A stretch of 64,000 nucleotides of DNA from NCBI GenBank assembly GCA_964036045.1, contig OZ038391.1, positions 40,103,232 to 40,167,231 of the forward strand, read 5' to 3'. A program made the translations under genes and the position numbers. How positions within the stretch are numbered: position 1 is the stretch's first letter; each line of letters begins with the position of its first letter. The notes under the pieces were generated by a model. That model did no database searches, was not told where the DNA came from, and was given only the letters and a program-made list of their open reading frames with translations. This document shows positions 1-64,000 of the stretch, piece after piece. Source of the stretch: Eutreptiella sp. 'Long Island Sound 2002' (taxonomy: Eukaryota > Euglenozoa > Euglenophyceae > Eutreptiales > Eutreptiaceae).

Positions 1-1078
1 ACGGAGCGACTGCCTTCTACAGTGTCTGACTTAGTTCTCGACAACAAATGGAGAGGTGAATTCTTGGACCTCGTTGAGCAGCCTCAAAAGTATGGTGTGC
101 GTATCCCTGAAGGTGAACCCTAGTCGCTGCCGGCGTGGGCGCAGTTGGGCTTGGACGAGACGCCCCTCCAGTACGCCCCCAAGTTGCGCGGAGGGTATGC
201 AACCGGAGAAAAAGAGGTCAGACACTACAGCAGCGCTGACAAGCGACAGGCCACGGCCGCGCCTGTGGTCAACCGTGAAGGCATTGTAAAAGTACTACAA
301 GTGTTGCACAGAGGAAAGACAAGTCGCTGCCATGCGCGACTCGATGTGCCTCACGGCCTGCTATCCTACATGCAAGAAGACCACGCGGAGAAGAAGTGTC
401 AGACTGGCGAAACGTTCAAACGCTTGATGATCAAGGTCGACACTGAAGTGGCAAAGAACAGACGCGACCATGGCGTCGCGCAGAAGTACCCGTGTGTTGT
501 CATCATGCACTGGGTCGGAAGCCATCTCAACGACGACGAGTTGAAGCGCGTCGACGACGCTGAAATAGAGTTGGCTAACTTATACTCTTTTGTGGCGCCG
601 CCACAGATGTATGTTTTCTTTGGCCGCGCTCGTCGCAGCCATGTTAGCAATGTTGGCGATCAGGTCATCAATCCAGGCATGAGAGCATGGTTGCGCGACA
701 GACTGAAGCGTCGCCACATTGACCATTGCCTGAAGATCCACGATGGACTGCTGCCAAAGCACTCCAAGCTGGATAGCACGGAGGGTACGATGAAGGCGCT
801 CCTTGTAAGTTGGCTTATTCAATGGGCTGCATCCCCTTTGACAACCACACACGTCCTCGGCAGCTGGAACATGGTGTTTATAGAGGTGCCAGTGACAGAA
901 TGATGTGGTCCTCCCTTGATCTTCAGCAGCCATCTCCATGCCAGCACCTTTGCTGTCTGTTGTTCCTGATCCTGTTTCAGATTCAGAGGACGCCTCAGAG
1001 GCAAAGGCAGAGGCAAATGAAGCCTCTAGGCCAGAGATGGACGACAACATTGACGTGCTGTTATTCCCATGCACACCA
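1..1078 (+). pseudogene. pogo-like transposase pseudogene, DDD catalytic core (P1)
   Basis: Frame 1 reads from base 1, meets TAG at 121-123 and is then open to 900; homology continues in another frame from about 938 after small deletions. The first catalytic aspartate is kept in LDETPLQYAP (from about 150). The second, DWVGSH in copy P2, is HWVGSH here (around 507), so the triad is broken. The presumed third Asp sits in NVGDQVINPGMRAW (around 650-690). Family knowledge: DDE_1/pogo transposases cut and paste at TA sites. The coding sequence was split by insertion of element A; its last part is at 27373-27600. Dead gene. Confidence 0.85.
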
Positions 1079-1083
1079 CCGGT
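1..1083 (+). mobile_element. P1: pogo/Tigger-like DNA transposon, internal fragment (left piece)
   Basis: This is a degraded copy of the same transposon seen complete at 53366-56108; base 1 corresponds to about 54160 there. The copy is cut at 1083/1084 by the LTR of element A and resumes at 27373. The sequence just left of the cut, CCGGT (1079-1083), is repeated as CCAGT at 27373-27377. The uninterrupted copy P2 has CCTGT once at this place. P1 therefore predates A. Its left end lies outside the window. Confidence 0.85.
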
Positions 1084-1870
1084 AGAAACTTTTAGAGTGA
1101 TTTCAACACTGTGTTTGTGCCTCTCCTGCTGCTTGCTGCTGGTGTAGGGTTTCCTGCTGCTTGTTTTTGAAGAGGAAAATGTTTTAGTTGCTGAAATACA
1201 ATCAATCCACGATAGCCCAAGCCAGAGATAAGCAAGTAGAAGAGAATCAGGATCAAAGCATGAAGGGCTGCAGTGTAAACAGTGAAAGATGAAAGGATAT
1301 TCACGGAAACTGCAACTCAAGGCACATCTGATTGCATATTCACAAAGATAGCTGAAGTTTTTTGGAAAAAGAGTTGGAAAACTGCCCCATGGTCACTCCA
1401 TCTCCATAGTGCCATCTCAGGAGATGTGCACTCTTTGTTTTGGGTCCCATATGTGCTGAGGTGGCAGGGCATGTGGCGATGAGGTCACTGCCATGTCACA
1501 TGGGATCTTCCTACTTAGCTAGGCTGACCGGGAATTGAACCCAGGACCTCTCAAAAAGAGGTACCCAGCCCCCTAGGGTGCATACCACTAGGAAAGCTAA
1601 GAATTCATGAGAAAACATAGATAAATTCATAGGCTCTGCCCTGGATATGTCAGTTCTCAGTCGACTCAGGAAAAGATGAATTGCCTCACATTGATAGGGC
1701 ATTAAGGGGTCCACTCCATAACCTGATTGGGTGTTTGGTTCCATAGGTCAAAATGTGTTATCACCACTTTTGGTTGGGCCAATACTAAGATAGAAATGCC
1801 TGTGTGCTCAGTGCATCTCTAACACAACTAGAGTATGCCTCAAAGCATTGGAAAAGCACTTTTTCTTACT
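1084..1870 (-). repeat. 3' LTR of element A
   Basis: It is a direct repeat of 26587-27372 with scattered substitutions. On the element's strand it begins AGTAAGAAAAAGTGC and ends near TTTCT, so it lacks the usual TG..CA ends. A tRNA-like segment (1514-1601) is read on the minus strand: 7-bp acceptor-type ends CTTAGCT/AGCTAAG, a variable-arm-like hairpin ACCTCT..AGAGGT and a box B match GGTTCAATTCC. Confidence 0.92.
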
Positions 1871-1881
1871 CCCCCCTTGTG
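1871..1881 (-). other. Polypurine tract of element A
   Basis: On the minus strand CACAAGGGGGG directly abuts the start of the 3' LTR, the position expected for plus-strand priming. The same tract adjoins the 3' LTRs of B (30884) and C (28787). Confidence 0.75.
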
Positions 1882-4039
1882 CTGTGGTGGCCACCACTGT
1901 CGCATTTTCAGGAAAAAGGGATTTTTTTCTTGGCCTTTCCATGGTTTCAACATCTACTTTAAAATACCTATAGTTTCCCTCACACAGAAAAATGGTCGCT
2001 CACCATGGCTGGCGCCTTTTTGCTGCTTTGTTCGTGACATTTCCTACAGAAAGCTCAGCGCTCATGGCGCTGCAGGGGTTCCTGTGGCTTGGTTGGGTTA
2101 GTTTGGGAGCATGCCAAAACATGTGCATGTGCATCCCTCCCTCCAAGACGCAGCGCGACATAAACCCAACGCAAGACACAATATACACACTCGCATGTGT
2201 TGTCGTAAACCTGCTGGCGACCTGTGACCTGTCTTAGGGCGAAGGGAGTCGTTAAAAAAATTAAATTCCCCCTTGATGGGGTCTTGGGTTCTGCTCAGTC
2301 TCTCCAGGCTGCTGCGTTTCGGCCCAAACACGGCCTACTCAGCGAGGCTGCGCGTGGGTATCTGTACAGACAGGAATGGGAGAATTATGGACGAATCCAC
2401 GCAACCGCGAAGCGACAACACCTAAATCCGTCAAATGACGGCCTAGAATTTTTCTAAGACAACACACCTGAGCAGAATCCAATTGTGCATCAGAAGCACA
2501 TTTTTATAAAAATTAGAGTCATCTCTCGATTTTTTAAATCAAGAAATTCCTACGCATAAAAAGGCGGCGCGCAGGAGCGGCTCCTAGCGAAGCGCCGGAA
2601 AATGCAGAAATAATGAGATTATAAACGTATGTCTCACGTAACTCGGAAAATGACGAGACACACATTAATAAATAAACATACAGATTCCACCCACACTGAT
2701 AGAAGAATCAAAAATCCAAGAATTCGAAAATCAACGAAAAGACTTCAATGAATCAGGTATAAACCTCAGGTGTGCTCGTCTCGTATGCAGCATACACATT
2801 GCTCGTCTCGTGTCTCCGTGAACGAGTCCTGTGGCAGCGCTAACAAACGATGGAGGGCTAGATTAGAAAGATTGATAATGATTAGAGGTCAGATCAGGGT
2901 GATTAGACATACACACAAGTGCATAGCGACGTTTTTCGCTTGCGCCTCGTTTTACTCCTCACCTTGCTTCACTCTCCAGCGGTAGGTAAGGTAGGTAAGC
3001 CCAGGTGGGGCCACCCCCTGGTGGAGTTCGTGATTGTGGTTCAGATTGGCAGGTTTGCCAAAAAAAACTCGTCCACTCGTGCATGCTCGGGCATTCACAC
3101 ACGCATTAAAGGGTAGGCCACGCGAAATGCGCACGGTAAACCTTGTTTAGGTTACCCAGGGGCTCCTCGGTACGTTCTTTAAGAGAACCTGAGGAGTCTC
3201 TTAACGCTTGCTTGCTTGACAGGGCGTGTTTGAGGACAGTGTATTATAGGTCACACTGAGAAGCGTATAATACGTGGAGTGTGGCTTGGTTCCTCAGCCG
3301 CAAACACCCCTTCATTCGCCTTTGCTTTACAGGTGGGCAGGTAGGGTGATTGGTGCAGCAGCATACCATTTTTTTCTAGCCCTGCTAAACAAGGGCGCTG
3401 ATCACACAAACAGTTGACTGCACCTCCGCCAGGAGTGGCGAGGGCAGTTCCCCTCCATCGACATCCACGCTGTGCACGCAACCAGAGCACCCCTTCCCTC
3501 CAAGCCCTAGCAGGGGAAACGCGTTGTTGCGTCCCCTGTTAGGCCACAGTTGCTTAGCAGCGCTGTGTTCTCTTGTCTTCTTCACAGGAGGGTCATTAGG
3601 GCCCACGACGTGATCTTCAACCACACCCAGTAGAGTGTGCGTGTAGGAGTGGTAGTCCTGAGAGGGGGCTTGAGCCAGATGCAGAAGTGCTCGCCCACCA
3701 GGATGGTGCCGCTGTAGGTAGGGTGTGTAGAGTGGCGGTGTCTCCTGTCCCGCGTGCTTTTCCTCGTGGGCAGGGGAGTGCATTAGCTTTTGGCCTTTAG
3801 CAAAAATGGGCGTTTTGAATGCCCTTAGCACACTTGGCCACCCCTCCTCTCTAGTAGGTAGGGCTTTTGCCACTTCCCCCAAGGATAGGCGCCAGCACAG
3901 AAATTGGGCGCCATAGGAGTGGTACCAGTACCTGACTAGGACCTTCGGTCCGACATCAGCGAAGCCCGGTCTCCGGGAGCCACGCCCGGGAGAGAAGTGA
4001 GACACACACAGACATACGTAGCACACTTAGGGGTAAGGT
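1871..4039 (-). other. 3' non-coding region of element A, with a possible accessory ORF
   Basis: About 2.2 kb lies between the pol stop and the 3' LTR, and is conserved in B (30884-33156) and C (28787-30085 plus 41473-42428). It holds a palindrome AGGAGCGGCTCCT near 2571 and a GGTA-rich stretch near 2982-3000. An open frame at 3385-4026 (213 aa, minus) shares the block HHPGGRALL..PVKKTREHSAAKQL with frames in C (41758-42069) and D (56542-56934), while B has lost the frame. No domain is recognised. An accessory protein or simple conservation by copy descent are both possible. Confidence 0.6.
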
Positions 4040-4223
4040 TCAGTCCCTAGCTTTAGTCTTGGAGGCAAGCGTCTCAGAGAGCCTCAGCAACTCACCAAGG
4101 TTGTTCTGGGACAAGTAGTCAACCAGAACTGAGTTTAGGCGTCCCTCAGGTAGAACAAACGCAGAGAAGGGCTCCCAGGTGGCCTCTTCGACTCCAAACC
4201 CTTCCCAGAGGGTGAGGAAGCGC
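4040..4223 (-). pseudogene. Element A pol, chromodomain C-terminal piece
   Basis: This encodes the end of the polyprotein, with FLTLWEGFGVEEATWEPF matching the chromodomain core (..W.G...EATWEP..). In chromoviruses this domain steers integration to marked chromatin. The frame is separated from the rest of the integrase by insertion F; the AGCGC at 4219-4223 is the duplicated target, repeated at 15255-15259. The frame ends TKARD then stop. Confidence 0.85.
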
Positions 4224-5298
4224 ACAAAGAAAAAGAGAACTACTCGACTCCGTAGTAAGGTATGACTTGCTATAGAATATCCCCAAAATGCTTATATTTC
4301 AACTACTCAATGGTTAGCAAAACCTACAAAACAAAGATTGGAAAATGGGCTCATAAAACTAAGTAATTTTTGGGAGGGGTGCACACGAGCAAAAATTTAT
4401 CTAAAGCAATTTATGTGATTGTTTGCATAAAAATGTTTCAATTCAAAATACTCCTAGGGTCATACCCGCAAACACAACAAACAAAACTACGAGCAAGTAA
4501 AGGCGAAGGAAGGAAGATACAAAGGAAATCACCACGTGTACGTCCGAGTCATTGTTGACGATGTGGGGCCGCCGTGCCGTTGCCAAGGCCCCACCATTTC
4601 TGTTTCCCCACGGCGGCGGGTCATGGTGGCCAAGGCATTCAAGATCCTTACGGCTCTACCCCCATGGACGGAACGGGGCTCACCACGGCTCCATGCTAAA
4701 CGAAGCATGGGAGACGTGTGACACCGAACCCAATATCATGCTTGCATTACCTTTATCCTTGAGCGTAACTAAACAATAATAAACCATGCAATGGACATCA
4801 CTACGTGTAACAACCCAAATCCAAACAACAGTAAACAAACAACACATGCTTGAATGGAATGAATGCATAACAATGCAATGAGTGTAATGAAAGTATGTGA
4901 ATGCAACACATGGAAAGCGACAAAGCAAAATAGTGGTGCACCATCATGAATCTACGATTCCCACCTCGAAAGCGAACTAATCAATTGAAGAGGATAAATG
5001 TTCAATCAGAATCAAACCTAATGAATCCTTACATTCGCATGTTCGGGCGACGGCACCGCTGGCTGCAACACAGCCTAAACTAACCAATCACGATCTTTAA
5101 ACAGCACCAATATGATTACGTGACAGAATTGAATTGACTGAAAGAATTGAATGACGCACCATCCGTACTAATCGCGGCTCGAAGACGACGCGATCTGTCT
5201 GGCACTGTACTGTCCTCTGTCTGGCACTGTACTGTCTAAATCTGCAACTCAATCAGCGGAACTGTAGCGACCTTGATAGAAATCTATTTTTTTCAACT
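4224..5298 (-). repeat. 3' LTR of element F
   Basis: 1075 bp, matching 14180-15254 almost base for base. On the element strand it starts AGTTGAAAAAAATAG and ends CTTTTTCTTTGT. No coding frame is seen. A short internal duplication of CTGTCTGGCACTGTACTGTC lies near 5196-5230. Confidence 0.93.
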
Positions 5299-5309
5299 CC
5301 CCCCCAGAC
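5299..5309 (-). other. Polypurine tract of element F
   Basis: On the minus strand AGTCTGGGGGGG ends exactly at the start of the LTR. It fixes the orientation of F together with the primer site at 14168-14180. Confidence 0.75.
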
Positions 5310-5342
5310 TCTACACTGAAAGTGGGGATGTCTACAGGGGCG

Positions 5343-5759
5343 CTACACCACAGAATTCGACAGACTACCCTGACCAGACATAACAGACTGTACAGACAGC
5401 TGACTGAGGATTGACATATCATCACGCTCTGCCTTCATATCAGCGCACATCTTGTCAAAGGATGAGGCGGAGACGGGCCGGCACTTGCAGTCAACCTGCC
5501 ATGTGATGGGAGCGTACAGAGAGCAAACTGTGTTACTTTCTGATGCGCCAGTGGTGAATCCTGAGTAGAGGGCCATTTCTGAGCCCTGTCCGCGAGTGGC
5601 ATCAACCATCCTTCCGCGGACGAGGTTGGAAACATGGGCCTGTACACCAATTCGTTCGTAGGTTGTATTCCCAACCGCTGCCCAGTTGCAGAACACGCTA
5701 CCTTCAAAGAAGTCTGGTACCACCAGCTGGCGGCTCGGAAACCAACTTGCTCCAATACC
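5343..5759 (-). pseudogene. Delta-class carbonic anhydrase fragment, C-terminal exon
   Basis: The open frame runs from a splice-acceptor-like TTTCGCAG (CAG at 5760-5762) to TAG at 5343-5345, close to the polypurine tract of F. It reads GIGASWFPSRQ.., ERIGVQAHVSNLVRGRMV, SGFTTGASESNTVCSLYAPI, then TWQVDCKCRPVSASSFDKMC and ADMKAERDDMS. The block TWQVDxxC..SASSFDKMCxDM..QRDDMS is the C-terminal signature of delta-CAs (CO2 hydration in algal carbon-concentrating systems) as I know that family. Substitutions at otherwise conserved positions and a divergent tail suggest decay. It lies in the sense orientation of F. Confidence 0.8.
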
Positions 5760-5872
5760 CTGCGAAACATGTCTTTTTTTTTTTGTGAAGGGAGAACACA
5801 TGTGCAACCTGTACCATTTTTCATGTGTTCACTGGGGCTGCATCTTGTCCTTCTAGGTCTGCACTGAAAATA

Positions 5873-6013
5873 AACTGACGTCAGGCACAAGGCAACAGAC
5901 AACAGACGTCAGGCAACAGGCAGACGTCAGGCAACAGGCAGACGTCAGGCAACAGGCAACAGACAACAGACGTCAGACAACAGGCAGACGTCAGGCAACA
6001 GACAACAGACATC
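5873..6013. repeat. Short tandem repeats, CAGACGTCAGGCAACAGG-type
   Basis: Repeated, partly scrambled units of CAGACGTCAGGCAACAGG and CAACAGACAACAGACGTCAG lie between two delta-CA coding segments, so probably within an intron of the carried gene. Confidence 0.85.
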
Positions 6014-6106
6014 AGTTCTGCCAGTTGTACGCCGTGGCGCCACAGCCCAGGACAGCCTCCAACCCCGGGGGAAACCCAGTGTCATCGCCTCGCCCTGGGG
6101 CGCCCT

Positions 6107-6425
6107 CATGCGCTGTGGGCGTACAGCCACCCTCCAGCCAGGTCGGGGGTCTGGACACTGGTGGCACACCAGGGGGGTGTCGCCGGGGCTGTTACCGCAG
6201 TGGTGAACTTCGAGTCAGTTGAGTCATAGGACGTGCACGGATAACCCATCTGCTCTGAGGAAACTGTAGTACTGGGTCCGCTTCCAGTTTAGTCATACTG
6301 GCCCGCTGAATAGTGCTCAGTTCCAAGATGCCAGCTGACGTTGACTGGACACAGCTTACGCAGCACAATACCGCGTGCGGACAGTGACATGACTACAATG
6401 TTGTATGTCGGAGGATCAGGAAAAA
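6107..6425 (-). pseudogene. Delta-class carbonic anhydrase fragment, active-site region
   Basis: The minus-strand frame reads VMSLSARGIVLRKL, CPVNVSWHLGTEHYSAGQYD, stop (TAA), then TGSGPSTTVSSEQMGY and further. The block matches the delta-CA active-site region CPVNVHWHLGAEHYS..., whose histidines bind zinc. Here one His is Ser (NVSWH) and an in-frame TAA follows QYD, so the gene is dead. A possible acceptor, ACATTGTAG, precedes VMSL. It is upstream of the C-terminal exon at 5343-5759 in the correct order. Exact exon limits are uncertain. Confidence 0.7.
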
Positions 6426-8037
6426 TCAAACCGAAACAGTCTGCAATTGTAATGCTGTGCTGAGCAGCAAAAATTCTTCACAGGCATGACCTGGCCCCTC
6501 AGTCCCACTACATCTGCCTCACAAACATGTTGTCATGCATTCTTGACCACAAAGACCTGCGCAGGAAATTGACAGTCAGACAAGGGGCCCTGTGCTGAGA
6601 CAAGGCCGTGCTTGCGCAAAGAGGGGGACACTGCAGGGCCTACAAACCAATTCCGATACAGAACCAATTCTGAGAACGTCAGCTGACACTTTTGTTTGGC
6701 GATCCGCGGTCCGCCAGCTCCGGGCACTTCGGAGCTAGTCTGGGCGCCACGGTTAGTCCAGGATTGCTCCCAGGAGGGCTGGGTACACTCGGCGGACCTG
6801 AGAACAGACGGATGGCGGGGGGCATAGACAGGAGCATCCGGCACGAGAACTTTGCTGTCAAGTCCACCGACTTCTACCGACATAGGGTTATGCACTGCAC
6901 GCATATGAGAAGCATCTGTCAGGTATATACCCCAGGGGGGGGTATGCACTTGTCAAAACACTTCAAAAGCGGGGCTAACACGGGCAAAGACTTCTGAAAC
7001 ACCGAGGAAGGTGATCGCATTGACACACAGTGCCACCGCTGCCAAACTGGTCTCACAGAAAATAATGGTCCCTTACTCTACACCCTCGAGATGGTTGACA
7101 GCCCATTCACTCCACGTTGGCCTCCCCGAGGCACCAGCAGCAACCCGGCTCCACGCGTACCTCACAACTGACCGTTGGCTTACGATACTCTCTGTATGCT
7201 CACCCTGCACTGCTTTTAGCAGCGCACTGTTGCACAGCCATCAGGGAGTCCAGACCTTGGGCAGTATCTCGCAAAGAAAAATTGGACACACAAAGGTCCC
7301 ACAAACTGAACACTGCAGGACGGATGATGGTAACCTCAGACACGACAGCTGAAGACAGAGGTTCCATGAAAGCAAATTCCGGGAATTCCCAAGACACTCT
7401 CAACGGGAACCTACATCCGGATGAAAACAGACTCTATTGACAACCCACTGGTGACTGTCTGGCACTAAAGTGCAGGGGATGGCCTTTACAGACCCACAGT
7501 TTACAAACCAAGTACGACCGTACCTCTTCAGTACACTGCAGATTAACTTACAAGTCACTACTGCTGATCATCCGCAGAAGGTTGGCTAGGGGCAGGTGGG
7601 GTCTACTGAGTTGCCTGGAGACCGTTGGCGGAATACATGACCTGCAGAGTCATACCCCCCGAGGTGCAGTGGTCGCGACTCCAGGCACATGTTCGGTAAA
7701 GTGGTTGTTATCTCCCTATAGGTCCCACAGGTCAGTACGTCCCTTCCTGCTGTTGCCCTAGCCCATCCCTATCATTCTCCTAGACAGGAAATCAGCTACA
7801 AAGCCACTGAGTGCGGCAAACTTACCTCTATGTTTACACATACACTCTACCTCGAATTCACTACAAGCTGCTACTCAGTCCGGCTGCTACTCAGTCATGC
7901 TCTCACAGCGCTATAACCAGACTACCTGCAGTAGGCTGTCTTGCAGGCCTAAGGGTTTATCTGTCTGGCTGACTAAGGCTAAGCTATAGCAATACAGTAA
8001 AGTCATCTATGCTCACTAGAGTCCAGAGGTTACTCAC
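6426..8037 (-). other. F interior: no recognised gene; an open stretch at 6533-6949
   Basis: A 138-codon minus-strand frame (6533-6949) continues past its stop with plausible codons for about 30 more. It could be an upstream part of the carried delta-CA gene, but I cannot match it to the family. The rest of the interval is stop-rich in all frames, with scattered possible splice sites. Confidence 0.4.
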
Positions 8038-8660
8038 CTAGAGGCGGTTTCTGTGACACTCAGGGTTACTCGTACAATACTCCTGTAATGATACACAGTA
8101 CAGCACCCGCGGCCACAACATTGATGTTGCTTTACACAGGGGTTTCCTGTACTGGCGTTACAGCCAATATACTCAAGTACATAGTAGGCTGTCTTCACTC
8201 ACCTAGTGGTCTCCCAAGTTGGCAACCCAGGCATCTGTAACATAGGTGGTGCTTTAGTATGGCCTATGGGATATCCCATATAAGCTCACACCGTACGAGT
8301 ACTAGTCCACCCAGGGTCACAGAGACTCAGTCTGCGGGTACTCACCGGGGTATCATGTACTTCAGCTACACGAAGTAGTCAGTCACAATTGCAATGACAG
8401 AGTAGTGGCGACAGTGCCTCCCTCTGGGGCCTGTCTCAGTGTCAGGTACACTATGCCTGGGCCTTCAAACTGGCTTCCAGGGTGCTACCAATAAAATGCC
8501 TCGTGGGCTAACTAGGGAAGGTCATATCACAGCAGCCACAGGGCAGAATCATACACAGCTCCTTCAATGGTAACAGCAGACTCACTCATACACATCAGAA
8601 CTGCTATACCACCCATCTGCCCATTGTACCGACAGTATCACTACAGGGTCTAGAACAGAG
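8038..8660 (-). pseudogene. Exon-like segments with consensus splice borders, product unknown
   Basis: On the minus strand, two short stretches are bounded by textbook borders. Segment 8203-8234 (32 nt) follows ..TATGTTACAG and precedes GTGAGTGAAG. Segment 8038-8082 (45 nt) follows ..TATCATTACAG and precedes GTGAGTAACC. A larger open segment upstream (8345-8640) reads QMGGIAVLMCMSE.., FEGPGIVYLTLRQAPEGG, broken by TGA and TAG, and ends at CCCG|GTGAGTACCC. They may belong to the carried carbonic anhydrase gene or to another captured gene; the product is not recognised. The splice borders are the evidence here. Confidence 0.5.
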
Positions 8661-11600
8661 TGATTCAGAAAAGCAGGCAACACAGCCATTCCTGTAACCC
8701 ACAGATAAACAAACGTTTCCCAACACGAAACCAATCTACCCCATATAGCGGGGGTGTCGCCAGGGCTTCCCACTCCTGACGGAGGGCCAACCTGCCCATG
8801 GTTGGGGAAAAAAATAGAAATACGGAGAGTGACACAGAGGAGAGAAAAACAGTCGTCACTACATCCCGTAAGACCTTCAGCCCTGCGGCACAAGGACGGG
8901 CCTGAGGTCACACCAAACCAGCCAATCACCCACAGCTAGGTTTAAGGGGGACAACAAAGAAGGTATTTTCTGCATGAAACATCAACGCAAGGAGCCAAGA
9001 AAACAGAGAGGCCTCCTCCAATCAACACCTGTTTAGGATTAGAAATAATTGTCTCTTCCCAAATGCCATAGCTGGGCCCTACAGACGGAAGACAATACAC
9101 CGAAGAACGTCACACTGGGGTGCGGCAGCATCAGACTACAGACTACAGACTTTTGACTCCTAGAGCTCAGACCGTCCTAAGGTGCCACTGAGTTGCATTA
9201 GTGCCACTGCGACTGACACTCCAGGTGAACACGCAGTACATCACAGTAGAACTAACCGTGTAGCTACTGTTACATTCCTGAATAGCTTCAGTAGACACGG
9301 CTATGACCGTAATCATCGGAGTGACTAGGGGTATTACTATCAACCCAAAGTTCATCTCTCGCATACGAACTAGTAAACTCAGTCACCTGTAGGGTATCAC
9401 TAACCTCTGGACTTCTATTACAGTCAACTGTCATACTACCTGCATCACACTAGGCAGTTACCAGCTATCCTCGTATCAGACGAAGGTACAGACAGTAAAC
9501 CAAATCTCTGGCTTCTTCCGGACTCAGGTACGGGGAAGGGTCGTCATTCGTCCAGTCACAGACGGCCTTACCCTGAGGGCATGACCATCCTCAGGGTCAC
9601 GAATGATTAATGCATAGCTAGGTACTCCCTCACATTACACGCAGACACAGGCGAGAATGACACTGATTTTTGTGCCAACGACAGGGAAGTAAGCAGGTAC
9701 AAAACACTCTACACGCAACTAAAATTGAAACTTCATACCACTTCCATACCACTGCACGAAAGGCAACGACGTCTCCATGCACTGACACCGTGGAGAACGC
9801 CGCAGCGAACTTGCCACTGGCATTCCAGCCAACAAGGCGTCAGGCAGAGAGAACGAGGTCGCGCGGTCCTGCAGAGTGCAGGCTAACGGGTTGGCCAGCT
9901 GACTCGGATACAGCGGTCGCTCAGACTGGCTCTCGGTCACTGCCACCACGGATACAACTGCCTGTCACCGGTTGGCGCCAGCTAACAGGGCCATAAACCA
10001 AACAGGCCAAATGCCCATTGAGATGCAGATGGCTGTATGACATGGGTCAACTATGGGTTAGTGTGGCGTATCGCCTGGTGCTGCAACCGGAACGACGGAT
10101 CAGGTCAACGACAAACAATCAACCACAACCAAGACACAGACAGGCAGACCAACTGAAAGACTGGCTGATTGCAGAAAGGCAGAAAAATGGGAGACACCTA
10201 TTCAACAAGAAGCACTCGCTGACTTGCAACTAAACTAACAGGCTCAAAACAACACTACACAATCACAGCGAACTCTCCCCCCCACAGGGGAAGCCAATGT
10301 CTTGCGGGGGTGTTTGCTCTGGGTACCTCTCGTGACGCAGAACACGCGCGCACAGGTACTCACGCACACACACACCCTGGCTGGCATACGTAGACACAAG
10401 CAAACAATCGCCAGCACAGTGAGACCGACACCATCAGAGTGTCGCCTCAAACATCCCCCTGGCCTCGAATCGGCAAGACCTGTATTCGCCACCTCAGGGC
10501 TGACAACGGGGTATCAATGTAACTGCATCGCACTCACAGCAGTACACGAGCAATGAATCTGTTCACCTATACACCTCCTATACAACCGCGCATCAGCACA
10601 CCACGGACATGACACGGGGCACTCTGTATCCTACAGACTACCATCACCAGACAAACTAGCTGGGTACTGTTCATCTCACTGTGTGTATTCACCTGAGTCA
10701 TAACCGCCGGTTACCTAAAATTCAGCTAGTAAACCTATATCTGTATCTCCGTCATAGTACGTTACATGGCAAGGAGTTCTCATTTACATAGGATACTCCC
10801 TATCTCACGGATCAGGTCATATCCTCTAAGTATCACTCCTAAGTAAACGTACGCGTAATACACCGTAACTACATCAACCTGGGCTGCAGCGGAGTTTTCT
10901 CTAAAAACAGTAACTCACTCCTGAGCTGCTATACAGCTGCTATACAGATTTTTGCTCGGTGGGTGATCTACACCCTCGTGGTAATACCGGTTGCTCTGGT
11001 CACACTCGGTGGCACTCACAGTGGCACACACTCTATGGACTATGGGATGGACACAGGTCGAACTCCTACATAGACATCAACACCTTCGATACTTGCAGTT
11101 ACCCCAGAATCCCCTCCAGTACCCTCTCTCAGAACTAGAAAGAAAAATGGGCACCCTGCTTCACGGCCGGCAGCTGCTGAGCGTCGATGGACTTTGTAAG
11201 TGAACCAGGAATGGAAGGTTCTCGAGCACCAGACTATCTGCATTACTGGCACTGGTATCGGTTTCCCAGCAGGCTCAAGTGACAGGGCGTACACAGACGA
11301 AGGTTGGCAAAGGATCGCAGATACTGGAGCACCAACCCTGTTGAGCTGTTCATACAACCTGCAAATGCCTTGATGTAAAGCCTTTAACCTCCTGAGTGCA
11401 CATCTAACAAGCGAATGTCTGTTACCAGGATCTGGGGCAGGAAAGGGATACAGAAACATCAATGACGCAAGGTGCATTCGGCATAACTACAGCTGCAAAG
11501 GAATGTGACCAAACCAGAGCAAGCACGCTGCTCTCCGTCAGGGCACACGTTACCCACAGAATATTCCTTCATGAAGAATCCAGTCTTGATGAAATGAGAG

Positions 11601-12024
11601 AGGGGAACAGAAGCAGGAACGAAAGAAGCGCAGGGTTAGAATCAGGCACACTTGATTGATTGGCGCCCAAGCGAAGCGCCCACGCAAGCACCGAGTGTAT
11701 GAAGGGGGGATGGTCTCCTGGCACAGAAAATGCGTACCGGAGAGCTGATTTTTCGTAACCCCCCGCCCCTCTGGCTTGGCGTTACCTATCCTAGCGGAAG
11801 GAAATTCCCTTTAACTGGCTTGCCGAATTTGGCAGCCCAAAATGAGGGCAAAGGGCCCCCAAAATTTTAGCCAGAAAATAGGCAGGGTCTGGCAGGGGTG
11901 CCTGGGCTAACCCATAGGGGTGCCCGGGTGACGTGCGAAGTCCATGTTGTCCTCTGGGGGATACAGGTGCACTGAGCACCTGATGGTCGGGTCACCCTCT
12001 TGTTGTCCATGGGGCCCCAGACCT
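8661..12024. other. F interior, unassigned
   Basis: No product recognised. Minus-strand open stretches at 11040-11477 (145 aa) and 8582-8929 (115 aa) have splice-acceptor-like sequences within them (TTCCTTTGCAG, TCCTGCCCCAG) and are probably exon/intron mixtures. Several GTGAGT donors on the minus strand (near 9383, 10357, 10548, 10916, 11014) continue the pattern of an intron-containing insert. Confidence 0.35.
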
Positions 12025-12470
12025 TCACGTCCTTCTCGCCTGTGGTGCCAGCCATCGCCCAGCAGGAGGGCAGGACGAAGTGGCAGCAGCCAGACCAGGC
12101 TTCCGAACCAAGAAAGACATCACCTGCACCTGCTTGACGGAGTCATAGGCAGCTAATCGGATGCACCACTGAGGGTAGCCCTTGCAGCCATCCTTGGCCT
12201 CGTGCAGCGCCTGGCTGGCCTCAGTGCAGCCGATCTTCGTTGGCGTCAGTGCACGCGCCCGTCGCTGGCGTCAGTGCAGGCGAACTTGGGCAGCATCAGT
12301 GCAGGCGGACCTGGCTGGCATCAGTGCAGATGGACCTGGCTGGCATCAGTGCAGATGGACCTGGCTGGCATCAGTGCAAGCAAACATGGGCAGCGTCCAC
12401 ATGGTCCTGTACGGGTCGTCATAATAACCAGCGGCTGCGCCAGGGAACCGCACTGTGTTTTTGGGAGCGC
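12025..12470 (-). pseudogene. rbcS: RuBisCO small subunit (rbcS) fragment with an expanded internal repeat
   Basis: After an acceptor-like TGTTTCCGCAG (CAG at 12471-12473) the frame reads [36 protein letters not shown]. After the repeat array it resumes TEASQALHEAKDGCKGYPQW, CIRLAAYDSVKQVQVMSFLV, RKPG. These are the conserved C-terminal blocks of the RuBisCO small subunit ([20 protein letters not shown]; YIRLxxFDxxKQVQxMxFLV). The second half is well preserved. Changes such as NRYW to DPYR and the 25-bp repeats, which create stop codons, make it non-functional. The N-terminal half (transit peptide, first exon) is not found. A nuclear rbcS implies a green-lineage plastid. Confidence 0.88.
12226..12375 (-). 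repeat. 25-bp tandem repeat inside the rbcS fragment
   Basis: Six consecutive 25-bp units, ACTGATGCCAGCCAGGTCC plus ATCTGC on the minus strand, are followed by the original unit that leads into SQALHEAK. The first units are nearly identical and the later ones diverged. Six units make 150 bp, so the rbcS frame is restored after the array even though each unit shifts it. Confidence 0.9.
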
Positions 12471-13304
12471 CTGCGGAAACAAGCACCGTGCTCTGTCCAG
12501 TGCATAATCAAACACCTGTCAATCGTAAATGGATGGCTCATGGATCCTCCGAAGGCCAAACCTTTTCGGTGTGCACTGGAAATTGCTGATCGCACTAGGA
12601 CACAAGCAAACGGTCTCCGATCACCCAATGCTACGCACAGTAAGCTGAATAAGGCGCTCGGCCGAATTTCCAAGCGAACCCACACCCGGGGTTGGTCTGG
12701 ACCACAGTAAACAAGAAAGCAAAACGAATAACCAAATCCACCGACACGGCAAACCAAGGTGAGGGCAACCTGGACGGTAGCGACGGTACATAAAGGCAGA
12801 TGCATAAAAAAAAAAAATACCAAGTCAATATACACTAGTACACTGATGGGACTAGGTAAGGAACTTGACTGGTAAGACAGCGTACCCAACGTAGGCAATG
12901 TAACTAAACCAAGTACAAACGTAGTAGGACTGTAGGCATACATTATTACTAAAAATCATACAATCCACAAACAGTCCTAAACCAGTGAATATGGCGCCTC
13001 ACAGCCATCCAGGTACATCGGATTGTATCTTACCTTGAGTTCTAGGTATACGGTAGTAAAGCTAACTACATGCGTATCATCGCAAGAACTGTGCATCATC
13101 TAATCAAAATACACCGCTGGACTGGAGGTTTGCTCGTACTCACCTACGCAAGAGTGAACGCAAACTCCTCCACACACGAGTGTACTCCTCACGTGCCAGC
13201 ACATATCCACGCACGCACCGAGAAGTGGCATTCCACCCCACATTCTCACACCCGTGCCCGTACACACACAAATTCTCCCTTTGGCCACATGGCCTGAAGA
13301 GGCG

Positions 13305-13725
13305 TCATGCCCAGCAGCAAGGCAAGGGCGATGGCGCGGAGGAGGATGAGTCATCGTTCATATCGGCCTGCTCGTCGGTCTTCGTGAGGGTCTTTGCAAT
13401 CAAGTCTATGACGCCCACATTGCGAGTAGGAACATGGGGAGCGATACCGTTCAACTCGCCCCCCGACTAAGGCAGCAGGAGAACGAAGGCTTCGGTGACT
13501 TCTATGAAGTTGGGCACGATGTTCATAGTTCCAACACGGTCACGGAGTAAATCAGAGTGACGGCCGTCCAAGATCATCTTGTCTCCATTGTAGGAGTGAA
13601 TGGTGGTCATGGTACCGTACTCAATGCCGAAGTTCTCACCCAAAAGCTTGCAAACACCGAACGTTCCGTTGGTGAAGCATGAAGCGTTGGAGATAGTGGT
13701 GTCGAAGACTTCGTGGTCGATGGGG
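13305..13725 (-). pseudogene. Glyceraldehyde-3-phosphate dehydrogenase fragment, catalytic domain
   Basis: The minus-strand frame reads DHEVFDTTISNASCFTNG, then FGIEYGTMTTIHSYNGDKMI, LDGRHSDLLRDRVGTMNIVP, and after a TAG (13467-13469) continues in frame with GELNGIAPHVPTRNVGVIDL. These are GAPDH landmarks: catalytic Cys in SNASC(T)TN, TTIHSYTGDQ, DLRRAR, NIVP, LNGIALRVPTPNVSVVDL. Active-site neighbours are altered (FTNG for TTNC; FIEVTEA for STGAAKA), so the copy is dead. It has the same orientation as rbcS and delta-CA in F. It cannot be assigned firmly to the plastid or cytosolic isoform. Confidence 0.88.
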
Positions 13726-14167
13726 TGATGGAAAACAAGGAAAACAAGACAAGCAAGGACACAACGGAACAAAAATTTACGGGATAAAATTTTCCCAAAA
13801 ATGTTTAACATCCTATGGGAAACCGAGACACAAGAAAGCACGACAAGTGGGGCTTGGGAATCCCCGGGGCTAGTCACCAAGGGGCCCGGGTGACTCCACC
13901 GGTCCTTGGCAACTCTTGGCGATGTCCAAAGTGTCAAAGGGGCATGCTTGCATTTCTTGCAGCACCCAAGCGGAGGTGCGCCTTTGTTTTTATTTTTGAA
14001 GGGGGCCCAAGCGCAAGCGCCCGGTAGTCCGTGAGGAAGAAGGAAAGGGAAGCAAAGCAAGACTCAACAACCCATGGCAAAGCAAGAACCGCTTGCTCGA
14101 AAAGAGCATTTCCGGAGTCGGCGCAAGAAAGTCCTAAAATTTGTTGGCTTGCCACAAAATTAGGAAA
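13726..14167 (-). other. 5' leader region of element F
   Basis: Between the primer site and the GAPDH fragment, a minus-strand frame is open from 14060 but gives no recognisable product before the GAPDH homology. No gag is seen. Confidence 0.5.
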
Positions 14168-14180
14168 CGCTCTGCTACCA
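14168..14180 (-). other. Primer binding site of element F
   Basis: TGGTAGCAGAGCG on the minus strand begins at the inner edge of the 5' LTR. It resembles the complement of the initiator-methionine tRNA 3' end (TGGTAGCAGAGG in several eukaryotes). The chromoviruses here use a similar site, TGGTAGCAAGAGGCAG. Confidence 0.7.
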
Positions 14181-15254
14181 CAAAGAAAAAGAGAACTACT
14201 CGACTCCGTAGTAAGGTATGACTTGCTATAGAATATCCCCAAAATGCTTATATTTCAACTACTCAATGGTTAGCAAAACCTACAAAACAAAGATTGGAAA
14301 ATGGGCTCATAAAACTATGTAATTTTTGGGAGGGGTGCACACGAGCAAAAATTTATCTAAAACAATTTATGTGATTGTTTGCATAAAAATATTTCAATTC
14401 AAAATACTCCTAGGGTCATACCCGCAAACACAACAAACAAAACTACGAGCAAGTAAAGGCGAAGCAAGGAAGATACAAAGGAAATCACCACGTGTACGTC
14501 TGAGTCATTGTTGACGATGTGGGGCCGCCGTGCCGTTGCCAAGGCCCCACCATTTCTGTTTCTCCACGGCGGCGGGTCATGGTGGCCAAGGCATTCAAGA
14601 CCCTTACGGCTCTACCCCCATGGACGCAACCGGGCTCACCACGGCTCCATGCTAAACAAAGCATGGGAGACGTGTGACACCGAACCCAATATCATGCTTG
14701 CATTACCTTTATCCTTGCCCGTAACTAAACAATAATAAACCATGCAATGGACATCACTACGTGTAACAACCCAAATCCAAACAACAGTAAACAAACAACA
14801 CATGCTTGAATGGAATGAATGCATAACAATGCAATGAGTGTAATGAAAGTATGTGAATGCAACACATGGAAAGCGACAAAGCAAAATAGTGGTGCACCAT
14901 CATGAATCTACGATTCCCGTCTTGAAAGCGAACTAATCAATTGAAGAGGATAAATGTTCAATCAGAATCAAACCTAATGAATCCTTACATTCGCATGTTC
15001 GGGCGACGGCACCGCTGGCTGCAACACAGCCTAAACTAACCAATCACGATCTTTAAACAGCACCAATATGATTACGTGACAGAATTGAATTGACTGAAAG
15101 AATTGAATGACGCACCATCCGTACTAATCGCGGCTCGAAGACGACGCGATCTGTCTGGCACTGTACTGTCCTCTGTCTGGCACTGTACTGTCTAAATCTG
15201 CAACTCAATCAGCGGAACTGTAGCGACCTTGATAGAAATCTATTTTTTTCAACT
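14180..15254 (-). repeat. 5' LTR of element F
   Basis: 1075 bp, the partner of 4224-5298. It ends at the AGCGC duplication (15255-15259), after which the integrase frame of A continues with the Gly-Trp-Arg codons. Confidence 0.93.
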
Positions 15255-16264
15255 AGCGCCAACCCTGGCGATAGCGGTGGCGTAGGACAGACTTCACCAG
15301 GTAGAAGCCCTCCTTAGCCATCTCCTCAGCGTTCATGTCGGGGAGTTCCCCTTCAACTTCCATAGGGCTGGCAGCCCCTTGTAGGTCCAGGACAGCGATT
15401 TCCTCGTCGTTCAGCTCCCACTCCTCCCCACAGAGGTCTTCAGGATCATAGTAGCGCTTCAGGTGTTGAGCAGCGCACACCAGGGTTCCCCGTAGACGGG
15501 GAGAACACCGCACGGTGATACGGTGTCCATCCACTGATAGAATCTTGTACGGCCCGAAGTATGGGTCATCGCTGGTAAAGCGTGGCCAGGCGGGTAGTCG
15601 ACTGTGGTGCACCAGCACCCAGTCCCCCTCTTGGTAGGTGGCCGGTACTCGGTGCTTGTTCTTCTTGTTCCACTGACGCTCCCTCACTCTCTGGAGCATA
15701 GCCTTGGCCTTGTCCACCTTCGCTGGTTGCTCTTCGACCCATTCACCCACAGAAGAATGGGTGTCCTCTGGATAGGGGGCATGTAGGAACCATGCCGGGC
15801 GCCCTAGGAATAGCTCATGGGGCGAGTAGCCAGTAGCTGAACTCTCTTGGGAGTTCATCATCAAGGATATGATGGGGAGTAGTCTCACCCAGTCTCTGGT
15901 GCGCTCAGGTTTGCACCATATCCTTACATTCTCCTTGAGGACACGGATCTGTCGCTCACATAGGGGGTTGCTCGTTTGCGAGTAGGGGATCCCCGTAGAC
16001 ACCTGGACATTGAGGGATCTCAGGACTCTCTTGTACCAACCGGTATCTGAGCGTACTCGTACGTCCTCATCGGAGTTGATCTCCTTGGGCGCCCCATAGA
16101 CACAAAAGCCCTCCTCCAGGAGTATCTTGATAGTCTCCTCCCCGGTAATGTGCTTGGTACATGGGAACACCCTGGTAAACCTGGTCGACCCACAGGTCAC
16201 CACGAGGGCAAAGTCATAGCCCCCGAACTTCGGCATCTCCGTGTAGTCCACGTATAGAACACTG
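15255..16264 (-). pseudogene. Element A integrase core and C-terminal domain
   Basis: The frame 15255-16251 starts at VDYTEMPKFGGYDFALVV (first catalytic Asp), includes EINSDEDVRVRSDTGWYKR (second Asp) and NPLCERQIRVLKENVRIW (Glu), then the basic C-terminal region and the first part of the chromodomain (GFYLVKSVLRHRYRQGW). It is cut by F exactly at the AGCGC target. The frame is offset by one base from the upstream RNase H/zinc-finger frame because of an extra base near 16293 that is shared with B but absent from C and D. Confidence 0.9.
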
Positions 16265-17320
16265 TTAGCACAGTGAGGGATGGGCAGGGTCGAAGTGGAG
16301 ACCTCTGTCCCTGATATCCCCTGGTTTGCAGGACCTGCACGGGCACTTGTCCACGATAGGCTGGAGGGTTTTCCACAGTTGGTCGTCAGTCCACGTAGTG
16401 TGGAACCACTGCTTGAACAGCCTCAGGGTACGGTCAGCACCCACATGACCGCTGGACTCATGGGTCCACTTCAGCAGCGCGGGGACTCTGTCACTAGGCA
16501 CCACGATACGGTCCTCGTGCCAGAGGTAGCTCTTGTCCCTCTTCCACTGATCTTGGTTGACCAGGAGGGGTTCAAGGCATTTCTCCAGGCGCTTGTAGAT
16601 ATCCCCAAACTCCTTCAGGTACTCCGATTGTTGGAGTCCATCCAGGGGGCGTATCATCGTCATGTTCAGGTCCAAGTGGACGTCCATACGGCTGAACGCC
16701 TCCTTAGCCAGCGCTTCAGACCGCGCACCAATCAGGGCGTCGAAGTTGTTGCGGCTGATGTAGTCTGCACACTCGTTCTTCACTCCCTGGATATGGTGTA
16801 CCGTCAGCCGTAGTTGACTGAGGTAGTTCCACCAGCGCCGTAGCTTGGCCTTCTCAGGTGGGGGGCCCTTCTGGAAACTGCGGACCGGTTCTTGGTCGCA
16901 CAGCCAGACCACAGGGTTACTCCCCAACAATCGTGCTTGTGAGGATAGCACCAGCATACCCGCGAGCAATTCCTGCTCATAGGTGGAGTAGTTCCCCCTG
17001 GCCTGGTTCCACTTCCAGTTCCAGTGGCCCAGAGGTACTAAGACCCATTTGTCGTCAGGGTAGCTGTGCTTGAGGGTTCCATCTCGGTTGAGACCTTTCG
17101 TCCCCCATTGGGAAATCGCCGAGTCGAACTCCTCCTTCTCTAGTGCTTGCCATTGGAACAACGTTCCACCACCGCCCACATTGCTGGCGTCGGTCACCAG
17201 GATAATCTCCCCTTGTGCCCTAGGCACGCCCAAGCACTTAGCGTTGGCCACCTTGTCATTGAGTTCGTCAAACGCGTGTTGCTCTTGTGGGCCCCAGCGC
17301 CAAGTAGTACTCTTCTTGAT
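16265..17320 (-). pseudogene. Element A RNase H and integrase zinc finger
   Basis: RNase H shows ILVTDASNVGGGGTLFQW, YSTYEQELLAGMLVL, WLCDQEPV and NECADYISRN, keeping the four acidic residues. The integrase HHCC finger follows: HESSGHVGADRTLRLFKQWF.. and CPCRSC. The frame stops at 16265-16267 after HFDPAHPSLC, before the integrase core, because of the extra base. The first 111 bp (17210-17320) are the duplicated target of L1, repeated at 18510-18620. Confidence 0.9.
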
Positions 17321-18509
17321 TAAGGTAGGTAGGTAGGTAGGTGCACTCGGTCGTGGAGAGGCGCCCCATGGTTCCCCCTGGCGTCGCCCCTCTGACAAAC
17401 AGGAAGAGGCTCCGCGCGTGAAGAGGGGAGGAGGCTTACTTCCCGCTAGACCGGACTGTTCGCCCCCAACAAAGCGGCCCCGGGCAACACATGGAGGGCT
17501 GATCGCCGCCAGCGTGACGTGCTTGTCTCGCCGGGAGGATGTGCCCCCGTGCTTGCGCACGTCCCCTCCTTTGGGCGGAACCCTAGAGGTTCACCGGACT
17601 TCCTGGCGTATCCCGTTCCCAAGGCATGCATGCAGGTTCTTGGTACTAGGGTTCCGAGGCGCTTGGGTGTCGCACGCTCCACCTCGAGTCCCAAAGCAGC
17701 GCAGGCCTTAGGATGCAACCTTACCCCCGGTCTCCGGATCTCGTTTGGCCGGGTCACCTGCATGGCACGGGCTGCCTCAGTGCCCGGGCTGTGGGCACTG
17801 GGTTTCCTACTGTTGTGCGGCGTTTGTGGTTGGGTCCGGTTTGCGGTTGGGTGTGGGTTTTGTTAACCCCACCAGTCCTGGCTCGGGTCTTGGGTGGGTG
17901 TGTTTGGGCACGGTTTGTGGTGTTGTCCCTCTAGTGTGGGCTGTTTGTGGTGTTCGTGGTTGGAGTTCCGTTTCGGCCGGCTTATGGGACGTGTGTGGTT
18001 TCGTGCGCGCCCCGCTTGCCCCCCGCCGTTTCCGGTTCCGGCGTGCGGTGTGGGCGTGCGTGCTGGGCCCGGGTCTTGGCTGTGCCCAGCCCTTCGTGGC
18101 AGGGTTGTCGGGGTGTGTTTTTTGCGCTTTTTTTTTTTTTTGCTGGGCGTCCCTGTCCCGGGCCTTGTGGTCCCTGTCCCCCCATCCCCTTTCTTTCGGG
18201 CTGGGCTGCTGGCTCTTTTTTTTTTTGGTTTTCTCGTGGTGTGTGTCTGCATGTTTCGGTGTCTCTTTTCCCGGTGGGCCGCTGTTCCTGGCTTGGTGTT
18301 GCCGGTTTTGGCTGGGTGGTCCCCCCGTGCCTCTTCGGGGGTCCTGTCTTCGGTGCCTTCTGGGGGGGGGGGTTTGGCCGCCTCTGGTGGTGTTGGCGGG
18401 CGGTTTGGTGGCTGTAGGCTGTTTGCGCGCCCCCCCCCTCCCCCCTCGGTTGTTTTTTTTTTTGGGGGGGGGGCTGCCAGTTCCTCCCTCTGCCTTTCCT
18501 GGCTGGCCT
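17321..18509 (-). mobile_element. L1: GC-rich retroposon with (TACC)n tail and a 111-bp target duplication
   Basis: A 1189-bp insert in A's pol. Target sequence 17210-17320 is repeated at 18510-18620 with a few mismatches. On the minus strand it ends with CACC(TACC)4 and starts in a GC-rich, purine-rich region with A-runs. It is homologous over nearly its full length to L2 (49061-50307), which extends about 80 bp further at the opposite end, consistent with variable 5' truncation. These traits suggest target-primed reverse transcription by a non-LTR machinery. The Arg/Pro-rich open frames in it look like GC-driven chance frames. A hairpin CGTGC-GCAA-GCACG (GNRA loop) is at 17549-17562. Confidence 0.75.
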
Positions 18510-21308
18510 CCCTTGTGCCCTAGGCACGCCCAAGCACTTAGCGTTGGCCACCTTGTCTTTGAGCTCGTCAAACGCTTGTTGCTCTTGTGGGCCCCAGCGC
18601 CAAGTAGTACTCTTCTTGATCAAGTCCGTCAGAATGGCGCTGGTGTAGGTGAAGTTTTTGATATGGCGGCCATAGAAGTTGCACGCCCCAATGAAACTGC
18701 GTACATCATGAAGTCCTTTCTTGGGGTCTTCGTGTCGTACCTTAGCATCCATCAGGGGTTTGGCCTTAGAGGCCGCTGGGGTACACCACCCATAGCCAAC
18801 GTCAAACCCCAGGTACTGCATGGTCTCCTGCATGAACTCACACTTCTCCAGCTTGAGTCGTGTGTGGTTCTCCTGGCAGACCGCAAACAACTCACCCAAG
18901 AGGATTAGGTGGTCCTCCTGGGTATTGGTCCCAAGGCATACATCATCGATGTGAGCTTCCATCTGGGCCCCACGGGATATAAGCTCCTGCACCTTAGGTC
19001 TCCTTCGTAGGATGGACAAGATCTTGTTCATCAGCTCTTGGAATAGAGCGGGTGCGTTGGCCACGCCAAATGGCATGACCTTCCACTTGAACACCCTCCC
19101 CTGAGGGGTGATGAAGGCCAGTAGCTCCTGAGCGTTGGGCGTCAGGTCCACTTGCCAGAATCCGCTCCTCTTGTCCATCTTGGTCTTGTAGCGACAGGAG
19201 GCTATCTTCTCCAGGGTAGACTCCATATTGGGAAGGGACCCTGAGAGGTTCAGCGTCTTCTTGTTCAGCTCTCCGTAGTCCACTACCAGCCGTTTGGCTG
19301 TAGACCCAGGTTTAGCCACCAGGAAACAGGGGCTGCAGTGTAGGGGGTAGTCCCCGTCCTTGTACTCCAGGACTAGGCCAGCGTCGATACATTCTTGTAT
19401 CTGTCGCTCAATCTCATCGACCTGCTCTTTAGGAGCTGGATAGGGTCTCCTCTGGATCTTGTGACCCACAAACCCGGGTTTCAGCTTGAGGTCCATCTGT
19501 ACCAGCTTGTCACATGAGGCCGGAGGGGGTATATCTCCAAACACCTCCAGAAAGGTCCGTATAAGCTTCTGCACCCGCGGGTCCAATAGCTTGATCTTGT
19601 CCTCCATGTCCTCGTCAGAGTGTAAGTTGCTCGCCCCCTGAGTAATAGACGTCGGGAGATGGTACTCCACCGACTCTTCGCCCTTGGCAGTGTCCTTCAA
19701 CCCTTGGTAGGCATATAGAAGGTCTTGTTCAACCATCTCCGATGGACGATGGCAACATAGGCACGCTCGAGGGGGTTCACATACACATTCCTCCGAGAGG
19801 TCGTCCTCCTCTGGGGTCCTCACATGGGCGCCCCACACGCTCTTCATGAGCTTAAGATCTACCTCCCTTTGCCAGGTGGTGATCTTCTGTTCGAGGTCCT
19901 CCTTCAATTGGGATAGGTCTCCCATACGTCCTTGCTTCAGTGGCCATGAGCTGCGGGTAGGCTTAGCGTAGCATAGCTTTTTCGCCACCAACTTCCTCTT
20001 GGAGTCCACATACTCCCTTAGCCTGGATTGAGGGTCCAGCTTTTCATCCACGGGGTCTTCCACCCTCATGGAGAGTAGGGGTGTCAGTGGGGCGACGTAC
20101 TCGGCGTTCTCCACTTCCTCCACACAGGTCTGCATGAAGAAGGCGTCGTGCTCAGTTTCGTCATCTGAGTGGATAGAGCTAGGTAGCTCGGATAGTCCAC
20201 ACTCAGAGACTCCATCAGGAACAGGTACAAGGCAGGGAGAGTTTGGGGCGTTGGTGTCAGTCACGACGTACTCATCTCCTCCGGGTATAGTCTCAATAGC
20301 ATCTTGAGGTCGTAGTCGATCCTTCAAGTCACCCAAGGCGAGTCCATCGCTTTCTCGTTGTATAGCCTGGACCAGAGTCGGGTCCAGATCCTCCCAGGGG
20401 ATGGAGGTAAGACTTCCGTCCACCACGCTGAGCATACTCCCCCATCCGGGTTTCCCAATAGGCGTCTTACGCCCCAGAGGCACGTAGATGGCCTCATCAG
20501 GTAACCGAACAGAGCTGATAGTCAGCCTGTCCAGGAGGTTTTGCCAGTACTCGTTGCCCCCATGGGCTCCCCAATCAGGGGAACACAGGACCATACGGGA
20601 ACGATCCAAGGCCACCTTGGTCAGGACCTTCCCCAGTTCACTGAACCTGGGGTTCCCGTAGGCCATCCCAAAAGAGGGCCAGTAAAATTTGTAGCTGCAG
20701 TTCTTCCCCTTGCTGCAGTAAAGGTCCAGTACATGCTGCTTGTCGCTGGCGAACAACTCCAGACTCAGGTCTTCTCTAGAGTAACGCAACTCCTTCAGAC
20801 AATGGTCTAGGACCTCCCCCAACAGTTGATAGTCCTCAGTTTTGGAGGCCGCCATCATGTTCGAGGGCTCCTCCTTCGATAGCCTCAGGTAACTCGAGGT
20901 ATGTTCCGACTGCTCCAGTGGCACAGACTCTCTGTCACTGCCGTGGTCCACGTAGAGGAGGTAGGGCGCTTGCAGCGTCAGGGATTGTATCTGGGAGTGC
21001 TGCACGAGGAAGTCAGTCCCCAATACAAAGTCGAAGGCCTCAGTGTCCATCACATAGAAATGATGGGCGATAGTCCGGGAGCCCATAGGTACCTCCACTT
21101 CACAGTCCCCACAGCTGTGCACCACATGTCCATCCCCCATGCGTATAGCCGCGGTGGTCATGGTGTTCTTCAGTCTCCCACAAGGTAAAATTTTCTTGGC
21201 CACTATAGATATGGTGGCGCCAGTATCCAATACCCCCAGGTATTCACGTCCCCCTAGTTGGATACGTACCCAAAACACCAGGTCTTGGGTGCCACCGGAG
21301 CGTCCCCG
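18510..21308 (-). pseudogene. Element A pol: protease and reverse transcriptase
   Basis: The frame starts directly after the gag UGA (21309-21311). The aspartic protease has GVLDTGATISIVAKK, followed by a long linker. The RT core shows CSPCFLVAKPGSTAKRLVVD, TKMDKRSGFWQVDL, FGVANAPALFQELMNK and the catalytic box HIDDVCLGTN (usually YxDD). It ends in the connection region VPRAQG, where L1 begins; the open frame then runs on into L1 sequence, creating a chance fusion. No in-frame stop is seen in this block. It is separated from RNase H by L1. Confidence 0.93.
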
Positions 21309-22631
21309 TCAGAACTCCGCGGGACAGGTCACCTCGAACCCCTTGTTCCGCAGCTTGTGGGCCATCCTCATCAAACGGCTTCTCTTCTTAGCGTTGCCGT
21401 CATCACCACCTTCGTGCTCCCGCTTGGCCCCTTGTTCTTTCTGGGCCTGCGTCTGTGAGCGTGTGGTCGGAGCAGACTGCCCTCCACAGGGCTCGGAGTT
21501 CCCGCCTGGATTAGGGTTGGGGTTGCCTCCGTTCGTGTCCTGGTTCTTGTTGTCGTTGTCTGGCTGGCGGTTAGCGCCTTCTCCTCGTCCACCTTGACTC
21601 TTGTCTTGCCTTTGTCCACGTCCTTTCGACTTGCCCTTGCCGGAGTCGTTGCCCTTGCTTTTGCCTCCACTTTTGCCTGAGCCTTTGCCAGGATCTTCAC
21701 CCTTAACCTTCGCCGATAGGCGTTGCTTATGGTAGCACTCATCTTCGTAGTGCTTCCTCTTCCCACAGAAGGCACACGTGATGGTGCACCTGTAATGATC
21801 CGGCAGCTTCGCTTTGGCGCTGGTGTTCTTCTCCTGCTGCTTCCCCTGGACTACAAAGCAGTCTCGCTGCTCGCAGTCAGGGGCGTGCTGCAGGTGGCCC
21901 TGCTCGTCTCTGGCATCACACCAGAAGAGCTCCTTGACGTTCTCCATGATACGGGCGTGGGCGTGTTTGGGGGTAGTCCCCTGCGCAGGTCTGGAAACTT
22001 GGTACCCTTTGCCATGGCCTCCAGAGCCTCCACCACCAGGACGGTAGTTGTTCAAGTGCTGGTCGCTCTCCTTCTCCAGCGCCAGCTCCAGGAGTAGCAC
22101 GCATAGGTCCTCGCAGCGGAGGGATCTAGCCTTGCGCTCTGCCGTCAAACGGCATTCCCCCCACAGCTCTCGAGGGAGCTTAGCCACCATCCAGAAGAGC
22201 AGGTCGTCGCTGCTGTAGGAACCGGGCGGCAATCGTCCAGCCCAGTGATCTAGGTCAGCCAAAGGCTCAGAGACCCTGCCAGGTTTGGGGTTGTTGGGCA
22301 GCACGGGCAGGTTCTGGATCTCGGCCCTGATGGAGAGGTCGGTTTCGTAGGTCGGGTACTGCCTCTCCAAGGCAACCAACACATCGGCAAAGGTGGCGGA
22401 GTTAGTCACGATCTGCCTGAACTGCTTCTCCAGGTACTTGGTCTTGCAGCACTGCAGGAGCAGATCGCACTTGACCCGGCCACTAGCGTGGGTTTGGCCG
22501 GTCAATCGGAGAAACCGGCCAAAATTTTTGGCAAACTCGCTGAGGTCCTTGCCTGTGAACTCAGGCAGGTTCACCACGATCCTGGAGGTGGCAATAGCCT
22601 TAGCCTCCTGAGACCTGCGTCCCTCAGGGCG
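21309..22631 (-). pseudogene. Element A gag, capsid-like domain, zinc knuckle and basic tail
   Basis: The frame covers VVNLPEFTGKDLSEFAKNFG and the helical capsid-like region, then the CCHC knuckle CAFCGKRKHYEDEC and a Gly/Lys-rich tail (GKGSGKSGGKSKGN..). It ends CPAEF then UGA in the context UGA-CGG at 21306-21311, continuous in frame with pol. Two upstream stops, TGA 22632-22634 (from CGA) and TAG 22647-22649, cut it from the N-terminal part. Confidence 0.88.
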
Positions 22632-22646
22632 TCAGGTCTTCCTCTT

Positions 22647-23401
22647 CTACTTCTTCTTCTTCCCACTTGGGTTCTCCGGGTCCTCCGGGTCGTCGTCCTC
22701 CGAGGGCGAAGCAGACGTCATAGACGGCGGCTCATCATCGGAGGGGTCTCCGCCTAGATCACTAGAGCCATAGGGCTCCACGTCAACCATTGCCCTCAAG
22801 GCTGTCAGCCCCAGCCTGTCCAGCTCGGCTCTCGTAGAATTCGTCACGTGGCTGTAGGGCGGCTGGGCCGTTCTCGGTACGAAAGGGCTTCTCGGTATCG
22901 CTGCAGGGGTCGGCAATGGTCGGTTCCTCAGGCTCCCCAGGGTGTTTGTCAGCCCTGCCACCAGGCGGTTGGCCTGTACTCGATGGGGTGACACTCCCAC
23001 CGTGGTAGGTGACGCTTGGGGCGGTATCATCAGGGGCTCCAGTTTCTCTTGAATCTCCTGAGTGAGGTCGCCAACAATTTTAGAGGTGGCTCCTCGGAGC
23101 ACCTCGTTGATCTCCGACCGCGGCAGGAACCTGTTGGAGGATCTCGCCGATCCTCTACTCCTGCCTCCAAGAGACTCAGGTCCTCTCGTCAACCCACTCA
23201 AGGTTGCATACCCAGGAACATCCACATAGGTTCCCGTAGCGGGTAGAGGATGGTGATAGTCAGCCGCATACCATCGCGGCGCAGAAGTGGAGGCCACCGG
23301 CTCACTGGCAGTAGTTGCCTCAGGAAACACAGTGGTAGGTGGGCCCAAACCATAGGCAGGGTAGGTAGGCATACCAGTAAAGCCTGTGCCCTCAGCCATA
23401 G
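22647..23401 (-). pseudogene. Element A gag, middle part up to the G insertion
   Basis: This reads from AEGTGFTGMPTYPAYG through the conserved RSEINEVLRGATSKIVGDLT segment to GKKKK and then TAG (22647-22649) inside the lysine run, the same position as in copy D (46020-46022). It is interrupted at 23398-23401 (ATAG) by element G; the gag N-terminus lies at 26077-26486. Confidence 0.85.
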
Positions 23402-24307
23402 TGAAGCGGTATGGGGTGCCTCACCCATACCCGCTGCCCAGCCTGTGGCGCTCTTCGCCAGGCTGGCTCACGAATTTTCCTGGGCTGATTATGGCATCTT
23501 GATTTCTGTGGGATTTCTGTAAAATACCCCAGAAATCGTCTTTTTTCGTCATTTTGGGCTGGCGACAACGTTCGTCGCCTGCGCGACGCAGCCCCAGATC
23601 GAAGCTTTATTTCACGATTTCTGAAGATTTTAATCAATTTTATTATTGATTTATCGTTTTTAGAAATATAGAAATATAACGTGACCTTTTTCGCGGCGTT
23701 CCGCGAAGGTCAATTTTTGCGAAGTGAGTCACGTTCACGAATTTTTCAAAAAATCCTGAGGCGATCCCAGGAATCAGTCAGGCGCCCATGGTGTGGCCCA
23801 ACAGTGGCCCTCTTCATATATAGTTTGAATTGGGACAGAAACGCGTCGTGTCGGCTACGCGACGCGTTGGGGGGAGACACGCGAAATGAGTGTTTTTGGC
23901 TCAAAAATCACTACATTTCACTGTTTTTCGCCCAAAAACCACTGTTTGGCCCAGTTTGGGCAGGATCTCAGTGGAGATCCTGATGGCGACGACTCGTAGC
24001 CGTCAGATTTTCTGATGGCGGCGACACCGCCGCCTTCATTTGGTCCACTCTTCTAAGCTATTTTATAGTATAGAAGTGTTACATATACATAATACTTGTC
24101 TACATGTTTATATTGTCTACATATACCTTCATCTCTTGCCTAGGACGCCAGATTGTGTCATGGCTGAGGCAAGGATCACAGAATTCTTTGGAGAAGCCCA
24201 AACTGATGGAAGATCAGCAAGAAAACAAGAGGAAGTCTTGGATTTCATGGGATTGGGGTCGTGCATGCCAAGGGAAGCTTGGAGGTTGCCCTCCCCCAAC
24301 CTCTTCA
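23402..24307 (+). repeat. 5' LTR of element G
   Basis: 906 bp, repeated at 25170-26076. A TATA-like CATATATAG is near 23816. Inverted GC-rich motifs (CGTCGCGTAGC-type) occur around 23850. Confidence 0.9.
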
Positions 24308-25169
24308 AAAGAATTCTGCCGACGCCAAGGCCACCAAGGCGGTGTGACGGCCTGCGGACGGCGACGAAGCCCAGACTGCAGGAGTACCGCTTCTTCGCTG
24401 GGAAACATCTGCAGGAGCTAAGGTCCAGGGCATCAACATGATGAAGGAGGATGACCGCCGACATCCCACTCCTTGACTCCTACGATGGGTAGAAGACCCT
24501 ATGGAGCCCCCAAGTCCATCATGTGGCTGGGCGACAACCACAGCGACGACGACGCCATCTGCGAACGTTGCAGGCGCGTTAATTCGTCGCCTTGGGTTGG
24601 TTGGCCCTCCGGAGGTCGCCACCCTAAACAGGCGCGGGTCGCCCTGGGTAGGAAATGACCCTAAATCCCCCAAATCAGGCGCGTTAATTCGTCGCCTTGG
24701 GTTGGGAATCGACCCTAAACAGGCACGAGGAATTCGTCGCCTTGGGCAGGAAATGGCCCTAAGTTCAGGCGCGAGGAATTCGTTGCCTTGGGTTTGACCC
24801 TAAATAATTTTTTTCTCCGCATTTGAATTTATTGAATTATTATGTTTCCATGCCCATGGAGAAAAAGGGCCAATATGTGGGCCTCAGCGCCATCAGTCAG
24901 GTCGGAAGGACCTGCAGCGCCCCTGGTTTGGTCACCAGAGGCTAAAGGGAGTGCCAGGGACCAGTGTGGTCGCCGGGGGGGCAATTGCCGTATGAATATA
25001 TCAAAAAAAAAAAAAAGACCTACATGTGAGTGGAATGTAAATTACTTACGAAGCCCCCCGCCCCCACTGTCCTGCTGAATCAGTTTTGAAACCAGGGCAG
25101 TGCAGGGGTCAGAGCGCCTCCTTGGCCTTGCCTTCCTTTGGATATAGGCAAGGCTTCTAAGGAGGGGGG
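24308..25169 (+). other. Interior of element G with imperfect tandem repeats
   Basis: Repeats built on GGCGCG..AATTCGTCGCCTTGGG and GACCCTAAA recur at 24568-24807 with roughly 55-bp spacing. An A-rich stretch lies near 25000-25015. No coding frame is supported. Confidence 0.75.
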
Positions 25170-26076
25170 TGAAGCGGTATGGGGTGCCTCACCCATACCC
25201 GCTGCCCAGCCTGTGGCGCTCTTCGCCAGGCTCGCTCACGAATTTTCCTGGGCTGATTATGGCATCTTGATTTCTGTGGGATTTCTGTAAAATACCCCAG
25301 AAATCGTCTTTTTTCGTCATTTTGGGCTGGCGACGACGTTCGTCGCCTGCGCGACGCAGCCCCAGATCGAAGCTTTATTTCACGATTTCTGAAGATTTTA
25401 ATCAATTTTATTATTGATTTATCGTTTTTAGAAATATAGGAATATAACGTGACCTTTTTCACGGCGTTCCGCGAAGGTCAATTTTTCCGAAGTGAGTCAC
25501 GTTCACGAATTTTTCAAAAAAACCTGAGGCGATCCCAGGAATCAGCCAGGCGCCCATGGTGTGGCCCAACAGTGGCCCTGCTCATATATAGTTTGAATTG
25601 GGACAGAAACGCGTCGTGTCGGCTACGCGACGCGTTGGGGGGAGACACGCGAAATGAGTGTTTTTGGCTCAAAAATCACTATATTTCACTGTTTTTCGCC
25701 CAAAAACCACTGTTTGGCCCAGTTTGGGCAGGATCTCAGTGGAGATCCTGATGGCGACGACTCGTAGCCGTCAGATTTTCTGATGGCGGCGACGCCGCCG
25801 CCTTCATTTCGTCCACTCTTCTAAGCTATTTTATAGTATAGAAGTGTTACATATACATAATACTTGTCTACATGTTTATATTGTCTACATATACCTTCTT
25901 CTCTTGCCTAGGACGCCAGATTGTGTCATGGCTGAGGCAAGGATCACAGAATGCTTTGCAGAAACCCAAACTGATGGAAGATCAGCAAGAAAACAAGAGG
26001 AAGTCTTGGATTTCATCGGATTGGGGTCGTGCATGCCAAGGGAAGCTTGGAGGTTGCCCTCCCCCCAACCTCTTCA
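25170..26076 (+). repeat. 3' LTR of element G
   Basis: 907 bp, near-identical to 23402-24307 with a handful of substitutions visible by eye, so G is a recent insertion. Confidence 0.9.
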
Positions 26077-26486
26077 ATAGGTGGGTTGGTGATGGGAGTG
26101 GATGTTGCAGCGGCTGGGTCTGGAATTGGGAGTGTGGTGGTTATAGGTGAGGGTGATGCGTGGAGGCCAGAAGCGCTTGGTGCGCCTTCGAAGGTAGAAT
26201 CATTCGTCAGGTTTTGCCCTTGGTCTTCTCCTTCGTCTGTTATGCCTTCTCCAGCATCTTTCTCGCTCTCTCTCTTCCTCTTCACAGGATGAGTGACCGC
26301 CTCCTCGACTGAGAGGCCCCGGAAGGCCGACTGGAGTCCTTCCAACGAATCCTCCGCCACGTCCACTGGCCCATGTAAGGGCTCCGAAGGTACAGCGCTA
26401 GGTCCAGGTCCAGGTTCACCAGGTGCTGGCATTGCTGGTGCCTCAGGCGCTGTCTTCACGTCGGTGTCCTCTTTCTTTGTGTCCAT
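26077..26486 (-). pseudogene. Element A gag, N-terminal part
   Basis: It starts MDTKKEDTDVKTAPEAPAMP and has an acidic, Pro/Ala-rich, probably disordered composition. The start is supported by copy D, which begins identically at 44865. It is cut from the remainder by G. A TATATAAGC-like element conserved in all copies lies about 25 bp upstream of the ATG. Confidence 0.88.
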
Positions 26487-26571
26487 CTTCGTCCGCCCTT
26501 CTGCTTATATGTGACTGATCTCGGCGCACTGGTTGTACGGCACGGGGTTGCTGCCGGTACGCAGAGACAAT

Positions 26572-26587
26572 CTGCCTCTTGCTACCA
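26572..26587 (-). other. Primer binding site of element A
   Basis: TGGTAGCAAGAGGCAG on the minus strand abuts (sharing one T with) the end of the 5' LTR. It resembles an initiator-Met tRNA complement, with one extra A. It is conserved at 40660-40675 (B), 44764-44779 (D) and 61581-61596 (E). Confidence 0.75.
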
Positions 26588-27372
26588 GAAAGTTTTATAG
26601 TGATTTCAACACTGTGTTTGTGCCTCTCCTGCTGCTTGCTGCTGGTGTAGGGTTTCCTGCTGCTTGTTTTTGAAGAGGAAAATGTTTTAGTTGCTGAAAT
26701 ACAATCAATCCAGGATAGCCCAAGCCAGAGATATGCAAGTAGAAGAGAATCAGGATCAAAGCATGAAGGGCTGCAGTGTAAACAGTGAAAGATGAAAGGA
26801 TATTCACAGAAACTGCAACTCAAGGCACATCTGATTGCATATTCACAAAGATAGCTGAAATGTTTTGGAAAAAGAGTTGGAAAACTGCCCCATGATCACT
26901 CCATCTCCATAGTGCCATCTCAGGAGATGTGCACTCTTTGTTTTGGGTCCCATATGTGCTGAGGTGGCAGGGCATGTGGCGATGAGGTCACTGCCATGTC
27001 ACATGGGATCTTCCTACTTAGCTAGGCTGACCGGGAATTGAACCCAGGACCTCTCAAAAAGAGGTACCCAGCCCCCTAGGGTGCATACCACTAGGACAGC
27101 TAAGAATTCATGAGAAAACATAGATAAACTCGTAGGCTCTGCCCTGGATATGTCAGTTCTCAGTCGGCTCAGGAAAAGATGAATTGCCTCACATTGATAG
27201 GGGATTAAGGGGTCCACTCCATAACCTGATTGGGTGTTTGGTTCCATAGGTCAAAATGTGTTATCACCACTTTTGGTTGGGCCGTACTAAGATAGAAATG
27301 CCTGTGTGCTCAGTGCATCTCTAATACAACTAGAGTATGCCTCAAAGCATTGGAAAAGCACTTTTTCTTACT
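26587..27372 (-). repeat. 5' LTR of element A
   Basis: 786 bp, partner of 1084-1870, with few differences by eye. The tRNA-like segment is at 27017-27104. Confidence 0.92.
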
Positions 27373-27993
27373 CCAGTACAAAGAGCAACAAAGAGGAGGG
27401 CTGAGACCCGGTTGGACAGACTTGCCAAAAGGTTTCGTGCTGCACCACGTGATGTACATGCTCAGCCAGGGAGAACAGGCAAAGGGCAAGGGAGGCCCGG
27501 GAGGCAGTGCAAACTTCGGACGATGAAGGCACTCTGAGCTGTGCAGTGTTGCTTACCATGAGTGAGAGAGAGCAGTACTTCCTGTTTCCTCTTGAATAAC
27601 ACTGAATCGATGAAAGTGAATATGTGGTGCATCCTTTGCAACAGCGACATGTCCTCCAAAGGGCAGTGAAGTCTGTAGGGTCGGACAATTTGCACACGAA
27701 AGCAACTTTTTTTTGGCATTTTTCCCAATTTGTGCGAGTTGCATACGGCATTGGTGGAGCATTAAAGGCCGAGGTGCAATCCAAGTTCTATAAAAAAGCA
27801 TAACTCTGGCCACTTCAGAGAAAAAAAACAACATTTCAGGAGATAAAAAAAAACAGGATTTTCAACATAGAAGTGAGTGACAGAAAAAAACAAACAATAT
27901 TTCAGTAGGTAAAGAAAAACAGCATTTTCAACGCAGAAGTGAGTGACAAAAAAAAAACAGTGTAGGCTTTTCAACACAAAAAAGAGTGAGTTG
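27373..27993 (+). mobile_element. P1: pogo-like transposon, second piece
   Basis: This continues P1 after element A and aligns with 55247-55837 of P2. It encodes the Arg-rich transposase C-terminus (RRAETRLDRLAKRFRAAPRD) with a small deletion relative to P2, then A-rich 3' non-coding sequence. It is cut at 27993 by the LTR of element C; AGTTG (27989-27993) is the presumed target duplication. The 3' end of P1 lies beyond C, outside the window. Confidence 0.85.
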
Positions 27994-28786
27994 AGAAAGT
28001 TTAATAGTGATTTCAACACTGTGTGTTTGTTGTGCCTCTCCTGCTGCTTGCTGCTGGTGTAGGGTTCCTGCTGCTTGTTTTTTGATGACGAAAATGTTTT
28101 ATTTTTGAAATACAACCAATCCAGGATAACCCAAGCCAGAGATAAGCAAGTAGAAGAAGGTCAGGATCAAAGCATGAAGGGCTGCACTCACAAAGAGTTA
28201 GATAAAAACAACTATCAACAATAGACCACAGCAATTAGCATACATTGCAACTCAGGATCAAATATTTTACATGTCTGAGAAAAACTGATTGGAAAACTGC
28301 CCCAAGAGCTCACTATCATCCCCAGTGCCATCTTGAGATGTGCACTCTTTGTTTTTGGGTCCCATAGGTGCTGAGGTGGCATGACATGTGGCCATGAGGT
28401 CACTGCCATGTCACATGGGATATTCCTACTTAGCTAGGCTGACTGGGTATTGAACCCAGGACCTCTCAAAAAGAGGTGCCCCAGCCCCCTAGGGTGCATA
28501 CCACTAGGATAGCTGAGAATTCATGAGAAAACATAGATAAATTCATAGGCTCTACCTTCAGTATGTCAGTGCCTCAGCAACCCGGGAAAAGATGTTTTAG
28601 TGCCTATAGCTTGGGGATAAAGGGGTCCACACCACATCCTGATTTAGTGTTTGGTTCCATAGGTCAAAATGTGTTATCACCACTTTTGGTTGGGCCAATA
28701 CTAAGATAAAACTGCCTGAGTGCTTATAGCACCTCTAATACAACTAAAGTATACCCTAAAGCATTGGAAAAGCACTTTTTCTTACT
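27994..28786 (-). repeat. 3' LTR of element C
   Basis: 793 bp, more diverged from the other LTRs than they are from each other. The tRNA-like segment at 28429-28517 has one acceptor-end change (AGCTGAG). A polypurine tract follows at 28787. Confidence 0.9.
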
Positions 28787-30085
28787 CCCCCCTTGTGCTG
28801 TGGTGGCCACCACTGTCGCATTTTAAGGAAAAAGGGATTTTTTCTTGGCCTTTCCTTGGTTTCCACACCTACTTTAAAATACCCATAGCTTCCCTAACAC
28901 TGGAAAAGAGCGCTTTACAATGGCCAGCGACTCTTGCTGCATTGTTGATGACAATCTCGAACAGAAAACTCAGCGCTCTTGGCGCTGCCGGGGTTCCTGT
29001 GGCTTGGTGGGGTTAGAGTAGGGCATGCCAAGACCATATGCATGTGCATCCCTCCCTCCAAGCTGCAGCGTAACACAACCCAACGCCAGACTCTCATAGG
29101 ACGCACGACCCAAGTCTCAAGGAACCTGATGGAGACACCTGTCCTGGTACTCAGGTGAGGGTGCGCTGATTTAATTAGAATTGCCCCTTGGAGGCATCTT
29201 GATTCTGGTTCAGTCTGCTGCTGCTGCTTTTCGGCCAGAACAGCGGCCTACTCAACGAGGCTTTGCGAGGGGGTCTGTACAACAGAGGAATGGGAGAATG
29301 AGGGACGAATCCACGCAAGCGCGAAGCGACAACACCTAAGTCCGTAAAATGACGGCCTAGAATTTTTCTGAAGGCACACACCTGGACAGAATCCAATTGT
29401 GCATCAGATGCACATTTTTATAAAATTTGTAGTCATCTCTTGATTTTTTGAATCAAGAAATTCTTACGCAGAAAAAGGCGGCGCGCAGGAGCGGCTCCTA
29501 GCGAAGCGCCGGAAAATAAAGAAATAATGAGATCATAAACGTATGTCTCACGTAGACAGGAAAATGACGAGACACACATAAATAGATGTGCTTAAAGATT
29601 CCACCCACATTGCCAGATTCAACCGAAAATCAAGAATTCGAAAAATAAGAATATGACTTCAATGAATCAGGTATAAACTGCAGGTGTGCTCGTTCTGTTT
29701 GCCCGACGCACAGTGCTCGCCATGTGTCGTCCTTTTCAAGCCTGGTAGCACGATAGAACACGATAGAGGGATAGATTAGAAAGATTGCAGAAGATTAGAG
29801 GTAAGATCAGGGTGCTTAGACATACACACTCGTGCATAGCGACGTTTTTTGCTGGTGTCACGCTTTTCTCCGCACCTTGCTTCACTCTCCAGCGGTAGGT
29901 AAGGTAGGTAAGCCCAGATGGGGCCACCCCATGATGGAGTTTGTGATGGTGTGTAAGATTAGGAAGTTTGCCAAAGGCAGAGCGTCCACTCGTGCATGCT
30001 CGTGCATTCACACACGCATTAAAGGGTAGGCCACGCAAAATGCGCGCGGTAAACCTTGTTTAGGTTACCCAGGAGCTCCTCGGTA
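28787..30085 (-). other. 3' non-coding region of element C, part 1
   Basis: It aligns with 1871-3170 of A and 30884-32190 of B, including the AGGAGCGGCTCCT palindrome near 29488. It ends at CGGTA (30081-30085), the target duplication of B. Confidence 0.85.
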
Positions 30086-30883
30086 AGAAAAGTTTATAGT
30101 GTTTTCAGCACTGTGTTTTTGCTTCTCCTGCTGCTTGTTGTTGCTGTAGGGTGTCCTGCTGCTGGTTTTGGATGATGAAAAGCTTTTGTTTGTTGAAATA
30201 CAGTAAAGCCAAGTCAATCCAGGATAGCCCAAGCCAATAGTATGCAAGGAGAAGGTAATTCAGGATCAAAGCATGAAGGGCTGCAGTGTAAACAGTGAAA
30301 GATGATTGGATATTCACAGAAACTGCAACTCAGGTCACAAATGAATGCATATTCACAAAGATAGCTGAAATGTTTTAGGAAAAGAGTTAGAAAACTGCCT
30401 CAGGATCACTCTCTCTCCATAGTGCCATCTTAGGAGATGTGCACTCTTTGTTCTGGGTCCCATATGTGCTGAGGTGGCATGGTATGTGGCGATGAGGTCA
30501 CTGCCATGTCACATGGGATCTTCCTACTTAGCTAGGCTGACCAGGAATTGAACCCAGGACCTCTCAAAAAGAGCTGCCCAGCCCCCTAGGGTGCATACCA
30601 CTAGGATAGCTAAGAATTCATGGAAAAACATAGATAAATTCATAGGCTCTACTTTAGGTATGTCAGTGCTCAGTCAACTCAGGAAAAGATGTTTCACCTC
30701 TGATTGAAAGGGGATTAAGGGGTCCACTCCATATCCTGATTGGGTGTTTGGTTCCATAGGTCAAAATGTGTTATCACCAGTTTTGGTGGGACCAATACTA
30801 AGATCAAAATGCATGGATGCTCAGTGCATCTCTAATACAACTAGAGTATGCCTCAAAGCAATGGAAAAGCACTTTTTCTTACT
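30086..30883 (-). repeat. 3' LTR of element B
   Basis: 798 bp; element-strand ends AGTAAGAAAAAG..CTTTTCT; tRNA-like segment 30527-30614; polypurine tract immediately upstream (30884-30894). Confidence 0.93.
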
Positions 30884-33156
30884 CCCCCCTTGTGCTGTGG
30901 TGGCCACCACTGTCGCATTTTAGGAAAAAGGGAATTTTTCTTGGCCTTTCCTTGGTTTCCACATCTACTTTAAAATACCTACAGTCTCCCTCACACTGAA
31001 AAATGAGCGCTCACCATGGCTGGCGCTCTCCTGCTGCTTTGTTTGTAACATATCCTACAGAAGACTCAGCGCTCATGGCGCTGCTGGGGCTCCTGTGGCT
31101 TGGTTGGGTTAGTATGGGAGCATGCCAAACATGTGCATATGCATCCCTCCCTCCAAGACGCAGCGTCGACACAACCCAAACGCAAGACACATTATACACA
31201 CTCGCATGGGTTCTCGTAAACCTGCTGGCGACCTGTGACCTGTCTTAGGGCGAAGGGAGTCGAAAGAAAATTAAATTTGCCCCTTGGTGGGGTCTTGGTT
31301 CTGCTCAGTATCTCCAGGCACCTGCGTTTCGGCCCGAACACGGCCTACTCAGCGAGGCTACGCGTGGGTATCTGCAGAGGCAGGAATTGGAGAATTATGG
31401 ACGAATCCACGCAAAAACGAAGCAACGCCACCAAAATCCGTCAAATGACGGCGTAGAATTTTTCTGAAACGACACACCTGAGCAGAATCCAATAGTGCAT
31501 CAGAAGCACATTTTTATAGAAATTATAGTCATCTCTGAATTTTTTCAATCCAGAAATTCATACGCATAGAATGGCAGCGCGCAGGAGCGGCTCCTAGCGA
31601 AGCGCCGGAAAATGGAGAAATAATGGAATTATAAACGTATGTCTCACGTAGTCTTGAAAATGACGAGACACACATTAATAAATAAACATACAGATTCCAC
31701 CCACACTAATAGAAGCTTCAAAAATTCAAGAATTTGAAAATCAATTAAAAAGACTTCAATGAATCAGGTATAAACTACAGGTATGCTCGTCTTGCATGCT
31801 GCATACACATTGCTCGTCTCGTGTCTCCGTGAACGAGCCTTGTAGCAGCGCCAACAACGATAACAACGATAGGACGCGATAGAGGGATTGATTAGAAAGA
31901 TTGCAGATGATTAGCGGTCAGATCAGGGTGATTAGACATACACACAAGTGCATAGCAACGTTCTTCGCGTGCGCCCCTTTTGTCCTCTCACCTTGCTTCA
32001 CTTCCCAGCGGTAGGTAAGGTAGGTACGCCCAGGCGGGGCCACCCCCTGGTGGAGTCAAGATTGACGCGTAGATGGGCAGGTTTACCCACGATCCTGTCG
32101 CATACTCGTGCATGCACACACGCATTAAAGGGTAGGCCACGCGAAGTGCGCACGGTAAACCTTGTTTAGGCTACCCAGGGGCTCCTCGGTACGTTCTTTA
32201 AGAGAACCTGAGGAGTTCCTTAACGCTTGCTTGCTTGACAAGGGTAGCTGCTCCATGCAGCGTGTTTGCGGACAGCGTATTATAGGCCACACTGAGAAGG
32301 GTATAATACCTTGAGTGTGGCTTGGTTCCTCCGCCGCAAACGCCCTTTCATTTGCCTTTGTTTTACAGGTGGGCAGGTAGGGTGAGTGGTGCAGCAGCAT
32401 TTTTTTTTATGCCCTGCTAAACAAGGGCGCAGATCACACAAACAAGTAACTGCGCTCCGCCTGTGGCAGAGCAGGGAGTCCGACTTCATCGACATCTGCG
32501 CCTTGCACGCGAGAGCACTCCTTCCCTCCAAGCCCTAACAGGGGAAACGCGTTGTGGCGTCCCCTGTCAGGCCACAGTTGCTTAGTAGCGCTGTGTTCTC
32601 TTGCCATTTCACAGGAGGGTCGCTAGGACCCAAGAGACCTTCATCTTCGCAACGCCCAGTAGAGTGTGCGTGTAGGAGTGGTAGTCCTGAGTGGGGGCTA
32701 GAGCCAGCCGCCCAGTGCTCGCCCGACAGGATGGTGCTACTGTAGGGTGTGTAGGACCTGTAGGGGGTGTGTCACTGTCCCACCCTTTTCCTGCAATTTT
32801 AGCGGGGTTGGTCGGCTGTGGCAGTGGTTAGGTCAGTGTTTTGGCCACATAGCAAAACGGCGTTTTGCATGCCTTCATAGCTTTTGGCCACCCCTCCCTG
32901 TAGTAGACAGATAGGTAGGGAAAACAATACCTGGATTAGCACGCTGGGTATTCCCCCAAGGCTTTGCGCCAGCACAGAGATTGGGCGCATAGGGGAAGGG
33001 AGACCCGGGGCGTACCCCGTGGCATCAATAAGCCAACCCTCCAGGTTTAGCAAGGGCGCAGACTTGGGTATAATTAGGACACCACTTCTGCGGCTTGCTC
33101 TCAGGACCTTAGGACTAGCACACTCACACATACGCTTTGGCAGGTAAGGGTAAGGT
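30884..33156 (-). other. 3' non-coding region of element B
   Basis: 2.27 kb matching A and C, with the same palindrome (about 31583) and GGTA-rich stretch (about 32008-32022). The accessory frame conserved in A, C and D is broken here. Nothing else is recognised. Confidence 0.8.
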
Positions 33157-34345
33157 TCAGTCCCTAGCTTTAGTCTTGGAGGCAAGCGTCTCAGCGAGTC
33201 TCAGCAACTCACCAAGGTTGTTCTGGGACAAGTAGTCAACCAGAACTGAGTTTAGGCGTCCCTCCAGTAGAACAAATGCAGAGAAGGGCTCCCAGGTGGC
33301 CTCTTCGACTCCAAACCCTTCCCAGATGGTGAGGAAGCGCCAACCCTGGCGATAGCGGTGGCGTAGGACAGACTTCACCAGGTAGAAGCCCTCCTTAGCC
33401 ATCTCCTCGGCGTTCATGTCGGGAAGTTCACCTTCAACTTCCATAGGGCTGGCAGCCCCTTGTAGGTCCAGAGCGGCGATTTCCTCGTCGTTCAGCTCCC
33501 ACTCCTCCCCACAGAGGTCTTCAGGATCATGGTAGCGCTTCAGGTGTTGAGCAGCGCACACCAGGGTCCCCCCTAGACGGGGAGAACACCGCACGGTGAT
33601 ACGGTGTCCATCCACAGATAGAATCTTGTACGGCCCGAAGTATGGGTCATCGCTGGTAGAGCGTGGCCAGGCGGGTAGTCGACTGTGGTGCACCAGCACC
33701 CAGTCCCCCTCTTGGTAGGTGGCCGGTACACGGTGCTTGTTCTTCTTGTTCCACTGACGCTCCCTCACTCTCTGGAGCATAGCCTTGGCCTTGTCCACCT
33801 TCGCTTGTTGCTCTTGGACCCATTCACCCACAGAAGAATGGGTATCCTCTGGATAGGGGGCATGTAGGAACCACGCCGGGCGCCCCATGAATAGCTCATG
33901 TGGCGAGTAGCCAGTAGCTGAACTCTCTTGGGAGTTCATCATCAAGGATATCACGGGGAGTAGTCTCACCCAGTCTCTGGTGCGTTCAGTTTTGCACCAT
34001 ATCCTGACGTTCTCCTTCAGGACACGAATCTGTCGCTCACATAGGGGGTTGCTCGTGTGAGAGTAGGGGATCCCCGTAGACACCTGGACATTGAGGGATC
34101 TCAGGACCCTCTTGTACCAGCCAGTATCTGAGCGTACTCGTACGTCCCCATCGGAGTTGATCTCCTTGGGCGCCCCATAGACACAAAACCACTCCTCCAG
34201 GAGTATCTTGATAGTCTCCTCCCCGGTAATGTGCTTGGTACATGGGAACACCCTGGTAAACCTGGTCAACCCACAGGTTACCACGAGGGCGAAGTCATAG
34301 CCCCCGAACTTCGGCATCTCCGTGTAGTCCACGTATAGAACACTG
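33157..34345 (-). CDS. Element B integrase core and chromodomain (needs a frameshift to join pol)
   Basis: The 391-codon frame begins at VDYTEMPKFGGYDFALVV. Catalytic residues of the DDE integrase: Asp in VDYTEM, Asp in NSDGDVRV, Glu in NPLCERQIRVLKEN. A basic C-terminal domain follows, then a chromodomain near the end (GFYLVKSVLRHRYRQGW, FGVEEATWEPF). In C and D this region is continuous with the zinc finger; in A and B an extra C (CACTTCGACC against TACTTGACC, around 34371-34376) puts it one base out of frame. It has no good start of its own, so it is either a frameshift-expressed part of Pol or a recent lesion. Confidence 0.88.
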
Positions 34346-37300
34346 TTAGCACAGTGAGGGATGGGCAGGGTCGAAGTGGAGACCTCTGTCCCTGATATCC
34401 CCTGGTTTACAGGACCTGCACGGGCACTTGTCCACGATAGGCAGGAGCGTCTTCCGCAGCTGGTCGTCAGTCCACGTAGTGTGGAACCACTGCTTGAACA
34501 GCCTCAGGGTACGGTCAGCACCCACATGACCACTGGACTCATGGGTCCACTTCAGCAGCGCTGGGACTCTGTCACTAGGCACCACGATGCGGTCCTCGTG
34601 CCAGAGGTAGCTCTTGTCCCGCTTCCACTGGTCTTGGTTGACCAGGAGGGGTTCAAGGCGTTTCTCCAGGCGCCGGTAGATATCCCCAAACTCCTGTAGG
34701 TACTCCGATTGTTGGAGTCCATCCAGGGGGCGTATCATGGTCATGTTCAGGTCCAGGTGTACGTCCATACGGCTGAACGCCTCCTTAGCCAGCGCTTCAG
34801 ACCGGGCACCAATCAGGGCGTCGAAGTTGTTGCGGCTGATGTAGTCGGCACACTCGTTCTTCACTCCCTGGATATGGTGTACCGTCAGCCGTAGTTGACT
34901 GAGGTAGGTCCACCAGCGACGTAGCTTGGCCTTCTCAGGTGGGGGACCCTTCTGGAAACTGCGGACCGGTTCTTGGTCGCATAGCCAGACCACAGGGTTA
35001 CTCCCCAACAGTCGTGCTTGTGAGGATAGCACCAGCATACCCGCGAGCAGTTCCTGCTCATAGGTGGAGTAGTTCCCCCTGGCCTGGTTCCACTTCCAGT
35101 TCCAGTGGCCCAGAGGTACTAGGACCCACTTGTCGTCAGGGTAGCTGTGCTTGAGGGTTCCATCTCGGTTGAGACCTTCCGTCCCCCATTGGGAAATGGC
35201 CGAGTCGAACTCCTCCTTCTCTAGTGCTTGCCATTGGAACAACGTTCCACCCCCGCCCACATTGCTGGCGTCGGTCACCAGGATAATCTCGCCTTGTGCC
35301 CTAGGCACGCCCAAGCACTTAGCGTTGGCTAACTTGTCTTTGAGCTCGTCAAACGCTTGTTGCTCTTGTGGGCCCCAGCGCCAAGTGGTACTCTTCTTGA
35401 TCAAGTCCGTCAGAATGGCGCTGGTATAGGTGAAGTTCTTGATGTGGCGGCGATAGAAGTTGCACGCCCCAATGAAACTGCGTACATCATGAAGTCCTTT
35501 CTTGGGGTCTTCGTGTCGTACCTTGGCATCCATCAGGGGTTTGGCCTTAGAGGCCGCTGGGGTCCACCACCCATAGCCAACGTCAAACCCCAAGTACTGC
35601 ATGGTCTCCTGCATGAACTCACACTTCTCCAGCTTGAGTCGAGTGTGGTTCTCCTGGCAGACCGCAAAGAACTCACCCAAGAGGATTAGGTGATCCTCCT
35701 GGGTATTGGTCCCGAGGCATACATCGTCGATGTGAGCCTCCATCTGGGCCCCACGGGATATGAGCTCCTGCACCTTAGGTCTCCTCCGTAGGATGGGCAA
35801 GATCTTGTTCATCAGCTCTTGGAACAGAGCGGGTGCGTTAGCCACGCCAAATGGCATGACTTTCCACTTGAATACCCTCCCCTGAGGGGTGATAAAGGCC
35901 AGTAGTTCCTGCGCGTTGGGCGTCAGGTCCACTTGCCAGAATCCACTTCGCTTGTCCATCTTGGTCTTGTAGCGACAGGAGGCTATCCTCTCCAGGGTAG
36001 ACTCCATATTGGGAATGGACCCTGAGTGGTTCAGCGTCTTCTTGTTCAGCTCTCCATAGTCCACTACCAGCCGTTTGGCTGTAGACCCAGGTTTAGCCAC
36101 CAGGAAACAGGGGCTGCAGTGTAGGGGGTAGTCCCCGTCCTTGTACTCCAGGACTAGGCCAGCGTCGATACATTCTTGTATCTGTCGCTCGATCTCGTCG
36201 GCCTGCTCTTTAGGAGCTGGATAGGGTCTCCTCCGAATCTTGTGACCCACGAACTCGGGTTTCAGCTTGAGGTCCATCTGTACCAGCTTGTCACATGAGG
36301 CTGGAGGGGGTAGTTCTCCGAAAACCTCCAGATAGGTCCTTATCAGCTTCTGTACCCGCGGGTCCAATACCTTGATCTTGTCCTCCATGTCCTCGTCGGA
36401 GTGTAAGTTGCTTGCCCCTTGAATAGACGTCGGGAGGTGGTCCTCCGCCGACTCTTCGCCCGCGGTAGCATCCTTCAGCCCTTGGTAGGCATAAAGAAGG
36501 TCTTGCTCAACCATCTCCGGTGGACGATGGCAACATAGGCACGCTCGAGGGGGTTCACATACACATTCCTCCGAGAGGTCGTCCTCCTCTGGGGTCCTCA
36601 CTTGGGCGCCCCACACGCTCTTCATGAGCTTGAGATCTACCTCCCTTTGCCAGGTGGTGATCTTCTGTTCGAGGTCCTCCTTCAATTGGGATAGGTCTCC
36701 CATACGTCCTTGCTTCAGTGGCCACGAGCTGCGGGTAGGCTTCGCGTAGCATAGCTTTTTTGCCACCAACTTCCTCTTGGAATCCACATACTCCCTGAGC
36801 CTGGATCGAGGGTCCAGCTCTTCATCCACGGGGTCTTCCACCCTCATGGAGAGTAGGGGTTTTAGTGGGGCGACGTACTCGGCGTTCTCCACTTCCTCCA
36901 CCGCGGTCTGCACGAAGAAGGCGTCGTGCTCAGTTTCGTCGTCTGAGTGGATAGAGCTAGGTAGCTCAGATAGTCCACACTCAGAGACTCCATCAGGAAC
37001 AGGTACATGACAGGGAGAGTTGGGGGCGTTGGTGTCAGTCACGACGTACTCATCTCCTCCGGGTGTAGTTTCAACAGCATCTTGAGGTCGTAGGCGATTC
37101 TTCAAGTCACCCAAGGCGAGTCCATCGCTTTCTCGTTGTATAGCCTGGACCAGAGTAGGGTCCAGGTCTTCCCAGGGGATGGTGGTAAGACTTCCGTCCA
37201 CCACGCTGAGCATACTCCCCCATCCGGGCTTTGCAATGGGCGTCTTGCGTCCCAGAGGCACGTAGATGGCCTCCTCAGGTAATCGCACCGAGCTGATAGT

Positions 37301-38086
37301 CAGCTTGTCAAGGAGGGTTCGCCAGTACTCGTTGCCCCCATGGGCTCCCCAATCGGGGGAACACAGGACCATACGGGAACGCTCCAAGGCCACCTTGGTC
37401 AGCACCTTCCCCAGTTCACTGAATCTGGGGTTCCCGTAGGCCATCCCGAAAGAGGGCCAGTAAAATTTGTAGCTGCAGTTCTTCCCCTTGCTGCAGTATA
37501 GGTCCAGTACATGCTGCTTGTCGCTGGCGAACAGCTCCACACTTAGGTCTTCTCGAGAGTAACCCAACTCCTTCAGACCTTGGTCTAGGACTTCCCCCAA
37601 TAGTTGGTAGTCCTCAGTTTTGGAGGCCGCCATCATGTTCGAGGGCTCCTCCTTCGATAGTCTCAGGTAACTCGAGGTATGTTCCGACTGCTCCAGTGGC
37701 ACAGACTCTCTGCCACTGCCGTGGTCCACGTACAGGAGGTAGGGCGCTTGCAGCGTCAGGGATTGTATCTGGGAGTGCTGTACGAAGAAGTCAGTACCAA
37801 GTACAAAGTCGAAGGCCTCAGTGTCCATCACATAGAACCGATGGGCGATAGTTCGAGAGCCCATAGGTACCTCCACTTCACAGTCCCCGCAGCTGTGCAC
37901 CACATGTTCATCCCCCATGCGTATAGCGGCGGTGGTCATGGTGTTCTTCAGGCTCCCACAAGGTAAAATTTTCTTGGCCACTATAGATATTGTGGCGCCA
38001 GTATCCTGTACCCCCAGGTATTCACGTCCCCCTAGTCGGATACGTACCCAAAACACCAGGTCTTGGGTGCCACCAGAGCGTCCCCG
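34346..38086 (-). CDS. Element B Pol: protease, reverse transcriptase, RNase H, integrase zinc finger
   Basis: The frame is open from directly after the gag UGA (38087-38089) and is in the same frame as gag. The first Met is at 38056, but expression as a readthrough product is more likely. Domains in order: protease (GVQDTGATISIV), a 500-residue linker rich in acidic residues with CVCEPPRACLCCHRP, RT (RLVVDYGELNKK, GFWQVDL, HIDDVCLGTN at about 35715-35735), RNase H (ILVTDASN, YEQELLA, WLCDQEP, NECADYIS) and the HHCC finger (HESSGH..CPCRSC). No internal stops. The end HFDPAHPSLC is a product of the one-base shift described for the integrase. Confidence 0.94.
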   Translation of the reverse strand, partial: RGRSGGTQDLVFWVRIRLGGREYLGVQDTGATISIVAKKILPCGSLKNTMTTAAIRMGDEHVVHSCGDCEVEVPMGSRTIAHRFYVMDTEAFDFVLGTDFFVQHSQIQSLTLQAPYLLYVDHGSGRESVPLEQSEHTSSYLRLSKEEPSNMMAASKTEDYQLLGEVLDQGLKELGYSREDLSVELFASDKQHVLDLYCSKGKNCSYKFYWPSFGMAYGNPRFSELGKVLTKVALERSRMVLCSPDWGAHGGNEYWRTLLDKLTISSVRLPEEAIYVPLGRKTPIAKPGWGSMLSVVDGSLTTIPWEDLDPTLVQAIQRESDGLALGDLKNRLRPQDAVETTPGGDEYVVTDTNAPNSPCHVPVPDGVSECGLSELPSSIHSDDETEHDAFFVQTAVEEVENAEYVAPLKPLLSMRVEDPVDEELDPRSRLREYVDSKRKLVAKKLCYAKPTRSSWPLKQGRMGDLSQLKEDLEQKITTWQREVDLKLMKSVWGAQVRTPEEDDLSEECVCEPPRACLCCHRPPEMVEQDLLYAYQGLKDATAGEESAEDHLPTSIQGASNLHSDEDMEDKIKVLDPRVQKLIRTYLEVFGELPPPASCDKLVQMDLKLKPEFVGHKIRRRPYPAPKEQADEIERQIQECIDAGLVLEYKDGDYPLHCSPCFLVAKPGSTAKRLVVDYGELNKKTLNHSGSIPNMESTLERIASCRYKTKMDKRSGFWQVDLTPNAQELLAFITPQGRVFKWKVMPFGVANAPALFQELMNKILPILRRRPKVQELISRGAQMEAHIDDVCLGTNTQEDHLILLGEFFAVCQENHTRLKLEKCEFMQETMQYLGFDVGYGWWTPAASKAKPLMDAKVRHEDPKKGLHDVRSFIGACNFYRRHIKNFTYTSAILTDLIKKSTTWRWGPQEQQAFDELKDKLANAKCLGVPRAQGEIILVTDASNVGGGGTLFQWQALEKEEFDSAISQWGTEGLNRDGTLKHSYPDDKWVLVPLGHWNWKWNQARGNYSTYEQELLAGMLVLSSQARLLGSNPVVWLCDQEPVRSFQKGPPPEKAKLRRWWTYLSQLRLTVHHIQGVKNECADYISRNNFDALIGARSEALAKEAFSRMDVHLDLNMTMIRPLDGLQQSEYLQEFGDIYRRLEKRLEPLLVNQDQWKRDKSYLWHEDRIVVPSDRVPALLKWTHESSGHVGADRTLRLFKQWFHTTWTDDQLRKTLLPIVDKCPCRSCKPGDIRDRGLHFDPAHPSLC

Positions 38087-38089
38087 TCA
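38087..38089 (-). promoter_or_regulatory. Candidate readthrough stop UGA-CGG between gag and pol
   Basis: TTC-TGA-CGG-GGA joins gag and pol in one frame. The same context is at 21309-21311 in A and 47358-47360 in D. About 18 nt downstream, ACCCAA and TTGGGT can form a 6-bp stem with an 11-nt loop. UGA-CGG is a known leaky-stop context in several plant RNA viruses. Confidence 0.6.
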
Positions 38090-40576
38090 GAATTCCGCGG
38101 GACAGGTCACCTCGAACCCCTTGTTCCGCAATTTGCGGGCCATCCTCATGAAACGGCTTCTCTTCTTGGCGTTGCCGTCATCACCACCTTCATGCTCACG
38201 CTTGGCTCCTTGTTCTTTCTGGGCCTGCGTCTGTGAGCGTGTGGTAGGTCCAGACTGCCCTCCAGAGGGCTCGGAGTTCCCCCCTGGATTAGGGTTGGGG
38301 TTACCTCCGTTCTTGTCCTTGTTCTTGTTGTCGTTCTGGCGGTTAGCGCCTCCTCCTCGTCCACCTTGACCCTTGTCTTGACCACCTTGACCACGTCCTT
38401 TCGACTTGCCCTTGCCGGAGTCGTTGCCTTTGGCCTTGCCTCCACCTTTGCCTGAGCCTTTGCCAGGATCTTCCCCCTTAAGCTTCGCCGATAGGCGTTG
38501 CTTATGGTAGCACTCATCCTCGTAGTGCTTCCGCTTACCGCGGAATGCACACGTGATGGTGCAGCGGTAATGATCCGGCAGCTTCACTTTGGCGCCGGTG
38601 ATCTTCTCCTGCTGCTTCCCCTGGACGACGAAGCAGTCTCGCTGCTCGCAGTCAGAGGCGTGCTGCAGGTGGCCCTGCTCATCTCTGGCATCACACCAGA
38701 ATAGCTCCTTCACGTTGTCCATTAGGCGGGCGTGGGCGTGTTTGGGGGTAGTCCCCTGCCCAGGTCGGGACCCTTGGTACCCTTTGCCTCCAGAACCTCC
38801 ACCACCAGGACGGTAGTTGTTCAGGTGCTGGTCGCTCTCCTTCTCTAGCGCCATCTCCAGGAGCAGCACGCATAGATCCTCGTAGCGGAGGGATCTAGCC
38901 TTGCGCTCAGCCGTCAGACGGCACTCGTCCCATAGCTCTCGGGGGAGCTTGGCGCACAACCAGAACAGCAGGTCGTCGCTGCTGTAGGAACCGGGCGTCA
39001 GTCGTCCAGCCCAGTGATCCAGGTCCGCCAACAGCTCGGAGACCCTGCCAGGTTTGGGGTTGTTGGGCAGCACGGGCAGGTTCTGGATCTCGGCCCTGAT
39101 GGAGAGGTCGGTCTCGTAGGTTGGGTACTGCCTCTCCAGGGCAACCAACACCTCGGCAAAGGTGGCGGAGTTAGTTACGATCTGCCTGACCTGCTTCTCC
39201 AGGTATTTGGTCTTGCAGCACTGCAGGAGCAGGTCGCACTTCACTCGCCCACTCGCGTGGGTTTGGCCGGTCAGTCGTAGGAACCGGCCAAAGTTCTCAG
39301 CGAACTCGCTGAGGTCCTTGCCTGTGAACTCAGGCAGGTTCACCACTATCTTGGAGGTGGCAATAGCCTTCGCCTCCTGAGCTCGGCGTCCTTCAGGGCG
39401 TCGGGTCTTCTTCTTCTTCTTCTTCTTCTTCTTACCCTTGGGGTCCTCGGGGTCCTCAGGGTCCTCGTCATCCGATGGCGAAGAAGAATCCATCGACGGC
39501 GGCTCGTCGTCGGAGGGGTCTCCGCCTAGATCACTGGAGCCATAAGGCTCCACGTCCACCATAGCCCTTAGGGCTGTCAGCCCCAGCTGGTCCAGCTCGG
39601 CCCTCGTCAAGTTCGTCACGTGGCTGTAGGGCGGCTGGGCCGTTCTCGGGACGAATGGACTTCTCGGTACTGCTGCAGGAGTCGGCATCGGTCGGCTCCT
39701 CAGGCTCCCCAGGGTATTTGTCAACCCTGCCGCCAGGTGGTTAGCCTGTACTCGGTGGGGTGACATTCCCACCGTCGTAGGTGACGCATGGGACGGGATC
39801 ATCAGGGGCTCCAGTTTCTCCCTGATCTCTTGCGTGAGGTCGCTCACGATTTGCAAAGTGGCTCCTCGGAGCACCTCGTTGATCTCCGACCGCGTCAGGG
39901 ACCTGTTGGAGGATCTTCCCGATCCTCTACTCCTGCCTCCCAGAGACTCTGGTCCTCTCCTCAACCCACTCAAGGGTGCATACCCAGGAGCATACCCAGG
40001 AACTTCCATGTAGGTTCCAGTGGCGTGGAGTGGATGGGGATGGTCAGCCGCATACCATCGCAGCGCAGAGCTGGAAGCCACCGGCTCACTGGCAGTAGTT
40101 GCCTCAAGGAGCGCAGTGGTAGGTGGGCCCATGCCATAGGCGGGGTAGTGAGGCATGCCAGTAAAGCCTGTGCCCTCTGCCATGGGCGGGTTGGTTGTGG
40201 AAGTGGATGTAGCGGCGGCTGGGAGTGTGGTGGTTATGGGAGAGGGTGATGCATGGAGGCCAGAAGCGCTTGGTGCGCCTTCGAAGGTAGGGACATCCGT
40301 CGGGTCTTGCCCTTGCTCCTCTCCTTCGTCTGCTCCTTCTCCAGCATCCTTCTCGCTCTCGTTCCCTCTCTTCCTCTTCACAGGCTGAGGCTGAGAGACC
40401 ACTTCCTCGACCGACAGGGCCCCGAAGGCCGTCTGGAGGCCATCCAGGGAGTCCTCCGCCGTATCCACTGGCCCATGTAAGGCCTCCACCAAAGGTACAG
40501 CGCCAGGCGCCGGCCTTGCCGGTGCCTCAGGCGCTGGCGCTGTCTTCACGTCGGCGTCCACTCTTCCTGGATCCAT
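38087..40576 (-). CDS. Element B Gag
   Basis: 829 codons without interruption. Layout: residues 1-280 acidic and Pro/Ser-rich, including PGYAPGYAPLSG; about 330-400 acidic, then a run of nine Lys and TRRPEGRR; about 405-610 a helical capsid-like domain (VVNLPEFTGKDLSEFAENFG.., ALERQYPTYETDLSI); a zinc knuckle reading CAFRGKRKHYEDEC, where A, D and E keep Cys in place of Arg; a Gly/Lys/Asn-rich tail; end CPAEF-stop. Gag packages element RNA in virus-like particles. The start ATG follows an ATATAAGC element by about 25 bp. The knuckle change may impair RNA binding. Confidence 0.94.
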   Translation of the reverse strand: MDPGRVDADVKTAPAPEAPARPAPGAVPLVEALHGPVDTAEDSLDGLQTAFGALSVEEVVSQPQPVKRKRGNESEKDAGEGADEGEEQGQDPTDVPTFEGAPSASGLHASPSPITTTLPAAATSTSTTNPPMAEGTGFTGMPHYPAYGMGPPTTALLEATTASEPVASSSALRWYAADHPHPLHATGTYMEVPGYAPGYAPLSGLRRGPESLGGRSRGSGRSSNRSLTRSEINEVLRGATLQIVSDLTQEIREKLEPLMIPSHASPTTVGMSPHRVQANHLAAGLTNTLGSLRSRPMPTPAAVPRSPFVPRTAQPPYSHVTNLTRAELDQLGLTALRAMVDVEPYGSSDLGGDPSDDEPPSMDSSSPSDDEDPEDPEDPKGKKKKKKKKKTRRPEGRRAQEAKAIATSKIVVNLPEFTGKDLSEFAENFGRFLRLTGQTHASGRVKCDLLLQCCKTKYLEKQVRQIVTNSATFAEVLVALERQYPTYETDLSIRAEIQNLPVLPNNPKPGRVSELLADLDHWAGRLTPGSYSSDDLLFWLCAKLPRELWDECRLTAERKARSLRYEDLCVLLLEMALEKESDQHLNNYRPGGGGSGGKGYQGSRPGQGTTPKHAHARLMDNVKELFWCDARDEQGHLQHASDCEQRDCFVVQGKQQEKITGAKVKLPDHYRCTITCAFRGKRKHYEDECYHKQRLSAKLKGEDPGKGSGKGGGKAKGNDSGKGKSKGRGQGGQDKGQGGRGGGANRQNDNKNKDKNGGNPNPNPGGNSEPSGGQSGPTTRSQTQAQKEQGAKREHEGGDDGNAKKRSRFMRMARKLRNKGFEVTCPAEF

Positions 40577-40659
40577 CTTAATCCGCCCTTCTGCTTATAT
40601 TTGCCTGCTCGGAGCACTGGTTGTACGGCGCGGGGTCGCTGCCGGTGCACAGAGACAGG

Positions 40660-40675
40660 CTGCCTCTTGCTACCA
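40660..40675 (-). other. Primer binding site of element B
   Basis: TGGTAGCAAGAGGCAG at the inner end of the 5' LTR, identical to that of A, D and E. Confidence 0.75.
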
Positions 40676-41472
40676 GAAAAGTTTATAGTGTTTTCAGCAC
40701 TGTGTTTTTGCTTCTCCTGCTGCTTGTTGCTGCTGTAGGGTGTCCTGCTGCTGGTTTTGGATGATGAAAAGCTTTTGTTTGTTGAAATACAGTAAAGCCA
40801 AGTCAATCCAGGATGGCCCAAGCCAATAGTATGCAAGGAGAAGGTAATTCAGGATCAAAGCATGAAGGGCTGCAGTGTAAACAGTGAAAGATGATTGGAT
40901 ATTCACAGAAACTGCAACTCAGGTCACAAATGAATGCATATTCACAAAGATAGCTGAAATGTTTTAGGAAAAGAGTTAGAAAACTGCCTCAGGATCACTC
41001 TCTCTCCATAGTGCCATCTTAGGAGATGTGCACTCTTTGTTTTGGGTCCCATATGTGCTGAGGTGGCATGGTATGTGGCGATGAGGTCACTGCCATGTCA
41101 CATGGGATCTTCCTACTTAGCTAGGCTGACCATGAATTGAACCCAGGACCTCTCAAAAAGAGGTGCCCAGCCCCCTAGGGTGCATACCACTAGGATAGCT
41201 AAGAATTCATGGAAAAACATACATAAATTCATAGGCTCTACTTTAGGTATGTCAGTGCTCAGTCAACTCAGGAAAAGATGTTTTACTTCTGATTGAAAGG
41301 GGATTAAGGGGTCCACTCCATATCCTGATTGGGTGTTTGGTTCCATAGGTCAAAATGTGTTATCACCAGTTTTGGTGGGACCAATACTAAGATTAAAATG
41401 CATGGATGCTCAGTGCATCTCTAATACAACTAGAGTATGCCTCAAAGCAATGGAAAAGCACTTTTTCTTACT
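40675..41472 (-). repeat. 5' LTR of element B
   Basis: 798 bp, partner of 30086-30883. tRNA-like segment at 41116-41203. It is followed by the target copy CGGTA (41473-41477). Confidence 0.93.
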
Positions 41473-42428
41473 CGGTACGTTCTTTAAGAGAACCTGAGGA
41501 GTCTCTTAACGCTTGCTTGCTTGACAGGGGTGTTTGAGGACAGTGTATTATAGGTCACACTGAGAAGCAGATAATACGTGGAGTGTGGCTGGGTTACTCA
41601 GGCGCAAACATCCCTTCATTGGCCTTTGCTTTACAGGTGGGCAGGTAGGGTGATTGGTGCAGCAGCGTTCGTTTTTTTCTTGTCCTGCTAAACAAAGGCG
41701 CTGATCCCACAATCAATTAACTGCGCCTCAGCCAGGAGTGGCGAGGACAGTTCGACTCTATCGACATCCACGCTGTGCACGCCACCTGTGCGCCTCTCCC
41801 CTCCAAGCCCTAGCATGGAAACGTGTTGTGACGTCCCTGTTAGGCCACAGTTGCTTAGCAGCGCTGTGTTCTCTTGTCTTCTTCACAGGAGGGTCATTAG
41901 GACCCACGACTTTATCTTCAACACCACCCAGTAGAGCGTGAGTGTAGGAGTGGTAATCCTGAGTGGGGGCTTGGGCCAGTTGCAGTAGCGCTCGCCCACC
42001 AGGATGGTGCCACTGTAGGGTGTGTAGGACCTGTAGTGCGTGTGTCACTGTCACACCCGTTTCCTGCACTTTTAGCAGGGTTGGTGGGCTGTGGCAGTGG
42101 TTAGGTCAGCGTTTTGGCCACTTAGCAAAATGGCGTTTTCATGCCTTCATAGCTTTTGGCCACCCCTCCCTGTAGTAGACAGATAGGTAGGGAAAACAAT
42201 ACCTGGATTAGTACGCTTGGTATTCCCCCAAGGCTTTGCGTCAGCACAGAAATTGGGCGCTTAGGGGAGGGGAGACCCGGGGCGTACCCTGTGGCATCAA
42301 TAAGACAACCCTCCAAGTTTGGCTACCGTGCAGACTTGGGTATAATTAGGACACCACTTCTGCGGCTTGCTCTCAGGACCTTAGGAATAGCACACTCACA
42401 CATACGCTTAGGCAGGTAAGGGTAAGGT
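41473..42428 (-). other. 3' non-coding region of element C, part 2
   Basis: This continues C after B and aligns with 3168-4030 of A and with the equivalent part of B. It carries the accessory-type frame 41758-42069 (minus) with PVKKTREHSAAKQLWPN, which lacks any recognised domain. Confidence 0.8.
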
Positions 42429-43976
42429 TCAGTCCCTAGCTTTAGTCTCGGAGGCAAGCGTCTCAGCAAGCCTCAGCAACTCACCAAGGTTGTTCTGGGA
42501 CAAGTAGTCAACCAGAACTGTGTTTAGACGTCCCCCAGGTAGAACAAACGCAGAGAAGGGCTCCCAAGTGGCCTCTTCGACTCCAAACCCTTCCCAGAGG
42601 GTGAGGAAGCGCCAACCCGGGCGGTAGCGGTGGCGTAGGACATACTTCAGCAGGTAAAAGCCCTCCTTAGCCATCTCCTCAGCGTTCATGTCGGGGAGTC
42701 CCCTTCAACTTCCATAGGGCTGGCAGCCCCTTGTAAGTCTAGGGCGGCGATCTCCTCGTCGTTAAGCTACCACTCTTCCCCACAGAGGTCTTCAGGGTCA
42801 TAGTAGCGCTTCAGATGTTGAGCAGCGCACACCAGGGTCCCCCCCAGACGGGGAGAACACCGCACGGTGATACGGTGTCCATCCACTGATAGAATCTTGT
42901 AGGGCCCGAAGTATGGGTCGTCGCTGGTAGAGCGTGGCCAGGCGGGTAGTCGGCTGTGGTGCACCAGCAGCCAGTCCCCCTCTTGGTAGGTGGCCGGTAC
43001 TCGGTGCTTGTTCTTCTTGTTCCACTGTCGCTCCCTCACTCTCTGGAGCATAGCCTTGGCCTTGTCCACCTTCGCTTGTTGCTCTTGGACCCATTCAGCC
43101 ACAGAAGAATGGGTGTCCTCTAGATAGGGGGCATGTAGGAACCATGCCGGGCGCCCTAGGAATAGCTCATGGGGCGAGTAGCCAGTAGCTGAACCCTCTT
43201 GGGAGTTCGTCATCCAGGATATGACGGGGAGTAGTCTCACCTAGTCTCTGGTGCGTTCAGTTTTGCACCATATCCTTGCATTCTCCTTGAGGACACGGAT
43301 CTGTCGCTCACATAGGGGGTTGCTCGTTTGCGAGTAGGGGATCCCCGTAGACACCTGGACATTGAGGGATCTCAGGACCCTCTTGTACCAGCCGGTATCT
43401 GAGCGTACTCGTACGTCCTCATCGGAGTTGATCTCTTTGGGCGCCCCATAGACACAAAACTACTCCTCCAGGAGTATCTTGATAGTCTCCTCCCCGGTAA
43501 TGTGCTTGGTACATGGGAACACCCTGGTAAACCTGGTCAACCCACAGGTTACCACGAGGGCAAAGTCATAGCCCCCGAACTTCGGCATCTCCGTGTAGTC
43601 CACATATACAACACTGTTAGCACAGTGAGGGATGGGCAGGGTCAAGTAGAGACCTCTGTCCCTGATATCCCCTGGTTTGCAGGACCTGCACGGGCACTTG
43701 TCCACGATACGCTGGAGGGTTTTCCGCAGTTGGTCGTCAGTCCACGTAGTGTGGAACCACTGCTTGAATAGCCTCAGGGTACGGTCAGCACCCACATGAC
43801 CGCTGGACTCATGGGTCCACCTCAGCAGCGCTGGGACTCTGTCACTAGGTACCACGATGCGGTCCTCGTGCTAGAGGTAGCTCGTATCCCTCTTCCACTG
43901 GTCTTGGATGACCAGGAGGGGTTCAAGGCGTTTCTCCAGCCGCTTATAGATATCCCCAAACTTTTTCAGGTACTCC
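42429..43976 (-). pseudogene. Element C pol: integrase and chromodomain, decayed
   Basis: Pieces of the integrase are readable: zinc finger and core start at 43460-43855 (continuous across the junction that is frameshifted in A and B), further core and C-terminal pieces at 42767-43240, and the chromodomain at 42429-42689. Stops include TAG at 43869-43871 (Trp to stop in the segment before VPSDRVPALL) and others around 43240 and 43458. The copy ends at 43976 where D inserted; ACTCC (43972-43976) is D's expected target duplication. Confidence 0.88.
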
Positions 43977-44764
43977 AGTAAGAAAAAGTGCTTTTCCAAT
44001 GCTTTGGGGTATGCTCTAGTTGTATTAGAGTTGCTCCAAGCACACAGGCATTTCTCTCTTAGTATTGGCCCAACCAAAAGTGGTGATAACACATTTTGAC
44101 CTATGGAACCAAACACTAAATCAGGATATGGAGTGGACCCCTTAATCCCCTATCAATGTGAGGCAATACATCTTTTCCGGAGTCGACTGAGAACTGACAT
44201 ATCCAGGGCAGAGCCTATGAATTTATCTATGTTTTCTCATGAATTCTTAGCTGTCCTAGTGGTATGCTCCCTAGGGGGCTGGGCACATCTTTTTTGAGAG
44301 GTCCTGGGTTCAATTCCCGGTCAGCCTAGCTAAGTAGGAAGATCCCATGTGATATGGCAGTGACCTCATCGCCACATGCCCTGCCACCTCAGCACATATG
44401 GGACCCAACACAAAGAGTGCACATCTCCTGAGATGGCACTATGGAGATTGAGTGACCATGGGGCAGTTTTCCAACTCTTTTTCCAAAGCATTTCAGCTAT
44501 CTTTGTGAATATGCAATCCGATTTGCCCTGAGTTGCAGTTTCTGTGAATATTCTAACATCCTTCACTGTTTACACTGCAGCCCTTCATGCTTTGATCCTG
44601 ATTCTCTTCTATTTGCTTATCTCTGGCTTGGGCTATCCTGGTTTGATTGTATTTCAGCAACTAAAACATTTTCCTCTTCAAAAACAAGCAGCAGGAAACC
44701 CTACACCAGCAGCAAGCAGCAGGAGAGGCACAAACACAGTGTTGAATTCACTATAAAACTTTCT
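43977..44764 (+). repeat. 5' LTR of element D
   Basis: 788 bp beginning AGTAAGAAAAAGTGC and ending ACTTTCT. tRNA-like segment 44246-44334. It is followed at once by TGGTAGCAAGAGGCAG (44764-44779), the primer site. Confidence 0.93.
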
Positions 44765-44834
44765 GGTAGCAAGAGGCAGACTGTCTCTGCGTACCGGCAG
44801 CAACCCCGTGCCGTACATCCAGTGCGCTGAGATC

Positions 44835-44850
44835 AGTCATATATAAGCAG
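44835..44850 (+). promoter_or_regulatory. TATA-like element upstream of gag (D)
   Basis: CATATATAAGC lies about 25 bp before the gag ATG (44865). The motif is kept in A, B and E at the same distance, although the region lies downstream of the LTR and primer site. It could be an internal promoter or simply a conserved leader. Confidence 0.35.
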
Positions 44851-44864
44851 AAGGGCGGACAAAG

Positions 44865-47360
44865 ATGGACACAAAGAAGGAGGACACCGACGTGAAGACA
44901 GCGCCTGAGGCACCAGCAATGCCAGCACCTGGTGAACCTGGACCTGGACCTAGCGCTGTACCTTCAGAGCCCTTACCTGGGCCAGTGGACGTGGCTGAGA
45001 ATTCGTTGGAAGGACTCCAGTCGGGCTTCCGGGGCATATCAGTTGAGGAGGTGGACACTAAACCTGTGAAGAGAAAGAAGGAGAGAGAGAAGGATGCTGG
45101 GGACGAAGCAGACGGAGGAGCAGACCAAGGGCAAGACCCGACGAATACTCCTACCTTCGAGGGCGCACCAAGCGCTTCTGGCCTCCACGCATCACCCTCT
45201 CCTATAACCACCACACTCCCAATTCTAAACCCAGCCGCTGCAACATCCACTCCCATAACCAACCCACCTATGGCTGAGGGCACAGGCTTTACTGGTATGC
45301 CTACCTACCCTGCCTATGGTATGGGCGCACCTACCACTGCGTTCCCTGAGGCAACTACTGCCAGTGAGCCGGTGACCTCCAGTTCTGCGCCGCGATGGTA
45401 TGCGGCTGACTATCACCATCCTCTACCCGCTACGGGAACCTATGTGGATGTTCCTGGGTATGCAACCTTGAGTGGGTTGAGGAGAGGACCTGAGTCTCTT
45501 GGAGGAAGAAGTAGAGGATCAGGGAGATCCTCCAACAGGTCCTTGCCACGGTCGGAGATCAACGAGGTGCTCTGAGGAGCCACCTCTAAAATTAATGGCG
45601 ACTTCACTCAAGAGATTCGAGAGAAACTGGAGCCCCTGATGATACCGCCCCATGCGTCACCTACGACGGTGGGAGTGTCACCCCATCGAGTACAGGCCAA
45701 TCCCCTGGTGGCAGGGCTGACAAACACCCTGGGGAGCCTGAGGAGCCGACCATTGCCGACCCCTGCAGCGATACCGAGAAGCCCTTTCGTACCGAGAACG
45801 GCCCAGCCGCCCTACAGCCACGTGACGAATTCTACGAGAGCCGAGCTGGACCGGCTGGGGCTGACAGCCTTGAGGGCAATGGTTGACGTGGAGCCTTATG
45901 GCTCTAGTGATCTAGGCGGAGACCCCTCCAATGATGAGCCGCCATCGATGACTTCTGCTTTGCCCTCGGAGGTCGAGGACCTGGAGGACCCCGAGAACCC
46001 AAGTGGGAAGAAGAAGAAGTAGAAGAGGAAGACCCGACGCCCTGAGGGACGCATGTCTCAGGAGGCTAAAGCTATTGCCACCTCCAAGATCGTGGTGAAC
46101 CTGCCTGAGTTCACAGGCAAGGACCTCAGCGAGTTCGCTGAGAATTTTGGCCGGTTTCTCCGATTGACCGGCCAAACCCACGCTAGTGGACGGGTCAAGT
46201 GCGATCTGCTCCTGCAGTGCTGCAAGACCAAGTACCTGGAGAAGCAGGTCAGACAGATCGTGACTAATTCCGCCACCTTTGCCGATGTGTTGGTTGCCTT
46301 GGAGAGGCAGTACCCGACCTACAAAACCGACCTCTCCATCAGGGCCGAGATCCAGAACCTGGCCGTGCTCCCCAACAACCCCAAACCTGGCAGGGTCTCT
46401 GAGCTGTTGGCTGACCTGGACCACTGGGCTGGACGATTGACGCCCGGTTCCTACAGCAGCGACGACCTGCTTTTCTGGTTGGTGGCTAAGCTCCCTCGAG
46501 AGCTGTGGGACGAGTGCCGTTCAACGGCAGAGCGCAAGGCTAGATCCCTCCGCTACGAGGACCTATGTGTGCTACTATTGGAGCTGGCGCTGGAGAAAGA
46601 AAGCGACCAGCACCTGAACAACTACCATCCTAGAGGGAGAGGCTCTAGAAGCCATGGCAAAGGGTACCAAGGATCCAGACCTGGGCAGGGGACTACCCCC
46701 AAACACGCCAACGCCCGTATCATGGAAAAAATTAGGGAGCTCTTCTGGTGTGATGCCAGAGACGATCAGGGCCAACTGCAGCACGCCCCTGACTGCGAGC
46801 AGCGAGACTGCTTCGTAGTCCAGGGAAAGCAGCGGGAGAAGAACACCGGCGCCAAGGCGAAGCTGCCGGAACATTACAGGTGCACCATCACGTGTGCCTC
46901 TTGTGGGAAGAGGAAGCACTACGAGGATGAGTGCTACCATAAGCAGCGCCTATCGGCGAAGCTTAAGGGTGAAGATCCTGGCAAAGGCTCTGGCAAAGGT
47001 GGAGGCTAAGGCAAAGGCAACGACTCCGGCAAGGGCAAGTCGAAAGGACGTGAACAAGGGCAAGACAAGAGTCAAGGTGGACGAGGAGGAGGCGCTAACC
47101 GCCAGCCAGACAAAGACAACAAGAACACCGACAAGAACGGAGGCAACCCCAACCCTAATCAAGGGGGGAACTCCGAGCCCTCTGGAGGGCAGTCTGGTCC
47201 TACCACACGCTCGCAGACGCAGGCTCAGAAAGAACAAGGGGCCAAGCGGGAGCACGAAGGTGGTGATGACGGCAACGCTAAGAAGAGAAGCGGTTTCATG
47301 AGGATGGCCCGCAAGCTGAGGAACAAGGGGTTCGCGGTGACCTGTCCCGCGGAGTTCTGA
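44865..47360 (+). pseudogene. Element D gag, three in-frame stops
   Basis: A single frame runs from MDTKKEDTDVKTAPEAPAMP to CPAEF-TGA (47358-47360). Stops: TGA 45573-45575 where other copies have CGA, TAG 46020-46022 in the lysine run (shared with A), and TAA 47007-47009 in the Gly-rich tail. The zinc knuckle reads CASCGKRKHYEDEC and is intact. The capsid-like domain (VVNLPEFTGKDLSEF..) is complete in 46053-46620. Confidence 0.92.
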
Positions 47361-49060
47361 CGGGGACGCTCCGGTGGCACCCAAGACCTGGTGTTTTGGG
47401 TACGTATTCGACTAGGGGGACGTGAATACCTGGGGGTATTGGATACTGGCGCGGCCATATCTATAGTGGCCAAGAAAATTTTACCTTGTGGGAGCCTGAA
47501 GAACACCATGACCACCGCGGCTATACGAATGGGTGATGGACATGTGGTGCACAGCTGCGGGGACTGTGAAGTGGAGGTACCTATGGGCTCCCGGACTATC
47601 GCCCATCGGTTCTCTGTGATGGACACTGAGGCCTTCGACTTTGTATTGGGGACTGACTTCTTCGTACAGCACTCCCAGATACAATCCCTGACGCTGCAAG
47701 CGCCCTACCTCCTCTACGTGGACCACGGTAGTGGCAGAGAGTCTGTGCCACTGGAGCAGTCGTAACATACCTGGAGTTACCTGAGGCCATCGAGGGAGGA
47801 GCCCTCGAACATGATGGCGGCCTCCAAAACTGAGGACTATCAACTATTGGGGGAAGTCCTAGACCAAGGTCTGAAGGAGTTGGGTTACTCTAGAGAAGAC
47901 CTGAGTGTGGAGTTGTTCGCCAGCGACAAGCAGCATGTACTGGACCTTTACTGCAGCAAGGGGAAGAACTGCAGCTACAAATTTTACCGCCCCTCTTTCG
48001 GGATGGCCTACGGGAACCCCAGGTTCAGTGAACTGGGGAAGGTCCTGACCAAGGTGGCCTTGGAGCGTTCCCGTATGGTCCTGTGTTCCCCCGATTGGGG
48101 AGCCCAGGGGGGCAACGAGTACTGGCAAAACCTCCTGGACAGGCTGACTATCAGCTCTGTTCGGTTACCTGATGAGGCCATCTACGTGCCTCTTCGGGGT
48201 AAGACGCCTATTGGGAAACCCGGATGGGGGAGTATGCTCAGCGTGGTGGATGGAGGTCTTACCTCCGTCCCCTGGGAGGATCTGGACCCGACTCTGGTCC
48301 AGGCTATACAACGAGAAAGCGATGGACTCGCCTTGGGTGACTTGAAGGATCGACTACGACCTCAAGATGCTATTGAGCCTATACCCGGAGGAGATGAGTA
48401 CGTCGTGACTGACACCAACGCCCCCAACTCTCCCTGTCATGTACCTGTTCCTGATGGAGTCTCTGAGTGTGGACTATCCGAGCTACCTAGCTCTATCCAC
48501 TCAGATGACGAAACTGAGCACGACGCCTTCTTCGTGCAGACCTGTGTGCAGGAAGTGGAGAACGCCGAGTACGTCGCCCCACTGAAACCCCTACTATCCA
48601 TGAGGGTGGAAGACCCCGTCGACGAAGAGCTGGACCCTCGATCCAGGTTAAGGGAGTATGTGGACTCCAAGAGGAAGTTGGCCGCGAAAAAGCTATGCTA
48701 CGCTAAGCCTACCCGCAGCTCATGGCCACTGAAGCAAGGACGTACGGGAGATCTATCCCAATTGAAGGAGGACCTCGAACAGAAGATCATCACCTGGCAA
48801 AGGGAGGTAGATCTTAAGCTCATGAAGAGCGTGTGGGGCGCCCATGTGAGGACCCCAGAGGAGGACAACCTCTCGGAGGAATGTGTATGTGAACCCCCTC
48901 GAGCGTGCCTATGTTGCCATCGTCCATCAGAGATGGTTGAACAAGACCTCCTATATGCCTACCAAGGGTTGAAGGACACTACCAAGGGCGAAGACTCGGC
49001 GGAGGATCACCTCCCGACGTCTATTACTCAGGGGGCGAGCAACTTACACTCTGACGAGGA
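47361..49060 (+). pseudogene. Element D pol, protease and linker
   Basis: It continues in the gag frame after UGA-CGG. The protease has GVLDTGAAISIVAKK. TAA at 47763-47765 replaces the Glu codon in EQSEHT. The frame is then open through the linker (CVCEPPRACLCCHRP) to 49060, where L2 inserted. The last 133 bp (48928-49060) are duplicated at 50308-50440. Confidence 0.9.
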
Positions 49061-50307
49061 GGTAGGTAGGTAGGTAGGTAGGTAGGTAGGTAGGTGCACT
49101 CGGTCGTGGAGAGGCGCCCCTTGGTTCCCCCTGGCGTCGCCCCTGTGACGAACAGGAAGAGGCTCCGCGCGTGAAGAGGGGAGGCGGCTTACATCCCGCT
49201 AGACCTGACTGTTGGCCCCCAACAAAGCGGCCCCGGGCAACACCGGGAGGGCTGATCGCCGCCGGCGTGACATGCTTGTCTCGCCGGGAGGATGTGCCCC
49301 CGTGCTTGCGCACGTCCCCTCCTTTGGGCGGAACCCTAGAGGTTCACCGGACTTCCTGGCGTATCCCGTTCCCAAGGTATGCATGCATGTTCTTGGTACT
49401 TGGGTTCCGAGGCGCTTGGGTGTCGCACGCTCCGCCTCGAGTCCCAAAGCAGCGCTGGCCTTAGGATGCAGCCTTACCCCCGGTCTCCGGATCTCGTTTG
49501 GCCGGGTCACCTGCATGGCTCGGGCTGCCTCAGTGCCCGGGCTGTGGGCACTGGGTTTCCTACTGTTGGCTTGCGTTTGTGGTTGGGTCCGGGTTGCGGT
49601 TGGGTGTGGGTTTTGTTAACCCCTGCCAGTCGTGGCTGGGGTCTTGGGTTGGTGTGTTTGGGCTCGGTTTCTGGTGTTGTCCCTCTTTTGCCGGCTGTTT
49701 GTGGTGTTCGTGGTTGGGCTTTGGTGTCAGCCCGCTTTTGGGACGTGTTTGGTTTCGTGCGCGTTTCGCTTGCCCCCCGCCGTTTCCGGTTCCGGTGTGC
49801 GGTTTGGGCGTGCGTGCTGGGCCCGGGTCTCGGCTGTGCCCCGCCCTTCTTGGCTGGGTTGTCAGGGTGTGTTTTTTGCGCTTTTTTTTTTCCAGTTGCT
49901 GGGTGTCCCTGTCCCGGGCCTTGTGGTCTCTCCCTACATCCCCTTTCTTTCGGGCTGGGCTGCTGGCTTTTTTTTTTTTCGTGGTGTGTGTCTGCTTGTT
50001 TCCGGTTCCCCTTTTCCCGCCGGGCCGCTGTTCTTGGCTTGGTGTTGCCGGTTTTGGCTGGGTGGTCCCCCTGTGCCTCTTTGGGGGTCCTGTCTTCGGT
50101 GCCCTCTGTCCGGGGGGTTTGGCCGCCTTTTGTGTTGTTGGCGGGCGGTTTTGTGGCTGTGGGCTGTTTTTTTTTCTTTTTTTTACGGGGGGGGGGGCTT
50201 GGCTGTTCCTCCCTTTGCCTTCCCTCGGCTGGCGCTCGCTCTGTGGCTGGTGTGTGGTGTGGTTGGTCCCTCGCCACTCCTGGCGGAGGTTCCTGTGTGC
50301 TACTCCC
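49061..50307 (-). mobile_element. L2: GC-rich retroposon with (TACC)n tail and a 133-bp target duplication
   Basis: A 1247-bp insert in D's pol. Target 48928-49060 reappears at 50308-50440 with few mismatches. The left end is (GGTA)8, i.e. a (TACC)n 3' tail on the minus strand. It is homologous to L1 and longer at its 5' end by about 80 bp. The minus-strand composition is purine-rich with A-runs and Arg/Pro-rich chance frames. A GNRA-loop hairpin is at 49301-49314. No reverse transcriptase is present, so it would need a partner; a SINE-like or 5'-truncated LINE identity fits. A plus-strand frame reading through its 5' end into RT is a chance fusion. Confidence 0.75.
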
Positions 50308-52013
50308 CAGAGATGGTTGAACAAGACCTCCTATATGCCTACCAAGGGTTGAAGGACACTACCAAGGGCGAAGAGTCGGCGGAGGATCACCTCCCGACGT
50401 CTATTACTCAGGGGGCAAGCAACTTACACTCTGACGAGGACATGGAGGACAAGATCAAGCTATTGGACCCGGGGGTGCAGAAGCTTATAAGGACCTATCT
50501 GGAGGTGTTCGGAGATCTACCCCCTCCAGCTTCATGTGACAAGCTGGTACAGATGGACCTCAAGCTGAAACCCGAGTTCGTGGGTCACAAGATCCGGAGG
50601 AGACCCTATCCAGCTCCTAAAGAGCAGGCCGACGAGATTGAGCGACAGATACAAGAATGTATCGACGCTGGCCTAGTCCTGGAGTACAAGGACGGGGACT
50701 ACCCCCTCCACTGCAGCCCCTGTTTCCTGGTGGCTAAACCTGGGTCTACAGCCAAACGGCTGGTAGTGGACTATGGAGAGCTGAACAAGAAAACGTTGAA
50801 CCACTCAGGGTCCATTCCCAATATGGAGTCTACCCTGGAGAAGATAGCCTCCTGTCGCTACAAGACCAAGATGGACAAGAGGAGCGGATTCTGGCAAGTG
50901 GACCTGACGCCCAACGCTCAGGGGCTACTGGCCTTCATCACCCCTCAGGGGAGGGTGTTCAAGTGGAAGGTCATGCCATTTAGCGTGGCCAACGCACCCG
51001 CTCTATTCCAAGAGCTGATGAACAAGATCTTGTCCATCCTACGAAGGAGACCTAAGGCACAGGAGCTTATATCCCGTGGGGCCCAGATGGAAGCTCACAT
51101 CGATGATGTATGCCTTGGGACCAATACCCAGGAGGACCACCTAATCCTCTTGGGTGAGTTGTTTGCGGTCTGCCAGGAGAACCACACACGAGTCAAGCTG
51201 GAGAAGTGTGAGTTCATGCAGGAGACCATGCAGTACCTGGGGTTTGACGTTGGCTATGGGTGGTGGACCCCAGCGGACTCTAAGGCCAGACCCCTGATGG
51301 ATGCTAAGGTACGACACGAAGATCCCAAGAAAGGACTTCATGATGTACGCAGTTTCAATGGAGCGTGCAACTTCTATCGCGGCCATATCAAAAACTTCAC
51401 CTACACCAGCGCCATTCTGACGGACTTGATCAAGAAGAGTACTACTTGGCGCTGGGGCCCACAAGAGCAACAAGCGTTTGACGAGCTCAAAGACAGGGTG
51501 GCCAACGCTAAGTGCTTGGGCGTGCCTAGGGCACAAGGGGAGGATATCCTGGTGACCTACGCCAGCAATGTGGGCGGTGGTGGAACGTTGTTCCAATGGC
51601 AAGCACTAGAGAAGGAGGAGTTCGACTCGGCCATTTCCCAATGGGGGACGGAAGGTCTCAACCGAGATGGAACCCTCAAGCACAGCTACCCTGACGACAA
51701 GTGGGTCCTAGTACCTCTGGGCCACTGGAACTGGAAATGGAACCAGGCCAGGGGGAACTACTCCACTTATGAGCAGGAATTGCTCGCGGGTATGCTAGTG
51801 CTATCCTCACAAGCACGACTGTTGGGGAGTAACCCTGTGTTCTGGCTGTGCGGCCAAGAACCGGTCCGCAGTTTCCAAAAGGGCCCCCCACCTGAGAAGG
51901 CCAAGCTACGGCGCTGGTGGACCTACCTCAGTCAACTACGACTGACGGTACACCACATCCAGGGAGTGAAGAACGAGTGTGCAAACTACATCAGCCGCAA
52001 CAACTTCGGCACC
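50308..52013 (+). pseudogene. Element D pol: reverse transcriptase and RNase H
   Basis: After the repeated 133-bp target, RT reads through CSPCFLVAKPGSTAKRLVVD, GFWQVDLTPN and HIDDVCLGTN. RNase H follows, but its first catalytic Asp is Tyr (ILVTYASN, 51550s) and a second is Gly (WLCGQEP, about 51850), so it is catalytically dead. A one-base loss near 52010 (NNFGT-stop in place of NNFDALIGAR) ends the frame. Confidence 0.92.
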
Positions 52014-53365
52014 TGATTGGTGCCCGGTCTGAAGCGCTGGCTAAGGAGGCATTCAGCCGTATGGACGTCCGCTTGGACCTCAACATGACGATTATAGGCC
52101 CCCCTGATGGACTTCAACGATCGGAGTACCTGAAGGAGTTTGGGGATATCTACAAGCGCCTGGAGAAACGCCTTGAACCCCTCCTGGTCAACCAAGACCA
52201 GTGGAAGAGGGACAAGAGCTACCTCTGGCACGAGGACCGCATCGTGGTGCCTAGTGACAGAGTCCCAGCGCTGCTGAAGTGGACCCATGAGTCCAGCGGT
52301 CATGTGGGTGCTGACCGTACCCTGAGGTTATTCAAGCAGTGGTTCCACACTACGTGGACTGACGAGCAACTGCGGAAAACCCTCCAGCCCATTGTGGACA
52401 AGTGCCCGTGCAGGTCCTGCAAACCAGGGGATATCAGGGACAGAGGTCTCTACTTGACCCTGCCCATCCCTCACTGTGCTAACAGTGTTCTATACGTGGA
52501 CTACACGGAGATGCCGAAGTTCGGGGGCTATGACTTTGCCCTCGTGGTAACCTGTGGGTTGACCAGGTTTACCAGGGTGTTCCCAGGTACCAAGCACATT
52601 ACCGGGGAGGAGACCATCAAGATACTCCTAGCGGAGTGGTTCTGTGTCTATAGGGCGCCCAAAGAGATCAACTCCGATGAGGACGTGCGAGTACGCTCAG
52701 ATACCGGCTGGTAAAAGAGGGTCCTGAGATCCCTCAATGTCCAGGTGTCTACGGGGATTCCCTACTCGCACACGAGCAACCCCCTATTTCAGCGACAGAT
52801 CCGTGTCCTCAAGGAGAATGTAAGGATATGGTGCAAAAATGAATGCACCAGAGACTGGGTGAGACTACTCCCCGTGATATCCTTGATGATGAACTCCCAA
52901 GAGAGTTCAGCTACTGGCTACTCGCCCCATGAGCTATTCCTAGGGCGCCCGGCATGGTTCCTACATGCCCCCTATCCGGAGGACACCCATTCTTCTGTGG
53001 CTGAATGGGTCCAAGAGCAACAAGCGAAGGTGGACAAGGCCAAGGCTATGCTCCAGAGAGTGAGGGAGCTTCAGTGGAACAAGAAGAACAAGCACCGAGT
53101 ACCGGCCACCTACCAAGAGGGGGACTGGGTGCTGGTTGAGCACAGTCGACTACCCGCCTGGCCACGCTCTACCAGCGATGACCCATACTTCGGGCCGTAC
53201 AAGATTCTATCAGTGGATGGACACAGTATCACCGTGCGGTGTTCTCCCCGTCTAGGGGGGACCCTGGTGTGCGCTGCTCAACACCTGAAGCGCTACTATG
53301 ATCCTGAAGACCTCTGTGGGGAGGAGTGGGAGCTGAACGACGAGGAAATCGCCGCCCTAGACCTA
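52014..53365 (+). pseudogene. Element D integrase
   Basis: In the shifted frame: zinc finger (HESSGHVGADRTLRL..CPCRSC), core VDYTEMPKFGGYDFALVV, EINSDEDVRVRSDTGW then TAA (52712-52714, replacing Tyr), then NPLFQRQIRVLKENVRIW, where the catalytic Glu is Gln. The junction between finger and core is continuous (LYLTLPIPHCANSV), unlike A and B. The frame is cut at 53365 by P2. Confidence 0.9.
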
Positions 53366-53644
53366 CAGGGGGTGGTAATAGTTTGTAAGTGTAAAGGTTC
53401 GTTTTGTAGCAGTTCGTATGGGTGGTGTTCCGAATTGCTGCATGTAGAAACCGCCCGCTGTTACGAACCGCTGCAGCAACGAACTAAAACCGCAAAGATG
53501 TGTTCCGGGATTGGTCAAATTTGGGAAAGGAGAACAGAGGCTTTTGTATCGCGCTCTGTTGAGCTTCTGTGGTCATAATAGTAGTAATAATGATGATAGT
53601 AACAATAATGATCAATAACATTCATAATTTTTCTGTCTTCAGTC

Positions 53645-55456
53645 ATGCAGCGCTTCCTCACAAAGGGAGGCCAGTCCATGAACGACGCTCTGGCTGCAGT
53701 GGTGTCGCAGTCCCAGAGCAAGAAGGTCTCCACCAGTTCTAAGGCCCGTCAATACAAGAGCTCACCGCCGAGGACTTGGCTAGAGTGGACGCCGTCGCAA
53801 AAGTCCCTTTGTGTGCAACTGTTCCTGGAAGGTTACTGGAACCACGTTGTGCTGCGTTACGGGTGTCAAGCGCCGCCCCTTAACACGCTTCGCACCTGGG
53901 CTGGCAAGGTGTAGGAGGGTGAGCCACTGGAAGGGTACGGCACCAACTCAGTTCTCAGCCGCACAGAGGAGGAGACCATTCTGAAGTTCATCAAAGAGTT
54001 GAAGTATGAGGCTGCCGTGATTGACCTGGACACCATTGCGGCGCTTGGAAGAACAGTCGCTGAGAGGTCTCGTGGGCCTGGTCTTGCTCCTGTTGTGGAC
54101 CGCCAATGGGCTGCAAACTTTGGTCACAGGCACAAGATGGGTTGTCTCAAGAAGGTCACGACTGAGCGGCTGCCTTCTACAGTGTCTGACTTAGCGCTCG
54201 ACAACAAATGGAGACGTGAATTCTTGGACCTCGTTGAGCAGCCTCAAAAGTATGGTGTGCGTATCCCTGAAGGTGAACCCCAGTCGCTGCTGCCATGGGC
54301 GCAGTTTGGCCTGGACGAGACGCCCCTCCAGTACGCGCCCAAATTGCGCGGAGGGTATGCAGCCGGAGACAAACAGGTCAGACACTACAGCAGCGCTGAC
54401 AAGCGACAGGCCACGACCACGCCTGTGGTCAACCGTGAAGGCACCGTAAAGGTACTACAAGTGTTGCACAGAGGAAAGACAGGGCCCTGCCATGCGCGTC
54501 TCGACCTGCCTCAGGGCCTGCCATCCTACATGCACGAAGACCACGCGGAGAAGAAGTGTCAGACTGGCGAAACGTTCAAACGCCTGATGATCAAGGTCGA
54601 CACTGAAGTTGCGAAGGACAGACGCGACCATGGCGTGGCGCAGAATTACCCATGTGTCGTCATCATGGACTGGGTTGGAAGCCATCTCGACGATGACGAG
54701 TTGAAGCGCGTCTACGACGCTGAAATAAGGCTGGCAAACTTATACTATTTTGTGGTGCGGCCACATATGTATGTTTTCTTTGGCCGCGCTCGTCGCAGCC
54801 ATGTCAGCAATGTTGGCGATCAGGTCATCAATCCAGGCATGAGAGCATGGTTGCGCGACAGACTGAAGCGTCGCCACATTGACCATTGCCTGAAGATCCA
54901 CGATTGACTGCTGCCAAAGCACTCCAAGCTGGATAGCAGCGAGCGTACGATGAAGGCGCTCCTTGTAACTTGGCTTGCTGAATGGGCTGCATCCCCTTTG
55001 ACAACCACACACATCCTCAGCAGCTGGAACATGGTGTTTACAGAGGTGCCAGTGACAGAATCTGTAGATGATGTGAACCTCCCCTGCCCTTCAGTAGCCA
55101 TCCCCATGCCTGCACCTTTGCTGTCTGTTGTTCCTGGTCATGTTTCAGATTCAGAGGAAGCCTCAGAGGCACAGGCAGAGGCAGATGAAGCCTCTGGGGC
55201 AGAGGTGGAGGACATCGTTGACGTCCTGTCAGTCCCAGGCACACCACCTGTACAAACAGCAGCAAAGAGGAGGGCTGAGACACGGTTGGACAGACTTGCC
55301 AAAAGGTTTCGTGCTGCACCACGTGATGTACATGCTCAGCGTGTGGCCAGGGAGAACAGGCAAAGGGCAAGGGAGGCCCGGGAGGCAGTGCAGACTTCGG
55401 ATGATGAAGGCACTCTGAGCTGTGCAGTGATGCTTACCATGAGTGAAAGAGAGTAG
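53645..55456 (+). pseudogene. pogo-like transposase (P2), two in-frame stops
   Basis: A 604-codon frame starts MQRFLTKGGQSMNDAL and is broken by TAG (53912-53914) and TGA (54905-54907; the P1 copy has Gly there). The N-terminal helix-turn-helix-like region (TWLEWTPSQKSLCVQLFLEG) and a CENP-B-like second DNA-binding region precede the catalytic core. First Asp in FGLDETPLQYAP, second in VVIMDWVGSHLDDD, third probably in NVGDQVINPGMRAW. The C-terminus is acidic then Arg-rich (RLDRLAKRFRAAPRD). With both stops read as sense it would be full length, so it died recently. Confidence 0.9.
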
Positions 55457-56090
55457 TACCTCCTGTTTCCTCTTGAATAACAGCGAATCGATCAAATTGA
55501 ATATGTGGTTCATCCTTTGCAACAGCGACATGTCCCTCAAAGGGCAGTGAAGTCTGTAGGGTTGGACGATTTGCACACGAGAGCACTTTTTTTTTGTGGG
55601 CATTTTTCCTAATTCACGCGAGTTGCGCACAGCAATGGTGGTTCATAAAAAAGCAGGAACTCTGACGACATCAGAGAAGAAAAACAATGTAAAAAAAACA
55701 GGATTTTCAACATAGAAGTCAGTGACAAAAAAAAACAAACAATATTTCAGCAGGTAAAAAAAAACGGCATTTTGAATGCAGGAGTGAGTGACAAAAAGAA
55801 ACAGTGTAGGTTTTTCAGCACAAAAACGAGAGCAGGTTTTGAAGAAAAAAAAGAGATAAAACATTTTACACAAATAGCAAGAGTGCAAGGTGTAGAAAAA
55901 AAAAGTGTAATGTTTTGAAAAAGCGAGGAGAGAGAAGTAGTACCAGTGTTGTACAAATACAAAGAAACATTAAGATATCAAAAGAAGAGGATGTGGGTAC
56001 CAACCTTTACATGGAAAAACACCAGCCTTTTACCAACCGCTGCATGAAAAACACGTCTAAAATCACCTTTTACCAACCGCTGCATATATG
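55457..56090 (+). other. 3' non-coding region of P2
   Basis: A/T-rich with many A-runs and repeated phrases (ATTTCAGCAGGTAAAAA, TTTTCAACATAGAAGT). Two copies of CCTTTTACCAACCGCTGCAT occur in the last 85 bp and may bind the transposase. No gene. Confidence 0.7.
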
Positions 56091-56110
56091 AACTATTACC
56101 ACCCCCGGTA

Positions 56111-56416
56111 CAAGGGGCTGCCAGCCCTATGGAAGTTGAAGGGGAACTCCCCGACATGAACGCCGAGGAGATGGCTAAGGAGGGCTTCTACATGGTGAAG
56201 TCTGTCCTACGCCACCGCTATCGCCAGGGTTGGCGCTTCCTCACCCTCTGGGAAGGGTTTGGAGTCGAAGAGGCCACCTGGGAGCCCTTCTCTGCGTTTG
56301 TTCTACCTGAGGGACGCCTAAACTCAGGTCTGGTTGACTACTTGTCTCAGAACAACCTTGGTGAGTTGCTGAGGCTCTCTGAGACGCTTGCCTCCGAGAC
56401 TAAAGCTAGGGACTGA
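56111..56416 (+). pseudogene. Element D pol, chromodomain piece after P2
   Basis: It reads GAASPMEVEGELPDMNAEEM, then GFYMVKSVLRHRYRQGW and FGVEEATWEPF to TKARD-stop. The chromodomain is complete and is followed by D's 3' non-coding region. Confidence 0.9.
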
Positions 56417-56925
56417 ACCTTACCCCTAAGTGCGCTACGTATATCTATGTGTGTCTCACTTCTCTCCCGGGCGTGGCTCCCGGAGACCGGGCTTCGCTGA
56501 TGTCGGACCGAAGGTCCTAGTCAGGTACTGGTACCACTCCTATGGCGCCCAATCTCTGTGCTGGCGCCTATCCTTGGGGGAAGACGGCAAAAGCCCTACC
56601 TACTAGAGGGGAGGGGTGGCCAAGTGTGCTAAGGGCATACAAAACGCCCATTTTTGCTAAAGGCCAAAAGCTAACGCACTCCCCTGCCCACGAGGAAAAG
56701 CAAGCGGGACAGGAGACACCACTACACTACACACCCTACCTACAGTGGCACCATCCTGGTGGGCGAGCACTTCTGCAACTGGCTCAAGCCCCAACTCAGG
56801 ACTACCACTCCTACACGCACACTCTACTGGGTGTGGTTGAAGATCAAGTCGTGGGTCCTAATGACCCTCCTGTGAAGAAGACAAGAGAACACAGCGCTGC
56901 TAAGCAACTGTGGCCTAACAGGGGA
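56417..56925 (+). other. 3' non-coding region of element D (partial)
   Basis: It aligns with the reverse complement of 3530-4039 in A. It carries the accessory-type frame 56542-56934, which shares PVKKTREHSAAKQLWPN with A and C. It is cut at 56925 by L3, where A continues with CGCAACAACGCG. Confidence 0.8.
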
Positions 56926-57510
56926 GGTAGGTAGGTAGGTATCTTCGGGAGCACGGGATGCCTCCTTTGACATTGCAGGAAGAAGGTCTTACCAAGGGGA
57001 CGTCCTGTCCCTCCCACTGCCCTATGTCAGGTGCCTGTTGAGCCGCTCCCGCATGTGCTTGGGAAGGCATTGTCGCGGCCACCCGGTCCATGTGTCCCAG
57101 GTGGGAGGGTGTCCCCACATGTGTCCATGGGTAGGGCCACATGCCCCCTCCTTTGAACGGCAGCTGTCGGGGGCTGCCCAGCCGTGTGGAGTATCTCTCA
57201 CCACGAGGGGTATTGCTCCCGCTTGTCTACGGTACGACTGCCTCATCCTTGTGGCTTGAGCTGCGGGGCCACTCTGCTTGGCAGGTGACCCCCTCCTGGA
57301 CTGTGTACCGGCTCGCCTGTCACCGGTTGCTTCCATGGCTCCGGGGGACGTTTGCCATGGTCCCTGATGCAGCCTGGCCGGGCTCGGACCAGTGGCCTTG
57401 GAGTACCGCTCCTGCCACTGGCCCGGTGGGTCGGCTGGGTCGCCCCAGTGCGTCCGACCCATGGGGTATTGGTTCTTTCCTGTCCCTCGGCCGCCCTACG
57501 TGTGTGCAGT

Positions 57511-57690
57511 GTCCTGGGCCGCTGGGCTCCTGTTCACCGGTGTGCCCGCGCGGTTTGCTGTGTTGCGTCTGCGGTGTCCTGGGCCAGCTGGCTCCTGTTC
57601 ACCGGTGTGCTCCCTCGGTGTGTTGTGTTGCATGTGCGGTGTCCTGGGCCACTGGGCTCCTGTTCACCGGTGTGCGTGCTGTGTGCGTTG
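57511..57690. repeat. 65-bp tandem repeat in L3
   Basis: Units start with GTCCTGGGCC at 57511, 57576 and 57641 and share CTCCTGTTCACCGGTGTGC. Period 65 bp, nearly three copies. Confidence 0.88.
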
Positions 57691-58102
57691 CGCGTGTGCC
57701 ATGGGTGGTTGTGTCCCTCTTCCTCCCCTGTAATTTTTTTTTTTTGGGAAAAAAAAACAAACAAAAAAGAGAAAAACAGGGGCGCGCGTACACTGCAGGC
57801 ACAGGCATGGGCAGCTGGTGCGGCGGTGCTATAGCGTTGTGTCCTCTGGTGTGTGTCGTTGGTGCTGTGACGGCGGTCGCGCCCCAGGGGTGCGGCTCGC
57901 GCGTCCTGATGTACACGGGCTTGGGTCAGGGTGGGTTTGGTGAGGTGTCTCTTTGCTTCTGGGGCTGGCTGGTTAGGCGGCTGTGTGGGCTGTGGGTGTG
58001 GGCTGTGGTTACGTTGTTCCCTCGGCGGGCTTGGTTAGGAGTCAAGGGTTAGCGGTTTCGGGGTGTGGCTCGGGTTTGATTTGTGCTTGGGTTCTGGCTC
58101 GG

Positions 58103-59161
58103 TTAGGCGGTTGCGACGGTAGCGGGCCTGGGTTCGGTGCCTTTGGGCGTAGTCGTGATCGTTGTCGTGTGCGTTGGCTTCCTTCGGCGTCCGGTTCGTT
58201 TGGTGATTTCTGGGCGGGGCCTGGCGTGGCGCCCCGTGGTGGTGGTTTGCTGGGTAACGGGGTTAGGTGGCGGCGCCGCTGGACGGGGGGTCAGGCGCGT
58301 CGTGTTGTGTGGCGCGCAGGGCTCCTGGGGTGCTGTGGGTGTCGTCGGTGTCGGTGCGCCAACGCTTGTGGGGTGGTGAGGGGTTGTGTTTGTGCGGGGC
58401 TGGGCTTTGGGTGATGTCCCACAAGCGTTGCCATCTCGCTGCGTCTCCTGGAGGGTCTCCCGCAGGCGCCTGAGGACATACGGGTGGTCCTGGGGCGCGG
58501 GGAGGTTGCGGGGGTGGACTCCCAGGGGGTGGAGCGCATCGGCCAGCATGGCTTCCCATGCGGCCTGCGGCATCCACCCCCCCACCGGCCGGAGGCGGCA
58601 GTTCTCCACCGACCCCTTGCGGGGGCGATGGACCAGGCCCTCGAGGGAGGGCTCTCCCCGGGCCCACTTCCGCAGCTCCCAGAGCTGCGTGTGGGTCCAG
58701 CGCTGCCACCACTGTTCCTGGGCGGGCCTGCGGTCTTGGGCGGAGGAGTGGGCGTGGGTGGGTGTGACGGGGTCGTGGGGACCGGTGGCGGTGGCGAGCC
58801 TGGGGGATTCCTCGTAGTCCTGTTCCGTGGGGGTGCGTGGGGAGTGGGGGCGCGCGCGGATGTGGACCCGCGGGTGTGCGCGCACGGTCTCCGCCTCGGG
58901 GTCGGGCGGGGACTCGCGGCGGCGGCGGTAGTGGGGCATGCGCTGTATGTGGGCTGTCATCCAGGGTTGGTAGGGGGGCGGGGACGCTGCTGGCGGACCC
59001 TGGCGTCGTTCTGGCCTGGTCGGGGGCGGTCCGTGGGCCTGGGGTGCGGGCTTTGAGAGGTGGCGGGACGAGGTTTGAGGTTTGAGGTTTGATGTTGCGG
59101 ATACTAGACGCCTTTCGGCCCCGGGGGGCCACCTGGTCGGGCCAGGTGATATCCTCCCCAC
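58103..59161 (-). CDS. Hypothetical protein frame in L3
   Basis: A 352-codon minus-strand frame, Arg/Pro/Thr-rich at both ends, with a more protein-like centre (LWELRKWARGEPSLEG, AAWEAMLADALHPLGVHP). It could be a first ORF of a non-LTR element or a chance frame in GC-rich DNA; an overlapping frame of similar length (58263-59186) argues for caution. No known domain is recognised. Confidence 0.25.
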   Translation of the reverse strand: MGRISPGPTRWPPGAERRLVSATSNLKPQTSSRHLSKPAPQAHGPPPTRPERRQGPPAASPPPYQPWMTAHIQRMPHYRRRRESPPDPEAETVRAHPRVHIRARPHSPRTPTEQDYEESPRLATATGPHDPVTPTHAHSSAQDRRPAQEQWWQRWTHTQLWELRKWARGEPSLEGLVHRPRKGSVENCRLRPVGGWMPQAAWEAMLADALHPLGVHPRNLPAPQDHPYVLRRLRETLQETQRDGNACGTSPKAQPRTNTTPHHPTSVGAPTPTTPTAPQEPCAPHNTTRLTPRPAAPPPNPVTQQTTTTGRHARPRPEITKRTGRRRKPTHTTTITTTPKGTEPRPATVATA

Positions 59162-60784
59162 CGGGTCCTAGTGGGGGGCCCTCCAAGACGCACCTCCTGC
59201 CTGGTGGCGGAGTCCCCCGGGTTCACAGAGCTCGGAGCCCCGTCCTTCCCCGGCGTCCCCGTTTCGCCACTCCCCGGTCAGTGCATCAATTCGCAGCCGT
59301 GGCTGCGGGCGCTTACCCACTGCGTCGCCCCCCTAATGCGTGGTCGCCCGGGGCGCCGGCGCCGCCGGGCCCGTGCTACTGGCTTGTCGCCAGTGGGACC
59401 CCCTTGGGCTGGCGCGGAGGCTGCCTAGCCTAGGGGTCGGGGCGTGGCGCTGTGCGCCACTACTGCCTTGGCGGGTGCAGTGTCCCGTCTGTGTGTGCGC
59501 GGCGCTCGCGGCCGGTTCGGGGGGGTTCGGGCCGGTACCTGGTGTTGTGTCTCACCTGTTTCCCCCTTCCCGCCCCGCGTGTTCCGCGCTGCGTGTGGCG
59601 GGCCGTCCCGTCCGGGTGTCCCTTACCCTCGCTCGCTGGTACGCCATTCCATGCGGTCTGTGCGTTCCGCGCGCTCGGTCCGGTTGCCCTTCCGGTAGTC
59701 CCCGCGTGTCCCTTTCGTGTGTGTGCGCTCGCGCTCTCGCGGTGTCCGCTCCCCCCCCCGCTGGGTGGTGTGGCGCGCGCATCCCGCGTGGTCCCGGCAC
59801 TGGGCGCTGGTAGGGCCGTTCCACGTGTTCCGTGCCCCTCCGCGTGTCCTGCCCCGGTCCCGTGCTCCGTCTGGCGTGCTTGGGGGGGGGCGGTCCGGTC
59901 CCGGTTCCCCCCTACTTGGCTTGGGGTTGTGGGGGCGGCGGCAGGGCGTCCCCGGGGGGGTGCCTTCGACCGTTGCGTGGGGCGTCTGGGGTCTTGCGCT
60001 CCTCCTCCCCCGACTGCCCGTCCACTGGGTGGGCCGTCAGGGTCCGCGTTGTGGGCGCGGGCGTGCGGTTGTGGGGGCCCTGCTCTGTTCCTGTGGGGGC
60101 TGCTCGCCGCGGGGCGGGTCCATGGCGTTCTTATGCTGGGGGGCGGGCTGGGGGGGAGGGGGGGGGCGTGCGCCGTTTCCTCCGGCTGTGCGGCCGGGGC
60201 GGGGCCTGTAGGGCGGGGGGTCGCTCTGCCTCTTTCCGTCCCTCTGCCTTCCCTGGGCAGGCAACAAAGCGGGCGTCACTGGCGTTGTGCTGTCCATGGG
60301 GGGCGTGGCCCCCCATACCACTCCGGTGCGTGCTCACCCGGCTTCTCTGGGTACGATCTGTGCGGCGTCCCTGTGCGCAGGCGTGGGCCCGCTTGTTCTT
60401 CGCGGCCCCCATGTGAGCCGGCGGCTGGAGCGGGGGGGCGGGTCACACTCCGGCTCCCCTCTGGGGCGGGGGGGGCCCATCCCCCCTGCCTCGGGGGGTG
60501 GGGGCCGGGGCCCCCGCGGCTGGCGGGCTGGTGGGGGGGCGGGGGGGGGGGTGTCGCGCCGCGGCCTCCCTGCTCTCGTTCGGGGCGGCGGCCTGCGGTA
60601 CTCCTTTCTGGCTCTCTCCGTGTCGCCGGCGCGCTCCCTTCCGGCGCGCGCGTGCGGTCGGGGCTGAAGTGCCGCCCCGGGGTGGGGGGGTTGAGGGGCG
60701 GCCCGTGGACCGCTCCCCCGGGGGCCCCAGCTGACCTGAAACCCCCCCTCTGTCACCTCGGAGTGGGCTGTGGTTACGGGAGGG

Positions 60785-61581
60785 AGTAAGAAAAAGTGCT
60801 TTTCCAATGCTTTGAGGCATACTCTAGTTGTATTAGAGATGCACTGAGCATCCATGCATTACTATCTTAGTATTGGTCCAACCAAAAGTGGTGATAACAC
60901 ATTTTGACCTATGGAACCAAACACCCAATCAGGATATGGAGTGGACCCCTTAATCCCCTTTCAATCTGAAGTAAAACATCTTTTCCTGAGTTGACTGAGC
61001 ACTGACATACCTAAGGTAGAGCCTATGAATTTATCTATGTTTTTCCATGAATTCTTAGCTATCCTAGTGGTATGCACCCTAGGGGGCTGGGCACCTCTTT
61101 TTGAGAGGTCCTGGGTTCAATTCCTGGTCAGCCTAGCTAAGTAGGAAGATCCCATGTGACATGGCAGTGACCTCATCGCCACATGCCCTGCCACCTCAGC
61201 ACATATGGGACCCAAAACAAAGAGTGCACATCTCCTGAGATGGCACTATGGAGAGAGAGTGACCTTGGGGCAGTTTTCTAACTCTTTTCCCAAAACATTT
61301 CAGCTATCTTTGTGAATATGCATTTATTTGTGACCTGAGTTGCAGTTTCTGTGAATATCCAATCATCTTTCACTGTTTACACTGCAGCCCTTCATGCTTT
61401 GATCCTGACTCCTCTTCTCTTTGCATACTATTGGCTTGGGCTATCCTGGAGTGACTTGGAGTGACTGTATTTCATCAAAACAAAGCTTTTCATCTCCAAA
61501 AACAAGCAGCAGGAAACCCTACACCAACAGCAAGCAGCAGGAGAGGCAAAACACAGTGCTGAAAACACTATAAACTTTTCT
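60785..61581 (+). repeat. 5' LTR of element E
   Basis: 797 bp, AGTAAGAAAAAGTGC to CTTTTCT. tRNA-like segment 61054-61141 with perfect acceptor-type ends, hairpin arm and box B. Confidence 0.93.
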
Positions 61582-61596
61582 GGTAGCAAGAGGCAG
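61581..61596 (+). other. Primer binding site of element E
   Basis: TGGTAGCAAGAGGCAG directly at the LTR end, as in A, B and D. Confidence 0.75.
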
Positions 61597-61681
61597 CCTG
61601 TCTCTGCGCACCGGCAGCATCCCCGTGCCGTACATCCAGTGCGCCGAGTACGGGCAAATATAAGCTGAAGGGTGAAAGAAG

Positions 61682-64000
61682 ATGGATCCAGGAAAGGAGG
61701 ACGCTGATGTGAAGACAGCGCCAGCGACTGAGGCACCGGCAAGGCCGGCACCTGGCGCTGTACCTTCGGCGGAGCCCTTACATGGGCCAGTGGATGCAGC
61801 TGAGGATTCCCTGGATGGACTCCAGACGGCCTTCGGGGCCCTGTCCGTCGAAGAGGTGGTGGCGCAGCCTGCAAAGAGGAAGAGAGAGAGCAAGAAGGAT
61901 GCTGGAGACGGAGCAGACGAAGGAGAGGAGCAAGGGCAAGACCCGACGGATGTCCCTACCTTCGAAGGCGCACCAAGCGCTTCTGGCCTCCATGCATCAC
62001 CCTCTCCCATAACCACCACACTCCCAGCCGCCGCAACATCCACTTCCACAACCAACCCGCCTATGGCAGAGGGCACAGGCTTTACTGGCATGCCTCCCTA
62101 CCCCGCCTATGGTATGGGCCCACCTACCACTGCGCTCCAAGAGGCAACTACTGCCAGTAAGCCGGTGGCTTCCAGCTCTGCGCCGCGATGGTATGCGGCT
62201 GACTATCCCCATCCACTCCACGCCCCTGGAACCTACATGGATGTTCCTGGGTATGCTCCTGGGTATGCACCTGGGTATGCACCCTTGAGTGGGTTGAGGA
62301 GAGGACCAGAGTCTCTGGGAGGCAGGAGTAGAGGATCGGGAAGATCCTCCAACAGGTCCCTGACGCGGTCGGAGATCAACGAGGTGCTCCGAGGAGCCAC
62401 TTCAAAAATCGCGGGCGACCTCACTCAAGAGATCCGTGAGAAGCTGGAGCCCCTGATGATCCCGTCCCATGCGTCACCTACGACGGTGGGAATGTCACCC
62501 CACCGAGTACAGGCTAACCACCTGGCGGCAGGGTTGACAAATACCCTGGGGAGCCTGAGGAGCCGACCGATGCCGACTCCTGCAACAATACCGAGAAGTC
62601 CATTCGTCCCGAGAACGGCCCAGCCGCCCTACAGCCACGTGACGAACTTGACGAGGGCCGAGCTGGACCAGCTGGGGCTGACAGCCTTAAGGGTTATGGT
62701 GGACGTAGAGCCTTATGGCTCTAGTGATCTTGGCGGAGACCCCTCCGATGACGAGCCGCCGTCGATGGATTCTTCTTCGCCCTCAGATGACGATGACCCT
62801 GAGGACCCCGAGGACCCCAAGGGTAAGAAGAAGAAGAAGAAGAAGAAGAAGACCCGACGCCCTGAAGGACGCCGAGCTCAGGAGGCGAAGGCTATTGCCA
62901 CCTCCAAGATAGTGGTGAACCTGCCTGAGTTCACAGGCAAGGACCTCAGCGAGTTTGCTGAGAACTTTGGCCGGTTCCTACGACTGACCGGCCAAACCCA
63001 CGCGAGTGGGCGAGTGAAGTGCGATCTGCTCCTGCAGTGCTGCAAGACGAAGTACCTGGAGAAGCAGGTCAGGCAGATCGTAACTAACTCCGCCACCTTT
63101 GCCAATGTGTTGGTTGCCCTGGAGAGGCAGTACCCAACCTACGAAACCGACCTCTCCATCAGGGCCGAGATCCAGAACCTGCCCATGCTGCCCAACAACC
63201 CCAAACCTGACAGGGTCTCCGAGCTGTTGGCTGACCTGGATCACTGGGCTGGACGACTGACGCCCGGTTCCTACAGCAGCGACGACCTGCTGTTCTGGTT
63301 TTGCGCCAAGCTCCCCCGGGAGCTATGGGACGAGTGCCGTTTGACGGCTGAGCGCAAGGCTAGATCCCTCCGCTACGAGGATCTATGCGTGCTGCTCCTG
63401 GAGATGGCGCTGGAGAAGGAGAGCGACCAGCACTTGAACAACTACCGTCCTGGTGGTGGAGGTTCTGGAGGCAAAGGGTACCAAGGGTCCTGACCTGGGC
63501 AGGGGACTACCCCCAAACACGCCCACGCCCGTCTAATGGAGAACGTGAAGGAGCTATTCTGGTGTGATGCCAGAGACGAGCAGGGCCACCTGCAGCACGC
63601 CTCTGACTGCGAGCAGCGAGACTGCTTTGTAGTCCAGGGGAGGCAGCAGGAAAAGAACACCGGCGCCAAAGCGAAGCTGCCAGATCATTACCGCTGCACC
63701 ATCACGTGTGCATTCTGCGGTAAGCGGAAGCACTACGAGGACGAGTGCTACCATAAGCAACGCCTATCGGCGAAGCTTAAGGGGGAAGATCCTGGCAAAG
63801 GCTCAGGCAAAGGTGGAGGCAAGGCCAAAGGCAACGACTCCGGCAAGGGCAAGTCGAAAGGACGTGGTCAAGGTGGTCAAGACAAGGGTCAAGGTGGACG
63901 AGGAGGAGGCGCTAACCGCCAGACCGACAACAAGAACAAGGACAAGAACGGAGGCAACCCCAACCCTAATCCAGGGGGGAACTCCGAGCCCTCTGGAGGG
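61682..64000 (+). pseudogene. Element E gag, partial, one in-frame stop
   Basis: It starts MDPGKEDADVKTAPATEAPA, with three tandem PGYA units (VPGYAPGYAPGYAPLSG; B has two, A and D one), an intact nine-Lys run and the capsid-like domain. TGA at 63491-63493 (CGA in B) stops the frame after KGYQGS; the same frame then continues past the intact zinc knuckle CAFCGKRKHYEDEC and the Gly/Lys-rich tail to the window end. Confidence 0.92.

What the first reader, a model, noticed from the sequence alone, without database searches (positions are those of the whole stretch)
4224..15254. An LTR element without gag/pol that carries fragments of three carbon-fixation genes
F has paired LTRs, a primer site, a polypurine tract and an exact 5-bp target duplication, yet its interior holds sense-oriented pieces of GAPDH (13305-13725), rbcS (12025-12470) and delta carbonic anhydrase (6107-6425, 5343-5759). 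All three act in CO2 fixation or concentration. Gene capture by LTR elements is known, but three functionally linked fragments in one non-autonomous element would be unusual. Highly expressed photosynthesis genes may simply be captured more often.
Basis: partly seen in the sequence, partly recalled or inferred. Interest (0 to 1): 0.88.

Follow-up and report, generated by a model that had tools for sequence, protein, structure and literature searches.

The report
Algal retroelement carrying carbon-fixation gene pieces
In a large euglenid-type algal genome, a family of mobile elements that seem unable to move by themselves carries decayed pieces of up to three genes for fixing or concentrating carbon dioxide; a maize element with pieces of three host genes is known, but three from one pathway is unusual.

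Summary
F is a clean LTR insertion on the minus strand: 1,075-bp LTRs (15 differences), tRNA-iMet-type primer site, polypurine tract, exact 5-bp duplication, and an uninterrupted copy of the target in the same window. Of 96 reading frames scanned, only three gene families were convincing: GAPDH, rubisco small subunit, delta carbonic anhydrase; no gag or pol. The host looks like a euglenophyte; the GAPDH is closest to its plastid gene. Intact parents lie at separate loci, so bulk transfer is rejected. F belongs to a dispersed family: 19 of 148 GAPDH rows have RbcS and delta-CA downstream in F's order. Of five other copies read, all have RbcS and delta-CA, two have GapA. LTR pairs differ by 0-15 bases, so transposition was recent, presumably in trans. 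A related repeat shares the delta-CA capture, but its RbcS (one copy read) fits another polyprotein unit. The one control answered, PGK, shows mostly clustered genes and at most three dispersed fragment copies. Most likely: occasional capture of abundant mRNAs during reverse transcription, then decay. Known kind (Bs1 of maize), unusual variant. Whether the shared pathway means anything is untested.

The parts
14180..15254 (-). 5' LTR (sense AGTTG...CTTTGT, 1,075 bp)
4224..5298 (-). 3' LTR, 98.6% identical to the 5' LTR (15 differences in 1,073)
4219..4223 (.). target-site duplication AGCGC, copy beyond the 3' LTR
   Evidence: empty site at 33336-33340
15255..15259 (.). target-site duplication AGCGC, copy before the 5' LTR
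   Evidence: empty site at 33336-33340
14169..14180 (-). primer-binding site TGGTAGCAGAGC, tRNA-iMet type (tRNA identity recalled, not searched); shares the last LTR base
5299..5310 (-). polypurine tract directly before the 3' LTR
13365..13703 (-). decayed fragment of plastid GAPDH (GapA), residues 362-474 of the 552-aa L010 frame, one in-frame TAG
   Evidence: Pfam PF02800 1.2e-10; 80.6% nt over 341 bp, no gap, to host L010
11996..12462 (-). decayed RbcS fragment spanning a unit-linker-unit junction of the host polyprotein
   Evidence: Pfam PF00101 4.5e-8; 87% nt over 237 bp to the C11 array
12207..12406 (-). 25-bp tandem expansion inside the RbcS fragment; not a multiple of 3, breaks the frame
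6197..6354 (-). delta carbonic anhydrase, N-terminal piece
   Evidence: 93.0% nt over 158 bp to host L070; PF10563 E 0.0067
6038..6196 (-). about 160-bp insert in the delta-CA, in all 8 distinct F-family copies whose held DNA reaches it, absent from the two host genes read
6013..6037 (-). short delta-CA piece (25 bp) between the two inserts
5721..6012 (-). insert replacing about 78 bp of delta-CA: short tandem repeats, a 3'UTR-like stretch, an A tract of variable length
5412..5720 (-). delta carbonic anhydrase, C-terminal piece with a 33-bp deletion
   Evidence: Pfam PF10563 1.6e-7

Best explanation
F is a recent copy of a non-autonomous LTR retrotransposon family in a euglenophyte-like alga. 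Shown: LTRs, primer site, polypurine tract, 5-bp duplication, an empty site, no recognisable gag or pol in the frames scanned, dispersed copies, young LTR pairs, and three decayed host-gene pieces, sense to the element, in the same order in 19 loci. Inferred: an unidentified autonomous element supplies gag, reverse transcriptase and integrase in trans; during reverse transcription the enzyme sometimes switched to co-packaged host mRNAs, so pieces of abundant plastid-enzyme messages (GapA, RbcS, delta-CA) were joined to the element at different times; the chimeras were amplified and the pieces decayed as passengers. That the captured genes belong to one pathway is best read, provisionally, as a result of mRNA abundance.
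For: Anatomy and empty site. Three gene families in 96 frames, no gag or pol. Parents unlinked: GapA on C9 and C3, RbcS arrays on C11 and C14, 26 strong delta-CA rows; the parents read are uninterrupted over the captured parts. Copies: 40 of 40 scored LTR matches (of 1,128 candidates) at 98-100% identity; 19 of 148 GAPDH rows used have RbcS and delta-CA downstream on the same strand, 51 of 148 at least one. Recent activity: LTR pairs of six copies differ by 15, 9, 13, 3, 1 and 0. Decay: F-type and L021 GapA against the host gene dN/dS 0.63-0.84, with a stop; frame-breaking repeats in RbcS. mRNA origin: intronless parents, and a 3'UTR-like stretch with an A tract inside the delta-CA in 12 of 12 loci searched, 8 distinct copies.
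Against: As the parents read are intronless, absence of introns in the pieces does not separate mRNA from DNA capture. The A tract may belong to a later insert of another retroposon. Expression of host genes or of F was not measured. In one copy (L039/L040) the upstream LTR is itself preceded by a polypurine tract, so it is not a simple single insertion.
Confidence: 0.68

Rival explanations
1. DNA-level capture: pieces of the three genes entered the element by recombination or break repair with chromosomal DNA, not through mRNA.
For: The pieces are short and their ends irregular; the delta-CA is broken by two inserts. The parents read are intronless, so a DNA copy would look the same.
Against: All three pieces are sense to the element (1 in 8 by chance); a 3'UTR-like stretch with an A tract lies inside the delta-CA. 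Neither is decisive.
Confidence: 0.2
2. The pieces are kept because they act: element RNA homologous to carbon-fixation mRNAs affects those genes by RNA silencing or competition, or an in-frame fragment is translated.
For: Three genes of one pathway, all sense. In the related family the GapA frame is open in five of seven copies and pairwise dN/dS is 0.35-0.85 over 21 pairs.
Against: F-type GapA has a stop and near-neutral dN/dS; the RbcS frame is broken; the seven related copies were the best scorers, a biased sample, and many lower rows hold a stop; three of five other F-family copies read lack GapA and have the most similar LTR pairs.
Confidence: 0.1
3. Bulk transfer of one host region in which the three genes were neighbours.
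For: Constant order GapA, RbcS, delta-CA in 19 loci.
Against: The intact genes found lie on different contigs or far apart; identity to the host genes read differs (80.6%, 87%, 93%); a related repeat has the same delta-CA capture with an RbcS that fits another unit.
Confidence: 0.02

Closest known systems
Bs1 LTR retroelement of maize
   Same: One LTR element with pieces of three different host genes, none full length (PMC13317346, passages).
   Different: Bs1's genes are an ATPase, a xylan endohydrolase and a glucanase, not one pathway; its pieces formed a chimeric reading frame, F's frames are broken; F is from an alga.
Gene-fragment-bearing LTR retrotransposons of maize (425 elements, at least 189 captures)
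   Same: LTR elements that took up and amplified host gene fragments (PMC2774510, passages).
   [quoted passage not shown] F has three.
LARD-type large non-autonomous LTR elements (recalled, no paper read)
   Same: Long LTRs, long interior without gag or pol, mobilised in trans.
   Different: LARD interiors are recalled as non-coding, without host gene pieces.
Pack-MULEs and gene-capturing Helitrons (review passages)
   Same: Mobile elements that collect pieces of host genes.
   Different: DNA elements; F has LTRs, a primer site and a polypurine tract.

Membership tests
LTR retrotransposon | paired direct LTRs around an interior | tested here: met
   1,073 aligned bases, 98.6% identical
LTR retrotransposon | primer-binding site after the 5' LTR and polypurine tract before the 3' LTR | tested here: met
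   in F and, where the locus held shows that side, in other copies (L046 shows a partial LTR match only); the tRNA itself was not searched
LTR retrotransposon | short target-site duplication at an otherwise intact site | tested here: met
   AGCGC on both sides; uninterrupted copy of the target at 33145-33635
LTR retrotransposon | own gag and pol | tested here: not met
   no gag or pol family in 96 of 178 frames, 69 of 79 on the sense strand; hence non-autonomous. A gag unknown to Pfam would be missed
Non-autonomous element mobilised in trans (LARD-like) | many structurally similar copies without pol | tested here: inconclusive
   copies. The interiors of the five other copies were aligned to F and searched for GapA, RbcS and delta-CA, not scanned for pol
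Non-autonomous element mobilised in trans (LARD-like) | autonomous partner sharing LTR ends, PBS and PPT | tested here: inconclusive
   none in the window; no genome-wide search made
Bs1-like transducing LTR element | pieces of several unlinked host genes inside the LTRs | tested here: met
Bs1-like transducing LTR element | pieces lack the introns of their parents | tested here: inconclusive
   the parents read are themselves uninterrupted over the captured parts
Bs1-like transducing LTR element | expressed chimeric reading frame | not testable with these tools
   no transcript data; frames broken in F

The most novel reading that the evidence does not exclude
A lineage of euglenid LTR elements repeatedly and preferentially takes up CO2-fixation genes: RbcS twice from different polyprotein units, GapA possibly twice, delta-CA once before two repeat families split, partly at one slot behind the leader. 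Such preference would point to selective packaging of plastid-enzyme mRNAs, perhaps where they are translated, and the element RNAs might in turn influence host carbon fixation.
Probability: 0.1. Interest if true: 0.8.

Novelty: new variant of a known kind. Interest (0 to 1): 0.55.

Why it matters
A recently active LTR family holds pieces of up to three genes of one pathway, with intact parents in the same genome. That makes it testable how retroelement particles come by host mRNAs: by abundance, by place of translation, or by sequence.

Tried and rejected
Chance similarity: rejected by Pfam and NCBIfam. Bulk transfer: rejected. Rfam on 3000-16500: no match. PDB sequence search with the delta-CA piece: no match. 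One GapA capture shared by F and the related family: same slot and flanks, but the tree does not resolve it (all element copies held together is not rejected, p-AU 0.453) and shared derived sites are 8 against 4.9 expected, p 0.12, so one or two captures remain possible; my note that shared changes show one capture is withdrawn. Intron reading of the 160-bp delta-CA insert: folding no better than shuffles, z 0.02. Unknown segment in place of GapA in L045: no Pfam match in ten frames except one at E 0.091. Interior of the related family: 148 of 177 sense frames of 62 aa or more scanned; weak PEPCK hits (Pfam 1 member, 7e-4; NCBIfam 2 members, best 0.0031), not located and not claimed. Controls LHC (PF00504) and actin (PF00022) did not complete.

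Because of the PGK point I lowered the novel reading from 0.12 to 0.10.

Counts: one search used 148 of 150 GAPDH rows, 125 of 156 RbcS matches (24 rows of the two intact arrays left out, the rest not listed by the tool or not typed) and 75 of 114 delta-CA rows (26 strong host-gene rows and 13 second pieces of listed copies left out). The window's own RbcS row is not among those listed, so the counts are lower bounds.
Full report
What it is. F lies on the minus strand at 4224-15254. Its LTRs (4224-5298, 14180-15254) differ at 15 of 1,073 aligned bases. A primer site complementary to a tRNA-iMet-type 3' end (recalled) follows the 5' LTR, a polypurine tract precedes the 3' LTR, and AGCGC is duplicated on both sides. 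F sits inside a reading frame with an integrase core match (15253-16422, E 4.3e-7, just below the curated cut-off); the same target is uninterrupted at 33145-33635, and the two flanks overlap there by exactly five bases. This is a clean insertion.

What it carries. Of 178 stop-to-stop frames of at least 40 aa that overlap F (79 minus, 99 plus), 96 were scanned with Pfam and NCBIfam: 69 minus and 27 plus. Only GAPDH, RbcS and delta-CA were convincing; the remaining families had E above 0.005. No gag, reverse transcriptase, integrase or RNase H was found in them; 72 plus-strand and 10 minus-strand frames were not scanned, and Pfam may miss a euglenid gag. Each gene is broken: GapA has an in-frame stop, RbcS a 25-bp tandem expansion, delta-CA two inserts and a deletion.

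Host and parents. The genome is 2.28 Gb. Its RbcS is a polyprotein of linked units, as described for Euglena (PMC4938576, passages), in two arrays of 10 and 14 matched units on C11 and C14. Its plastid GAPDH is 97% identical to a protein of sources jgi and lgn and 75% to EukProt 'EG_transcript_8042', a name that I take, from recall, to be Euglena gracilis. So the host is most likely a euglenophyte other than E. gracilis; this is inference. F's GapA piece matches the plastid gene (80.6% over 341 bp, L010; 80.4%, L011); of seven GAPDH loci held (L009-L015) no other matched at that setting. RbcS is closest to the C11 array (87% over 237 bp). Of 26 strong delta-CA host rows two were read: C3 matches F at 93.0% over 158 bp, C6 at 85.5% over 83 bp. 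The parents read are open frames across the captured parts.

Family. The LTR search scored 40 of 1,128 candidates, all 98-100% identical. Of 148 GAPDH rows used, 51 have RbcS or delta-CA on the same strand within 15 kb and 19 have both, in the order GapA, RbcS, delta-CA (lower bounds). Five other copies were read, each from two separate stretches (L039-L048): five of five hold RbcS and delta-CA; two hold GapA; three have an unknown segment in its place behind a leader 86% like that of a related family. LTR pairs of the six copies differ by 15, 9, 13, 3 (of 1,051), 1 (of 989, partial) and 0 (of 1,051) bases. In L039/L040 the upstream LTR is itself preceded by a polypurine tract, so its value of 9 may not be an age. 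The family moved recently although F lacks pol; mobilisation in trans is inferred.

Related families. A second family (L016-L020, L026, L027) shares the LTR end, leader and slot with F and holds another, overlapping part of GapA; LTR ends at both sides were seen in one copy only (L031/L032). Whether GapA was captured once or twice is undecided. A third repeat, found through RbcS rows that hold a TGA, has RbcS 2.5-2.8 kb before delta-CA in 8 of 11 copies paired; it is not shown to be an LTR element. Two of its delta-CA stretches (L072, L073) share 9 base changes with three F-family copies against the C3 gene, 0.8 expected by chance (5,000 draws, none as high), and 25 against 3.3 for the C6 gene. 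At three of the nine sites the C6 gene has the same base, and 24 host rows are unread, so an unsampled parent remains possible; one shared capture is the simplest reading. Its RbcS (one copy, L071) fits another unit: at sites that separate two unit types, F matches type 1 at 14 and type 2 at 1 of 20, L071 matches type 2 at 17 and type 1 at 8 of 27. Shared RbcS changes between F and L071 are 4 against 2.3-2.7 expected with type 1 units as parent (p 0.21-0.30) and 8 against 3.5 with type 2 (p 0.03). I read this as two captures; one long capture with different losses is not excluded.

How it works, most likely. Reverse transcriptase from a helper switches between packaged RNAs; a review describes such switching between unrelated packaged RNAs (PMC13317346, passages). 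Pieces of abundant mRNAs are thus joined to the element and amplified. Evidence for mRNA is moderate: sense orientation of all pieces (1 in 8 by chance), intronless parents, and a 3'UTR-like stretch with an A tract within the delta-CA in 12 of 12 loci searched, which are 8 distinct copies; the tract could also come from a later retroposon insert.

Control. PGK, another Calvin-cycle and glycolysis gene, gave 62 matches with all 56 candidates scored, against 262, 330 and 221 candidates for GAPDH, RbcS and delta-CA. Most PGK rows are exons of clustered genes. Against a clean contrast: three loci on C12, C17 and C21 share one truncated layout (residues about 4-122, in C12 from 36, and 334-379) and may be a small dispersed fragment group; their surroundings were not read. 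So dispersal in the tens is not found for this gene, but a low level of it may be. One control cannot decide between abundance and preference; LHC and actin did not complete.

Selection. F-type and L021 GapA compared with the parent gives dN/dS 0.63-0.84; the related family's copies give 0.68-1.02 against the parent and 0.35-0.85 among themselves (21 pairs), with an open frame in five of seven (simple counting without a transition correction). Those seven were among the best scorers, so the sample is biased. I read the pieces in F as decaying passengers.

Against what is known. Bs1 of maize holds pieces of three host genes (PMC13317346, passages). [quoted passage not shown] F is therefore a new variant of a known kind. 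Interest 0.55: the single pathway and the likely second capture of RbcS are striking, but abundance of these mRNAs is a sufficient and untested explanation.

Noticed in passing
G000 C3:186856641-186905054, C6:130782258-130875116, C20, C23: Intact delta carbonic anhydrase genes are strongly multiplied, mostly in local clusters: 26 strong rows, 25 of them over nearly the whole domain.
   Followed up: partly
L045 about 1790-2660 and the matching place in L008, L043, L044, L047: An unknown segment takes the place of GapA in a subfamily of F; no convincing Pfam match.
   Followed up: partly
G000 C12:45045415, C17:19816738, C21:31845921: PGK matches with the same truncated layout at three loci; possibly another dispersed gene-fragment group.
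   Followed up: no
G000 C1:62116451, C5:132228019: RbcS domains in open frames of 293 aa outside the two arrays; single genes, retrocopies or pieces in other elements.
   Followed up: no
L029, L031, L033, L035, L037 interiors: Weak PEPCK hits in one (Pfam) and two (NCBIfam) of 148 frames; not located.
   Followed up: partly
window 6038-6196: About 160-bp insert in the delta-CA with CCAC at both sides and complementary ends, reminiscent of euglenid nonconventional introns (PMC6221363, passages); folding is not better than chance.
   Followed up: partly
window 30086-41473: An element with 799-bp LTRs (98.9% identical) and reverse transcriptase and RNase H domains, Ty3-like by recall; its LTR does not match F's.
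   Followed up: partly
window 124-903 and 53915-55456: Related long frames without a Pfam match.
   Followed up: no
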